Notes under the pieces: model-generated
Database searches by the model: none
Seen by the model: the letters and a program-made list of their open reading frames with translations, nothing else
Told to the model about the DNA's origin: nothing
Assembly (NCBI GenBank): GCA_000996895.1
Contig: LCBB01000001.1
Span: forward strand, 66,542-103,805
Length of the DNA stretch: 37,264 nucleotides
Source: a candidate division WWE3 bacterium GW2011_GWC2_41_23
GTDB lineage: Bacteria; Patescibacteriota; WWE3; UBA101185; UBA10185
Direction: 5' to 3'
Translations under genes and position numbers: made by a program
In this document: positions 1-37,264 of the stretch, in pieces
Numbering within the stretch: position 1 is the stretch's first letter
Layout of the letters: each line of letters begins with the position of its first letter

Positions 1-71
1 CTCATAAGTAAAGTCATTATAACTCAACATCGTTAAAAATGTGATTATTTAATACTTTTATATACTAAATG

Positions 72-119
72 CGCTCCGTGTAAGGGCTCGGGTTCGATTA
101 ACCGTTAGGGAGGTGCTTA
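72..119. other. Unassigned stretch with a two-helix fold before tRNA-His
   Basis: The first 148 bases hold no credible gene. Within them, positions 72-119 can fold into an outer helix (CTCC with GGAG) around an inner stem GGTT/AACC with loop CGATT. The inner part resembles a tRNA T-arm, but there is no matching anticodon arm, acceptor or CCA. It could be the end of an RNA that starts outside the window, or chance. Confidence 0.2.
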
Positions 120-139
120 AAAGATGTTGTTATAACAAC
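118..139 (-). terminator. Terminator after tRNA-His
   Basis: On the minus strand, ten bases past the encoded CCA of tRNA-His, the palindrome GTTGTTATAACAAC (126-139) forms a 5-bp stem and is followed by ATCTTTT. It is a weak but well placed intrinsic terminator. Confidence 0.45.
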
Positions 140-148
140 CTTAAATTT

Positions 149-225
149 TGGGGTGGTGTACGGGAGTCGAACCCGCTAAAACTGCCTCCACAGGGCAGCG
201 CCTAAGCCGTTCGGCACACACCACC
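149..225 (-). tRNA. tRNA-His (anticodon GTG)
   Basis: On the minus strand the sequence folds as a full cloverleaf. The anticodon stem CTGCC/GGCAG encloses loop CTGTGGA, so the anticodon is GTG (His). The 5' end carries the extra G(-1) that faces discriminator C73, the identity mark of tRNA-His. The T-loop is TTCGACT. The 3' CCA is encoded (149-151). The matching synthetase gene hisS lies in the same window at 13695. Confidence 0.95.
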
Positions 226-298
226 ATAAAAGTCTAAAAGATTATATCATCATACGACTTAAAAAGCCTGCACTAACGTGTAAACCAGCGCATTCGCT

Positions 299-1720
299 CT
301 AGTTAGTCCTAACAAACTTCCAATTCTCAAAATCCAAAAACCTATCCGCGTAGGTAAAGGTATATTTCTCCCCCACTCCCTCTATATACTTGGAGACATA
401 AAAATTAGTAAACGGGTGATATAAAAATACAGCAGGAACCTGATCCACAATGACTTTCTGAAACTCTTTGTAATGAATAATCCTTTTCTCATTGTCCAGC
501 TCGTTTCTGCCTTCTTCCAGAGCTCTGTCCGCCCTTACTTGATCAAATCCTGAAAAATTAAGACCGGGAGGATTTTTTTGAGCTGAGTGCCATAAAACAT
601 ATCTATCCGGGTCCCTCCCCACCTCTTGCCCGAATAACAAAACCTCAAAATCACGGGGTTCTATAATACGCGAAACAATATCGTTGGACGCAATGGGTTC
701 AACTTCCACTTCTATATCCAGCTTCTCTCTCCAAACCGAAGCTATTTGTTTCGCCAAAATGACATGAGTTTCAATATCGGGAACCCTAATTGTAAGGCTT
801 TTGTCGCCCAAGTCTTCAGAAAAAAACTCATCGTAACTGTCAAATTCGAGCTCCAGATCTGTAAACACACTTCGGCTGATCGGTCCCTGAACTCTGATAC
901 CTTTTCCGGCAGTGAAGCTTTCTAACGGTATAACTTTTTCCAGTTTCTGCCTTACTGCAATATCAGAAAGCTTCTCGTTTCTGATGTTAAAAAATAGCGC
1001 GTAATAAATCCCCTGAACCGGAAATTCATAATTATAAAAATTCTCGGGAGATTTTTTTTCGGACAATAAATAACCATTTATCTCTCCTAATTTCGCGGCA
1101 GTTACTATCTCGTCTTCATTCGAGTAATACCTAAAACTTATTTTTTGGATATCGTATTTGTTATTTGGGGACACCAAAGTTATCTGCCTTATATACTTGC
1201 CTGATTTTTCTATCCGCGCGACTCTAAAATCTCCGCTTGTAACCGGAGAAAGCGGATCATTATTTTCCTCAGCGTTCTGAGGCATTATTCCTACCGTAAG
1301 CAAACTTAAAAACGGGGAGTACTTATTAGGAAGGGTGTATCTAACAGTCAGCTCATCCACTTTATCGGTTGCAACCCCTGAAAGATCCGCAACTTTAAAT
1401 GATGTGTAAATTAAGTCATCCGAGTTTATTGTCTTCCCGTTTGTCCAATATTGATGATCCTTTAGTTTTATTGTATAAACAAGACCGTCGTCTGAGACCT
1501 TCCACGTTTCAGCCAAATCCGGTTCAGTTGCCCCGTAAATATCGTATTTAAACAACCCTCTATAAAGGAGGGAACTAATCGTTTTGTCGGTCTGTTGTAT
1601 AACCTGGCTTGGGAAAAACGTCTGAGGTTGCCCCAACATCCCCTCGTTGTAGCTCACACCGGGTAAAAGAGCGGCAAAAAACGTATATATGTATAGGTAA
1701 ATGGTGGTTAGTATGGCCAT
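299..1720 (-). CDS. Family 5 (DppA/OppA-type) solute-binding protein
   Basis: This 473-residue protein is an extracellular substrate-binding component of a peptide/nickel-type ABC transporter (SBP_bac_5 family). The N-terminus has a hydrophobic stretch (about residues 4-20) that could be a signal anchor; no lipobox Cys is seen. The family signature is visible early (EPDLAETWKVSDDGLVYTIKL, about 66-86), followed by the usual NSDDLIYTSFK segment and a C-terminal domain with the IEVEVEPI and DPDRYVLWHS motifs. Length is a little short for the family (usually 500-600). No permease or ATPase gene is adjacent, so the partner is elsewhere or the protein works alone. A TAAAAT -10 box lies about 8 nt before the ATG and no Shine-Dalgarno is seen, so the mRNA is probably leaderless. 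Confidence 0.85.
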   Translation of the reverse strand: MAILTTIYLYIYTFFAALLPGVSYNEGMLGQPQTFFPSQVIQQTDKTISSLLYRGLFKYDIYGATEPDLAETWKVSDDGLVYTIKLKDHQYWTNGKTINSDDLIYTSFKVADLSGVATDKVDELTVRYTLPNKYSPFLSLLTVGIMPQNAEENNDPLSPVTSGDFRVARIEKSGKYIRQITLVSPNNKYDIQKISFRYYSNEDEIVTAAKLGEINGYLLSEKKSPENFYNYEFPVQGIYYALFFNIRNEKLSDIAVRQKLEKVIPLESFTAGKGIRVQGPISRSVFTDLELEFDSYDEFFSEDLGDKSLTIRVPDIETHVILAKQIASVWREKLDIEVEVEPIASNDIVSRIIEPRDFEVLLFGQEVGRDPDRYVLWHSAQKNPPGLNFSGFDQVRADRALEEGRNELDNEKRIIHYKEFQKVIVDQVPAVFLYHPFTNFYVSKYIEGVGEKYTFTYADRFLDFENWKFVRTN

Positions 1721-1779
1721 TTCGACTCATTTTACCACTATTTTATAAGCGTGGGGTTAGGTGGTTATCTCGCGTTTTC

Positions 1780-1809
1780 TTGCAAAAGAGGGGCTTTTGT
1801 TGATAATAT
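1780..1809 (+). promoter_or_regulatory. Promoter of tRNA-Glu
   Basis: TTGCAA (1780-1785), an 18-bp spacer and TAATAT (1804-1809) lie about 47 nt before the tRNA. The spacer region contains a small inverted repeat CAAAAG/CTTTTG. Confidence 0.5.
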
Positions 1810-1856
1810 ACCGTTGTGCCATGTGTTTGTAGCGGGATATTTACCCCATAAACCCT

Positions 1857-1931
1857 GGCCCCATCGTCTAACGGTTAGGACGCCGGGTTTTCATCCCGGT
1901 AATCGGGGTTCGATTCCCCGTGGGGTCACCA
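1857..1931 (+). tRNA. tRNA-Glu (anticodon TTC)
   Basis: The cloverleaf is complete. Acceptor GGCCCCA pairs with TGGGGTC (one G-U pair). The anticodon stem CCGGG/CCCGG encloses TTTTCAT, giving anticodon TTC (Glu). The T-arm is CGGGGTTCGATTCCCCG. Discriminator A at 1928 and an encoded CCA (1929-1931) follow. It sits at the downstream edge of the secretion-like cluster and converges on it. Confidence 0.96.
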
Positions 1932-1941
1932 TTAAGGATTT

Positions 1942-2274
1942 TTATTTAGCATACTCCTTGTTCAACTTGAAAAGATAAGATAATTGCAGTATGCCATTCT
2001 CGATCTCATAATAGGTAGGTTGCTTTTCAAAAATGACATTGAATAACGATGTGTCTATTAGGTTTCCTTCCGTATCTATAAACAACTCGTGGAAGTGTTC
2101 CATAACATAATTTGTGTAAGCTTCTATTACCTGTATGCTCATCTCGTCCCCCTCCACTGTTTCCCGTTTCGTAACTAACTCAGTTTTTTCTTGTAATAGC
2201 CTTTCGGAGAGTTGCATAGCCTCAGAGTTAAAAAAAAGAGGCAAAAACTTTTGATTTTCGCCTCTACGGAACAA
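1942..2274 (-). CDS. Small hypothetical protein downstream of the Rho-like gene
   Basis: I do not recognise this 110-residue protein. It is mostly charged and helical, with no membrane segment. It starts with TTG at 2274, 11 nt after the stop of the Rho-like gene, and no convincing Shine-Dalgarno precedes it. An ATG at 2217 (MQLSERL) preceded by GAGG would give a 91-residue version and may be the real start. Close spacing and same strand suggest cotranscription with the Rho-like gene as the last gene of the cluster. No terminator is visible before tRNA-Glu. Confidence 0.5.
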   Translation of the reverse strand: MFRRGENQKFLPLFFNSEAMQLSERLLQEKTELVTKRETVEGDEMSIQVIEAYTNYVMEHFHELFIDTEGNLIDTSLFNVIFEKQPTYYEIENGILQLSYLFKLNKEYAK

Positions 2275-2285
2275 GTTAGTACTCT

Positions 2286-3599
2286 TTAATACGAAGGAAG
2301 CGGATGCTTTCGAACGTAATCTATAAGCCTGCCGTGAGCTATGTAAGAGCTCGTTCCGCCTTCTCTGTCTCTCATCGTTGCCCTTACAGCGGCCATTTCC
2401 TGTTTCTGTTTCTCAGATCTAAAATCGTGGCCGTTAGGATATCTTGTATTAGTCTCTGCTTCATTGACGGAAATCCAAGGTCTTTCCAAGGTTGGTATTT
2501 TTACCAGTCTGCAAATTGCCGTAGTGGAACTATCCGACGTTTCCTGGTCCACAGCCGATTCGGAGGTCTTTTTGGTGTCGGACGAAGAAAGAACAGTGCC
2601 GATAATCGTCAGCGACCTGTTTTCATCGAAGTAACCGTGTGTTCCGAATTGCAGGGCAATCATTTCCGTCAAACTACCCCGCTTTATGCCTCCGCTGATC
2701 ATTCCCCCATCACCGTCTGCATAAGAAGAAGCGGTATGAACTGCAACGGTGCGGCTCATTGAATCGAAAAGTACAATTACATTTCTGCCGATTGCCGTCA
2801 TTCTACGGGCCCGTCTCATAACAAAATTTGTAACGTCAACCTGTGCATCAGGAAGTGTGTTCCATGGAGCTTTATGAAAGGCGCCTTTCGCTCTCTTGTA
2901 CTTGTTAAATATTTCTATGTACAGGGCAGCATCCTCGGGACGGTCACCTACATATCCCATCAAGATATAAAGGTTATCCATCTCGAGAGAAAGAAGAAGG
3001 CACGCTTCCAAAATCTTGGCCAGTAACCAGGTTTTTCCTGCACCTCCCGGAGCGATAACCCAGTAGGCTGCACCTAATCCAATCGGGGCAAGCAACGTAA
3101 TCGCCCGTAAATCAGGATCGCCGAATTTTTCAACCGGCAATGGTTTTTTCGGATACTCGCTTTGAAACCCCGACAGATCGGTAGGCCAGGCTCTAAAAAC
3201 TTTGGGATCGCGCTCATTATTAACCGAGGAAATGTAAACAATTTTAGTGATATCGTCTTTTTCAATGTCAATCTGGTCACCTTCGGTTAATCTGTAGTAG
3301 GACGCAACCTCCTTCGGTACTTCCAAACCATACATACCCACACCGTCTTTCGAGTAGTGGATATTTTGAGTCGGCCTCACGCCCTTTTCGGTTAATATTC
3401 CCCAGTAATAAGTATCGTCTCCGCGCACCAAACCGTATTTTTTTGATCCGTCAAACAAATCGGCTCTACTGAAATTCAAATACTGATCCGTGCTGTACAC
3501 GATAATCGTCCTGGGGAACTTGGTATCTGATTTCTTTCCGACTTCGTACAATGGTTTTTCTGAGCTGGACAATTCTTCTTGCAGAATTAACCCAATCAT
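2286..3599 (-). CDS. Divergent Rho-family hexameric ATPase in a secretion cluster
   Basis: The C-terminal two thirds match transcription terminator Rho in order. LRAITLLAPIGLGAAYWVIAP leads into Walker A APGGAGKT (183-190). GDRPEDA (218-224) stands where Rho has DERPEEV. Walker B is VIVLFDS (274-280), then SGG (302-304), SLTIIGTVL (329-337) and a late TR (385-386). The R-loop of canonical Rho (DEVIYEEFKGTGN) is replaced by a Ser/Thr-rich stretch (338-360), so RNA gripping may differ. The first 120 residues do not clearly show the Rho cold-shock fold. At 437 residues it is about the size of Rho. It has its own leader of the cluster type (AATAA-loop hairpin) and SD-like AGAGAGG. Its position after VirB-like genes suggests a dedicated role rather than general termination, which is inference. 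A housekeeping Rho cannot be excluded. Confidence 0.75.
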   Translation of the reverse strand: MIGLILQEELSSSEKPLYEVGKKSDTKFPRTIIVYSTDQYLNFSRADLFDGSKKYGLVRGDDTYYWGILTEKGVRPTQNIHYSKDGVGMYGLEVPKEVASYYRLTEGDQIDIEKDDITKIVYISSVNNERDPKVFRAWPTDLSGFQSEYPKKPLPVEKFGDPDLRAITLLAPIGLGAAYWVIAPGGAGKTWLLAKILEACLLLSLEMDNLYILMGYVGDRPEDAALYIEIFNKYKRAKGAFHKAPWNTLPDAQVDVTNFVMRRARRMTAIGRNVIVLFDSMSRTVAVHTASSYADGDGGMISGGIKRGSLTEMIALQFGTHGYFDENRSLTIIGTVLSSSDTKKTSESAVDQETSDSSTTAICRLVKIPTLERPWISVNEAETNTRYPNGHDFRSEKQKQEMAAVRATMRDREGGTSSYIAHGRLIDYVRKHPLPSY

Positions 3600-3690
3600 T
3601 TTTCCTCTCTTTCTCCGTTAGTTTATTTTCCTTCCCTTATTAGGATAGGACCGAATGTAATCTCAATTTTTATTAAAGTCACATTCCGAC
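3600..3690 (-). promoter_or_regulatory. Cluster leader L1 (before the Rho-like gene)
   Basis: Reading the minus strand: hairpin 1 is built on GAATGT/ACATTC (3681-3686 with 3653-3658). Hairpin 2 is TCCT-AATAA-GGGA (3645 to 3633, closed by one G-U pair). Then comes AAACTAA (3624-3618) and the purine-rich ribosome site before the ATG at 3599. The order and the AATAA loop match leaders L2-L5. Confidence 0.6.
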
Positions 3691-3697
3691 CTGCCTT

Positions 3698-3743
3698 TTA
3701 AAAGAGAAGGAAAAGGATGAAAAAATGTGTTCCATCCTTTTCC
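3698..3743 (-). terminator. Terminator after the 405-residue membrane protein
   Basis: An 11-bp perfect stem GGAAAAGGATG/CATCCTTTTCC (3709-3719 with 3733-3743) lies 12 nt past the stop codon. On the minus strand it is followed by TTCTCTTTT. It separates this block from leader L1. Confidence 0.7.
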
Positions 3744-3755
3744 CACGTACGGAAT

Positions 3756-4973
3756 TTACAAAAGCCTGTCCTCATTGGGATCGGGAACTTCCGTAAAGTC
3801 GAAATCATTCTTGCGCCCTTTTTGTGAAAAGTAAGACGACACATCTTTGTCGCTTTCTTCCACTTCTTCTTCAGGTGCATTTTCTTCAACATAGTTACCG
3901 TCGTCATCGTAGATGCCGGGGTCCTCAACGCGGAAAATATCATAGGTCTCCACGGTAGCTCCCGCGTCCTTGAATTTCTCAAGAAACATCGTAGCTTCGC
4001 GTTCCTTTTTTCCACGTCTCCAGTTCTTTTCGTCGCGGTCTCCGACTTTTAGCCGCATAGCCTCTTCTTCGATATAGGACCGCTCCGACGCTTGTCTGGA
4101 AGCATTATCAATTAAACCGTTCAGGAGATTCTCTAACCCCGGGCCGTTGTCCACCCAAAATAGGACGTCCTCAGCCCTGTTAAAGATAGACCGTAGAAAT
4201 ATTGTTCTAAGGTTTTTCTTCTTCGCAAGCCAGGAGGTGTATTGATCCCTAACCCAAGATGTCTGAAACTTTTCATCAAAGTCCTGGGGATCAGCAGAAA
4301 TTTGTATCTCCTGAATTTGCTTGATCGGCGTCCTTGAAGCTTTAGGCAAAGTTCCCAAAGCGAACAACAGCGAAAGTACCGGAGTTCTTACTCTCACGTA
4401 GTAAGTCATGAAAGTGAAGACCACAAATTTCGTGTATCTCCGCCTCCACTCCTTTAGCCAATACGCCCATGGAATTACCAGGAAGTTGACTAATATTGTG
4501 AGCAAGAACAACCCGACAGCTACAGCGGGAAACCTGGAAAACTCTAACACGAGTATCGCGATTCCTCCCATAATTACGCTCACAAAAAACATACCGGGAA
4601 TTGTTTGAGTAATTAATTCCCAGACAACCGTAGCGTAAAAACTCGGGAGAACGACTCTTTCCAACCTTTCCCCATACACTACAGTGTATGTTTCCTTATC
4701 TTGTTTCGGTAAAAAACGGCTATCAAAAAAACCGAATACGGTTTTCTGAGCCGCCTTGGCAAACCAGAATGAAAAAACCTGGCTTAATACTGCCGCCGCT
4801 ACAATAAGAACTAAGTACAGTATTACGAGCTCAACGTTAGGTAAGTTTCCATCCTGAAGAAAGGATATTTCGACACCCAGCTGTTTTAAAGCATAGGCAC
4901 CGAGTCCGACACCAATGCATAAAACAAAAAGCATTAGCACCGTTGCCGGAAATATTTTACTTGACGAATCCAT
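3756..4973 (-). CDS. Multi-pass membrane protein of the secretion-like cluster
   Basis: This 405-residue protein has four predicted membrane segments (about 8-28, 47-67, 115-138 and 143-170). A basic turn (KEWRRRYTK) and a region that could be a small beta domain follow (about 175-230, with RTPIKQIQEIQI, weakly like a bacterial PH fold). The C-terminal half is soluble and charged, ending in a strongly acidic tail (about 345-405). I do not recognise the family. It is transcribed alone between leader L2 and a strong terminator, with Shine-Dalgarno AAAGGAGGAGAG directly before the ATG. Its place between the M23 enzyme and the Rho-like gene suggests a cluster-specific inner-membrane component, which is inference. 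Confidence 0.8.
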   Translation of the reverse strand: MDSSSKIFPATVLMLFVLCIGVGLGAYALKQLGVEISFLQDGNLPNVELVILYLVLIVAAAVLSQVFSFWFAKAAQKTVFGFFDSRFLPKQDKETYTVVYGERLERVVLPSFYATVVWELITQTIPGMFFVSVIMGGIAILVLEFSRFPAVAVGLFLLTILVNFLVIPWAYWLKEWRRRYTKFVVFTFMTYYVRVRTPVLSLLFALGTLPKASRTPIKQIQEIQISADPQDFDEKFQTSWVRDQYTSWLAKKKNLRTIFLRSIFNRAEDVLFWVDNGPGLENLLNGLIDNASRQASERSYIEEEAMRLKVGDRDEKNWRRGKKEREATMFLEKFKDAGATVETYDIFRVEDPGIYDDDGNYVEENAPEEEVEESDKDVSSYFSQKGRKNDFDFTEVPDPNEDRLL

Positions 4974-5070
4974 TCTCTCCTCCTTTTCTTAGGTTGATTT
5001 GTAACGCCTTTTATTAAGGCTGTCACGCCGGAAAAACTTCCAGTGAATGAAAATCTTTCCGGCGCGCGCC
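4974..5070 (-). promoter_or_regulatory. Cluster leader L2 (before the 405-residue membrane protein)
   Basis: On the minus strand hairpin 1 is CGCCGGAAA/TTTCCGGCG (9 bp, 5064-5056 with 5034-5026). Hairpin 2 is GCCTT-AATAA-AAGGC (5020-5006), a perfect 5-bp stem with the AATAA loop. AAATCAACCTAAG and AAAAGGAGG follow just before the start codon. Confidence 0.65.
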
Positions 5071-5212
5071 TTATATAAGCTGACGTGTTTATATTTTTAA
5101 AGTGCTTAAACAATCCGATTATAAAAATCGGACTGAAACATCAACACTCAAATTTATATTTAAGTGCTAATGCTTGAACACAACAAGAAAGTTTTTTTTG
5201 TTGAGTGGAAAC
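5071..5212. other. Non-coding gap with hairpins and one CACAACAAGAAAG copy
   Basis: This AT-rich gap holds no gene. It contains a 7-bp hairpin TCCGATT/AATCGGA near 5113-5133, two GCACTT-type tracts (minus strand, near 5103 and 5164), and the recurring element CACAACAAGAAAG on the plus strand at 5179-5191, which forms a CAACAA/TTGTTG hairpin with the following T-tract. Confidence 0.5.
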
Positions 5213-5253
5213 GGGGCGAGTGAGAGAGAAAAAATTCTCACATCAATCGCCCC
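5213..5253 (-). terminator. Stem-loop over the stop codon of the M23 gene
   Basis: GGGGCGA plus GTGAGA (5213-5225) pair with TCTCAC and TCGCCCC (5236-5241 and 5247-5253), with a 5-base bulge. The fold includes the stop codon at 5243-5245. There is no U-tract after it, so it may be a processing or Rho-type boundary rather than a classic intrinsic terminator. Confidence 0.5.
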
Positions 5254-6631
5254 CTAAGTAACCTGTCGGATTCACCCATTTGCCATTAATTTTCATAGCA
5301 AGATGCAGGTGAATTCCTGTAGAAAAGCCGGTTGATCCGGACATCATAAGCAACTGACCTGCTTCTACTACATCTCCTTCCGTAACTTTCATACTTCCGT
5401 GCGCTCCGTGCCCATATGCTGTCCAGATAGAATTTCCTTCGTTGTCCTCGCCTTCAATCGCTATGACATTTCCGGAAATCCACCACTGGCCGGCAAGTGT
5501 TTCACTGGGCGAAAGATACCTTGAAAATGTAATTGTACCTGAATGCATAGCATAAACAGGAGCGGATCCCCAGGGTGTGCCTCGACACATATCAATACCC
5601 CAGTGAATACCGTTAGCCACGGGCGCCCCATACCCATATCCGCATATAAAGCTTCCCGGGTAGGGATTCGTGAAACTACCGACTACTGACGGTTTTTCTC
5701 CTGGCGGAAAATCAAAACCAGCTGCAAATACTTCGCCTTCAAGCAATCCTGTCGCTTTCAAAACTTTAATCGCTTGACTGCGCCACCACCCTCCTTTGAA
5801 CACATAAATATTTTGAGGAACGGGGTCGTATTCCCAGCCTGCAGCAACACTATTGAATGTTTCGGCTCTACTTACAAGCTGATTACGGTATTCGATGCTG
5901 TGGTTCCAACCATACAGGGAGTCGAACTTCTCATCCTTTGTTTTCCCCGACTTATAACCAATAGCTTTAAGCCACCAGTTTTTTCCGTACGGGGCGACTC
6001 GTTTGTCAAAAAAGTTACAGGATTTGACTAAGTCGTCAGGATGCGCTGAAATCCCGTCCCTGCATATCTTGACCCCGGTCGACGGTAGTATACCGTTGGG
6101 TCCTATTTCTCCGGCCGAACAATGCGCTGTATAGTCGCTATAGTCCGGCCGGATCATTTCTTTGGCAATTTCTGACCAATCCCTTACTTTGTGTTCTTTC
6201 CAGTAGTTTAAAAGCCACATGGCAGAAACAACTTCTTGATGGGATAGTTTGGCTGCAGAAGCGATTCCGCTACAAGAACCTAAATTTGTACCTCCTTTGG
6301 ACTCGCCCTCCAAAATTGCCAGCTGGATACCTAAATCGATCTCCCCGCCATTTTCGTTGATCCACTTGTTTGCCATAATTTCATCGGCAACAACCGACGG
6401 ATCAAAGCCTAGTGAGAGTATATTCTCTTCGGCATCAGCGGGGAGTGAGTACCACGTTCCCCCGGACAGACCCAAGGCTTCTTTGATGTAATCGTTGTAG
6501 GCCTTGGGGTCTGTATCATGGATAATTCCGAGCGTTAAGAACATCGACGCAAAAAGCGCGAGAATTAACAACGGAATTCCGGGGAAAATAGAAAATGCTA
6601 GGAGCGAGCGGAAGAAGTTTCTTGTGTCCAT
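5243..6631 (-). CDS. VirB1-like bifunctional lytic transglycosylase and M23 endopeptidase
   Basis: This 462-residue cell-wall enzyme should open peptidoglycan for the secretion apparatus. Residues 10-36 are one membrane segment, placing the rest outside. Residues about 75-260 look lysozyme-like: LAILEGES (105-111) offers the catalytic Glu, and GEIGPNGILPSTG (174-186) matches the GAMGPxQFIPSTW motif of MltB-type transglycosylases. Residues about 305-462 are an M23/LytM domain with HWGID (H343, D347), YGH (406-408) and HLH (441-443) as zinc and catalytic residues. The two-domain layout is typical of conjugation or type IV secretion wall hydrolases. The start lies inside the end of the VirB4-like gene (34-nt overlap), so translation is probably coupled. 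Confidence 0.85.
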   Translation of the reverse strand: MDTRNFFRSLLAFSIFPGIPLLILALFASMFLTLGIIHDTDPKAYNDYIKEALGLSGGTWYSLPADAEENILSLGFDPSVVADEIMANKWINENGGEIDLGIQLAILEGESKGGTNLGSCSGIASAAKLSHQEVVSAMWLLNYWKEHKVRDWSEIAKEMIRPDYSDYTAHCSAGEIGPNGILPSTGVKICRDGISAHPDDLVKSCNFFDKRVAPYGKNWWLKAIGYKSGKTKDEKFDSLYGWNHSIEYRNQLVSRAETFNSVAAGWEYDPVPQNIYVFKGGWWRSQAIKVLKATGLLEGEVFAAGFDFPPGEKPSVVGSFTNPYPGSFICGYGYGAPVANGIHWGIDMCRGTPWGSAPVYAMHSGTITFSRYLSPSETLAGQWWISGNVIAIEGEDNEGNSIWTAYGHGAHGSMKVTEGDVVEAGQLLMMSGSTGFSTGIHLHLAMKINGKWVNPTGYLGGD

Positions 6632-8544
6632 CCGTCTGCTCCTTGCTCGGGTTCTTGTCTGCCCACGAGTTTCAGAATGGAGTTTGGTAATGTTACTTTT
6701 AGTTCGGGTACGTACGGCGCACTGTTTTCCGACAGTTTTGCTATAGAGTATTGGTTATGTTCAAACTCCATTACCAAACCAAAATCTTTGATAAACCCGG
6801 GTTTAATGTATTCCAGGTCGGTGTTGTTCTGGGTTAGAATGCGTGTCATCACACCGCCATTTCTACCGTTGTTCACAAGTGATACCAACTGTAACCCAAG
6901 AGCCCGACCGGTTGCAGAAGGAATGTATCCCAAATTCGGATCGTCAGTTCCTTTTTGTACCGCGCCGAAATTGTCAGCAACCAACATTATCGTATTTCCA
7001 GTCTTCTTGAACCATTCAGTCCAATACTGTTGAAACACTGTTAGATACTGAAAATAGAAATTCAACAGGCGCACTGTATTCCCTGACTCAATTTCAAATG
7101 TCAGGGGCAATCCATCAATCTTTTTCTTATCTTCCCACCTTGAGAACTGATCCCGAACGATTTGGGTAGCTAGATCAATATCAGCAGTGTGCATTTCTTG
7201 CTGCTTTGCCATCCAAACTTTGGTCCTATCAGGCGCTTCAACATTAGGCATTACTGTGTAAGCGTCGGGTAGGTTCAAGGGCAAAACCGTCCCTCCAAAA
7301 TTCTTGCAGATTTTTGGAACCGCTTCGAACTGCGTAGCAGAAAGTGGAAGCCAAATGACGTTCTGCGTCACTTCAAACACTTCCTGCAGAGCTTTCGTGG
7401 TTTTACCTGTTTTGCTGGATCCAATATAAGCTACAGATGGCCGGACACGGTTGTCCAAAAAAACTACCTGTCCTTTGTTAAAACCGGCTACATAATTTCC
7501 GTTCCGGTCGCCAAACGACTTAAGTGAATCCGTAAATTTGGGTAGCACTTCAACAAGGTTGGATACGGAGTGCAGACACCATCGAGGTGGAGGAGAACTT
7601 CCCGGAATAAATGCCAGGAAAGCTGAACGAACATCACTGCCCGTTCTTAATTCCCATTTTCCCTTTTGCTTTGAAATTATTTTCGCCACATTAGAGAAAT
7701 CCGGTGGTTTTCCGTTTACATCCACTTCCGCTCTAAGAACCGCTGTCATGAACAAAACTGCGTCGCGATCGTTCACTGCAACTTTTTCAGCATGAACAAG
7801 CAAATCACCAAGTTCAATTATCTGGTATATATCGTCCGCTGTAATTACCCCTGCCCAAAAAGCATAAGCCTTTTTGTTGTGTGGCATTTCGTAGTACGTG
7901 TCATGCCATACTATGGACGAAGGAGCCGCGTACCATACAGGGTCCACGGAACCAGAAAGCAAATCCGCCGGTGTTTCCGACATGTCCATAACATTGCCGT
8001 CTATAACAGAACGGATCACATTCCCTAGCTGGCGGTATTTTACAATCTCACCGTCAAGGGCAATAGTGGGTTCGTGCTCTACCGGAATTACAACTTCTGC
8101 CGGTCCCCAAATAAGTACGTCGTGGCCGGTTAGTACCTGATTTTTACGCGGTAGCGCCCATTCCTGAACACTTGTCAAAAATTGGGTGCGGGCCTCGTTT
8201 GACACGGACTTTTCCCGTTCAATGTGATTCAGATACGCTCCCGGATCGCCACGAACAGCTCGTTCCAGAAACATAAAATCATCAGCATACTCTAAGGCTT
8301 CACGTAATTTAACAGGCACGCCGTTGTATAAACTCGGAGACTTGTGGTAAGCAATAGCTCTACTTATCGTGTCTTTGTAAATGCTTTTAACGATGGCTTC
8401 CTTATGGTCTCCGGGTCTAGCTTTAATGCCCAAAAGGTTCCTGGCTGAAGATTTTTCCAGCATAGTTTCCGTTGGGATCTTACGGATAATTTCTGGCAAC
8501 AGTTTCCGTTCTACTTTCGGAAGTTTAGGTCTTTTCTTGAACAT
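6598..8544 (-). CDS. VirB4/TraC-like secretion ATPase
   Basis: This 648-residue protein has the plan of VirB4-type ATPases. The N-terminal half lacks recognisable motifs. A RecA-like motor follows, with Walker A GSSKTGKTT (375-383), a Walker B-like TIMLVADNF (518-526) and ILTQNN (569-574) in the position of the VirB4 Gln motif. The residue after the Walker B Asp is Asn, not Glu, and the DExx signature is degenerate, so activity may be reduced. No membrane segment is present, as expected for a cytosolic motor. It follows leader L3 with GAAAAGGAG before the ATG and overlaps the wall hydrolase gene. The neighbours (VirB2-, VirB6-, VirB3-like) support the assignment; the sequence alone would also allow a TraG/HerA-like ATPase. 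Confidence 0.7.
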   Translation of the reverse strand: MFKKRPKLPKVERKLLPEIIRKIPTETMLEKSSARNLLGIKARPGDHKEAIVKSIYKDTISRAIAYHKSPSLYNGVPVKLREALEYADDFMFLERAVRGDPGAYLNHIEREKSVSNEARTQFLTSVQEWALPRKNQVLTGHDVLIWGPAEVVIPVEHEPTIALDGEIVKYRQLGNVIRSVIDGNVMDMSETPADLLSGSVDPVWYAAPSSIVWHDTYYEMPHNKKAYAFWAGVITADDIYQIIELGDLLVHAEKVAVNDRDAVLFMTAVLRAEVDVNGKPPDFSNVAKIISKQKGKWELRTGSDVRSAFLAFIPGSSPPPRWCLHSVSNLVEVLPKFTDSLKSFGDRNGNYVAGFNKGQVVFLDNRVRPSVAYIGSSKTGKTTKALQEVFEVTQNVIWLPLSATQFEAVPKICKNFGGTVLPLNLPDAYTVMPNVEAPDRTKVWMAKQQEMHTADIDLATQIVRDQFSRWEDKKKIDGLPLTFEIESGNTVRLLNFYFQYLTVFQQYWTEWFKKTGNTIMLVADNFGAVQKGTDDPNLGYIPSATGRALGLQLVSLVNNGRNGGVMTRILTQNNTDLEYIKPGFIKDFGLVMEFEHNQYSIAKLSENSAPYVPELKVTLPNSILKLVGRQEPEQGADGWTQETSSARS

Positions 8545-8640
8545 CGTTCTCTCCTTTTCTATAGGTGTGTTTGATTAGGTTTCATGCCTTTATTGGCGTG
8601 AGCACCGGAAAGACGTCTCAACTTAAACATCTTACCGGTA
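8545..8640 (-). promoter_or_regulatory. Cluster leader L3 (before the VirB4-like gene)
   Basis: On the minus strand hairpin 1 is closed by ACCGG/CCGGT (8639-8635 with 8608-8604) and extended inside by AAGA/TCTT. Hairpin 2 is CACGCC-AATAAA-GGCATG (8600-8583, one G-U pair). AAACCTAATCAAA and AAAAGGAG follow before the start codon at 8544. Confidence 0.65.
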
Positions 8641-8826
8641 CCCGCGCTTTGGCAAAAACCTTCTAATGTCCTCAAAAACTTTCTTATTGTGTTTGTCAAA
8701 GTGCTTTTCTTGCACAGTATGCAAGAAAAACCGGACATACTCTCTGCCCTTTTCAAACGTCTGCAATCACAGCCGCTTAAAAAGAGCCACAACAAGAAAG
8801 AGACGTGGCTATAATTTTGGTAAAAC
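8641..8826. other. Structured non-coding gap with an inverted pair of CACAACAAGAAAG elements
   Basis: No gene is seen here. The gap holds one element copy on the plus strand (8788-8800, in the loop of an AGCCAC/GTGGCT hairpin), a near-copy on the minus strand (8691-8679, CACAATAAGAAAG), and between them a perfect 10-bp hairpin TTTTCTTGCA/TGCAAGAAAA (8705-8729) with a 5-nt loop. GCACTTTGACAAA follows on the minus strand. Confidence 0.55.
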
Positions 8827-8864
8827 ATGAGAGGATAGAGACGGGATTTACCCTATCCTCTCAT
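8821..8864 (-). terminator. Terminator after the VirB3/PrgI-like gene
   Basis: A perfect 12-bp stem ATGAGAGGATAG/CTATCCTCTCAT (8827-8838 with 8853-8864) begins about 10 nt after the stop codon and is followed on the minus strand by GTTTTA. It ends the VirB2-VirB6-VirB3 block. Confidence 0.7.
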
Positions 8865-8873
8865 TTGTTGCGT

Positions 8874-9182
8874 TTACTTGTAGTAAGTTCTGTCTGACAA
8901 TTCCGTAACCGTGACCTCTTTCACATGCTTTTGGCTTGGTTTTACGTAGTCGCGGCGGTATGTGTGGTTTGCCCATAGTTTCTTAGCTAAAAGAAACAAA
9001 AGGAAACACGCTAACAAAATCGCGAAAACGAGGGCCAGGGGTTTCCAGAAAACATACAGAAGTAGCGATACTAACAAGTATGCTGTAAATGCAAGAACAA
9101 CCGAACTGTCTCCACGTGATTTATCAGGGAAAATATATTTCCACTTATTTAACTCAGTAGAGACATTGAAAGTTGTTTTCAA
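8874..9182 (-). CDS. VirB3/PrgI-like small membrane protein
   Basis: This 102-residue protein has two adjacent membrane segments (about 28-46 and 49-66) flanked by basic residues and a charged C-terminal tail. Size, topology and position between the VirB6-like and VirB4-like genes fit VirB3/PrgI proteins, which dock the VirB4 ATPase at the membrane. Similarity at the residue level is not strong enough to prove it. The start is TTG, overlapping the upstream stop as TTGA (9179-9182), with GGGAGG eight bases upstream, so it is translationally coupled to the VirB6-like gene. Confidence 0.6.
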   Translation of the reverse strand: MKTTFNVSTELNKWKYIFPDKSRGDSSVVLAFTAYLLVSLLLYVFWKPLALVFAILLACFLLFLLAKKLWANHTYRRDYVKPSQKHVKEVTVTELSDRTYYK

Positions 9183-10651
9183 GATTTTCCTCCCTTCTTA
9201 CCGACCAAACGTAAAAGATCCGCGGGGTCTACATCGGGAAACAAAGTTTCTGCAGCTCTTTCGGCTACACCTTGCGCCTTGCTAAGTAGAACCTCTTTAG
9301 GATCGGCGTCGGAGTTTGATATCTCTTCGGCCACGTTGCTGACAAATTTAGCAGCTTTGCCACCAACAACTAATTTGGGTTCGTGTGTAACTGCACCCGC
9401 AAGTGTAAGCACATCTCCAGCCTTCTTGAGAAGCTTAAGACGGTTGCTTTCCTTAACTGATTGGGGGTGTTTTTCATCCTCGGGCGCCAGGCTGTCGTTT
9501 TCCGTTTTCCTTGAACTAGCTTTACCGGAAAATCGGATTGTATTTGCATCTATGGTTTCGGGATTGTCATGTATTTCTGAAATCTCGGGCATTGATGCAT
9601 GACTTAAATCGTCATTTTCCCTGTGCTCTGAATTAGTAATATGTATTACATCATCTTGATTGAGCACAGCATCTTCCAATAAACCACTCGGAAGGTAATA
9701 AACCGGGGAAGGACTGTCCGGCCCTTTGGGACCATTAGGTCTTCCCGTGCTACCATAAAAACCATCGTCTCCGGATCCGGACACATCGATTTCTCCTTCT
9801 TCGTATGTGTCTTCTTTGTGCCGAATGAGAACCGGAAGTGCCATCAGATATTCCCAATCTATCTTTTTGTTCCTTGCTGCTGCCACTTTCTCACGTGACG
9901 GAGAAGGAACTAATGACGCAGCCAACCAAGGCAAACCTATGTAGCAAGCTAAAACCAAAAACAATGTGCCGGCCGTATAGAATGCGCTGGTAAAAACTGC
10001 GACAAACGACATATCCCAGGTCGGGTAATAAGTTCCTATCAATGTAACAAAAGTGTCATACATTGCGAGAAACAAACCCCACCCCAAGATTTGGGATGCA
10101 ACGAAGACCACTCCCTTGAAACTACTTGAAGCAATCGAGGTTGCTACTGCAATTATCGCTGCTACAAGCATTACTATTTCCCAAAATGCACTTATCAACG
10201 GAAGCATAAGAGTAAAACTAACGCCCCAGGCAACCGTAGATAATTCGAGCGGATCTGAAGACAGTTTCCAGTGAAGGGCACCAAACACCTTATCCAAACT
10301 CAGGTCTGAAGGCATGATACTTTGACCAAAGATCGTAGCAATGGGTATGTATATCAGCAACAGACCGGCAGTAATAAGAAGTGTAACACCCGTCAGTACA
10401 ACACCACCAAATATAGGTTGCCCTGCTTCCCAATTGGAAAGAAGTCCCCAAAGGGTAACAAGAACGGCTGACGCAGCCAAAAGCCCTATTATGGGTCCGA
10501 TCTGCGTCTCTAAAACAGGAGCGTCAACATGGAGAAAAAACTTTTCTCTCCAGTCGAACAGCTGCTCCATGTTAGTTGGAACGTCGCATCCGGTCAGCAG
10601 CAGGCTGCTCACCAGTGCGATGAGCGATACTCCTGCACGCCTGGCAGTCAT
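9179..10651 (-). CDS. VirB6/TrbL-like polytopic membrane lipoprotein
   Basis: This 490-residue protein has an N-terminal lipoprotein signal with lipobox LLTGC (C22). About five membrane segments follow (52-70, 80-105, 141-170, 178-200 and 214-245). A long soluble C-terminus is rich in Gly, Ser, Asp and Pro (about 285-400) and ends in a helical tail (DLLRLVGKKGGKS). Topology and position fit the channel component VirB6/TrbL of type IV secretion systems. A lipobox on a VirB6-like protein is not usual and would tether its N-terminus outside in a one-membrane cell. It starts one base after the VirB2-like stop and overlaps the next gene by 4 nt, so the three genes form one tight operon. Confidence 0.65.
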   Translation of the reverse strand: MTARRAGVSLIALVSSLLLTGCDVPTNMEQLFDWREKFFLHVDAPVLETQIGPIIGLLAASAVLVTLWGLLSNWEAGQPIFGGVVLTGVTLLITAGLLLIYIPIATIFGQSIMPSDLSLDKVFGALHWKLSSDPLELSTVAWGVSFTLMLPLISAFWEIVMLVAAIIAVATSIASSSFKGVVFVASQILGWGLFLAMYDTFVTLIGTYYPTWDMSFVAVFTSAFYTAGTLFLVLACYIGLPWLAASLVPSPSREKVAAARNKKIDWEYLMALPVLIRHKEDTYEEGEIDVSGSGDDGFYGSTGRPNGPKGPDSPSPVYYLPSGLLEDAVLNQDDVIHITNSEHRENDDLSHASMPEISEIHDNPETIDANTIRFSGKASSRKTENDSLAPEDEKHPQSVKESNRLKLLKKAGDVLTLAGAVTHEPKLVVGGKAAKFVSNVAEEISNSDADPKEVLLSKAQGVAERAAETLFPDVDPADLLRLVGKKGGKS

Positions 10652-10652
10652 G

Positions 10653-10913
10653 TTAACCGCCCAGGGGTTCTGTCAGAATGGTCGTGATCCAACTACCGAC
10701 CGTGGTGATGATAATTCTGTCGCCCTTAAAATCGGTCGCAGCCCATATAACGAGACCTGCCCCGACCAATACTCCAGCGATCGACAGAAGTACCGGGCCG
10801 ATTTCAGCATCGCCTTTCAAAACCTTGATAAGCTTGACCATGCCGAAGATAACCAGGAAAGCTGCAAACACCAGGACGCCCAAGTATACTAAGTTATCAA
10901 CGAATGTGTTCAT
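10653..10913 (-). CDS. VirB2-like two-helix membrane protein (pilin candidate)
   Basis: This 86-residue protein has two membrane helices (about 9-31 and 41-60) separated by a short polar loop (KGDAEIGP), then an amphipathic C-terminus. This is the plan of mature VirB2/TrbC pilins, though the long cleavable signal of the Gram-negative pilins is missing. It is the first gene of the VirB2-VirB6-VirB3 operon, with Shine-Dalgarno CGGAGG before the ATG. The leader L4 lies about 75 nt further upstream, with a small overlapping ORF between. Function is inferred from order and topology. Confidence 0.55.
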   Translation of the reverse strand: MNTFVDNLVYLGVLVFAAFLVIFGMVKLIKVLKGDAEIGPVLLSIAGVLVGAGLVIWAATDFKGDRIIITTVGSWITTILTEPLGG

Positions 10914-10986
10914 TTCTATCCTCCGATTCTTTTGAGTTGGGTGCGTTAGTCGAAAAAACTGTAGTGCAAGGAATACCTTCCTTCAA
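10897..10986 (-). CDS. Possible 29-residue leader ORF overlapping the VirB2-like start
   Basis: The strong AAAGGAG of leader L4 is not next to the VirB2-like ATG. Instead, 7 nt after it a TTG opens a 29-codon frame (MKEGIPCTTVFSTNAPNSKE...) that ends 17 nt inside the VirB2-like gene. It has no recognisable family. It could be a leader peptide that couples or gates translation of the operon, or the remains of a gene once attached to L4. A chance ORF is possible. Confidence 0.3.
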   Translation of the reverse strand: MKEGIPCTTVFSTNAPNSKESEDRNEHIR

Positions 10987-11070
10987 TGCTTTTCTCCTTT
11001 CGCTTAGTTTGTGTGCTCCTTATTGAGCAGGCACCTCCGGGCGCTCTATAACATAAAAAGCCCGAAGGTA
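10987..11070 (-). promoter_or_regulatory. Cluster leader L4 (before the VirB2-VirB6-VirB3 operon)
   Basis: On the minus strand hairpin 1 is a 10-bp stem ACCTTCGGGC/GCCCGGAGGT with one G-U pair (11069-11060 with 11042-11033). Hairpin 2 is TGCTC-AATAAG-GAGCA (11029-11014). AAACTAA (11010-11004) and AAAGGAG follow. Of the five leaders this has the clearest match to all parts of the pattern. Confidence 0.65.
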
Positions 11071-11161
11071 CCGCTCAAAGAAACACGTATCTCTTTCTTG
11101 TTGTGTTTTTAAAGTGCCGCAGGATCAAATAATATTCCCGTTACCAAGATAAAATGGAATG
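11071..11161. other. Non-coding gap with a minus-strand CACAACAAGAAAG element
   Basis: No gene is seen. On the minus strand, GCACTTTAAAAA runs into the element CACAACAAGAAAG (11105-11093). An AAACAC/GTGTTT helix encloses it. The same element occurs on the plus strand at 5179 and 8788. Confidence 0.5.
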
Positions 11162-11189
11162 GAGAGAGCTCTCCGAAAAAAGCTCTCTC
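11162..11189 (-). terminator. Stem-loop after the DUF1232-like gene
   Basis: A 9-bp stem GAGAGAGCT/AGCTCTCTC (11162-11170 with 11181-11189) starts 6 nt past the stop. A clean U-tract is missing (CATTCCATTTT follows), as at 5213. Confidence 0.5.
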
Positions 11190-11195
11190 GCAAAT

Positions 11196-11546
11196 CTATT
11201 CGACGTCGTGCCAATCACCATCAATCGTGTTATCACCTTTACCTTTTTTACCATGAAGCTCCTCCTCAGAAATGCGTTTTCTCAATTCGCTCACAACATT
11301 CCTGGGTGAAAGTTCGATGAAAAGGTAACTGCTGATGAAGATAGCAAGTGCGTCGTCTACAGGTCCGGGTGCGATATCGGGAAAGATAAGCCATAAAAGC
11401 CCAAAAACCGGTAGAAGCTTGAGTATAAACGGAACACGCTTGTCTCCCATTAATCTCATAACTAACCGGAAATTCTGGCTCAGGTCTTCGAAAATACCCG
11501 ATCTTTTTACCGGATTTTTCCCCTTATATCCTTGATCCTCGCCCAT
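11196..11546 (-). CDS. DUF1232-like small membrane protein, first gene of the cluster
   Basis: This 116-residue protein has two hydrophobic stretches (about 40-56 and 63-78) with the pattern GDKRVPFILKLLP...WLIFPDIAPGPVDDALAIFI. It resembles the DUF1232 (YkvA-like) family, in which a Pro/Asp-rich turn links two helices (family role unknown). The ends are charged and soluble. It has a strong Shine-Dalgarno AAGGAGG 4 nt before the ATG and lies after leader L5. It is first in the direction of transcription of the secretion-like cluster and shares the cluster leader, so it is probably part of the same system. Confidence 0.6.
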   Translation of the reverse strand: MGEDQGYKGKNPVKRSGIFEDLSQNFRLVMRLMGDKRVPFILKLLPVFGLLWLIFPDIAPGPVDDALAIFISSYLFIELSPRNVVSELRKRISEEELHGKKGKGDNTIDGDWHDVE

Positions 11547-11640
11547 ACTTCCTCCTTTTTCTCGTGCATTTAGTTAGTTTGAGCTCTTTATTTGAGCCGA
11601 AGCCCCGAATAGTTTTGTGTGTACAAGACCATACGGCGAT
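11547..11640 (-). promoter_or_regulatory. Cluster leader L5 (before the DUF1232-like gene)
   Basis: On the minus strand hairpin 1 pairs CCGTATGGT with ACTATTCGG (11636-11628 with 11613-11605, one mismatch and one G-U). Hairpin 2 is GCTC-AAATAAA-GAGC (11597-11583). AAACTAA (11580-11574) and AAAAAGGAGG follow before the ATG at 11546. Confidence 0.6.
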
Positions 11641-11659
11641 GCGGCTTAAAATTAAGGAT

Positions 11660-11680
11660 GTCTATAATCTATAAATAGAC
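11660..11680. promoter_or_regulatory. Inverted repeat upstream of leader L5
   Basis: A 21-bp inverted repeat has arms GTCTAT and ATAGAC around ATAATCTAT-type sequence, just upstream of leader L5. It could bind a dimeric regulator or overlap a second, nearer promoter. Confidence 0.3.
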
Positions 11681-11877
11681 CTATAACTATTGTATTAAAC
11701 TAGTACTTTCTCTCCGTAAAATAGAATTTTTAATTAACATTGAAATGTGTTATTTACCTGCGCGCTTGGCTCAGCATCGATATTATGTAAACTAACCTAG
11801 TTTTTGCCATACCCTCTCTTTTTCACTACTAAACTATGGGTTATTATTGATATAACGCCATATCCTATAATTGTGTA

Positions 11878-11906
11878 TATTTAACACCACAGATTTTTTT
11901 TGTCAA
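11878..11906 (-). promoter_or_regulatory. Likely main promoter of the secretion-like cluster
   Basis: On the minus strand TTGACA (11906-11901), a 17-bp spacer and TAAATA (11883-11878) give a near-consensus promoter. The transcript would begin near 11871 and carry about 325 nt before the first start codon at 11546. Apart from the inverted repeat at 11660 and leader L5, the 11641-11877 stretch is AT-rich and I see no gene in it. Confidence 0.5.
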
Positions 11907-11937
11907 TAAAGGAAAAACCTACCGTTATGAATCTGTT

Positions 11938-12513
11938 TTACGCTATCGGAAACGGCTGCGTGTTTGTTCCGACTAAAGGCAAAAGTAGCGTTATCACAAA
12001 ATAAACAATAAATGTAATGAGCACGATCTTTAACAAAATTAACGCAATTATTCCCCAAACCGGACTGCCCACCCTAATTACCCTAGTGCTCAAGAACCTA
12101 TCGTGCCAGGTCAGATCTTCCTTTTTTCTAAACGCCCAAAGATAACCTAATCCGAAAAAGCTGGAGGATAGCGCATATCCTGCGGTCATTCTCCAAAACG
12201 CGGTCGTCTTGTCCATATATGAGCCATTTTCGTCCACTATTCTCAGCCTGAATAATAGTTTACCGATTGTCCCTCCAAATTTATGTGTAAAATACCAGGA
12301 ATAGAAAAACATCAGGATAGGGATCAAAAATAAAATGGAAAAGGGCAGGACGACGGACAGCGCACTCCATGTTGAAGGAGATGCAAAATATCCTTTCACC
12401 GCATTAAACGTTACGAGAAGAAACGGAATCAATACAACCAGCATACTTATTAAACAATCCAACGCGTAAGCAAAATATCTTCTTACGATTCCTGCCGTTT
12501 TATATTTGTCCAT
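11938..12513 (-). CDS. RDD-family membrane protein
   Basis: This 191-residue protein belongs to the RDD family, whose members are small polytopic membrane proteins, some linked to ion or solute transport. The N-terminal GIVRRYFAYALDCLI segment carries the family Arg and Asp, and GGTIGKLLFRLRIVDENG with a later LTWHDRFLSTRVI completes the family pattern. Four membrane helices are visible. I chose ATG 12513 because GGAGG lies 6 nt upstream; a longer frame to 12555 lacks such a site. The start lies inside the end of the preceding membrane-protein gene (14-nt overlap), so the two are coupled. Confidence 0.8.
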   Translation of the reverse strand: MDKYKTAGIVRRYFAYALDCLISMLVVLIPFLLVTFNAVKGYFASPSTWSALSVVLPFSILFLIPILMFFYSWYFTHKFGGTIGKLLFRLRIVDENGSYMDKTTAFWRMTAGYALSSSFFGLGYLWAFRKKEDLTWHDRFLSTRVIRVGSPVWGIIALILLKIVLITFIVYFVITLLLPLVGTNTQPFPIA

Positions 12514-13609
12514 TTGATTCCTCCGGTTTGTACATAAATGCCACTGGATCCACATCAGGCTTTATTTCAAAAGATTCTTTGGTGAATAAGAAAAGATGGG
12601 TCCAGGAAAAACCGGACACGGTACGAACGTAAGGAGTAGAAACCAAAATAGTAGCTAATCCGATTACGCCTGCCAGAAATCCGATCAAACCAATTATAAA
12701 AAATGAAGCTTCCTGGTTTACTAAAAACGCCGTGATACCTCCCAGCAATAAGGTGGGTAGAAAAACAATGAGCGTGAAAATCGGCAAAACAAACATTAAC
12801 GCAAAAAATAGTTTTAAACTCTTTCCTGGTCTTGTTTTGTAGTACTTCCACCCAAGATTAAATGTTGCTTTCGTAGGTACGTTATCGGCAATAATGCTCC
12901 TAAGTGCGAACTCGCCGACAAAGTACAATCGGATATTATAGATAAGAACCCAAACTAACGCTATTAACCCGGCTACCCCCAAAATACCTATTAAAACGGA
13001 GCCTAATCGCCAAACTACTACGGTAGCAAAACCTCCGCCGATTATTAAAAAAGGAATTAACGATAACAATCTTTTATATATAAAGTAGATTGCCAGCTTT
13101 AAGTACCTTTTCCAGTTTCCTTTACCCGCATTACCAAGGTCTTTGAAATCATAAGCTTCCGAATTACACGCCTTTAAAAGACCTGAGTAAAGTCCGCCGC
13201 TTGCCCAAACACTTGTTAAGAAGGAAACTATTGACCAGAAAATAATTACCAATAGAGCTAGCATAAAAATAGTCACGGCAGCACTGTTAAAATTCTTTGG
13301 AAGTAAACTTGAAACAGAAGGCATCGCTTCCACTCTCTCTTGTGCTATACCCAAAACCTTATTCACATTATTGTCAGTAACGACATTCTCGGGCGACAAA
13401 TTATATTTTCCTTCGAGGGAAGGTAATTTGTTAGCTGGGTTGGTTTCAATTTGAGGCGTTTCTTTCTGAGAGCTTTTTTCGATACCACTGCTTACGTTCG
13501 AAGCATTAAAACTAAAACCTCCGCCCACCAACATCACCAAAATCCAAAGCATCTTATGCTTCCACGCAAGCTTAAACGACTCCCTAATGTTCGAGAATGT
13601 TGAATACAT
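12500..13609 (-). CDS. Polytopic membrane protein of unknown function
   Basis: This 369-residue protein has about six membrane segments (roughly 18-38, 108-132, 160-180, 188-222, 262-292 and 298-325). After the first there is an extracytoplasmic loop of about 70 residues rich in Ser, Asn and Glu. It is similar in plan to the DUF7544/glycerophosphodiesterase-membrane-domain type of proteins, but I cannot assign it. The open frame extends upstream to 14005 across hisS; I chose ATG 13609 (MYSTFSNIRESFKLAW) because the extension lies antisense to hisS and looks unlike a protein. No Shine-Dalgarno is seen. It is followed by the RDD gene with overlap. Confidence 0.75.
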   Translation of the reverse strand: MYSTFSNIRESFKLAWKHKMLWILVMLVGGGFSFNASNVSSGIEKSSQKETPQIETNPANKLPSLEGKYNLSPENVVTDNNVNKVLGIAQERVEAMPSVSSLLPKNFNSAAVTIFMLALLVIIFWSIVSFLTSVWASGGLYSGLLKACNSEAYDFKDLGNAGKGNWKRYLKLAIYFIYKRLLSLIPFLIIGGGFATVVVWRLGSVLIGILGVAGLIALVWVLIYNIRLYFVGEFALRSIIADNVPTKATFNLGWKYYKTRPGKSLKLFFALMFVLPIFTLIVFLPTLLLGGITAFLVNQEASFFIIGLIGFLAGVIGLATILVSTPYVRTVSGFSWTHLFLFTKESFEIKPDVDPVAFMYKPEESNGQI

Positions 13610-13679
13610 AAGTAAATTGTAGATACGCTTAAAAATAAATACAAGGACCAAACGACTTCCTACCCCGCCCCACCTATTG

Positions 13680-13685
13680 TAGAAT
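13680..13685 (+). promoter_or_regulatory. -10 box of hisS (leaderless start)
   Basis: TAGAAT ends 9 nt before the hisS ATG and no Shine-Dalgarno is present. The -35 region is poor. The transcript should start at or within a few bases of the start codon. Confidence 0.45.
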
Positions 13686-13694
13686 AAACACAGT

Positions 13695-15017
13695 ATGTCT
13701 GATAAAGGCAAAATAACACCTTCAATACTGCCCGGCTTTATGGAACTCCTGCCCGGAGAGCAGGTAGCTTTCAACGGGATGCTCGACTCCATAAAGGAAA
13801 GTTTCGAATTGTGCGGCTTTTTGCCGTTAGATACCCCTGTGATTGAAAAAGCTGAGATTCTTAAGGCAAAAGGCGGGGAAGAAACAGAAAGACAACTGTA
13901 TGCGTTCAAAAAAGGCGAAAACGAACTGGCACTAAGGTTTGACCTGACGGTTCCATTCGCAAGATACGTCAGCCAGCGCATGAACGACCTAACCTTTCCT
14001 TTCAAAAGATATCAAATCGGGAAAGTGTTCCGCGGAGAAAGACCCCAAAAAGGAAGGTTCAGGGAATTTTATCAGTGCGACATAGATATAGTTGATAAGG
14101 ACAATTTAAGTTTAGCCTACGACGCCGAAATACTTTCAACCACCTACACAACTTTTGAACGCCTAAACATCGGTGGTTTCTTAATTAAAATAAATAACCG
14201 CAAATTATTAACAGGATTTATTGAGAGTTTAGGACTCAATGAGAAATTAAGTAAAATTCTACGGAACATCGATAAAAAAGATAAAACCGGTGATGAGAGT
14301 GTAAAACAAGAATTGAGTAATATGGGCTGTTCTTCCGCGCAAGTAGAAAAATTAATAAAATTTATAAATACTGACGGAACTCCTAAGGAAATAATAAAAA
14401 GCTTGGCGGCCCTAAACATTGGAAATGAAAACTTTCAAACCGGCCTTGAAGAAATGCAAGAGATAGTAAAGTATTTAGGATACATGAATATCCCGGTTTC
14501 TTGTTGGAAAATCGACCTTTCTATAGCACGCGGCCTTGATTATTACACCGGTACCGTCTTTGAAACTATATTGAAGGATTACCCCGAATTCGGCACTATT
14601 TGCGGAGGGGGCAGGTACGATAACCTTACAGAATATTTTACTAGCCAAAAACTTCCGGGTGTCGGTGTATCAATCGGGCTCACGCGCTTGTTCGACCAAC
14701 TTAGCGAAAGGGGGTTAATAAAAATTGACGGAAGTGCTATCTTACGCGTCGCCGTTTTACCTTTGGGTGAGTATATGGAATTAGCTTACGGACTTGTTGC
14801 TAATCTCAGAAAAAATAATGTTTCTGCGGAGGTACTACTCTTGGGGGACGGGCTTAAGAAAAAATTAAGTATAGTAAATAAACGCGGAATAAAATTTGCA
14901 GCTATTATAGGCGAAAACGAAATAAAAAATAAGGTTATAACAATTAAAGACATGGAAAGTGGAGAACAGGAAGAAGTTAATATCGAAAATGTCGTTGATT
15001 ATATTAAGAAAGCATGA
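13695..15017 (+). CDS. hisS: Histidyl-tRNA synthetase
   Basis: This 440-residue class II synthetase charges tRNA-His. Motif 1 lies in the first 60 residues. Motif 2 is FRGERPQKGRFREFYQCD (about 112-129). The His-specific motif is ARGLDYYTGTVFE (about 277-289), and motif 3 is GVSIGLTRLF. A C-terminal anticodon-binding domain covers about 350-440. Length is normal for bacteria. It is transcribed away from the membrane-protein pair and ends 45 nt before the deoxyribosyltransferase-like gene. Confidence 0.97.
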   Translation: MSDKGKITPSILPGFMELLPGEQVAFNGMLDSIKESFELCGFLPLDTPVIEKAEILKAKGGEETERQLYAFKKGENELALRFDLTVPFARYVSQRMNDLTFPFKRYQIGKVFRGERPQKGRFREFYQCDIDIVDKDNLSLAYDAEILSTTYTTFERLNIGGFLIKINNRKLLTGFIESLGLNEKLSKILRNIDKKDKTGDESVKQELSNMGCSSAQVEKLIKFINTDGTPKEIIKSLAALNIGNENFQTGLEEMQEIVKYLGYMNIPVSCWKIDLSIARGLDYYTGTVFETILKDYPEFGTICGGGRYDNLTEYFTSQKLPGVGVSIGLTRLFDQLSERGLIKIDGSAILRVAVLPLGEYMELAYGLVANLRKNNVSAEVLLLGDGLKKKLSIVNKRGIKFAAIIGENEIKNKVITIKDMESGEQEEVNIENVVDYIKKA

Positions 15018-15062
15018 TTTCCCGGCGAGAAACACAACGCAAAAAGTGTTAGTATATAAAAT

Positions 15063-15464
15063 ATGCGCATTTATATAGGTTATAAATACACGAACGTCGA
15101 AGATAAAAAAGCACTAATTCAGAAACTTTTAGAGTTTGCGGGTTACCTGGAAAAGGCTGGCCATAAAACCTTTATGTTGGGCAGAGATATCCAAAATTGG
15201 CAGGGATCCCTACCTCTTTGGAAAACTTTTCCTGCAATTATCGGGAATATGCTCAAAAGTGACGCGTTTGTTGCCTACGTAACCAGTCCGGTTTCCAGCA
15301 AGGGGCTGGAGGTAGAAAAGACTTTGTCCGGTGTTTTGGGAAAGAAAAGGGTGTTCGTGTTAGATACCGCCGCTCCGATTGAAAACGGTGATGCCGCGAC
15401 CGACATAAACGTGGAAGCCACTATTGAAGACACGGCAAATGTAGTATTGGCGAAGCTAAAATAA
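15063..15464 (+). CDS. Nucleoside 2-deoxyribosyltransferase-like protein
   Basis: This 133-residue protein has the small Rossmann-like plan of the nucleoside 2-deoxyribosyltransferase family. MRIYIGYKYT forms the first strand. A helix with a Lys/Glu-rich face follows, then SDAFVAYVTSPVSSKGLEVEKTLS (about 67-90), where the Glu in GLEVE sits where the family has its catalytic Glu. LGKKRVFVLD is the next strand. Substrate is unknown. The ATG follows a TATATA box by a few bases, so the mRNA is probably leaderless. Another nucleotide-binding fold is possible. Confidence 0.5.
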   Translation: MRIYIGYKYTNVEDKKALIQKLLEFAGYLEKAGHKTFMLGRDIQNWQGSLPLWKTFPAIIGNMLKSDAFVAYVTSPVSSKGLEVEKTLSGVLGKKRVFVLDTAAPIENGDAATDINVEATIEDTANVVLAKLK

Positions 15465-15531
15465 TAATTTATTGTAACAACCCGATTATTCCAATATACT
15501 AGGCAGTTGTGTATAATGTTGTAGTTTTTGA

Positions 15532-15603
15532 GGGGGCGTAGCTCAGCGGTAGAGCAGCGGCCTTTTAAGCCGCGTGTCCTGGGTTCGATCCCCAGCGCCC
15601 TTA
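15532..15603 (+). tRNA. tRNA-Lys (anticodon TTT)
   Basis: Acceptor GGGGGCG pairs with CGCCCTT (two G-U pairs at the end). The anticodon stem GCGGC/GCCGC encloses CTTTTAA, giving anticodon TTT (Lys). The T-arm is CTGGGTTCGATCCCCAG. CCA is not encoded, unlike tRNA-His and tRNA-Glu in this window. A TATAAT at 15512-15517 lies 14 nt upstream. Confidence 0.95.
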
Positions 15604-15706
15604 TAGGCAAATTTCCACGTTCTACATGATTTTTTGAGTTATCATAATTTTTTGTGAAGACGTGTATCTAAGATTTAGCAAGTACGACTCAGCCACATTC
15701 AAAACT

Positions 15707-16657
15707 CTAGTAGCAGACTTGATCAAAAATGTATTCGTTGTCCGGTATAACCGCGGTACTCAAAATTATCGAATTTTCAATACGGACATTGTTTCCGACC
15801 GAAGCACCGCCCTCTATTAAAACGTTTGGACCAAATTCACAATTGTTTCCCACCTCTATTCTTCCGGAAATGAGAACGGGATCGTTAATTACCAGGTCTG
15901 TAGCGTATTCGTAACTTTTAGTCAGCTGTTGATCCGGGTCTTTCAAAAATTCAATATTAATACGTTTCAAATCGTCAAGTGAGGTTAGATCATGTCTGTA
16001 TGGAACATAAACACACGGTAAACTACCTTGTCCGGATATTATTATTTTCAACGCATCCGGAATTTCCTTTTCTCCGCGTAAGGAAAATTCAATTTTACTC
16101 AATAACCCCAATGATTTTTGTTTAAAAATATACAAAGGAAGACCTAAAGTATCTGTGTCGATTTCCTCAATATTTGGCTTTTCAATAATTGATATTATTT
16201 CGCCTTTTTCGTTCAATGTAATAGCTGAAGACTTATTTATAGTTTCCTTCGAGGCTTTCATAACTGCCATTACTGCATCCGAATTTGTTTTTTCAAACAA
16301 GGAAATAAGCTCACCAATGACATGACTTGGATACAAACTATCACAAGCAGAAACTAAGAAGTCTTCCTTTATAAGGGGCGCCGCTATTTCCAACGCTCCC
16401 GCTGTACCGTTTTGGACTTCCTGTAGAACAAATTGAATCTCAGCATCTTTCGGGAGGTTATCATAAAAATAATTTTTTATGGTTGAGTCAACTAATGAAA
16501 CGACAATAATAAATTTTCTTATTCCATTCAAATATATGGAATTTAAAACTCTTGCCACAATAGGCTTATCTAAGATTGGAACCATCGCCTTTGATCTGAA
16601 ATCCGTCAAGGGCTTTAGTCTGGTTCCCCGTCCAGCCGCTAGAATAACTGCCTGCAT
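15707..16657 (-). CDS. Sugar-phosphate nucleotidyltransferase
   Basis: This 316-residue protein forms NDP-sugars from a sugar phosphate and an NTP. The N-terminal signature AVILAAGRGTRLKPLTD (3-19) with K23 is the nucleotide-binding loop of the family. QNGTAGAL (about 82-89) and the metal-binding Asp region SACDSLYP follow. The last 60 residues have hexapeptide-like repeats (VLISGRIEVGNNCEFGPNVLIEGGASVGNN), as in GlmU- or archaeal-type enzymes that trimerise by a beta-helix. The exact sugar cannot be read from the sequence. A TATAAT box (16670-16665 on the minus strand) lies 7 nt before the ATG, so it is leaderless. Confidence 0.85.
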   Translation of the reverse strand: MQAVILAAGRGTRLKPLTDFRSKAMVPILDKPIVARVLNSIYLNGIRKFIIVVSLVDSTIKNYFYDNLPKDAEIQFVLQEVQNGTAGALEIAAPLIKEDFLVSACDSLYPSHVIGELISLFEKTNSDAVMAVMKASKETINKSSAITLNEKGEIISIIEKPNIEEIDTDTLGLPLYIFKQKSLGLLSKIEFSLRGEKEIPDALKIIISGQGSLPCVYVPYRHDLTSLDDLKRINIEFLKDPDQQLTKSYEYATDLVINDPVLISGRIEVGNNCEFGPNVLIEGGASVGNNVRIENSIILSTAVIPDNEYIFDQVCY

Positions 16658-16689
16658 ATCCGGAATTATAGCAAACCCCGGGGTAAAGC

Positions 16690-16740
16690 AAAAAAAACCG
16701 TACGTTTTGTTGCTGGATTAGCATACAAATCATACGGTTC
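16690..16740 (-). terminator. Terminator after the large Nudix gene
   Basis: On the minus strand AACCGTA (16739-16733) pairs with TACGGTT (16703-16697) and eight T follow. It lies just after the Nudix stop and just upstream of the nucleotidyltransferase -10 box. Confidence 0.75.
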
Positions 16741-16751
16741 ATCTCTAAAGG

Positions 16752-17501
16752 TTAGAAAGCAAGCATTGCTGCGATCAAACCCTCAGAGGACAGTTGGACA
16801 ATTTGCCAACTTTTGAATTCCTTTTCAGTTGGCACCGCATCCCGCATTTTTTTAAGTTCATCTAATTCGAATTCGAATTTAACGAACGCTTGCGGTTTGC
16901 AGCGAGGGGCATCCCACGCCAAAGTAATACGGGACACTTTCTCCCCGAGATCGGGAAAATATACCCCAGTCTCTTCAGAAAGCTCACGCCCGGCTGAAAA
17001 AATCAGCGCGTCCTGCAAAGTGAGATCGCTTTTTCCGGTCGGGATTTCAAATATCCCGGCCGGGGGACCCCACTTGTTAGCATAGGTCACGGCGTCGTCC
17101 TTTTTTTCTCCCAGAAGCAATGCTCTACCAGAAGTGGGTACCGAGGCGGTCCCCCAATTCAAAAGCGGACCGTGCCCCATTTCTTTCCAAAAACGAGGGT
17201 ACATGCCCGGAAACTCAACCATGTCCCTGTATACACCCCATCCGGGAAGGTAGGTGTCCGGGTTTTTTGTGATCATTGCTCGTAGTCTGTACGTAAGCAT
17301 GACCACCACACAGTCCGGCGTCAGCGCGGGGAATAGTTTCTCATCTCCCTTGGGAGTAACTCCGGCGTTAATAAACGCCTGTCCAAGGGGTGAGTTGATA
17401 TCTAACACCAGGGGATCCCTGGGCACAGAAATCTTCTGTGCTAAGTCCACGGGAAAGGGAATTTCCCTGTATCCGGCTAAAGCTAAAAAGCTGGCGTTCA
17501 C
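16752..17501 (-). CDS. Nudix hydrolase with long N-terminal region
   Basis: This 249-residue protein carries a Nudix box near residues 165-190 (GKSDLTLQDALIFSAGRELSEETGV). The REL-EE-TG core is intact, but the first Glu of the box is Asp. It should hydrolyse a nucleoside diphosphate linked to another group; the substrate is unknown. The first 110 residues are an extension not found in minimal Nudix enzymes. Start is GTG with AGGAGG five bases upstream. It has its own promoter and terminator and is thus a single-gene unit with a leader of about 70 nt. Confidence 0.75.
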   Translation of the reverse strand: MNASFLALAGYREIPFPVDLAQKISVPRDPLVLDINSPLGQAFINAGVTPKGDEKLFPALTPDCVVVMLTYRLRAMITKNPDTYLPGWGVYRDMVEFPGMYPRFWKEMGHGPLLNWGTASVPTSGRALLLGEKKDDAVTYANKWGPPAGIFEIPTGKSDLTLQDALIFSAGRELSEETGVYFPDLGEKVSRITLAWDAPRCKPQAFVKFEFELDELKKMRDAVPTEKEFKSWQIVQLSSEGLIAAMLAF

Positions 17502-17574
17502 ACGTGCCTCCTATTTATTTGGAGATTATGATTAAGATGATTAAGCTAATTTGCTCATCAAATTGAACACGGGT

Positions 17575-17604
17575 ATTATACATCGAGCGTGCCACACATG
17601 TCAA
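17575..17604 (-). promoter_or_regulatory. Promoter of the large Nudix gene
   Basis: On the minus strand TTGACA (17604-17599), an 18-bp spacer and TATAAT (17580-17575) are both perfect consensus boxes. The octamer CCTATAGT (plus strand 17605-17612) abuts the -35 box. Confidence 0.75.
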
Positions 17605-17724
17605 CCTATAGTTTTACATATTTAAACGCCGTGGTTGTATTTGTTGTAATTACAAGATAAAAGATCATACGAAAAGAGGCACCTGATGCTATAAGGTGTA
17701 AAAGTTGGTTAAAAATGACCAAAG

Positions 17725-17991
17725 CTATTCCAACGCGTCTCTAAGCGACTTGATAAGCTCTTCAGTATCGGGCTGGTCGGGCTTTTCCGGTTTTGAGTCT
17801 CCATCTTGTGTGCTAACTGTCTCGTGACCGGATTCAGACTCTATTAATAAAGCTTCTCTTTCTCGGATTTCCTGATCCATTTTAGTGTTTGCTGCAGATT
17901 GAGCCTTGTCGTGGGCGGCAAGGGTCTCTTTGCTTGGTGTCTCCAACCACCCTTCTGTACCATCTCCTGCAGTATTAAGCTTTTCTAACAT
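17725..17991 (-). CDS. Small acidic hypothetical protein
   Basis: This 88-residue protein is soluble, highly charged and low in complexity, with a run rich in Pro, Asp and Lys (about 62-78). I do not recognise it. It ends in a short helical segment (EELIKSLRDALE). It is transcribed alone. Promoter TTGACA (18026-18021), 17-bp spacer and TAACAT (18003-17998) put the start site next to the ATG, so the mRNA should be leaderless. A palindrome covers the start codon. Confidence 0.6.
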   Translation of the reverse strand: MLEKLNTAGDGTEGWLETPSKETLAAHDKAQSAANTKMDQEIREREALLIESESGHETVSTQDGDSKPEKPDQPDTEELIKSLRDALE

Positions 17992-18002
17992 TATGTAATG
18001 TT
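17987..18002. promoter_or_regulatory. Palindrome over the start codon and -10 box
   Basis: AACATTA-TG-TAATGTT (7-bp arms) covers both the start codon and most of the -10 box of the small acidic gene. A bound dimer there would block transcription, so it is a candidate operator. Confidence 0.4.
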
Positions 18003-18026
18003 ATTTTTATACAAACAGCTTGTCAA
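17998..18026 (-). promoter_or_regulatory. Promoter of the small acidic gene
   Basis: On the minus strand TTGACA (18026-18021), 17 bp and TAACAT (18003-17998). Six bases separate the -10 box from the ATG, so the transcript has essentially no leader. Confidence 0.55.
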
Positions 18027-18084
18027 CAACAATCTCTTAAAAGCAAAAAAACTCTAATGCTAGTCAGATTTAATCAAATGCTGG

Positions 18085-18090
18085 TAAAAT
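18085..18090 (+). promoter_or_regulatory. -10 box of the CdaA-YbbR gene (leaderless start)
   Basis: TAAAAT ends 6 nt before the ATG and no Shine-Dalgarno exists. The -35 region is not convincing. Confidence 0.45.
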
Positions 18091-18096
18091 CAAGGC

Positions 18097-19563
18097 ATGT
18101 TCAGCATGTTTAACGTAATCAACAACCTTATCAAGCTGAAAGGCAACCTATACGTAACTGACCTCTTCGATATTGTCATCATTGCCCTTTTGATTTATTC
18201 TTTATTCCTCTTTCTCCGGAATACCAGAACGCTTATGGTATTTTTGGGTTTGGCTATTGCAGCCGCGTTATATATTTTCGCAAAAAGTTTTAATCTCTAC
18301 GTAACACTTTTGGCGTTAAGATACTTTGTCGGCGTGTCGGTATTAATCTTCGTGATTATTTTCCAAAACGAGATTAGAAAGTACTTTGAGTTTCTAGGTC
18401 TTATCGGGTCAAGACAATTAAAAGTCTTGCCTTTAACCTCAAGGTCTCCTGTTACCTCGGAGATTATCCAGGCATGCGTCAGGATGGCTCAATTAAAGAT
18501 CGGTGTGCTGATAGTTATACAAGGCAAAGATAGTTTGGATCAACACATTGACGGCGGCGTAGCTTTGGATGGCGTGATATCAGAAGAATTACTTTCAAGT
18601 ATTTTTGAACCTCGTTCCTACGGACACGATGGTGCTGTAATAATTAATAACAACCGCGTATCAAAATTTGCGACTCACCTTCCTCTTTCTACAAATTTTA
18701 AGGAAATTGGAAAACACGGAACGAGGCACAGCGCTGCGGTGGGAATCACAGAAATAACGGATGCCTTTTGTATCGTAGTTTCTGAAGAAACCGGAAAGAT
18801 TTCAGTGGCAAAGGACGGAAAAATGAAAACTCTGCAGGAATTCACGGATCTGGAAAAGGAGTTTGAGAAGTACATTAAAGCGAAATTTCCCAAAAATACC
18901 AAAGAAAACAAGCTAAGTAGAATAATCAAGCAGGATTTTTTGTTAAGGCTCGGGTCTATGGTAGCCGCTGGAGTAATCTGGTTTTTTGCTGCTTACCAAG
19001 CCGGTATTGTTGAAAAAACCTATAACGTTCCTCTCGACACTTTAAAAATTCCTAAAAATATGGTTATTCAGGAATACAGCCCTAAAGACGTGAAAATAAG
19101 AGTGTCTACCCGAGGAGAAGATTCATTTAAGGATGTCTCTTCTAAAGATTTTAAAATCAATCTGGATTTCTCCGGTCTTCAAAGCGGTGTAAATAAACTA
19201 CAAATTACAAAAAATCTTATTACGGGCCCTTCGAATTTTTCTATTACTTCATTTGAACCAACTACAATATTACTAACCGCCCAAAAATATTATTTAACCG
19301 AGGTACCTATTTCAGTAAAAACAGCCGGAACTTTAAAAAATAAACTTGTTTTAAAATCGGCTGAAGCAGAGCCTAAATCTATTAAGGTGTGGATTCCGGA
19401 AAATGCCACTGCTCCCGTCGAAATTGCTACTGAACCTCTTAGTTTGGCAGACAAAAGTGAGTCAACGGTGTTGCCTGTTACATTGCAACTACCTGAAGGA
19501 CTACGTTTAGAGGATGAAACTATAAGTATCAGCGTGGCACTTACAATTGAGACTAATAAATGA
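18097..19563 (+). CDS. cdaA: Diadenylate cyclase CdaA fused to a YbbR (CdaR-like) domain
   Basis: This 488-residue membrane protein should make c-di-AMP from two ATP. Three membrane helices (about 22-95) are followed by a DAC domain (about 100-265) with the active-site motif DGA (178-180) and GTRHS (208-212), then SEETG (229-233). The usual RHR motif reads RHS here. A further membrane helix (about 283-300) leads to an extracytoplasmic region of about 185 residues with two YbbR-like repeats (about 305-395 and 396-488). In Firmicutes cdaA and its regulator ybbR/cdaR are separate neighbouring genes; here they are one polypeptide. It converges with the rRNA methyltransferase gene, 3 nt apart. Confidence 0.88.
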   Translation: MFSMFNVINNLIKLKGNLYVTDLFDIVIIALLIYSLFLFLRNTRTLMVFLGLAIAAALYIFAKSFNLYVTLLALRYFVGVSVLIFVIIFQNEIRKYFEFLGLIGSRQLKVLPLTSRSPVTSEIIQACVRMAQLKIGVLIVIQGKDSLDQHIDGGVALDGVISEELLSSIFEPRSYGHDGAVIINNNRVSKFATHLPLSTNFKEIGKHGTRHSAAVGITEITDAFCIVVSEETGKISVAKDGKMKTLQEFTDLEKEFEKYIKAKFPKNTKENKLSRIIKQDFLLRLGSMVAAGVIWFFAAYQAGIVEKTYNVPLDTLKIPKNMVIQEYSPKDVKIRVSTRGEDSFKDVSSKDFKINLDFSGLQSGVNKLQITKNLITGPSNFSITSFEPTTILLTAQKYYLTEVPISVKTAGTLKNKLVLKSAEAEPKSIKVWIPENATAPVEIATEPLSLADKSESTVLPVTLQLPEGLRLEDETISISVALTIETNK

Positions 19564-19566
19564 TTA

Positions 19567-20430
19567 TTATAAGCGTCTGGCCTTAGTCCTTGTCACTTTC
19601 TCCGTACCTGAAGTAAGACGCCTGTAATGGGCATATGCCCCTTCAGTTATAGCTTTCTTTTCTTCATCGACAAAAGTAACGTATCTTTCGAACAATAATA
19701 TCCATTGCCAAAGTTTTAAGTCTTTTACCCTTGCTGTCACAGAAAACTTCAACTCTTCGGAAATCCTGAAGTACTGGACTGATGTAAATAATTTATGCAC
19801 CCTTAGCTTTAATGTAGGTTTTTGCTGGTTAACAACATAACAAATAAAATCCTGATATAACTTAACTTTATTTCCGGCAATAAGCGGTATTTCTTTCTTG
19901 TTTATCCTTAGCATGACTACGTCCACCAAAGGTCTGGGAGTGAAATCTTCTCTTTTAAATTTATGAAAGATACTAAACTCGAAAAACGGTTGATTTAATA
20001 ATGAGAATAAATACCCCTCGCCTTTTCCCATAAACCTGTTAGCCGCCTCCTTTTGCATGACCAGATAGGAATCAACCGGCACACGGCCTGTGAACAAGAG
20101 TTTAGTAACAATTGATGAGGTAATACTAAAAGGTATGTTAGAGAAAACTTTGTAAGGAACTGTTGGAAGTGCAAATTGTAAAAAGTTCTCGTTCGACACA
20201 ACCACTTTTGAGTTTCCGGAAAACTTTTCTTTTAGCTCTTGGTGTAGTTTAAGATCCAATTCTAGGGAAATCACCGGACCTGCGATTTCAGATAACACCT
20301 CAGTGATAATCCCTTTCCCCGCTCCTATATCTAGGGTCAAGTCGTTTCTTGAAATCCCCGCCTTAGCGACAAGTTTACGTACTAGTCCCCTATCGGTCAG
20401 AAAATTTTGAGAAATAGTTAAATCGCTCAC
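19567..20430 (-). CDS. Erm/KsgA-family rRNA adenine N6-methyltransferase
   Basis: This 287-residue enzyme methylates adenines of rRNA. QNFLTDRGLVRKLV (8-21) is the N-terminal family motif. LDIGAGKG (33-40) binds S-adenosylmethionine, and SLELD (55-59) follows. The catalytic motif is NIPF (98-101). FTPRPLVDVVMLRI (about 163-176) is the late family motif. NIPF and the overall pattern look closer to Erm (23S A2058) than to KsgA (NLPY), but I cannot settle this by eye. It starts with GTG, 6 nt after a TAGACT box, so it is probably leaderless. A GCAGG/CCTGC hairpin lies between it and the divergent small-membrane operon. Confidence 0.8.
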   Translation of the reverse strand: MSDLTISQNFLTDRGLVRKLVAKAGISRNDLTLDIGAGKGIITEVLSEIAGPVISLELDLKLHQELKEKFSGNSKVVVSNENFLQFALPTVPYKVFSNIPFSITSSIVTKLLFTGRVPVDSYLVMQKEAANRFMGKGEGYLFSLLNQPFFEFSIFHKFKREDFTPRPLVDVVMLRINKKEIPLIAGNKVKLYQDFICYVVNQQKPTLKLRVHKLFTSVQYFRISEELKFSVTARVKDLKLWQWILLFERYVTFVDEEKKAITEGAYAHYRRLTSGTEKVTRTKARRL

Positions 20431-20473
20431 ACCCTTAGTCTATCAAGAATCCGGCAGGATAACACCTGCTACC

Positions 20474-20502
20474 TTGACTCTCGTCGATTAGAACCGTAAT
20501 AT
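20474..20502 (+). promoter_or_regulatory. Promoter of the two-gene small membrane operon
   Basis: TTGACT (20474-20479), a 17-bp spacer and TAATAT (20497-20502) precede a leader of about 30 nt that ends in the Shine-Dalgarno AAGGAGGAG. Confidence 0.65.
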
Positions 20503-20538
20503 GGGAAAAATCAAAATAAGATAGCTCAAGGAGGAGAA

Positions 20539-20754
20539 ATGGAATCAGCAGGTCAAGTACTTACCCAGATATATTTTGTTTGGGGAGTTTGTGCCTCTAT
20601 ATTTGTTCTCATCCGCGGATTTGTGTTTGCACGGAAAGAGATACAAAAACACGAACTTTCGTCTTTTCTGATGGTTCTTTTCATAGCTGCGGTATTAGCA
20701 CTACTTTCTGCAGCAGTATACGTATGGACAGCCATCGCCACTTTCATTTTCTAG
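20539..20754 (+). CDS. Small two-helix membrane protein
   Basis: This 71-residue protein has two membrane helices (about 9-27 and 41-68) joined by a basic and acidic loop (RKEIQKHE). I do not recognise the family. It has a strong Shine-Dalgarno (AAGGAGG) and is followed after 8 nt by a second tiny membrane-protein gene, then a terminator. Such pairs occur twice more in the window (28829/29088) in other guises. Confidence 0.65.
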   Translation: MESAGQVLTQIYFVWGVCASIFVLIRGFVFARKEIQKHELSSFLMVLFIAAVLALLSAAVYVWTAIATFIF

Positions 20755-20762
20755 GAGGCAAC

Positions 20763-20876
20763 ATGAAACGCACTCTCAAGTCCGTCGGCATGTACGCTTT
20801 CGTGATTCTGATTATTTTGATGTTCGCCTTCATGACCGTGTTTGGGGTTAGTTTCCTACAAAAACCTATCCCGTAA
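20763..20876 (+). CDS. 37-residue single-span membrane peptide
   Basis: ATG at 20763 follows AGGAGG by 5 nt and opens a 37-codon frame (MKRTLKSVGMYAFVILIILM...). It encodes a basic N-terminus and one membrane helix (about 9-30), ending in QKPIP. It starts 8 nt after the preceding stop and ends 10 nt before the terminator stem, so the reading frame fits the operon exactly. Function unknown. Confidence 0.6.
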   Translation: MKRTLKSVGMYAFVILIILMFAFMTVFGVSFLQKPIP

Positions 20877-20886
20877 CACCTGCCGT

Positions 20887-20930
20887 ATCCCGTTCTGTGC
20901 TTTAACAAAGGCAACGAACGGGATTTTTTT
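20887..20930 (+). terminator. Terminator of the small membrane operon
   Basis: ATCCCGTTC pairs with GAACGGGAT (20887-20895 with 20915-20923), followed by seven T. Confidence 0.85.
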
Positions 20931-20942
20931 GTCATTTTCGAC

Positions 20943-20971
20943 TTGATAAACCTATAGTTAGGTGGTAAACT
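20943..20971 (+). promoter_or_regulatory. Promoter of the sortase-like/surface operon
   Basis: TTGATA (20943-20948), a 17-bp spacer containing CCTATAGT (20951-20958), and TAAACT (20966-20971). The leader of about 75 nt contains a CCCC/GGG hairpin and ends in AAGGAGGG. Confidence 0.6.
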
Positions 20972-21051
20972 GGCCGTTATCCACTCCCCAATCAATGGGA
21001 AAAGTGTACGTACGTTGACAATAAGAATCAGACAAAGGCCAAGGAGGGTCG

Positions 21052-21912
21052 ATGAAAAAAAGAGGCATTTATGTTTTGACGTGTATTTTTTTGCTGTTAG
21101 TGTTCTTCGACATTAAATTGGGAGTTCCCATTGCTCTTGAATTTATATATGGGACACCCGTGTCGATAGAACGTTCCGTTTCGGCAGGGTCATTGGAAAA
21201 CACGGCGACACCCACACCGTTTCAACCGGTCTGGAATACTCCCGTGCCTACCATTGCGGAAGTTGTAATACAACCTACGCTAACCTTGCCGACCCCAACG
21301 CCTGAAATACAACCTGAACCGTCCTTACCCGAAAATCCTTACGATGTCGGGAATGTACTGTTCGACGAGTCCGACACCATAGAAATATGGTTCTACCCGG
21401 TTTCAGACGATCCGTTTCCTGTAACATTTGTTCCTATTATTCCTGTAGATGGCCCCGACACATATAAGCCCGGGATCCATAAAGCAGGCGTATGGGCAGA
21501 TGACTTCGGGAACATCAGTATCAATCCCCACTCAGGTTGTTTTAAGTACTCCAAAGAATACATCGAGTTAGAAGGAGAATACTTAAGACGGTTTCTTGAG
21601 GGAGGGAAATGCAACGATGTGCGGACTAATTACTCCGATGAGCAGATGAGCGCGCAAGTCGAAGAATTGAAAAAAGCACCCGTTGTTATGTCTCAAAACG
21701 GCAATTCTGTGAACTTAAGTGTAATAGCGGGCGGGGTAATTAAGAATGAAAACCTCGACTCAGTAAAATCGCTTAACCCCATAGAACTTGCCGCACTAAT
21801 CGGCGTGACCTTGGACGGTAGTGACAGAAGTATTGTCATTATTACCAGCGGAAGGAATTTATCCCATAACCCCTGGTACTCTGCGGAACGCCTAATCATA
21901 GTCCTTCAATAA
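21052..21912 (+). CDS. Sortase-like extracellular protein lacking the catalytic Cys
   Basis: This 286-residue protein has an N-terminal signal anchor (about 5-30). A Thr/Pro-rich linker (about 50-95) leads to a C-terminal domain of about 190 residues that follows the sortase plan. HKAGVWADDFGNISINPHSG supplies a His (H160) in the usual place, ELEGEYLRRFLEGG follows, and the end reads IVIITSGRNLSHNPWYSAERLIIVL. There sortases have a TLxTC strand and a later Arg (R280). The Cys position is Ser266 (codon AGC at 21847; one base change from TGC). It is thus either a non-catalytic sortase relative, a Ser variant, or a mutated copy. It is cotranscribed with a Thr/Pro-rich surface protein 13 nt downstream. 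Confidence 0.5.
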   Translation: MKKRGIYVLTCIFLLLVFFDIKLGVPIALEFIYGTPVSIERSVSAGSLENTATPTPFQPVWNTPVPTIAEVVIQPTLTLPTPTPEIQPEPSLPENPYDVGNVLFDESDTIEIWFYPVSDDPFPVTFVPIIPVDGPDTYKPGIHKAGVWADDFGNISINPHSGCFKYSKEYIELEGEYLRRFLEGGKCNDVRTNYSDEQMSAQVEELKKAPVVMSQNGNSVNLSVIAGGVIKNENLDSVKSLNPIELAALIGVTLDGSDRSIVIITSGRNLSHNPWYSAERLIIVLQ

Positions 21913-21925
21913 GGAGGAACTTAAA

Positions 21926-22651
21926 ATGAAGACGATCGTAGTAATAGTGCTTTTCGTTATAGCCGCTTTCTCGGTATTCTCGGTACCCGCCGCGGCAACA
22001 CCTGCCAGCGGAGATTCGGGCCTACCGCGCGAAGGCTGGCATGTGGATTCTTATCTAGGATACGGTTCGGTTCCTGGACAATCCGGAAGTTTTCACAGAT
22101 TTGAACTTAAGGCAAATAATTTTGCGGTCCGCGCCTACTGTGTGGAACCTCTCAAAGAAAACCCGCCGATAGGAATTTCCTGTTCTTATATCGCGGGCAT
22201 AAATAGGTTCTGGTGCGGAGATACTTACCAGGAGTTGGTTCCTTACGAAATTCTTGAAACTCCGGTGCCTACACCTACCTCAACCAACACACCGACAGAA
22301 ACCCCGACATCAACACCAACGAGTACACCAACCGAAACTCCGACATCAACACCTACTGAGATGCCAACAGCAACACCGACGGGAACTACTCCCCCTACGG
22401 AAGTACCTCCAACAGAGGTGCCGCCTACGGAAATCCCGCCCACCAACACACCGGTACCGCCGAACACACCAACAGCTCGTCCGCCCCAACCAACCGGAAC
22501 AGCTCCAGTTGTACCTACAAGTGGGAATGGTGTGTCTCTCCCTCTTGCACTCGCCCAAAGCTACTGTTTCGAAATATCGTGGGGCTTTGGTTTAGGGCTT
22601 GTTTGTCTCTTCATCTTTTACGCGGGTATGAAGAAATATTTTAACCGCTAA
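21926..22651 (+). CDS. Thr/Pro-rich surface protein with signal peptide and C-terminal anchor
   Basis: This 241-residue protein has a cleavable signal peptide (about 1-24, AAA-T site). A small globular part (about 25-108) has three Cys. A Thr/Pro-repeat stalk follows (about 112-192, many TPT and PTE units). The segment VPTSGNG leads to a membrane helix (about 215-234) and a basic end KKYFNR. VPTSG looks like a variant LPxTG sorting motif, but the helix begins about 15-20 residues later than usual, so plain membrane anchoring is also possible. Shine-Dalgarno AAGGAGG precedes the ATG. Together with the upstream sortase-like gene it forms a surface-protein operon. Confidence 0.7.
   Translation: MKTIVVIVLFVIAAFSVFSVPAAATPASGDSGLPREGWHVDSYLGYGSVPGQSGSFHRFELKANNFAVRAYCVEPLKENPPIGISCSYIAGINRFWCGDTYQELVPYEILETPVPTPTSTNTPTETPTSTPTSTPTETPTSTPTEMPTATPTGTTPPTEVPPTEVPPTEIPPTNTPVPPNTPTARPPQPTGTAPVVPTSGNGVSLPLALAQSYCFEISWGFGLGLVCLFIFYAGMKKYFNR
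22265..22475 (+). repeat. Tandem Thr/Pro codon repeats in the surface-protein gene
   Basis: Short degenerate repeats built on ACACCNACN and CCNACNGAN encode the stalk (TPTETPTSTPTS and PPTEVPPTEVPPTEIPP). Three near-identical PPTE(V/I) units lie at about 22392-22440. Such tracts change length easily. Confidence 0.7.
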
Positions 22652-22670
22652 AAGAAATTAACTGCTCTAC

Positions 22671-22720
22671 AAAGGGTAATCTTGAAGCCAGAAATTTTGG
22701 TCTCAGGGTTACCCTTTTTT
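22671..22720 (+). terminator. Terminator of the surface operon
   Basis: AAGGGTAA pairs with TTACCCTT (about 22672-22679 with 22709-22716) and T residues follow. Confidence 0.85.
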
Positions 22721-22738
22721 ATTGTGAAATTTGCTTAT

Positions 22739-22767
22739 TTGCTTCTCATCTTATAGTAAGCTATACT
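22739..22767 (+). promoter_or_regulatory. Promoter of the Nfu N-domain gene
   Basis: TTGCTT (22739-22744), a 17-bp spacer with CTTATAGT (22750-22757), and TATACT (22762-22767). Confidence 0.5.
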
Positions 22768-22801
22768 TCTAAAACTGAATAACTAGAAAAAGGAGGAGAA
22801 A

Positions 22802-23149
22802 ATGAGTATGCCCGGTGTGGTTGTGATACGGGTTCGCCAAGATTCTGCGAATTTCCTCTACAGAGAATATTTTGTAGATTCAAAAATTTCATTAAGACCG
22901 CACAAAATTTTTTTTGTCCCTGTTACGGACGCTTATCAGGAAAGTGTCGCAAATGAGATCGGAAAAATCGGGGCGGAATTAATAAGGTTACTTGGCAGAA
23001 TCGACGGTTTAGATTTTATCTACCTTACTAATGAATCCGTAGGAATATCAAAACAAAGGGGTAAGGATTGGAGAAAAATTGAAAAAGAAATTTTTATTGA
23101 CATCCAGTCAGTGTTGAACGGCAACAGTTACGTAATTAGGAAATGGTAG
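22802..23149 (+). CDS. Stand-alone Nfu/NifU N-terminal-domain-like protein
   Basis: This 115-residue protein matches the Nfu N-terminal domain in its C-terminal half. GAELIRLLGRIDGLDFIYLTNESVGISKQRGKDWRKIEKEI corresponds to the family pattern in which a Phe/Ile-rich strand is followed by I-V-K and D-W (W91). The iron-sulfur CxxC domain of Nfu is absent. The domain is known in iron-sulfur scaffold proteins, but its stand-alone role is not clear. Shine-Dalgarno AAAAGGAGGAG precedes the ATG. It is a single-gene unit with its own promoter and terminator. Confidence 0.6.
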   Translation: MSMPGVVVIRVRQDSANFLYREYFVDSKISLRPHKIFFVPVTDAYQESVANEIGKIGAELIRLLGRIDGLDFIYLTNESVGISKQRGKDWRKIEKEIFIDIQSVLNGNSYVIRKW

Positions 23150-23156
23150 TACTTTT

Positions 23157-23197
23157 GGCGCAATCAGGTTCTTAAAAACTGAGAGCGCCTTTTTTTA
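23157..23197 (+). terminator. Terminator of the Nfu N-domain gene
   Basis: GGCGC (23157-23161) pairs with GCGCC (23185-23189), with an inner CAG/CTG, followed by eight T. Confidence 0.8.
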
Positions 23198-23285
23198 AGA
23201 GCTTGGTCTTTTACTACTTCATAAAAACGCAGTCATGCTAATACGTTCGGATGTGGTTGAATCGAAAATGGAAAATAATCTATAC

Positions 23286-23309
23286 TAAAAAGCTTCTTTT
23301 CTAAAAGCT
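23286..23309 (-). terminator. Weak terminator of rplS
   Basis: On the minus strand AGCTT (23309-23305) pairs with AAGCT (23295-23291), then TTTT. The stem touches the stop codon. Confidence 0.45.
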
Positions 23310-23842
23310 CACTTTTTGGCTTCTCTAACTCTCATTGCTTCTCTTCCGACTTTATCTCTTAGGTAGAAAAGCTTTGCTCTTCTGACGTTACCTTTTTTCA
23401 TTACTTTTATTTTTTCTATATTAGGTGAGTGTAAAGGAAGTATTCTTTCAACTCCGACTTGGTCGGCTCCGATTCTTCTTACTGTAAATGTTTTTGAAAT
23501 ATCAGAGCCTCTAAAGGAAATTACGATACCTTCAAACGGTTGAATTCTCATCTTTTCACCTTCGATTATTTTGTAGAAAACCCTTATAGTATCGCCTACC
23601 CTGAATTCCGGAATCCTTGGCTCTTCTTTTGAAGCTGCCTTCAACTCTTCCTCGGCTGCTTTGGACTCTTCCTCGACCTTTTCTTCGATGGCTTCTTCGA
23701 GCTTTTCTTCCTCTGTCTCTACCGCAGGAGCTTCGGCTGCTGTTTCCTCCTGCACGGACGCTTCTACAACCGTTTCTTCTACAGGTGTGTCCTGTTGAGC
23801 TGTGTCATCCTGTTTAGTTGTATCTTGATCTTTATCGGCCAT
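23309..23842 (-). CDS. rplS: Ribosomal protein L19 with long acidic N-terminal extension
   Basis: Residues about 76-177 are a normal L19 of the large subunit: [58 protein letters not shown] and [12 protein letters not shown]. The first 75 residues are an Ala/Glu/Asp/Thr-rich, strongly acidic extension with a coiled part ([20 protein letters not shown]), not found in typical L19 (about 115 residues). TTGATA (23881-23876), 17-bp spacer and TATCCT (23858-23853) put the start site about 3 nt before the ATG, so the mRNA is leaderless and the start well fixed. Confidence 0.95.
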
Positions 23843-23852
23843 AGACTGTGCT

Positions 23853-23881
23853 AGGATAGCAAATTAAACCCGCAATATCAA
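23853..23881 (-). promoter_or_regulatory. Promoter of rplS
   Basis: On the minus strand TTGATA (23881-23876), 17 bp and TATCCT (23858-23853), with 10 nt from the -10 box to the ATG. Confidence 0.6.
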
Positions 23882-25993
23882 TTATTTCTTTTTTGAGGAC
23901 ACCTTGGCCGGCTTTTTAACCTCCATCGATAACCCGCCTTCCGCTGAAACGTCAACCTCCACGAGGTCTCCTTCGGAAGTTTCGGCTGCTATTATTTTGC
24001 TGGAAATGGCGTTCTCAACCTCTTTCTGGACTAATCTCCTCAATGGTCTGGCTCCGTATTCCTCGCTGTAACCGTTCTCTACCAGGTATTCTATCGCTTT
24101 ATCTGAAACCTCGAGAGTAAGCTGTTGTTCGGCCAGCATTTTCCTGGTTTTATCCAGCATTCGTAGTGTTATTTCTCTAATATCCTCTTTTCCGAGGCTT
24201 GTGAATACTACGATTTCATCAATTCTGTTTAAAAACTCGGGCTTAAAAGAGTCTTTCAGTATTCCGAAAATTCTCCGGTCAGCCGCTATCTCGACCTCTT
24301 CATGGGATTTCTTCTTGTCCTCAATAAATCCGATGTCTTTTCTTCTCAAAAGCTCAGAGCCAACGTTTGAAGTAAGTATTAATATAGTGTTTTTAAAGTC
24401 GACTGTTCTGCCCTTACTGTCAGTCAATCGCCCGTCTTCCATTATCTGCAACAAAGCATTAAACGTATCGGGGTGGGCTTTTTCTATTTCGTCCAGCAAT
24501 ATTACGGAAAAGGGTTTTCTTCTTACAATATCGGTAAGCTGGCCACCCTGCTCGTAACCCACATATCCCGGAGGCGCCCCGATTAATTTGCTTACCGAGT
24601 GTTTTTCCATGTATTCGCTCATGTCCAAACGTACAATCATATCTTCATCTCCGTACAAAGCTTCAGCTAAAGTTTTCGCCAACTCAGTTTTACCGACACC
24701 TGTAGGTCCTAAGAATAAAAACGATCCTATCGGTCTTTTGGGATCTTTCAAACCCGCGCGGGCTCTTCTTATAGCTTCTGATAAAACACCAATCGCCTTA
24801 TCCTGACCGACAACTCTGTTTTTTATTGTGTGCTCAAGGTTTAGTAATCTCTCACGTTCTACAACATTTAATTTCTCAAGCGGAATTCCTGTTGCACGTG
24901 AAACTACTTTTATAACGGCATCTTCCGTGACATCCGGAATTTCCTCAAGTTTTGTTTTTGTCCAAATTTCAACTAACTCTGATTTTATTTTCTCGAGCTC
25001 TTCCGTTTTTTTCTTTAACGTTTCTTTTTCTTCGTCCGTGAGTTTATTTTTTCGCGCCTCGGCTTTTAATTTTGAAATTTCTTCTTCGACTGTTTTTAAA
25101 TTTTCAGGCTCTTTAACCTGCGACAAACGAACCATAGCACAGGCCTCGTCTATTAAATCTATTGCTTTGTCAGGTAAGAATCTGTCCGAAACGTAGCGGT
25201 CGCTCATTTTAACAGCGGCAACTATGGCGTCATCAGTTATTTTTACGTTGTGATGGGATTCGTAGCGCTCTCTTAATCCTCTTAAGATCTCAACAGTATC
25301 TTCGGCGGTCGGTTCATTTACCATAATAGGCTGGAAACGGCGCTCAAGTGCGGCATCCCTTTCAACATACTTTCTGTACTCATCTATTGTAGTAGCACCG
25401 ACCATTTGTAATTCACCTCTTGCAAGGGCCGGTTTAAGTATATTTGCGGCATCCATCGATCCTTCTGCGCTACCTGCTCCAATAACTGTATGAAGCTCGT
25501 CGACGAAAAGGATTATCTGACCGCTTGCCGAAATTACCTCGGTTATTATGTCTTTCAAACGCCCCTCGAACATGCCTCTGTGAGAAGTTCCTGCAATTAT
25601 CGAGGCCAGGTCTAGCATAAACACACGTTTACCCCTCAAAGGCTCCGGAACCTGTCCGTTAACGATTTTTTGGGCTAAACCCTCAACTATAGCTGTTTTT
25701 CCAACACCGGGATCTCCGATAAGCACAGGGTTATTTTTTGTTCTTCTAGAAAGGATGTGAATGACGCGCTCGATTTCGTTTTTGCGTCCGATGACGGGGT
25801 CAAGTTTACCTTCCCTGGCTAATTGGGTAAGATCGCGGCCGTATTTATCTAGTTTTGAAGCGGATTGAGACGTCTCTTTTACAACTTCCTCGTAACATAC
25901 TTCGCAGAGAGCCATGTAGACTTGTTTGCCGTCTACGATTTGATTAATAGGATATTTGGCAGGACGCTGTCCGCATCTGTGGCATAAAACCAT
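23882..25993 (-). CDS. clpE: ClpE-like AAA+ chaperone with N-terminal zinc finger
   Basis: This 703-residue protein unfolds proteins, probably for ClpP. A zinc finger (CHRC 4-7 and CEVC 30-33) replaces the Clp N-domain, as in ClpE. The first ATPase module has Walker A GDPGVGKT (93-100) and [15 protein letters not shown] coiled middle region follows (about 318-365). The second module has [24 protein letters not shown] and a late IGF tripeptide ([10 protein letters not shown]), the loop that docks ClpP. I chose ATG 25993 (MVLCHRC); the 72 residues upstream in frame cover the promoter and CIRCE operator. Seven bases separate the -10 box from the ATG, so the mRNA is leaderless. Confidence 0.92.
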
Positions 25994-26000
25994 GAGTAAG

Positions 26001-26029
26001 ATATTAGCACTCTTGGTTTCAGAGTGCAA
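26001..26029 (-). promoter_or_regulatory. Promoter of the clpE-like gene
   Basis: On the minus strand TTGCAC (26029-26024), a 17-bp spacer and TAATAT (26006-26001). Seven bases separate it from the ATG. Confidence 0.7.
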
Positions 26030-26030
26030 G
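26004..26030. promoter_or_regulatory. CIRCE operator (HrcA site) on the clpE-like promoter
   Basis: TTAGCACTC (26004-26012), nine bases, and GAGTGCAAG (26022-26030) match the CIRCE consensus TTAGCACTC-N9-GAGTGCTAA, with the right arm imperfect at its end. The site covers the -35 box, the spacer and part of the -10 box, so HrcA would block polymerase. Heat-shock control is inferred from the known role of CIRCE. Confidence 0.85.
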
Positions 26031-26069
26031 TGTTTTTGCCTGATCGGCAAGATTCCAAGACCTATAGTG

Positions 26070-26098
26070 TTGACAAATAAACAGGGGACGTGTATAAT
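26070..26098 (+). promoter_or_regulatory. Perfect consensus promoter of the DUF1874-like gene
   Basis: TTGACA (26070-26075), a 17-bp spacer and TATAAT (26093-26098) form an exact consensus. CCTATAGT (26061-26068) lies one base upstream. GTTCTTTGAAAA (26105-26116) at the expected start site resembles a boxA antitermination element of rRNA leaders. Confidence 0.85.
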
Positions 26099-26104
26099 AT
26101 TATC

Positions 26105-26248
26105 GTTCTTTGAAAAATGAATAGAAATCCTGATTTGAGGAAATAGCCTGAGAAAGTGCAGTTTACAGGTTGTTTCCTCGATTGAGGCGTAACTCAAAAC
26201 GAAAGCCAATTTTGGTTGAGAAATTCATCTTTGTCTGTGGAGGACAAA
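26105..26248 (+). promoter_or_regulatory. Structured 5' leader of the DUF1874-like gene
   Basis: About 144 nt separate the start site from the ATG. A long arm pairs GAGGAAA with TTTCCTC, extended by GCCTG/CAGGT. A second hairpin is TTGAG-GCGTAA-CTCAA. At the end TTTGTC/GACAAA puts the Shine-Dalgarno GGAGG into a hairpin loop. This much local structure suggests a regulated leader or a non-coding RNA. Confidence 0.55.
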
Positions 26249-26593
26249 ATGGCTACTACTTTTGTTGGTCTGGCTTTGGCGGATGGAATGTTTTCTGAGA
26301 CTGCAACGGCGACTCGTCGCCCTCTTACAGTTGAAGAAGCAAAAAATTTGGTTGAAGGGGGCGTAGAATCATGCTGCAACCCAAGTCACCGGACCACCTT
26401 GGATGCTCTTCAGCAGAAATTTGGGATTGTGGTCCCCATCCCCGAAAAAGCTCCCTTTGTGAAGTTAACCTCGGGAGACTGCCTCATCGTTCTCTCCGCA
26501 AGATTCCCCCGCCGACTTAACGAAGGCGAAACCTGGAATGCGGATGACGTGGCAAAAGCCGAATTCAAATTCGGTTTATGGGAAATAAACTAG
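26249..26593 (+). CDS. STIV B116-like (DUF1874) protein
   Basis: This 114-residue protein fits the DUF1874 family in order: PLTVEEAKNLVEGGVES, a His region (SH, about 47-48), FGIVVPI, GDCLIVLSARFPRRLNEGE and FKFGLWE. The family was first seen in archaeal viruses and includes the anti-CRISPR ring nuclease AcrIII-1, which cleaves cyclic tetra-adenylate with a conserved His. Here the His is present in a shifted context, RLnEG is kept, but the Asn-Arg and N-terminal Ser of the active enzyme are not, so ring-nuclease activity is doubtful. I chose ATG 26249 because GGAGG lies 5 nt upstream. It is the only gene between divergent clpE and convergent polA. Confidence 0.6.
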   Translation: MATTFVGLALADGMFSETATATRRPLTVEEAKNLVEGGVESCCNPSHRTTLDALQQKFGIVVPIPEKAPFVKLTSGDCLIVLSARFPRRLNEGETWNADDVAKAEFKFGLWEIN

Positions 26594-26792
26594 GTTAGTA
26601 AGCTCCGAAATGACCCCGACGAAATGCTCAAGACTACCAAAGCCCAAAAGGCATGGTGCTACTGACGATGTTTAAGGTTGAAAAACACTTAACCGGGAGT
26701 AGCTTAATGTGCATATACTAGCTCAGGGTGCTCTAAGTAGGAATGTAGTAATAAGCCTCCATAAGACGACAAAATAAATGAAAAAACAAAGG
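26594..26792 (+). ncRNA. Candidate structured RNA or 3' UTR after the DUF1874-like gene
   Basis: About 200 bases without a gene fold locally. ACCA+GCC pairs with GGC+TGGT around CAAAA. GCTACT pairs with AGTAGC, enclosing a TTAAG/CTTAA hairpin. A direct repeat CGAAATG occurs twice near 26606-26634. TGGAGG in the upstream ribosome site could pair with CCTCCA near 26756. The family is unknown; tmRNA and RNase P signatures are not present. The stretch ends at a strong terminator, so it should be transcribed with the gene. Confidence 0.35.
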
Positions 26793-26839
26793 GCGACTAA
26801 GATACGGTTTAATAAAACCCTCTATCCAGTCGCTTTTTT
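26793..26839 (+). terminator. Terminator of the DUF1874-like transcript
   Basis: GCGACT (26793-26798) pairs with AGTCGC (26828-26833). An inner hairpin GGTTT-AATA-AAACC lies within, and six T follow. Confidence 0.8.
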
Positions 26840-26849
26840 CGTACTAAAA

Positions 26850-28697
26850 TTAGTGTTCCCAAACATCCCCAACAAAAGGATCACTTTGAATCTTCACTTT
26901 TTTTATAAAAAGCCCGGCTGCTCTTACCATCTCATCGGACTGCACTTTTGCCCAGTACTCTGCCTCATCGTCTCTTATTTCGGAAACTATTTCGTCGTGA
27001 ACCGTTAGCGTTAAACCCCCATGGATCCCCTCTTTCTTCATCCTATCGTTTAAAAATATCAAAGCGTATTTAATGGCGTCTGCGTTCGTACCCTGAATGG
27101 GGTGGTTTTTAGCTTCCCGCTCAATGCGCGATTCTTTTTTCCTGAAATCAGGGTCATCTTTTAGTGGTTTATCGTACCAGCGTTTTCTCCCAAGAGGCGT
27201 TGTACTAAAACCGTCCCGCACAGCTTTTTTCGCCGTTTTATTTAAGTAGTCCTTCACACTTGGGTAGCTTGCGAAGTATCTGTTCATATAGTCTTCTCCC
27301 TGTTCCCTGGTAACGGGCGTTCCGGTTTCGTTTTCTATTCTGGCGGCTAGTCCCATAGAACCCATTCCGTACATCAATCCGAAACCTATAGGCTTAGCAA
27401 TTTGTCTATAGCTCGGATACTTCTTTTTAAAATCATCGCTGTACGGAACATTAAACATAAGAGAAGCTGTGTAGGAGTGGATGTCTAATCCGTCGTTTAA
27501 AGCTTTAATCATTTTTGCGTCTCCGGAAAGTTCCGCAAGAATACGCATCTCAAAAGATGAATAGTCTGCGGTGACTAACTTATGACCGGGTTCAGGATTA
27601 AAACACGTTCTGAAAGGAGCTTCCTCGGAATTCCTCGGAATTTGCTGAAGGTTAGGATTATTACAAGAAAATCTACCGGTTGCCGTACCAAGTTGGTTAA
27701 ACTCCGGGTGCAATCTTTTTGTGACCGGATTTATTTTTGATAATAAAGAATCGCCGAATGCCGACAGCAATTTTTCGTAACCTCTATAGTTTCTGAGTAA
27801 TTTAACAATCGGCTCATTGTGTAAAGCAAGAAGAGCGTCGCCTGTAGAAGGAAGATTAAGGTGTAATTTGTTATTAAACAGATCCATAAGCTGCTGCTGA
27901 CTATTCATGTTTATTGTGTCTGCGTGGTTTCCAAAAAGATCAATCATATTATTCGAATAATACGGTCTTATCGCCTCCTGAAACTCTTTCGCAAGGATGT
28001 TTCTTCTCTCAGAAAGGTGAACCATAATATCCCGCCACTTCTTCTCGTCTATATAGATACCTTTAAGCTCCATCTCGCCAACAGCGCGGGTTGCTGCAAA
28101 TTCAAGTTTGGCTACATTTAATAGATTCTCGCTCTTTATTTTTACAAGTTGTTGGTCAAAAATCGGAAATAAAATTAGGGTGTCGAGCGCGGAGTACTTT
28201 AGCTGTTCTACATTTATTTTTGTTTTGTTGGTCACACCTTCAAACGTTTCCCGGACATCTTTTTTCAAATCCATTCCGGTATATTTTTTTGTGAGGTCTT
28301 TTAATGAGTAGTATCCGCGTCCGAGTCCAGCGTTTAAAATAACTTCCGCTAACATCGTATCGTACAAATTTGTAGGAGCGGCTCCGACATGGATTTTAAT
28401 GTGTTTGTAGTCGAACTTTCCGTTGTGAAATATTTTTAAAATCTTCGGACTTTCGAGAAACTCTTTAAATCTTGTAAAGTTTTTTAAATCTAAAGCTCGG
28501 GCGTCGAAAATGTAACTTTTATCATCTGTTCCGATTTGTACAAGTAATAGTGTAGAAGTGTAAGGATCAAGACCCGTGCTTTCAATATCGACCCCGACGA
28601 CTTTCGCTTTTTCTAAATTTTCCAGCGCTGCGTTTGCTTGATCTTCTTTTGTAATGTACTCGTATGAAGGATTTGCCGGGTCAAATTTTAGTTCCAT
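26850..28697 (-). CDS. polA: DNA polymerase I without 5' nuclease domain
   Basis: This 615-residue family A polymerase has a 3'-5' exonuclease domain with all acidic motifs visible (VDIES about 35-39, FHNGKFDYKHI, YSALDTLIL). The polymerase domain has motif A VTADYSSFEMRILAELSGD, motif B RQIAKPIGFGLMYGMG and motif C LTVHDEIV. The N-terminal 5' nuclease of standard PolA is absent. In motif A the usual DYSQIE reads DYSSFE, and in motif B the Asn before Phe is Gly, which may lower selectivity. Likely role is repair or gap filling. A TATCAT box about 7 nt before the ATG suggests a leaderless mRNA. Confidence 0.93.
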   Translation of the reverse strand: MELKFDPANPSYEYITKEDQANAALENLEKAKVVGVDIESTGLDPYTSTLLLVQIGTDDKSYIFDARALDLKNFTRFKEFLESPKILKIFHNGKFDYKHIKIHVGAAPTNLYDTMLAEVILNAGLGRGYYSLKDLTKKYTGMDLKKDVRETFEGVTNKTKINVEQLKYSALDTLILFPIFDQQLVKIKSENLLNVAKLEFAATRAVGEMELKGIYIDEKKWRDIMVHLSERRNILAKEFQEAIRPYYSNNMIDLFGNHADTINMNSQQQLMDLFNNKLHLNLPSTGDALLALHNEPIVKLLRNYRGYEKLLSAFGDSLLSKINPVTKRLHPEFNQLGTATGRFSCNNPNLQQIPRNSEEAPFRTCFNPEPGHKLVTADYSSFEMRILAELSGDAKMIKALNDGLDIHSYTASLMFNVPYSDDFKKKYPSYRQIAKPIGFGLMYGMGSMGLAARIENETGTPVTREQGEDYMNRYFASYPSVKDYLNKTAKKAVRDGFSTTPLGRKRWYDKPLKDDPDFRKKESRIEREAKNHPIQGTNADAIKYALIFLNDRMKKEGIHGGLTLTVHDEIVSEIRDDEAEYWAKVQSDEMVRAAGLFIKKVKIQSDPFVGDVWEH

Positions 28698-28828
28698 CCC
28701 GTATATGATATCACCTTGAACAACTTTAATTTTTATTTTTATTTTTTATTTTTTCAATTATACGCATACTTGATAGTAGTCCTATAGTATGATAAGCTGA
28801 CGGAAATATTACCATACAAGGAGGAGAG
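28698..28828. other. polA-small membrane operon intergenic region with T-rich tract
   Basis: This region holds a T-rich tract with repeating TTTTTA units (about 28727-28755) that as plus-strand sequence is AT-rich upstream of the promoter at 28770; it may act as an UP-type element. No gene is seen. Confidence 0.4.
28770..28798 (+). promoter_or_regulatory. Promoter of the second small membrane operon
   Basis: TTGATA (28770-28775), a 17-bp spacer with CCTATAGT (28781-28788), and TAAGCT (28793-28798). The layout closely matches the promoter at 20943. Confidence 0.5.
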
Positions 28829-29071
28829 ATGGTTAAGATTTTGACTGTCTTCATAACGGTTTATGTGTTTATGCTTTTTGTGGGGACATTGGCTCAAACG
28901 GAAAGAGTTCCTGTAAGCCTGCAGACTATGCAAGTAACATCCTATTGCGCGGCCGTGTTGATAGGTCTGACGGGTTTTGTTATCTTAAAGAAATTCCCCA
29001 AAACTTTGGGACAGGTAACCGGGGCATTTGCAATCGTCCTCGCATTTTACATAGCTTTTTCGACTATCTAG
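28829..29071 (+). CDS. Small three-helix membrane protein
   Basis: This 80-residue protein has three hydrophobic segments (about 4-22, 38-54 and 60-78). I do not recognise the family. Shine-Dalgarno AAGGAGGAGAG precedes the ATG. It is followed after 16 nt by another small membrane-protein gene. Confidence 0.65.
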   Translation: MVKILTVFITVYVFMLFVGTLAQTERVPVSLQTMQVTSYCAAVLIGLTGFVILKKFPKTLGQVTGAFAIVLAFYIAFSTI

Positions 29072-29087
29072 AAAAGGAGAAACTGAG

Positions 29088-29351
29088 ATGAAAAGTACGG
29101 GAGAGTACAAAAGGGTTCAGCGAAATAATAACCTGAAGTGGTCATGCATGGCAATCTACGCACTTTTGTTACTGCTCGTTCTTCCGGGAGCACAAATTAG
29201 CTCGGGGTGGAAAGAATTTCTGGTCATTTTGACCATTTTTTTGGGTGCAGTCTTGCTCTTAGACGAACAGCCAAAAAGAATTTTTCTCACTATCCTGGGG
29301 TATGCAATGCTTGTGTTCGCTGGGGTTCTGACAGTTTTAGTTTTAGTGTGA
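29088..29351 (+). CDS. Small three-helix membrane protein
   Basis: This 87-residue protein has a basic N-terminus and three membrane segments (about 18-34, 42-58 and 65-86). The family is unknown. AAAAGGAG lies before the ATG. It forms an operon with the preceding 80-residue protein, sharing size and topology; the two may form a hetero-oligomer (inference). A terminator follows within 12 nt. Confidence 0.65.
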   Translation: MKSTGEYKRVQRNNNLKWSCMAIYALLLLLVLPGAQISSGWKEFLVILTIFLGAVLLLDEQPKRIFLTILGYAMLVFAGVLTVLVLV

Positions 29352-29360
29352 CATCGCAAT

Positions 29361-29407
29361 CGGCCGCATTATTGGGATTTATTCCAACAGTGCGGCTATT
29401 TTTTGTT
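29361..29407 (+). terminator. Terminator of the second small membrane operon
   Basis: GCCGCA (29363-29368) pairs with TGCGGC (29391-29396). TTGG/CCAA forms an inner stem. TATTTTTT follows. Confidence 0.8.
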
Positions 29408-29470
29408 CACTTTTTGGGGTACTCTCCAAAATGCGTATTCACTTTTCGAAGTAATCCTCGAAATGCTTAC
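29407..29470. repeat. Two imperfect tandem units with matching hairpins
   Basis: Two units of about 32 bases start with TTCACTTTT and end with AAATGC. Each contains a hairpin: TTTTGG/CCAAAA in the first and TTTCGA/TCGAAA in the second, with similar loops. The stems differ in sequence but keep pairing. The tract lies between the operon terminator and the gatB stop. Confidence 0.45.
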
Positions 29471-30792
29471 TACTTTTTGAGGAATTCTTTTATCAAACCC
29501 GTAACAACCGAAGCGTCTGCCTTACCCTTCATTTCTCTCATCACCCCACCCAATAAAAATTGCAGGGCGCTTTCTTTTCCGTTTTTAAAATCCGTAACAG
29601 CTGCCTGGTTTTTTTCTAAAACACTTTCTACAACCTTTCTTATTTCACCTGTGTCGGAAACCCTTTCACTCTCATCTTTAACTTTGTTTAAAATCTCTTC
29701 GGCACTCAGTTCAAAAAGGTCTTTTCTATTTATCAACACCGTAGCTGCTTTTTGCGCTTCTAAGCCGCCGGCAACCAACTTATGAAACTTCTCAACCACC
29801 GCCGACCCCATAACTTCCACCAAAATCCTACTCTGCTCTTTGGTAACACCCTTCTTTTCCATGCCGTCCCTCAAAGATTGCGGCAAACTACCTTCAACCG
29901 CCTTCAACTCATTAAGGTATTTCTCATCAAAAACCATCGGCGGTATGTCGGGCTCGGGAAAATATCTGTAATCAGAGGCTTCTTCTTTATCTCTTTGCGC
30001 AACCGTAATATTTTTAAATTCGTCATATCCGCGGTTTTCCTGTTTGGGCATCTTACCCTTTTCCAAAATTTCACGCTGTCTGACGATTTCCGCCCGTACG
30101 GCTTTTTCCATGTATTTGAACGAATTTATATTTTTAACTTCTACTTTATAAGGGGACAGTTCATCTTTTTCTTCCATCTCGCCGGTTCTCAGTGAAATAT
30201 TGGCTTCCAGCCTCATCTGGCCTTTTTCCATGTCCGCTTCGCTTATTCCTAAATACCTGCAAATGACTTGGAGTTTTTTGCAATAATCTACGGCGTCTTC
30301 AATAGAACGGAAACACGGCCTCGTCACCACTTCTATTAAAGGAAGACCGGACTTGTTGAAATCAACTAAAGTCTTTCCGCCTTCGTGAAAGGATTTTGCT
30401 ACGTCTTCTTCCAGATGAACTCTTTCGATGTCCGCGGTATCTCCGCTTTCCAGCAGCAACTTGCCGTTCTCGCACAAAGGTTGTTTGTACTGACTTATTT
30501 GGTAGCCTTTCGGGAGATCGGGGTAAAAATAGTGTTTTCTGTCGAATCTTGAATCGCTATTTAGTGTACAGTTTAAGGCCAATCCCAACATCTGGGCTTT
30601 CTTGACTCCCTCTAAATTAGGAACGGGCAACGCCCCGGGCAGTCCTAAACATGTAGGACAGGTGTGAGTATTAGGCTCGGCGCCCCATATATTAGCATCA
30701 CACCCGCAGAACATTTTTTGCTCCGTTTTGGGTTGGATGTGAACTTCCATTCCCACGACTAGTTTGTATTTTCCTAATAATTCTTCGTTCAT
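29470..30792 (-). CDS. gatB: Aspartyl/glutamyl-tRNA amidotransferase subunit B
   Basis: This 440-residue subunit binds the mischarged tRNA and, with GatA and GatC, converts Glu-tRNA-Gln or Asp-tRNA-Asn. The N-terminal signature VGMEVHIQ (14-21) is clear. Zinc-type Cys pairs follow (FCGCDAN and CPTCLGLPG), then FDRKHYFYPDLPKGYQISQ. The C-terminal part has the YqeY-like helical tail (about 290-440). It is the last gene of gatC-gatA-HEPN-gatB and starts 3 nt after the HEPN-like gene. Confidence 0.97.
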   Translation of the reverse strand: MNEELLGKYKLVVGMEVHIQPKTEQKMFCGCDANIWGAEPNTHTCPTCLGLPGALPVPNLEGVKKAQMLGLALNCTLNSDSRFDRKHYFYPDLPKGYQISQYKQPLCENGKLLLESGDTADIERVHLEEDVAKSFHEGGKTLVDFNKSGLPLIEVVTRPCFRSIEDAVDYCKKLQVICRYLGISEADMEKGQMRLEANISLRTGEMEEKDELSPYKVEVKNINSFKYMEKAVRAEIVRQREILEKGKMPKQENRGYDEFKNITVAQRDKEEASDYRYFPEPDIPPMVFDEKYLNELKAVEGSLPQSLRDGMEKKGVTKEQSRILVEVMGSAVVEKFHKLVAGGLEAQKAATVLINRKDLFELSAEEILNKVKDESERVSDTGEIRKVVESVLEKNQAAVTDFKNGKESALQFLLGGVMREMKGKADASVVTGLIKEFLKK

Positions 30793-30795
30793 TTT

Positions 30796-31188
30796 TTAAA
30801 CATTGACTCCTAATTTATAAATAGCTTCTTTTAAATTAGATACCGCTTCGGTAATCATGAAGTATGCGGGCTCAAAACCTGCTTCATGAACCAAACTATT
30901 TCTTAATTTGTGCGCGTCCCAAATCCTGTTGTAAGTAGACCTGTCGAATTTTTCTACGGCGTTTTTCAAACGCTCTCCCATCGTTTCACCGGGTACCATT
31001 TCCTTTAAAACAGCGTCTAAAGATTTGTCGGCCATAATTAATGCCTGTTTTAATTGCGAAGGACCTTTTTGTTTAAGAAGCACACTTATGTTTTCCCAGT
31101 CCGACGTTATTTTTCTGGCTGTTTCCTGACTCACCGAACCGTATGACGAGGAACTTCCTGAACCGAATATAAAGTCAAAAAATCCCAT
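30796..31188 (-). CDS. HEPN-like helical protein inside the gat operon
   Basis: This 130-residue protein is helical and ends with the motif HKLRNSLVHEAGFEP (about 92-106), where R-N-S-L-V-H fits the RNxxxH (Rx4H) signature of HEPN domains, many of which are RNases or toxins. The N-terminus MGFFDFIFGSGSSSSYGS is a low-complexity lead. It lies 2 nt after gatA and 3 nt before gatB, so it should be cotranscribed with the amidotransferase. Its role there is unknown; a structural or tRNA-handling role is inference. The Rx4H motif is short and could be a chance match. Confidence 0.5.
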   Translation of the reverse strand: MGFFDFIFGSGSSSSYGSVSQETARKITSDWENISVLLKQKGPSQLKQALIMADKSLDAVLKEMVPGETMGERLKNAVEKFDRSTYNRIWDAHKLRNSLVHEAGFEPAYFMITEAVSNLKEAIYKLGVNV

Positions 31189-31190
31189 AT

Positions 31191-32630
31191 TTATTCCTTA
31201 ATTAACGCCGGTTTTTCAAGATGAAAGGCCGTCGCCCCCTGATAATTAAATAACGCCCCGAATATTTTTGACTCTTCGTTAATTCTGCTCATGATTTGAA
31301 CACCCACGGGAAGCCCGTTATAAAACCCGCACGGTACACTTATTCCGGGTACTCCCGCAATACAACTGGGCTCGTTCAAAACATCCATCATTTCACCGAA
31401 CATTGGTGAGTTAAAACTTTCTCCTACATCCAAAGCAACACAAGGCATGGAAGGAGCGACCAACAAATCTACTTTTTCAAAAGCCGCGTCAAAACTTTGT
31501 TTAATTAAGGTACGCACCTTTTGAGCTTTTGCGTAGTAAGCATCGTAATATCCCGAGCTTAAAGTGTATGCCCCTAGCATTATTCTTTTTTTAGCTTCGA
31601 AACCGAATGAATTGCGGTCGTGCCCATATCTTATTCCGTCGAGTCTGGCCAGATTAGAAGAAACTTCGGACCTTTGCAAAATTGTGTAAACGGCGATCGA
31701 ATATTTTGGACTAAGCATATCAACATCAATAATTTCCGCGCCCAAAGATTTGAAAACCTCAATTGCCTCATCTATCTTTTTTCTCGTTCCCTCTTCAAGT
31801 TCCATTTCAAAATAGGACACCGGTCTTCCGATTTTGACACCTTTCATACTAAAAGACTTACCTTCAGCCAGATAATCGGGTACTTCTGCAGGAGAGGAAG
31901 TGGCATCGAGCGGATCTTTTCCTGCCATTACTCTTAAAACAACCGCTGCGTCTTCTGCAGTTTTTGTTAAGGGACCGGGAGAATCTGTAGAAGAAGCCAT
32001 AGCTACAATTCCGTACCTGCTTACTCTGCCGTAAGAAGGTTTTACTCCCGTAACACCGCACCATGAAGCCGGACCTCGTGTACTTCCTCCGGTCTCGCTA
32101 CCGGTGGCAAACAGTACCATGTGGGACGCTACGGCAGCCGCTGAGCCGCCCGAAGAACCTCCCGGCACCTTACTTAGGTCCCAGGGGTTAAAGGTTGTCC
32201 CGAAATCCGAGGTTTCGGTTGAGGAACCGTGGGCAAAGGCGTCCAAATTAGTTTTTCCAAGTAAAATAGCTCCCGCTTCGTTAAGTTTCTTTATAGCAGT
32301 AGCATCAAAAGGAGGAACATATCCTTCGAGAACTTTTGAGGACGCAGTAGTTTCGATGTTTTTAGTTGAATAATTATCTTTGGCCGCGTAGGGAATTCCT
32401 AACAAAGGTTTATTTACAAAAGCTTCGGCGCCCTTTGCAGAAATTTCTTTATCGGCTTCCTCGGCTTTTTTTATTGCACTTTCAGAAGTAACTCTTAAAA
32501 ATGCTTTTATTTTAGGGTCAAATTTTTCTATTTGAGCTAAACAGGATTTAACTAAATCAACGGAGGTGAATTCTTTTTTCTTTAAACCTTCCAAAGCTTC
32601 TTTAACTGTAAGTTCGTTAAGTTTACTCAC
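31191..32630 (-). CDS. gatA: Aspartyl/glutamyl-tRNA amidotransferase subunit A
   Basis: This amidase-signature enzyme of about 479 residues releases ammonia from Gln for GatB. The Ser-cisSer-Lys triad is visible as K84 (YAAKDN), S159/S160 (GGSSGGSAA) and S183 (GGSTRGPAS). I chose GTG 32630 (MSKLNELTVKEAL) because it overlaps the gatC stop as GTGAGTAA, which is typical coupling; a longer frame to 32657 starts further inside gatC. Confidence 0.97.
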   Translation of the reverse strand: MSKLNELTVKEALEGLKKKEFTSVDLVKSCLAQIEKFDPKIKAFLRVTSESAIKKAEEADKEISAKGAEAFVNKPLLGIPYAAKDNYSTKNIETTASSKVLEGYVPPFDATAIKKLNEAGAILLGKTNLDAFAHGSSTETSDFGTTFNPWDLSKVPGGSSGGSAAAVASHMVLFATGSETGGSTRGPASWCGVTGVKPSYGRVSRYGIVAMASSTDSPGPLTKTAEDAAVVLRVMAGKDPLDATSSPAEVPDYLAEGKSFSMKGVKIGRPVSYFEMELEEGTRKKIDEAIEVFKSLGAEIIDVDMLSPKYSIAVYTILQRSEVSSNLARLDGIRYGHDRNSFGFEAKKRIMLGAYTLSSGYYDAYYAKAQKVRTLIKQSFDAAFEKVDLLVAPSMPCVALDVGESFNSPMFGEMMDVLNEPSCIAGVPGISVPCGFYNGLPVGVQIMSRINEESKIFGALFNYQGATAFHLEKPALIKE

Positions 32631-32931
32631 GGTCAAAAACTCCTTTGGTCGCCACAAGGTTTCGTATTATTTCCTTAACATTTTTTAAGGCATCCTCGCG
32701 GGAAAGTGTAACTTTTTGAGAACCGTCCTGGTATACATTTGTTAAACCGGTAACTTGAAACGTTTCGCTCACTTTTGAAGTATCTAATTCGTCCAGTATT
32801 TTTATATACTCGAGTGTTTGTGATAATAATTGCGAAAACTTTTCTTCGTCGCCTTCTATATTAAGCTTGGACATTTGAGCGATTTTTTTGACCTCTTCGA
32901 TTGTTATTTTTCTGCTGTCCATAGCGTCCAT
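32623..32931 (-). CDS. gatC: Aspartyl/glutamyl-tRNA amidotransferase subunit C
   Basis: This 102-residue protein shows the GatC pattern: ITIEEVKKIAQMSKL at the start, a helix with LEYIKILDELDTS, and LSREDALKNV near the end. It stabilises GatA-GatB. Two ATG codons lie close together (32931 and 32922); a TTTAAT box places the second about 9 nt downstream, in keeping with leaderless starts elsewhere. It begins the gat operon. Confidence 0.92.
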   Translation of the reverse strand: MDAMDSRKITIEEVKKIAQMSKLNIEGDEEKFSQLLSQTLEYIKILDELDTSKVSETFQVTGLTNVYQDGSQKVTLSREDALKNVKEIIRNLVATKGVFDRE

Positions 32932-32972
32932 ATTAAAGCATTTCCGTGGATATTTAAAGGTTTTTGAGCCGG

Positions 32973-33872
32973 TTACATCTGCAGAAGACGGTTTATACGC
33001 TCCTCTATCGGAGGATGAGTAGAGAATAGGCTACTCACTGCCTTCCCCAAGGATTTCACCGGGCTTACGATATAAAGATGAGCAGTGGCTCCGTTTGCCG
33101 CTTCCAGTTCTTCCTTATCTCCTGCGAGCTTCTTTAATGCATCTGCCAACCCTTTCGGGTGTCTGGTTATGGATGCGGCTGTGGCATCTGCCAAAAACTC
33201 TCTGTTCCTGCTTATGGCCAGTTTTATTAATGTCGCAATAATAGGACTCAATATTAACAAGACCATTCCTATCAGAAAAAATACCCCACCTCCGGAATCC
33301 GAATTGGAACTTCTTTTTCTGGAACCTCCGTAAAATGCACCGCGTGTAAACCAATCGGACAAAAGCATTACTGTTCCGACCAAGATACTTACAATCGACA
33401 TCAAACGTATATCATAATTTCCTATGTGAGACATTTCGTGAGCAATTACTCCTTCAAGTTCTCTTTTTTCCAGACGCTGAATAATTCCTGTTGTAAAACA
33501 GATAACCGAATGGTTGGGGTCACGGCCTGTGGCAAAAGCGTTCATAGAAGTGTCCTGAATTACGTAAATTCTCGGCTTGGGTATACCTGAGGCTATGCTC
33601 ATATTCTCTACTAATTTGTGTATGTCCGGGCTGTCTTCATACTTAACTTCTTTTGCCCCGGAAATTCCTAAAACTATTTTGTCTGAGTTGTAATAAGAAA
33701 TTAATCCCGAGATTCCGGAAAAAATGAGAGCACCTCCTAAAAATGTAACACCCGCACCATCATAAAAATACTCTCCCACGAACCAGCCCAGGGCTGTAAT
33801 TACAGCGATGAACAACGTAATGATAATTATGGTGTCCCTTTTATTTTGATTTATGTGCTGATACATGTTCAT
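32973..33872 (-). CDS. htpX: HtpX-type membrane zinc metalloprotease
   Basis: This 299-residue M48 peptidase degrades damaged membrane proteins. Two N-terminal helices (about 13-33 and 42-60) precede the zinc motif HEMSH (145-149). Further helices lie at 157-172 and 198-220. The third ligand Glu is in REFLADATAA (about 224-233). The C-terminal STHPPIEERINRL matches the family. Its ATG overlaps the Nudix stop as ATGA (33869-33872), so it is coupled to the lemA-nudix operon. Confidence 0.95.
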   Translation of the reverse strand: MNMYQHINQNKRDTIIIITLFIAVITALGWFVGEYFYDGAGVTFLGGALIFSGISGLISYYNSDKIVLGISGAKEVKYEDSPDIHKLVENMSIASGIPKPRIYVIQDTSMNAFATGRDPNHSVICFTTGIIQRLEKRELEGVIAHEMSHIGNYDIRLMSIVSILVGTVMLLSDWFTRGAFYGGSRKRSSNSDSGGGVFFLIGMVLLILSPIIATLIKLAISRNREFLADATAASITRHPKGLADALKKLAGDKEELEAANGATAHLYIVSPVKSLGKAVSSLFSTHPPIEERINRLLQM

Positions 33873-34336
33873 GATCGTTCGGTGTATCCTTCCCCCCGGC
33901 CAAATTCGCTGTATTTTTCTCCTGCGAACATTTTGTCCAATCCCGATTTCACGACGGGAATCAAATTATCAGGAAGGGACAGTTTATCGAACCAGGCCAG
34001 TTCGAAACATTTATTCGGCTCCATGTTGAACGACTCTCCTTTCCAATTCTTGACTGTGAAGTAAAAATACTGCCTATCACAATCCGAAATTTTGGAAGGT
34101 ATGGATAAAAAGTGAGCAAATTCTAAATCTTCCTCGACAACATCGACCCCGGTTTCCTCTTTTATTTCACGGCAAAGTGCAAGTTTGTAAGGTTCGCCTT
34201 CATCGACGTGCCCTGCCACCAATCCGTACCAACCGTCCCGCCAACCTGTATTCTTTCTTTTTTGCAAAAGAACTTTTCCGTCTTTCTCAAAGTAGGCCAG
34301 GACGGCAATCTTTATTTTCAATGCGTGCTTGTTCAT
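33869..34336 (-). CDS. Nudix hydrolase between lemA and htpX
   Basis: This 155-residue protein has a complete Nudix box (GHVDEGEPYKLALCREIKEETGV, about 41-63) after LLQKRKNTGWRDGWYGLVAGH. I chose ATG 34336, 7 nt after lemA; the longer frame to 34426 overlaps lemA and lacks sense as a protein. Substrate unknown. The lemA-htpX pair is common in bacteria, and a Nudix gene between them is less so. Confidence 0.85.
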   Translation of the reverse strand: MNKHALKIKIAVLAYFEKDGKVLLQKRKNTGWRDGWYGLVAGHVDEGEPYKLALCREIKEETGVDVVEEDLEFAHFLSIPSKISDCDRQYFYFTVKNWKGESFNMEPNKCFELAWFDKLSLPDNLIPVVKSGLDKMFAGEKYSEFGRGEGYTERS

Positions 34337-34343
34337 TACGTAA

Positions 34344-34886
34344 TTAGAACTGGACTTTAACCGGTTCTCTGTCCTGTGTTTCGGCTTCAAAGAATGCTTC
34401 CTGCTTGAACCCGAACATTCCCGCAATTAAATTTGACGGGAAAGCGACAATTTTCTCGTTGTACTGTCTTACTACGCTGTTGAAAAACTGTCTGGAGTAA
34501 GCGACCTTGTCTTCTGTGTCGGAAAGTTCTTTCTGCAAGTTAATAAAGCCTTCCTGAGCTTTCAGTTCCGGGTATGCTTCTGCGACAGCAAACAGGCTCT
34601 TTAAAGCGGAAGTTAACTGCATATCTGCCTCTCCGGCGGCCTTGGCATCTCCTGCAGTCATTAAAGCTGACCGAGCCTTAGTTACGTTCTCAAACACATC
34701 TTTTTCGTGAGCGGCGTAACCTTTAACCGACTCTACCAAATTAGGTATTAAGTCAATCCTTCTCTTGAGCTGGACATCTATCTGACTCCACGCTTCCTTG
34801 ATCTTAACTTTCAAAGTTACAAGAGAGTTATAGATAGAAATTAAAAATACCGCGGCTAACGCGATAACAACTAATAGTATCTCCAT
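34344..34886 (-). CDS. lemA: LemA family membrane protein
   Basis: This 180-residue protein has one N-terminal membrane helix (about 2-20). The family motif IKEAWSQIDVQLKRRIDLIPNLVESVKGYAAHE (about 29-61) is followed by long helices and FFNSVVRQYNEKI...PSNLIAGMFGFKQEAFFE. LemA proteins form helical bundles at the membrane and are often paired with HtpX. A consensus Shine-Dalgarno AAGGAGGT precedes the ATG, and TATAAT lies about 40 nt upstream. Confidence 0.96.
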   Translation of the reverse strand: MEILLVVIALAAVFLISIYNSLVTLKVKIKEAWSQIDVQLKRRIDLIPNLVESVKGYAAHEKDVFENVTKARSALMTAGDAKAAGEADMQLTSALKSLFAVAEAYPELKAQEGFINLQKELSDTEDKVAYSRQFFNSVVRQYNEKIVAFPSNLIAGMFGFKQEAFFEAETQDREPVKVQF

Positions 34887-34945
34887 AATGCACCTCCTTA
34901 GGTTAGAAAATTACTAAAGCCATTATATATCTTTTGTAAAGGAAA

Positions 34946-36703
34946 TCACTTCAAACGTATGCCTGCCTCTTTTACAAAATCACTAAATCCGAGCGTATTT
35001 ATAATATTTTTCTTTTCAGCCCATCCCCGGCGTGCGTTATATATTCCGTATTTCATGTGTGAAAATTGGTCTGTAGCGTGGGCGTCGCTACTTATAACCA
35101 TTTTCACCTTCCAGCTTATTGCTTCTTTAACCAAGTCATCGGTCAGGTCAAGACGGTCGGGCTGTGAATTTATTTCGAGGATTTTATTGTTATCACGGGC
35201 AGCCAGAAACACCTTGTCCCACGCGGGATCTACGGGGTCACGTTGATTTAACAACCTTCCTGACGGGTGACCGATTATATTCACATACGGATTTTCTATC
35301 GCGGCCAGAAGCCGGTCGGTAATCTGTTCACGATCCTGGTTAAAAGAAGTATGTATAGAAGCCACAACATAATCCAATTCGGAAAGTACTTCATCAGGTA
35401 AACCCAATGTGGCGTCGGCTAAAATATTAACCTCGTACCCGAAAAATACTTTTATAAAATTCTGTTTTTCATTAATTTTATTTATCACCGCCCGTTTCTT
35501 TTTTATAATGTCCGAAACTTCTCTATAGCCCCGTGAAGTAACGCTCGGAGCATGGTCTGAAATTCCTAAGTATTCATAACCCAAAGCGATTGCCGCCTCA
35601 ACCATCTCCTCTAAAGTACTTATGCCATCCGAATCGGTAGTATGCGTGTGAACTTCTCCTTTAATGTCCTTTAGCTCAATCAAATCAGGTAGTTTATTTT
35701 CGATAGCCGCCTCAATTTCGTTAGAACCGTTCCTCAGCTCAGGCTCTATATAGGGTAGTCCTAAAAATTTGTAAAAAGACGGTTCATCTGCAAACTCGTA
35801 AATGTCGCTTCCTTTTTTAATCCCGTATTCTGACAAAGACATGTTTTTGGAAAGGGCGAAGTTACGTAAAAGAATATTGTGTTGTTTGGAACCTGTGAAA
35901 TATTGCAACATGGCACCGTACGCTTCCGGTGTGGAAACCCGTAAATCCACCTGAAGATCGTTTTTAAGCACCGCGCTACACTTCTTGTCACCCTTTACTA
36001 AAATTTCAGCGATTTCAGGAAATTTTAGGAAGTGTTTTATTGTTTTATCGGGGTCTGTCGTAGCAACAGGAATATCCAGATCGCCGATTGTAGCGTTCTT
36101 TCTGCGGAAAGATCCTGCCGCCTCAATATGGCTCAAAGCATCTGCCTCTTTCATATAATCGTAAATTCTTTCCACCGTTTCTTCGGCTTTAGAGTACAAA
36201 ACCCGTTCTTTCTCGTTCTTGGTCATCTTGAACTGTCCTACAGCTTCTAATATGTCCTTTTCTGATTTTTCTCCGAAACCTTCAAGCTCCCTTATCTCAC
36301 CTTTTTCGGCGTGCTCTTTAATTTTTTCAACTGCCCCTTCCCGTGTTTTTATTTTGAAAGCGTTGGCTAATTTAAAGGCTTTTCGGGCACCTATGCCGCG
36401 TATACCGATAAGAGCGAACATTCCTTCCGGAAGATCTTTTTTTATTGCATCAAACTCCTTTACCTTACCTTCCGAAAAAAGTTCATTTAGATGCGCGTAA
36501 ATACTTGCACCGACACCCGGTATTTCCTTCAGACGCCCGTTTTCCCACAAATCGTATATTGAAACCGTCAGATTATCAAGTATTGCAATCGCATTCTGGT
36601 AAGCCCGAACTCTGAATACATTGAAATTCTTAACATCCATTGCCGCCAGCACTTCTTTGAGGATTGATACTACTTCCTTATTAGAAATACGGTTGGAGTT
36701 CAT
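34946..36703 (-). CDS. polX: DNA polymerase X family protein with PHP phosphoesterase domain
   Basis: This 585-residue repair enzyme has an N-terminal helix-hairpin-helix lyase part (about 1-170, with GVGASIYAHL and GIGARKAFKLA). The Pol-beta palm has GSFRRKNATIGDLDIPV (about 196-212; catalytic Asp in GDLD) and VDLRVS. A C-terminal PHP domain (about 345-575) has HTHTTDSDG, GISDHAP, VASIHTSF, GHPSG and SSDAHAT, which bind metals. Likely fills short gaps and trims 3' ends. TATTAT lies 6 nt before the ATG, so it is leaderless. Confidence 0.95.
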   Translation of the reverse strand: MNSNRISNKEVVSILKEVLAAMDVKNFNVFRVRAYQNAIAILDNLTVSIYDLWENGRLKEIPGVGASIYAHLNELFSEGKVKEFDAIKKDLPEGMFALIGIRGIGARKAFKLANAFKIKTREGAVEKIKEHAEKGEIRELEGFGEKSEKDILEAVGQFKMTKNEKERVLYSKAEETVERIYDYMKEADALSHIEAAGSFRRKNATIGDLDIPVATTDPDKTIKHFLKFPEIAEILVKGDKKCSAVLKNDLQVDLRVSTPEAYGAMLQYFTGSKQHNILLRNFALSKNMSLSEYGIKKGSDIYEFADEPSFYKFLGLPYIEPELRNGSNEIEAAIENKLPDLIELKDIKGEVHTHTTDSDGISTLEEMVEAAIALGYEYLGISDHAPSVTSRGYREVSDIIKKKRAVINKINEKQNFIKVFFGYEVNILADATLGLPDEVLSELDYVVASIHTSFNQDREQITDRLLAAIENPYVNIIGHPSGRLLNQRDPVDPAWDKVFLAARDNNKILEINSQPDRLDLTDDLVKEAISWKVKMVISSDAHATDQFSHMKYGIYNARRGWAEKKNIINTLGFSDFVKEAGIRLK

Positions 36704-36736
36704 ATGTAAATAATAGCAAAGTTACGCAGGTGGGGT

Positions 36737-36786
36737 AAAAAAATGCGGCACTCTGTTGTTTTTTAAACAAGCACAGAGGGCCGCAT
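36737..36786 (-). terminator. Terminator of the 85-residue hypothetical gene
   Basis: On the minus strand ATGCGGC-CCTCTGT pairs with ACAGAG-TGCCGCAT (36786-36773 with 36756-36743) and seven T follow. Confidence 0.9.
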
Positions 36787-36807
36787 GCAGGAATGAGACA
36801 TTATTTG

Positions 36808-37065
36808 CTACTTCAAAATCTTCACGTAGAGAGTGCCACCGAGCCTTATGACCTCAGCCTCACAATCCCTGAGATGAAGAGCTTTGATAATCTCGTCTCT
36901 CACCCTCAATGGCAATTGATGCAAACCACCGTCCCCCACCGCGTACTCAACCGGTTGTGCGCATTTATGCATTTCTCCCGGTTTTTCTGATTCGGTGTAC
37001 TGTACGGATACAAGCAAAATCCCATGAGTTCTTAACAATCTCTCGAACGTCAAATTCCCGAACAT
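36808..37065 (-). CDS. 85-residue hypothetical protein
   Basis: I do not recognise this soluble protein (MFGNLTFERLLRTHG...). It has mixed alpha-beta character and ends in VIRLGGTLYVKILK. The middle segment (LPLRVRDEIIKALHLRDCEAEVIRLGGTLYV) could be a small beta hairpin after a helix. I chose ATG 37065 because AAGGAGGG lies 5 nt upstream; the longer frame to 37146 lacks a ribosome site. It is a single-gene unit with its own promoter and strong terminator. Confidence 0.7.
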   Translation of the reverse strand: MFGNLTFERLLRTHGILLVSVQYTESEKPGEMHKCAQPVEYAVGDGGLHQLPLRVRDEIIKALHLRDCEAEVIRLGGTLYVKILK

Positions 37066-37105
37066 TGTACCCTCCTTAAGACTGATTTTGTGACATTCTA
37101 ACAGA

Positions 37106-37133
37106 ATAATACTACAATACAAAATGGTGTAAA
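37106..37133 (-). promoter_or_regulatory. Promoter of the 85-residue hypothetical gene
   Basis: On the minus strand TTTACA (37133-37128), a 16-bp spacer and TATTAT (37111-37106). Confidence 0.55.
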
Positions 37134-37155
37134 TACATTTCATCAACGCAATTTA

Positions 37156-37184
37156 TTGACCATATAACAACAAATTGCTAGTAT
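37156..37184 (+). promoter_or_regulatory. Promoter of tRNA-Asp
   Basis: TTGACC (37156-37161), 17 bp and TAGTAT (37179-37184), 14 nt before the tRNA. Confidence 0.6.
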
Positions 37185-37198
37185 AACACCAGCATTAA

Positions 37199-37264
37199 GG
37201 GGTCGTAGCTCAGTCGGTTAGAGCGCCGCACTGTCACTGCGGAGGCCGCGGGTTCGAGTCCCGT
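37199..37264 (+). tRNA. tRNA-Asp (anticodon GTC), cut by the window end
   Basis: Acceptor 5' strand GGGGTCG, D-arm GCTCAGTCGGTTAGAGC and anticodon stem CCGCA/TGCGG around CTGTCAC give anticodon GTC (Asp). The T-arm GCGGGTTCGAGTCCCGT is present, while the 3' acceptor strand lies beyond the window. Confidence 0.93.

Follow-up and report, generated by a model that had tools for sequence, protein, structure and literature searches.

Candidate boxA-type antitermination elements and bistable leaders in a secretion-like gene cluster of a WWE3 bacterium

Introduction

Antitermination through boxA is a textbook mechanism for rRNA operons and lambdoid phages, and it is known for a few protein genes. 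The lambda nut site consists of a boxA followed by a small pentaloop hairpin, and the rRNA element is built from boxB, boxA and boxC and works with NusA, NusB, NusE, NusG and SuhB; in E. coli rrn, the boxB-boxA order and the sufficiency of boxA are established (PMC10250234). Protein genes with boxA leaders include suhB and others, and the suhB-type boxA lies 6 nt from the Shine-Dalgarno (SD) and represses (PMC5725501). The LoaP/dfn system, in which terminators interrupt a long gene cluster and a leader hairpin serves antitermination, depends on a UNCG hairpin and a NusG paralogue (PMC12691694).

Here we describe a gene cluster of candidate division WWE3 bacterium GW2011_GWC2_41_23 (contig LCBB01000001.1) in which most blocks open with elements resembling rRNA boxA sites. 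“The window” denotes the whole 37,264-nucleotide stretch of DNA that was analysed, and all coordinates refer to it.

Results

Gene content of the cluster

The host is a tiny-genome WWE3 bacterium and the cluster is secretion-like. From its head to its end the features are as follows:

11674..11712, minus strand: cluster-head segment TTTAATA..TAGTTATAGGTCTATT, conserved in relatives G001 and G003 (by-eye alignment)
11196..11546, minus strand: g5, 116-aa protein, cluster head gene
11162..11189, minus strand: terminator-like hairpin after g5, without a U run
8874..10913, minus strand: block g4, membrane proteins of 102 aa, 490 aa (polytopic) and 86 aa
6598..8544, minus strand: g3, P-loop ATPase, 648 aa
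5243..6631, minus strand: M23 peptidase gene without a leader, overlapping g3, 84% identity to its G001 counterpart
3756..4973, minus strand: g2, membrane protein of 405 aa without family
3708..3744, minus strand: hairpin resembling a terminator, follows g2 and immediately precedes the g1 leader, imperfect U tract
2286..3599, minus strand: g1, Rho/F1-type hexameric ATPase (Rho paralogue)
2237..2265, minus strand: strong terminator with U run, cluster end

With the Patescibacterial type IV secretion system (T4SS; PMC12102498) the cluster shares its combination of membrane proteins, P-loop ATPase and wall hydrolase, whereas it has a Rho-like ATPase and no recognised VirB11, is rare (8 of 380 phylum genomes), and passes no T4SS family cut-off: type IV secretion profiles (VirB4/VirB6/PrgI) gave only a P-loop match for the cluster proteins, and the one conjugal match, TIGR03750, was sub-threshold. 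The g3 ATPase is VirB4-like by context only. A separate true Rho is encoded in the genome besides g1, for which an AlphaFold model was set aside as too poor (pLDDT 44). The viral contigs searched contained no relative. Hairpins resembling terminators follow the cluster blocks, a good U tract being present at the last of them and missing from the internal block-end hairpins; in G001 and G024, the equivalent of 3708..3744 abuts a boxA-like site. The cluster-head segment is a probable promoter/operator.

Five leaders specific to the cluster

The initial annotation had proposed that five minus-strand gaps carry the same elements in the same order, and all five were confirmed. Each has a long hairpin (H1), a small hairpin with an A-rich loop (H2), whose distance from the start codon is 25-50 nt, a G-poor linker rich in A and C and, closing every leader, the strong SD that had been described; AAACTAA is exact in g1, g4 and g5.

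3600..3695, minus strand: leader g1, H1 ~3648-3695, H2 3633-3645 (TCCT-AATAA-GGGA), AAACTAA linker, SD; orthologues L011 and L013
4974..5075, minus strand: leader g2, strand x AAGGC ~5068-5071, H1 ~5025-5067, H2 5006-5020 (GCCTT-AATAA-AAGGC), linker, SD
8545..8655, minus strand: leader g3, strand x 8644-8648, H1 8600-8643, H2 8586-8597 (GCC-AATAAA-GGC, only 3 bp plus flanking pairs), linker, SD
10987..11090, minus strand: leader g4, H1 11030-11072, H2 11014-11029 (TGCTC-AATAAG-GAGCA), AAACTAA linker, SD
11547..11655, minus strand: leader g5 (cluster head), weak H1 ~11599-11648, H2 11582-11598 (GGCTC-AAATAAA-GAGCT), AAACTAA, SD, without boxA; match to covariance model R1 at E=0.0025

The SD of leader g4 precedes a TTG at 10986 that opens a 29-codon ORF, the 86-aa gene starting at 10913. 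The five leaders are real, beyond chance. Hairpins of at least 4 bp with an AATAA loop lie upstream of the genes of four of the five leaders and of only 5 of 329 control ORFs, taken from 380 kb of this genome, and dinucleotide shuffling gave z values of -6.7 (g2), -5.1 (g3), -6.9 (g4), -2.8 (g1) and -0.9 (g5), so that, judged by energy alone, the g5 long hairpin does not stand out. A covariance model built from two leaders recovers the remaining ones and one in another family, with no other match in the genome. That no copy occurs outside the cluster, as had been noted, is borne out by model R1, which, across the entire genome, gave no outside match below E=0.94; in 557 kb, including ~380 kb of own genome outside the cluster, no non-cluster match was better than 0.63. 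Membership of a known Rfam family was rejected, as none of 4227 models matched positions 3500-12000 at gathering thresholds or at E<=1.

Conservation and covariation

The leaders were found again at the equivalent genes of related WWE3 genomes, and H1 covaries, with 98.1% of cells paired compared with 41-53% when slid. These two observations uphold the proposal of a conserved RNA element common to all blocks. Two of its details hold in part. Compensatory stem change around a constant loop is limited to paralogous leaders, because H2 stems are invariant among orthologues (GCC/GGC in g2/g3); the AATAA loop is constant within one genus, but another genus carries AAATTA, AATT etc.

The leaders could also be intergenic sequence duplicated through gene conversion between gaps, with hairpins that are terminators and repeats and have no function as RNA; homology between the g2 and g3 leaders is indeed recognisable, and the g2 and g3 gaps of G071 are almost identical. 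We consider this very improbable, as pairing is retained despite sequence turnover, the arrangement is common to different genera and families, and the leaders are found nowhere else in the genome.

A bistable fold involving H2

An equally good or better partner for the 5' arm of H2 is a strand upstream of H1, and H2 is therefore one state of a bistable fold. The underlying three-strand complementarity x:s:s' (boundaries chosen by eye) is maintained in 17 leaders from 5 genomes, two genera retain the bistability with sequences that differ, and neither fold pairs the SD. The AATAA loop, or the H1/H2 switch, might be bound by a protein or small RNA, which would thereby regulate the translation of all blocks jointly. 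The constancy of the loop on changing stems within the genus, the bistability kept in two genera and the position of H2 25-50 nt from the start codon would suit such a role; the loop is, however, unconserved outside the genus, neither fold hides the SD, there is no match to a known RNA family and no candidate binder was found, and on balance we think it improbable.

Other candidates were rejected: an intrinsic-attenuator riboswitch (H2 is not followed by a U tract, and the two folds both leave the SD accessible), a 5' H2 arm that sequesters the SD (complementarity is not consistent), and leader-peptide attenuation, because a short ORF is limited to g3 (8 codons, MKPNQTHL in the window, also short in G003 and absent in G001). 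An invertible promoter, suggested by inverted copies CTTTCTTGTTGTG and CACAACAAGAAAG around the g3 gap, was dropped since the g2 or g4 gaps lack copies.

boxA-like elements upstream of the leaders

Of the four non-head blocks, g2, g3 and g4 have a boxA-like element GCACTTTRAMAA 25-40 nt upstream of H1. The boxA regex occurs three times in 1.4 kb of gaps, against 0.011 expected, and supports each of the three elements along with a position weight matrix (PWM) from rRNA leaders:

5090..5105, minus strand: boxA-like element GCACTTTAAAAATATA of g2, PWM 15.8, 0.001 expected in the gap
5111..5135, minus strand: boxB-like hairpin CAGTCCGAT..ATCGGATTG of g2, 5 nt 5' of boxA, p=0.005
8689..8704, minus strand: boxA-like element GCACTTTGACAAACAC of g3, PWM 14.0, 0.007 expected
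8705..8729, minus strand: boxB-like hairpin TTTTCTTGCA/TGCAAGAAAA of g3, abutting boxA, p=0.035
11102..11117, minus strand: boxA-like element GCACTTTAAAAACACA of g4, PWM 10.7, 0.046 expected

The PWM was derived from nine 16S-leader boxA sites of Patescibacterial relatives, two of them from the cluster carriers G001 and G071; the sites were selected by our own choice of a CTTTRA core, k-mer counting having given no clear boxA word, and the boxA regex is present in only ~9 of 25 oriented rRNA leaders. The 16S gene is missing from the assembly of the window's genome (G000), and the rRNA boxA comparison rests on the leaders of relatives: GCACTTTGAAAA is present in the 16S leader of G071 and GTACTTTGATAAC in the one of G001, both closely preceded by a hairpin. 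With this matrix the GCACTTTR element is the best site of the whole gap for g2, g3 and g4 in all three genus genomes, with 0.001-0.05 expected per gap and 0.19 in one; values were 0.097, 0.027 and <0.001 for the leaders of G024 and 0.007 for g1 of G001, and in the cluster gaps of G071 the top site is not always boxA. A boxA is not found in every block, because the head leader g5 has none and the copy at g1 of the window is degenerate (PWM 3.2). On the 3' side, a conserved extension, ACACARCAAGAAAG, falls outside boxA and is unaccounted for by it.

In 9 of 9 genus copies, the 3' end of a hairpin lies 0-5 nt before boxA, with differing pairing sequences (Fisher 8e-8): the g2 stem has another sequence that still pairs in G001 and G003, and the place of the g3 hairpin is taken by GTCTCTG/CAGAGAC in G001 and by TTTTCTGCA/TGCAGAAAA in G003. 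The g4 hairpin of the window is weak (p=0.065), and the hairpins upstream of the G024 g2 and g3 sites are not significant. Across 380 phylum genomes, convincing matches to the DNA pattern of the upstream element were confined to cluster genomes; of the matches with 2-3 mismatches, that in G380 lies inside coding sequence and was dismissed as chance, and those in G107 and G201 have no cluster protein nearby. One control signal for all blocks had been envisaged: a shared cluster-specific element exists, but the best candidate, the boxA-like site, lies outside the gap coordinates originally reported and in three of the four non-head blocks.

The same GCACTTTRA could instead be a cluster-specific promoter (-35-like) or operator that gives each block its own promoter, H1/H2 being a 5'-terminal stabiliser and standby site, as in highly expressed mRNAs with 5' stem-loops, and antitermination playing no part. 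The element contains TTTAAA/TTGACA, which may be -35 DNA rather than RNA; it stands 25-40 nt 5' of H1 in three blocks; as a -35 it would put strand x near the transcript 5' end; and strong SDs with A-rich linkers favour high translation. We nevertheless regard this as rather unlikely. Hexamers at the spacing expected of a -10 are poor and unconserved, a promoter scan of the gaps found no sigma-70-like sites (its performance was no better than on shuffles), the g1 and g5 leaders exist without the element, and an rRNA boxA matrix selects the element, which is also preceded by an abutting hairpin that a promoter would not need.

Discussion

The best explanation, to which we give about an even chance, is that rRNA-type Nus antitermination elements fused to hairpin 5' UTRs keep RNA polymerase processive through the cluster. 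A boxA resembling that of the lineage's rRNA, a boxB-like hairpin just 5' of it and an encoded NusB (above cut-off in 5 of 5 genomes tested) were all found. Most blocks would open with the boxB-like hairpin and boxA, followed after 25-40 nt by the structured 5' UTR; the transcribed boxA would bind NusB and ribosomal protein S10, loading a Nus complex on RNA polymerase, which would then pass the weak inter-block hairpin terminators and Rho-sensitive stretches up to the strong terminator of the cluster end. H1 may protect or process the 5' end of each block's mRNA, and H2 with the linker may serve as a standby site for the ribosome; since the 5' arm of H2 has an alternative partner before H1, the leader would have two near-isoenergetic forms, which may leave the purine-rich 3' arm of H2 either exposed or buried. 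We infer boxA transcription, binding and antitermination, and every role of H1 and H2, from motifs, positions, structures, conservation and specificity; as a counterpoint, nothing links H1 and H2 directly to Nus factors.

With the rRNA element the cluster copies share boxA sequence, a 5' hairpin, block-start position and NusB; they differ in preceding protein genes, in repeating within one cluster, in being followed by H1/H2 and an SD, and in not opening every block, and boxC was not identified at them. As in suhB-type leaders, boxA lies in the 5' UTR of a protein gene, but in the cluster it is 130-165 nt upstream with large hairpins between. The H2 of g2 has the size of a boxB; unlike in a nut site, boxA and H2 are ~80 nt apart with a long hairpin between them, and an N-like protein was not found. 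The lambda boxB loop is of the GAAAA type, from which the AATAA of H2 differs. A lambda-type nut site, which calls for a phage-type N protein and a boxB loop resembling GNRA, was rejected on the AATAA loop of the genus, phage-family matches of cluster genes being limited to the M23 peptidase domain. The LoaP/dfn system is alike in having a leader hairpin and a long gene cluster that terminators interrupt.

It is conceivable, though we would call it a long shot, that the cluster owns its elongation control, the boxB-boxA sites and non-Rfam bistable leader being possibly opposed by the g1 Rho paralogue so that one Nus/Rho balance switches the machine. If the antitermination reading is true, it would extend boxA antitermination to a multi-block protein machine, in a phylum whose regulation is almost unstudied, and the boxB-boxA-H1-H2 arrangement would be a testable RNA family and a marker for finding similarly controlled clusters.

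A rare cluster of five blocks

The window is part of contig 1 of an 837-kb genome, and its secretion-like cluster comprises five blocks, numbered g5 to g1 from its head:

g5, minus strand: 116-aa protein, first gene in cluster order
Leader-4 block, minus strand: 86-aa, 490-aa and 102-aa membrane proteins
g3, minus strand: 648-aa P-loop ATPase, plus an M23 peptidase
g2, minus strand: 405-aa protein
g1, minus strand: Rho/F1-type ATPase, last in cluster order

The gene order is the same in the same-genus WWE3 relatives RAAC2_WWE3_1 (G001) and RIFOXYD1_FULL_43_17 (G003), and in G024, G025 and G022, and looser in other families (G071, G094, G050). The cluster is rare, being present in 8 of 380 phylum genomes and 6 of 45 genomes of the class. 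Its site (1932-13649), at which no tRNA-derived repeat was found, is variable: in G002, which belongs to the same genus but has no cluster, the counterparts of the window's flanks 91-1931 (with a tRNA-Glu) and 13650-15601 are separated by 1.77 kb that contain a radical-SAM-like gene. The M23 peptidase (5243-6631) shows 84% identity in G001 and G003, its neighbouring genes 46-66%. Leader 4 is separated from the 86-aa gene by a 29-codon ORF with a TTG start (10900-10986); an open TTG frame is found there also in G001 and G003.

Structure and distribution of the leaders

The five structured leaders of the initial annotation are all present in the window sequence, running 5' to 3' from a long hairpin (H1) through a small hairpin with an A-rich loop (H2) and an A/C-rich linker to a Shine-Dalgarno sequence (SD), a layout identical in the orthologous leaders of G001 and G003. 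AATAA-loop hairpins with stems of at least 4 bp were counted in 4/5 leaders vs 5/329 control ORFs, stem length being the sole reason that g3 is missing; beyond the genus the H2 loop is A/T-rich, not AATAA. By folding energy, three leaders are extreme (g2, g3 and g4; z = -6.7, -5.1 and -6.9), g1 is moderate (-2.8) and g5 ordinary (-0.9).

In a covariance model built from six g2/g3 leaders, 98.1% of pair cells are paired (41-53% after sliding). In these six, H1 changes on both sides of its stem, and H2, for whose stems compensatory change had been claimed, shows no such change. Across 557 kb, of which ~380 kb come from non-cluster parts of the organism's own genome, the independent matches that rank next are cluster leaders: G071 (E=1.5e-4), window g5 (0.0025) and G003 g4 (0.023). 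G001 g1 and g4, G003 g1 and G022 g2 also exceed background, which begins at E ~0.6; the match list also includes the hairpins of the leaders themselves, matched as reverse complements. The search of related genomes proposed earlier returned leaders of this cluster in G071, G001, G003 and G022, and the remark that no copy lies beyond the cluster agrees with the own-genome search, where no other site scored better than E=0.94. In G071 (L016) the gaps before g2 and g3 (~7150-7500 and ~10740-11160) are nearly identical, which suggests that leaders within a single cluster have recently undergone conversion.

Alternative folds of H2

In a set of 17 leaders, drawn from five genomes, the H2 5' arm (s) has two possible pairing partners: the H2 3' arm (s') and a strand immediately 5' of H1 (x). 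The folds differ by 0.5-8 kcal/mol, and x:s is preferred in all except G003 g2. The x/s/s' triplets covary (AAGGC/GCCTT/AGGC, GGCG/CGCC/GGC, GAGC/GCTC/GAGC; in another genus TTTGGC/GCCAAA/GGCA and GGGGTT/AACCCC/CGGG). With boundaries set by eye, shuffle tests gave Fisher P of 0.0024 (s:s') and 7e-5 (x:s) for window leaders, the corresponding values in the remaining leaders being 4.5e-5 and 1.9e-4; an automated bistability call was positive for 4/5 window leaders vs 17/324 controls. A classic attenuator is ruled out, because the SD stays unpaired whichever fold forms and H2 is not followed by a terminator in the leaders.

A proposed boxB-boxA pair upstream of H1

A shared RNA element was correctly proposed, but its control signal is likely to be the upstream boxB-boxA pair. 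GCACTTTRAMAA lies 25-40 nt 5' of H1 in three gaps (5105, 8704 and 11117) and recurs in orthologous gaps and in G071; with its extension, it occurs convincingly only at this cluster among the 380 phylum genomes. It resembles rRNA boxA, and the 16S leaders of relatives were therefore examined: they carry GCACTTTGAAAA (G071), GTACTTTGATAAC (G001) or (T)GNTCTTTRAMAA (others), the comparison being with relatives only, as the organism's own assembly contains no rRNA operon. A weight matrix from nine such sites places the GCACTTTR element as top site of the entire gap in g2, g3 and g4 of the window genome, G001 and G003 (chance expectation 0.001-0.05 per gap; 0.19 in one), and also selects sites in G001 g1 and three G024 gaps. 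A boxA regular expression found 3 sites in cluster gaps against 0.011 expected (~270-fold).

A hairpin ends 0-5 nt 5' of boxA in 9/9 genus copies (Fisher 8e-8), its stems differing in sequence yet pairing, as in g3 (TTTTCTTGCA/TGCAAGAAAA, GTCTCTG/CAGAGAC, TTTTCTGCA/TGCAGAAAA); G001 and G071 show this layout in their rRNA leaders too. The rRNA element of E. coli runs boxB-boxA-boxC, and boxA alone is enough for complex recruitment (PMC10250234); some protein genes are also under boxA control (PMC5725501). NusB is encoded in 5/5 genomes checked.

CTTTCTTGTTGTG occurs after preceding genes, and boxA is adjoined by the reverse complement of that sequence, CACAACAAGAAAG, or by something close to it, also in G071; the two are possibly boxC-like or a long-range pairing.

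5180-5205, 8780-8795, 8680-8692 and 11092-11104: copies of CTTTCTTGTTGTG / CACAACAAGAAAG

Elsewhere, on the plus strand (26070-26120), a TTGACA-N17-TATAAT promoter is directly followed by the boxA-like sequence GTTCTTTGAAAA and by hairpins; the ORF downstream of them (26249-26593) matches no known family. The same genome has a further boxA-like site with a hairpin (L073, 3980), close to where a 632-aa protein that looks secreted begins.

Implications for expression of the cluster

Block-end hairpins within the cluster lack good U tracts and a strong terminator follows the last gene, which fits read-through between blocks. However, the head, g5, has no boxA and window g1 only a degenerate one, which weakens the case for antitermination, and the boxA-like element could instead be a promoter.

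The g1 product aligns with Rho across Walker A, the RPE(E/D) segment, Walker B and the GG loop region, and a separate true Rho is encoded in the genome. Because boxA complexes counteract Rho, a functional link between this paralogue and the boxA elements is conceivable, a role as secretion ATPase being as likely.

We infer antitermination, factor binding and roles for H1 and H2: in the favoured reading, a Nus-type antitermination element is joined to a 5' UTR that is structured and strongly translated, and RNA polymerase would read through from block to block as far as the last gene's strong terminator.

Follow-up and report, generated by a model that had tools for sequence, protein, structure and literature searches.

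A sortase homologue with a conserved serine at the catalytic-cysteine position, encoded beside a VPTSG stalk protein in WWE3 bacteria

Sortases are described as cysteine transpeptidases that operate through a thioacyl intermediate (PMC5148588), and the locus described here raises the question of what a protein of this kind might do when serine stands where the catalytic cysteine is expected. The window, by which we mean the whole stretch of 37,264 nucleotides analysed, belongs to a WWE3 genome of 837 kb in 18 contigs, with RAAC2_WWE3_1 and other WWE3 genomes as its closest named kin. From the letters alone, an open reading frame at 21052-21912 had been proposed to encode a sortase-like protein in which AGC (Ser), a single base away from TGC, takes the place of the catalytic cysteine codon. 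The frame opens with ATG, the C-terminal end of its product is ...RSIVIITSGRNLSHNPWYSAERLIIVLQ, and it carries the following features:

21052-21912, + strand: Ser-site sortase homologue of 286 amino acids, with an N-terminal membrane helix, a Thr/Pro linker and a C-terminal predicted sortase-fold domain
21058-21150, + strand: N-terminal helix, residues 3-33, presumed signal anchor (DSSP of the model; hydrophobic by eye)
21334-21909, + strand: predicted sortase-fold domain, residues 95-286 (VIA-align rows cover model residues 92-286)
21529-21531, + strand: His160 (CAC), catalytic-His position, within the invariant NPHSGC
21538-21540, + strand: Cys163, invariant in the Ser lineage and lacking in the Cys paralogues
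21610-21612, + strand: Cys187, second and last Cys of the ectodomain, kept throughout the Ser lineage and presumably disulfide-bonded to Cys163
21847-21849, + strand: Ser266 (AGC), catalytic-Cys position, at the end of strand 261-266 (paralogues TGC/TGT)
21889-21891, + strand: Arg280, at the position of the catalytic Arg, where the last strand begins

As both the catalytic Cys and a Pfam match are missing, we refer to the product as a Ser-site sortase homologue and do not name it a sortase.

The AlphaFold2 model of this protein, built on an alignment of nine sequences (the five Ser orthologues and four Cys paralogues described below, no canonical sortase), reached a pLDDT of 70 overall, with means per ten residues of 55-94 across residues 91-286, and predicts that the product adopts a sortase beta-barrel fold. 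The fold had been set beforehand as a point on which the sortase relationship might be refuted, and here the models side with the original prediction. All 42 Foldseek matches in the PDB at E<=0.001 are sortases; the superpositions are loose (TM 0.23-0.34 by query and rmsd 5.9-9.3 among the matches listed), as expected for a remote relative. The second-best of them, the C232S form of Clostridium perfringens sortase B (PDB 5yfk), likewise has a sortase fold and Ser where the catalytic Cys belongs, but it is an engineered mutant, whereas the Ser described here is natural and conserved. VIA-align also gave sortases in 50 of 50 cases among the matches listed (Z 9.2-7.6), the best Z being 9.2, with an rmsd of 4.4-5.3 over 146 residues; the scores of sortase classes B, E, C and A differ by about one Z unit at most, and neither class D nor class E, against which an alignment had been suggested, stands out. 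In the secondary structure of the model His160 directly follows strand 155-159 and Arg280 opens strand 280-285. The last residues aligned by VIA-align pair model residue 286 with 203 of 1t2o and with 335 of 5cuw, which would place Arg280 on Arg197 of Staphylococcus aureus SrtA (1t2o) and on Arg329 of Streptomyces coelicolor SrtE1 (5cuw), provided that no gap falls in the last strand (residue numbers after PMC5148588). In SrtE1, as in the model, the catalytic residue ends its strand, with Cys320 located at the end of beta7 and Arg329 within beta8 (PMC5148588). A separate model of the Cys paralogue, made from its own four sequences, is weaker than that of the Ser-site protein (pLDDT 62); at E<=0.001 Foldseek nevertheless pairs it with sortases in 16 of 16 cases, and by the same end-offset reckoning its Arg would coincide with Arg329 of SrtE1.

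The Ser homologue shares with sortases of classes A-F (PF04203) a predicted beta-barrel with His after beta4, the nucleophile position ending beta7 and Arg starting beta8, as well as a presumed N-terminal membrane anchor and a surface protein next door whose putative C-terminal signal resembles LPXTG. Unlike them, it has Ser for Cys, two extra Cys, VPTSG as the putative signal of its partner and a sequence that the Pfam model misses; its HSG motif leads into an LExExLR...E helix, and a long insert precedes the last strands.

Orthologues with Ser were found in 5 of the 27 genomes of the family, namely in the window genome, in three others of the same WWE3 genus and in KA30 of another genus; these five species from two genera represent all Ser sequences known. 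The aligned catalytic codon is AGC in all five, which come from separate assemblies, so that the predicted replacement of the catalytic Cys by Ser at this codon holds throughout the lineage; this agreement takes the place of the read-level check of base 21847 that had been suggested. His160, Ser266 and Arg280 are unchanged in every orthologue, down to the 45% domain identity of the KA30 sequence. Domain dN/dS within the Ser lineage ranges from 0.16 to 0.24 wherever dS is finite (seven of ten pairs; dS is saturated in the remaining three, all of which involve KA30), and from 0.14 to 0.26 in six of six pairs of Cys paralogues. This similarity indicates that the Ser-site gene is not decaying and is under ordinary constraint. 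As a control we used the 93 Pfam sortase matches in the same 27 genomes, all of them above the cut-off, for which the reading frames with fewest stops were preferred and a Cys-containing pattern served as tie-breaker only. The catalytic columns hold Cys in 93/93, Arg in 93/93 and His in 92/93 of these sortases, the remaining one being gapped at His; the 64 control regions that were not clean (pattern unmet or an internal stop) likewise have Cys. Thr265-Ser266 aligns with the invariant Thr-Cys of the canonical sortases. Since Cys is present in every control, Ser at this position is no habit of sortases in these bacteria.

The window genome also encodes a paralogue with an intact Cys (Cys246, locus L011 at C7:19456-20271), and the remaining three genomes of the genus carry one as well (L023, L024 and L025); the searches showed no Cys paralogue in KA30. 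More distant Cys relatives occur in other Patescibacteria (L033, L129 and L130, and by eye also L131 and L139, whose HSG and later Cys were recognized by eye and which were left out of alignment and tree). HSG is common to 12/12 aligned sequences of this wider family, whose shared features are GN...HSG and the LExExLR..E helix. The Cys paralogue family (L011 and L023-L025, with the relatives L033, L129 and L130) resembles the Ser homologue in GN...HSG, in LEAE-LR--FE, in the Arg of the last strand (in all but L129), and in its neighbours, i.e. a Thr/Pro stalk protein next to 4/4 paralogues, a proline-rich protein by L033 and a fragment of a stalk protein by L129. It differs in keeping Cys, in the partner motif EPSLGG and in lacking the Cys163/Cys187 pair, and three of the four paralogues are lipoprotein-like, unlike the Ser homologue. 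L129 and L139 keep the Cys and have no Arg at the expected place, which indicates that the active site is not rigid across the wider family. Both are large proteins (L129 616-2934 and L139 688-2886; 772 and 732 aa), in which the HSG...Cys domain is followed by a similar C-terminal region. In L033, from a distant Patescibacterium, the proline-rich surface protein and the Cys sortase homologue (179-1273 and 1408-2157) have the same two-gene layout.

In a tree of 12 rows, some on long branches, the Ser sequences form one group with a single change (support 91/94). Taken with the Cys of all 93 canonical sortases, this suggests that Cys is ancestral, and the sequences fit a single derived change from Cys to Ser. 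The phylum search covered 379 genomes of 313 genera, and a repeat of equal size gave the same leading matches; no relatives were found in viral contigs. Weak matches at L027, L034, L035 and L132-L136 were left out of the family set, and others were dropped and inspected, with no sortase domain seen in L010, L026, L029 and L036, and an ordinary Cys sortase in L146.

The gene downstream of the Ser homologue begins 13 bases past its stop codon. It had been described as an operon partner with a Thr/Pro stalk and a VPTSG segment before its membrane helix; stalk, segment and a hydrophobic C-terminal stretch are all seen, and the motif, in the form V[P/A]TSGxG, is conserved in 5/5 genomes. The features of this part are:

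21926-22651, + strand: secreted operon partner with a small domain containing three invariant Cys, a Thr/Pro stalk, VPTSG, and a hydrophobic C-terminal stretch with a basic tail
22511-22531, + strand: VPTSGNG motif of the partner (VPTSG itself at 22511-22525)
22580-22627, + strand: hydrophobic stretch near the C-terminus of the partner, ahead of MKKYFNR (by eye)
22671-22717, + strand: strong hairpin and T run 3' of the partner gene, likely the operon terminator

In all five genomes a stalk partner with V[P/A]TSGxG lies directly downstream of the Ser gene; V-x-T-S-G-x-G is invariant and Pro is present in 4/5. About 18 residues separate the motif from the hydrophobic stretch in the window's partner, and exact VPTSGxG occurs at one site in the 837-kb genome, that in the partner (reversed control pattern, 0 sites). 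The Cys paralogues are accompanied by a different stalk protein, with EPSLGG before the C-terminal stretch in 4/4, in two-gene modules (L011 631-2289, L023 656-2328, L024 1498-3162 and L025 1486-3174) whose sortase homologue is unseen by Pfam. The Ser and the Cys versions therefore each appear to have a motif of their own. The hairpin after the partner gene folds at -27.1 kcal/mol as RNA (z -6.06, 0/200 shuffles as good) and is absent from the list of a short-loop terminator scan, and the search for an operon promoter gave consensus matches only, near shuffle expectation. In KA30 the operon includes a third, overlapping gene (L009 2955-3302, the same as L015) for a lipoprotein-like protein with an IAGC lipobox by eye, which has VPTSGYG near its C-terminus and no membrane helix after it.

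VPTSG can be read as a signal of the LPXTG type in which Val replaces Leu and Ser replaces Thr. A look for other sortases and LPxTG-type proteins in the genome, which had been suggested as a check, turned up both: four ordinary Cys sortases lie above the Pfam cut-off, and LPATG and VPETG were seen by eye in neighbours of two of them. The motif also resembles the VPDSG-CTERM signal of exosortase systems (exosortase / VPDSG-CTERM, PEP-CTERM). Unlike an exosortase the Ser homologue is not polytopic, and PF09721 had no match at E<=1 in the window genome (2/14 control genomes match), on which ground we reject an exosortase as the processor of VPTSG.

The explanation that we tentatively favour, at slightly less than an even chance, is that of a dedicated, membrane-anchored sortase homologue that handles the VPTSG partner, in which Cys was replaced once by Ser, Ser was then kept, and Ser266 is catalytic. 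Here the sortase-fold domain would bind the VPTSG signal of the partner, with Arg280 holding the peptide and His160 acting as general base; Ser266 would attack the carbonyl of the Ser in VPTSG to give an acyl-enzyme ester (not a thioester), and the ester would be handed to an amine or to water, so that the partner's stalk might be fixed or released at the surface. We infer the binding of VPTSG, the role of Ser266 as nucleophile, the acceptor and the Cys163-Cys187 disulfide. The stronger form of this idea, that the lineage represents a natural serine sortase which stayed active when its defining Cys gave way to Ser, and which has its own VPTSG signal (with Ser in the Thr position at the cleavage site) and a new disulfide close to the active site, is possible, but we would lean against it. 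A search for reports of a natural Ser sortase in the open-licence literature found none, which is weak evidence of absence.

Catalysis by Ser266 is nearly tied with a non-catalytic role, in which the protein would have lost its chemistry and become a pseudo-sortase, a dedicated receptor or chaperone that docks the VPTSG of its partner and perhaps presents it to an ordinary sortase; we regard this as quite possible as well, if somewhat more doubtful. The cysteine nucleophile is gone, and putting Ser for Cys severely impairs S. aureus SrtA, whose C184S form is reported to have dramatically lowered activity (earlier work cited in PMC4827206). The four Cys sortases of the same genome could provide the chemistry, and the VPTSGYG without a membrane helix in KA30 would suit a docking motif. 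Pseudoenzymes often retain a conserved binding groove, and the conservation of His, Ser and Arg may in part be due to peptide binding and not to chemistry. However, Ser is present in 5/5 orthologues with His and Arg kept and with dN/dS as in the Cys paralogues, and a pure binder would have no obvious need for the His. It is the choice of Ser specifically, the retention of His and Arg, and a constraint equal to that of the intact-Cys paralogues that lead us to favour the reading as a serine enzyme.

A further peculiarity of the Ser lineage concerns its cysteines. Outside the N-terminal helix, each of the five Ser proteins contains two Cys and no more, namely Cys163, within NPHSGC, and Cys187. 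In the four Cys paralogues the catalytic Cys is the sole one outside the N-terminal region. From this pattern, the loss of the nucleophilic thiol was probably accompanied by the gain of a Cys163-Cys187 disulfide near the active site; were the protein indeed a natural serine sortase, the free thiol of a catalytic Cys might have interfered with the new disulfide. It is also conceivable, but unlikely, that the nucleophile was relocated and that Cys163, three residues past the His and within the His loop NPHSGC, or Cys187 took over, in which case the protein would still be a cysteine enzyme. As such a takeover would have it, both residues occur in all five Ser proteins and in none of the four Cys paralogues; yet the presence of exactly two Cys in a presumed extracytoplasmic domain fits a disulfide better, and Cys163 is away from the beta7 end, the site of the sortase nucleophile.

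At the sequence level the kinship to sortases is difficult to detect. The Ser-site protein matches no Pfam family at E<=1 and no NCBIfam model, and misses the cut-off of PF04203 that four other genes of the same genome pass. A sequence search of the PDB gave no credible match (best E 1.3), and the same search with the family profile gave zero matches. Compared by hhalign with 20 of the 93 canonical sortases, the Ser family reaches a probability of 4% (E 0.01), not significant by probability, with the Ser lined up with the Cys; the Cys family (6%) and both families combined (2.5%) are not significant either. A match is found, however, between the Ser and the Cys subfamily (probability 87%, E 4e-6). 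These missing sequence matches, the weak hhalign score and the high Foldseek rmsd would suit a beta protein without any sortase kinship whose IITS...R ending is due to chance, but we consider this very unlikely, as sortases alone make up the 42 best PDB matches and all 16 of the Cys-paralogue model, and His, Ser/Cys and Arg stand in the right order and in the right secondary structure. That the true codon is TGC and the serine a sequencing or assembly error has a negligible probability, for even though AGC is one base from TGC, it is found at the aligned position in separate assemblies of five species.

A Ser lineage under purifying selection with an intact-Cys paralogue in the same cell represents a clean natural experiment. 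Those sortases in which replacement of the Cys was tested are crippled by it. A sortase working with Ser, if this is what the protein is, would matter to the study of enzyme evolution and to peptide ligation, and in the alternative outcome a sortase would have turned into a docking protein for a surface stalk. As this sortase-like family is invisible to the standard models, the surface-anchoring systems of Patescibacteria may be undercounted.

Two further genes of the window lie on either side of the operon. Downstream, at 22802-23149, a small open reading frame of 115 aa has a weak Pfam match, below the cut-off, to an Nfu/NifU N-terminal domain (E 0.0016), and similar small proteins are located at the same place in the relatives. 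Upstream, at 18097-19563, Pfam identifies a CdaA-type diadenylate cyclase domain (DAC) and a YbbR domain in one protein.
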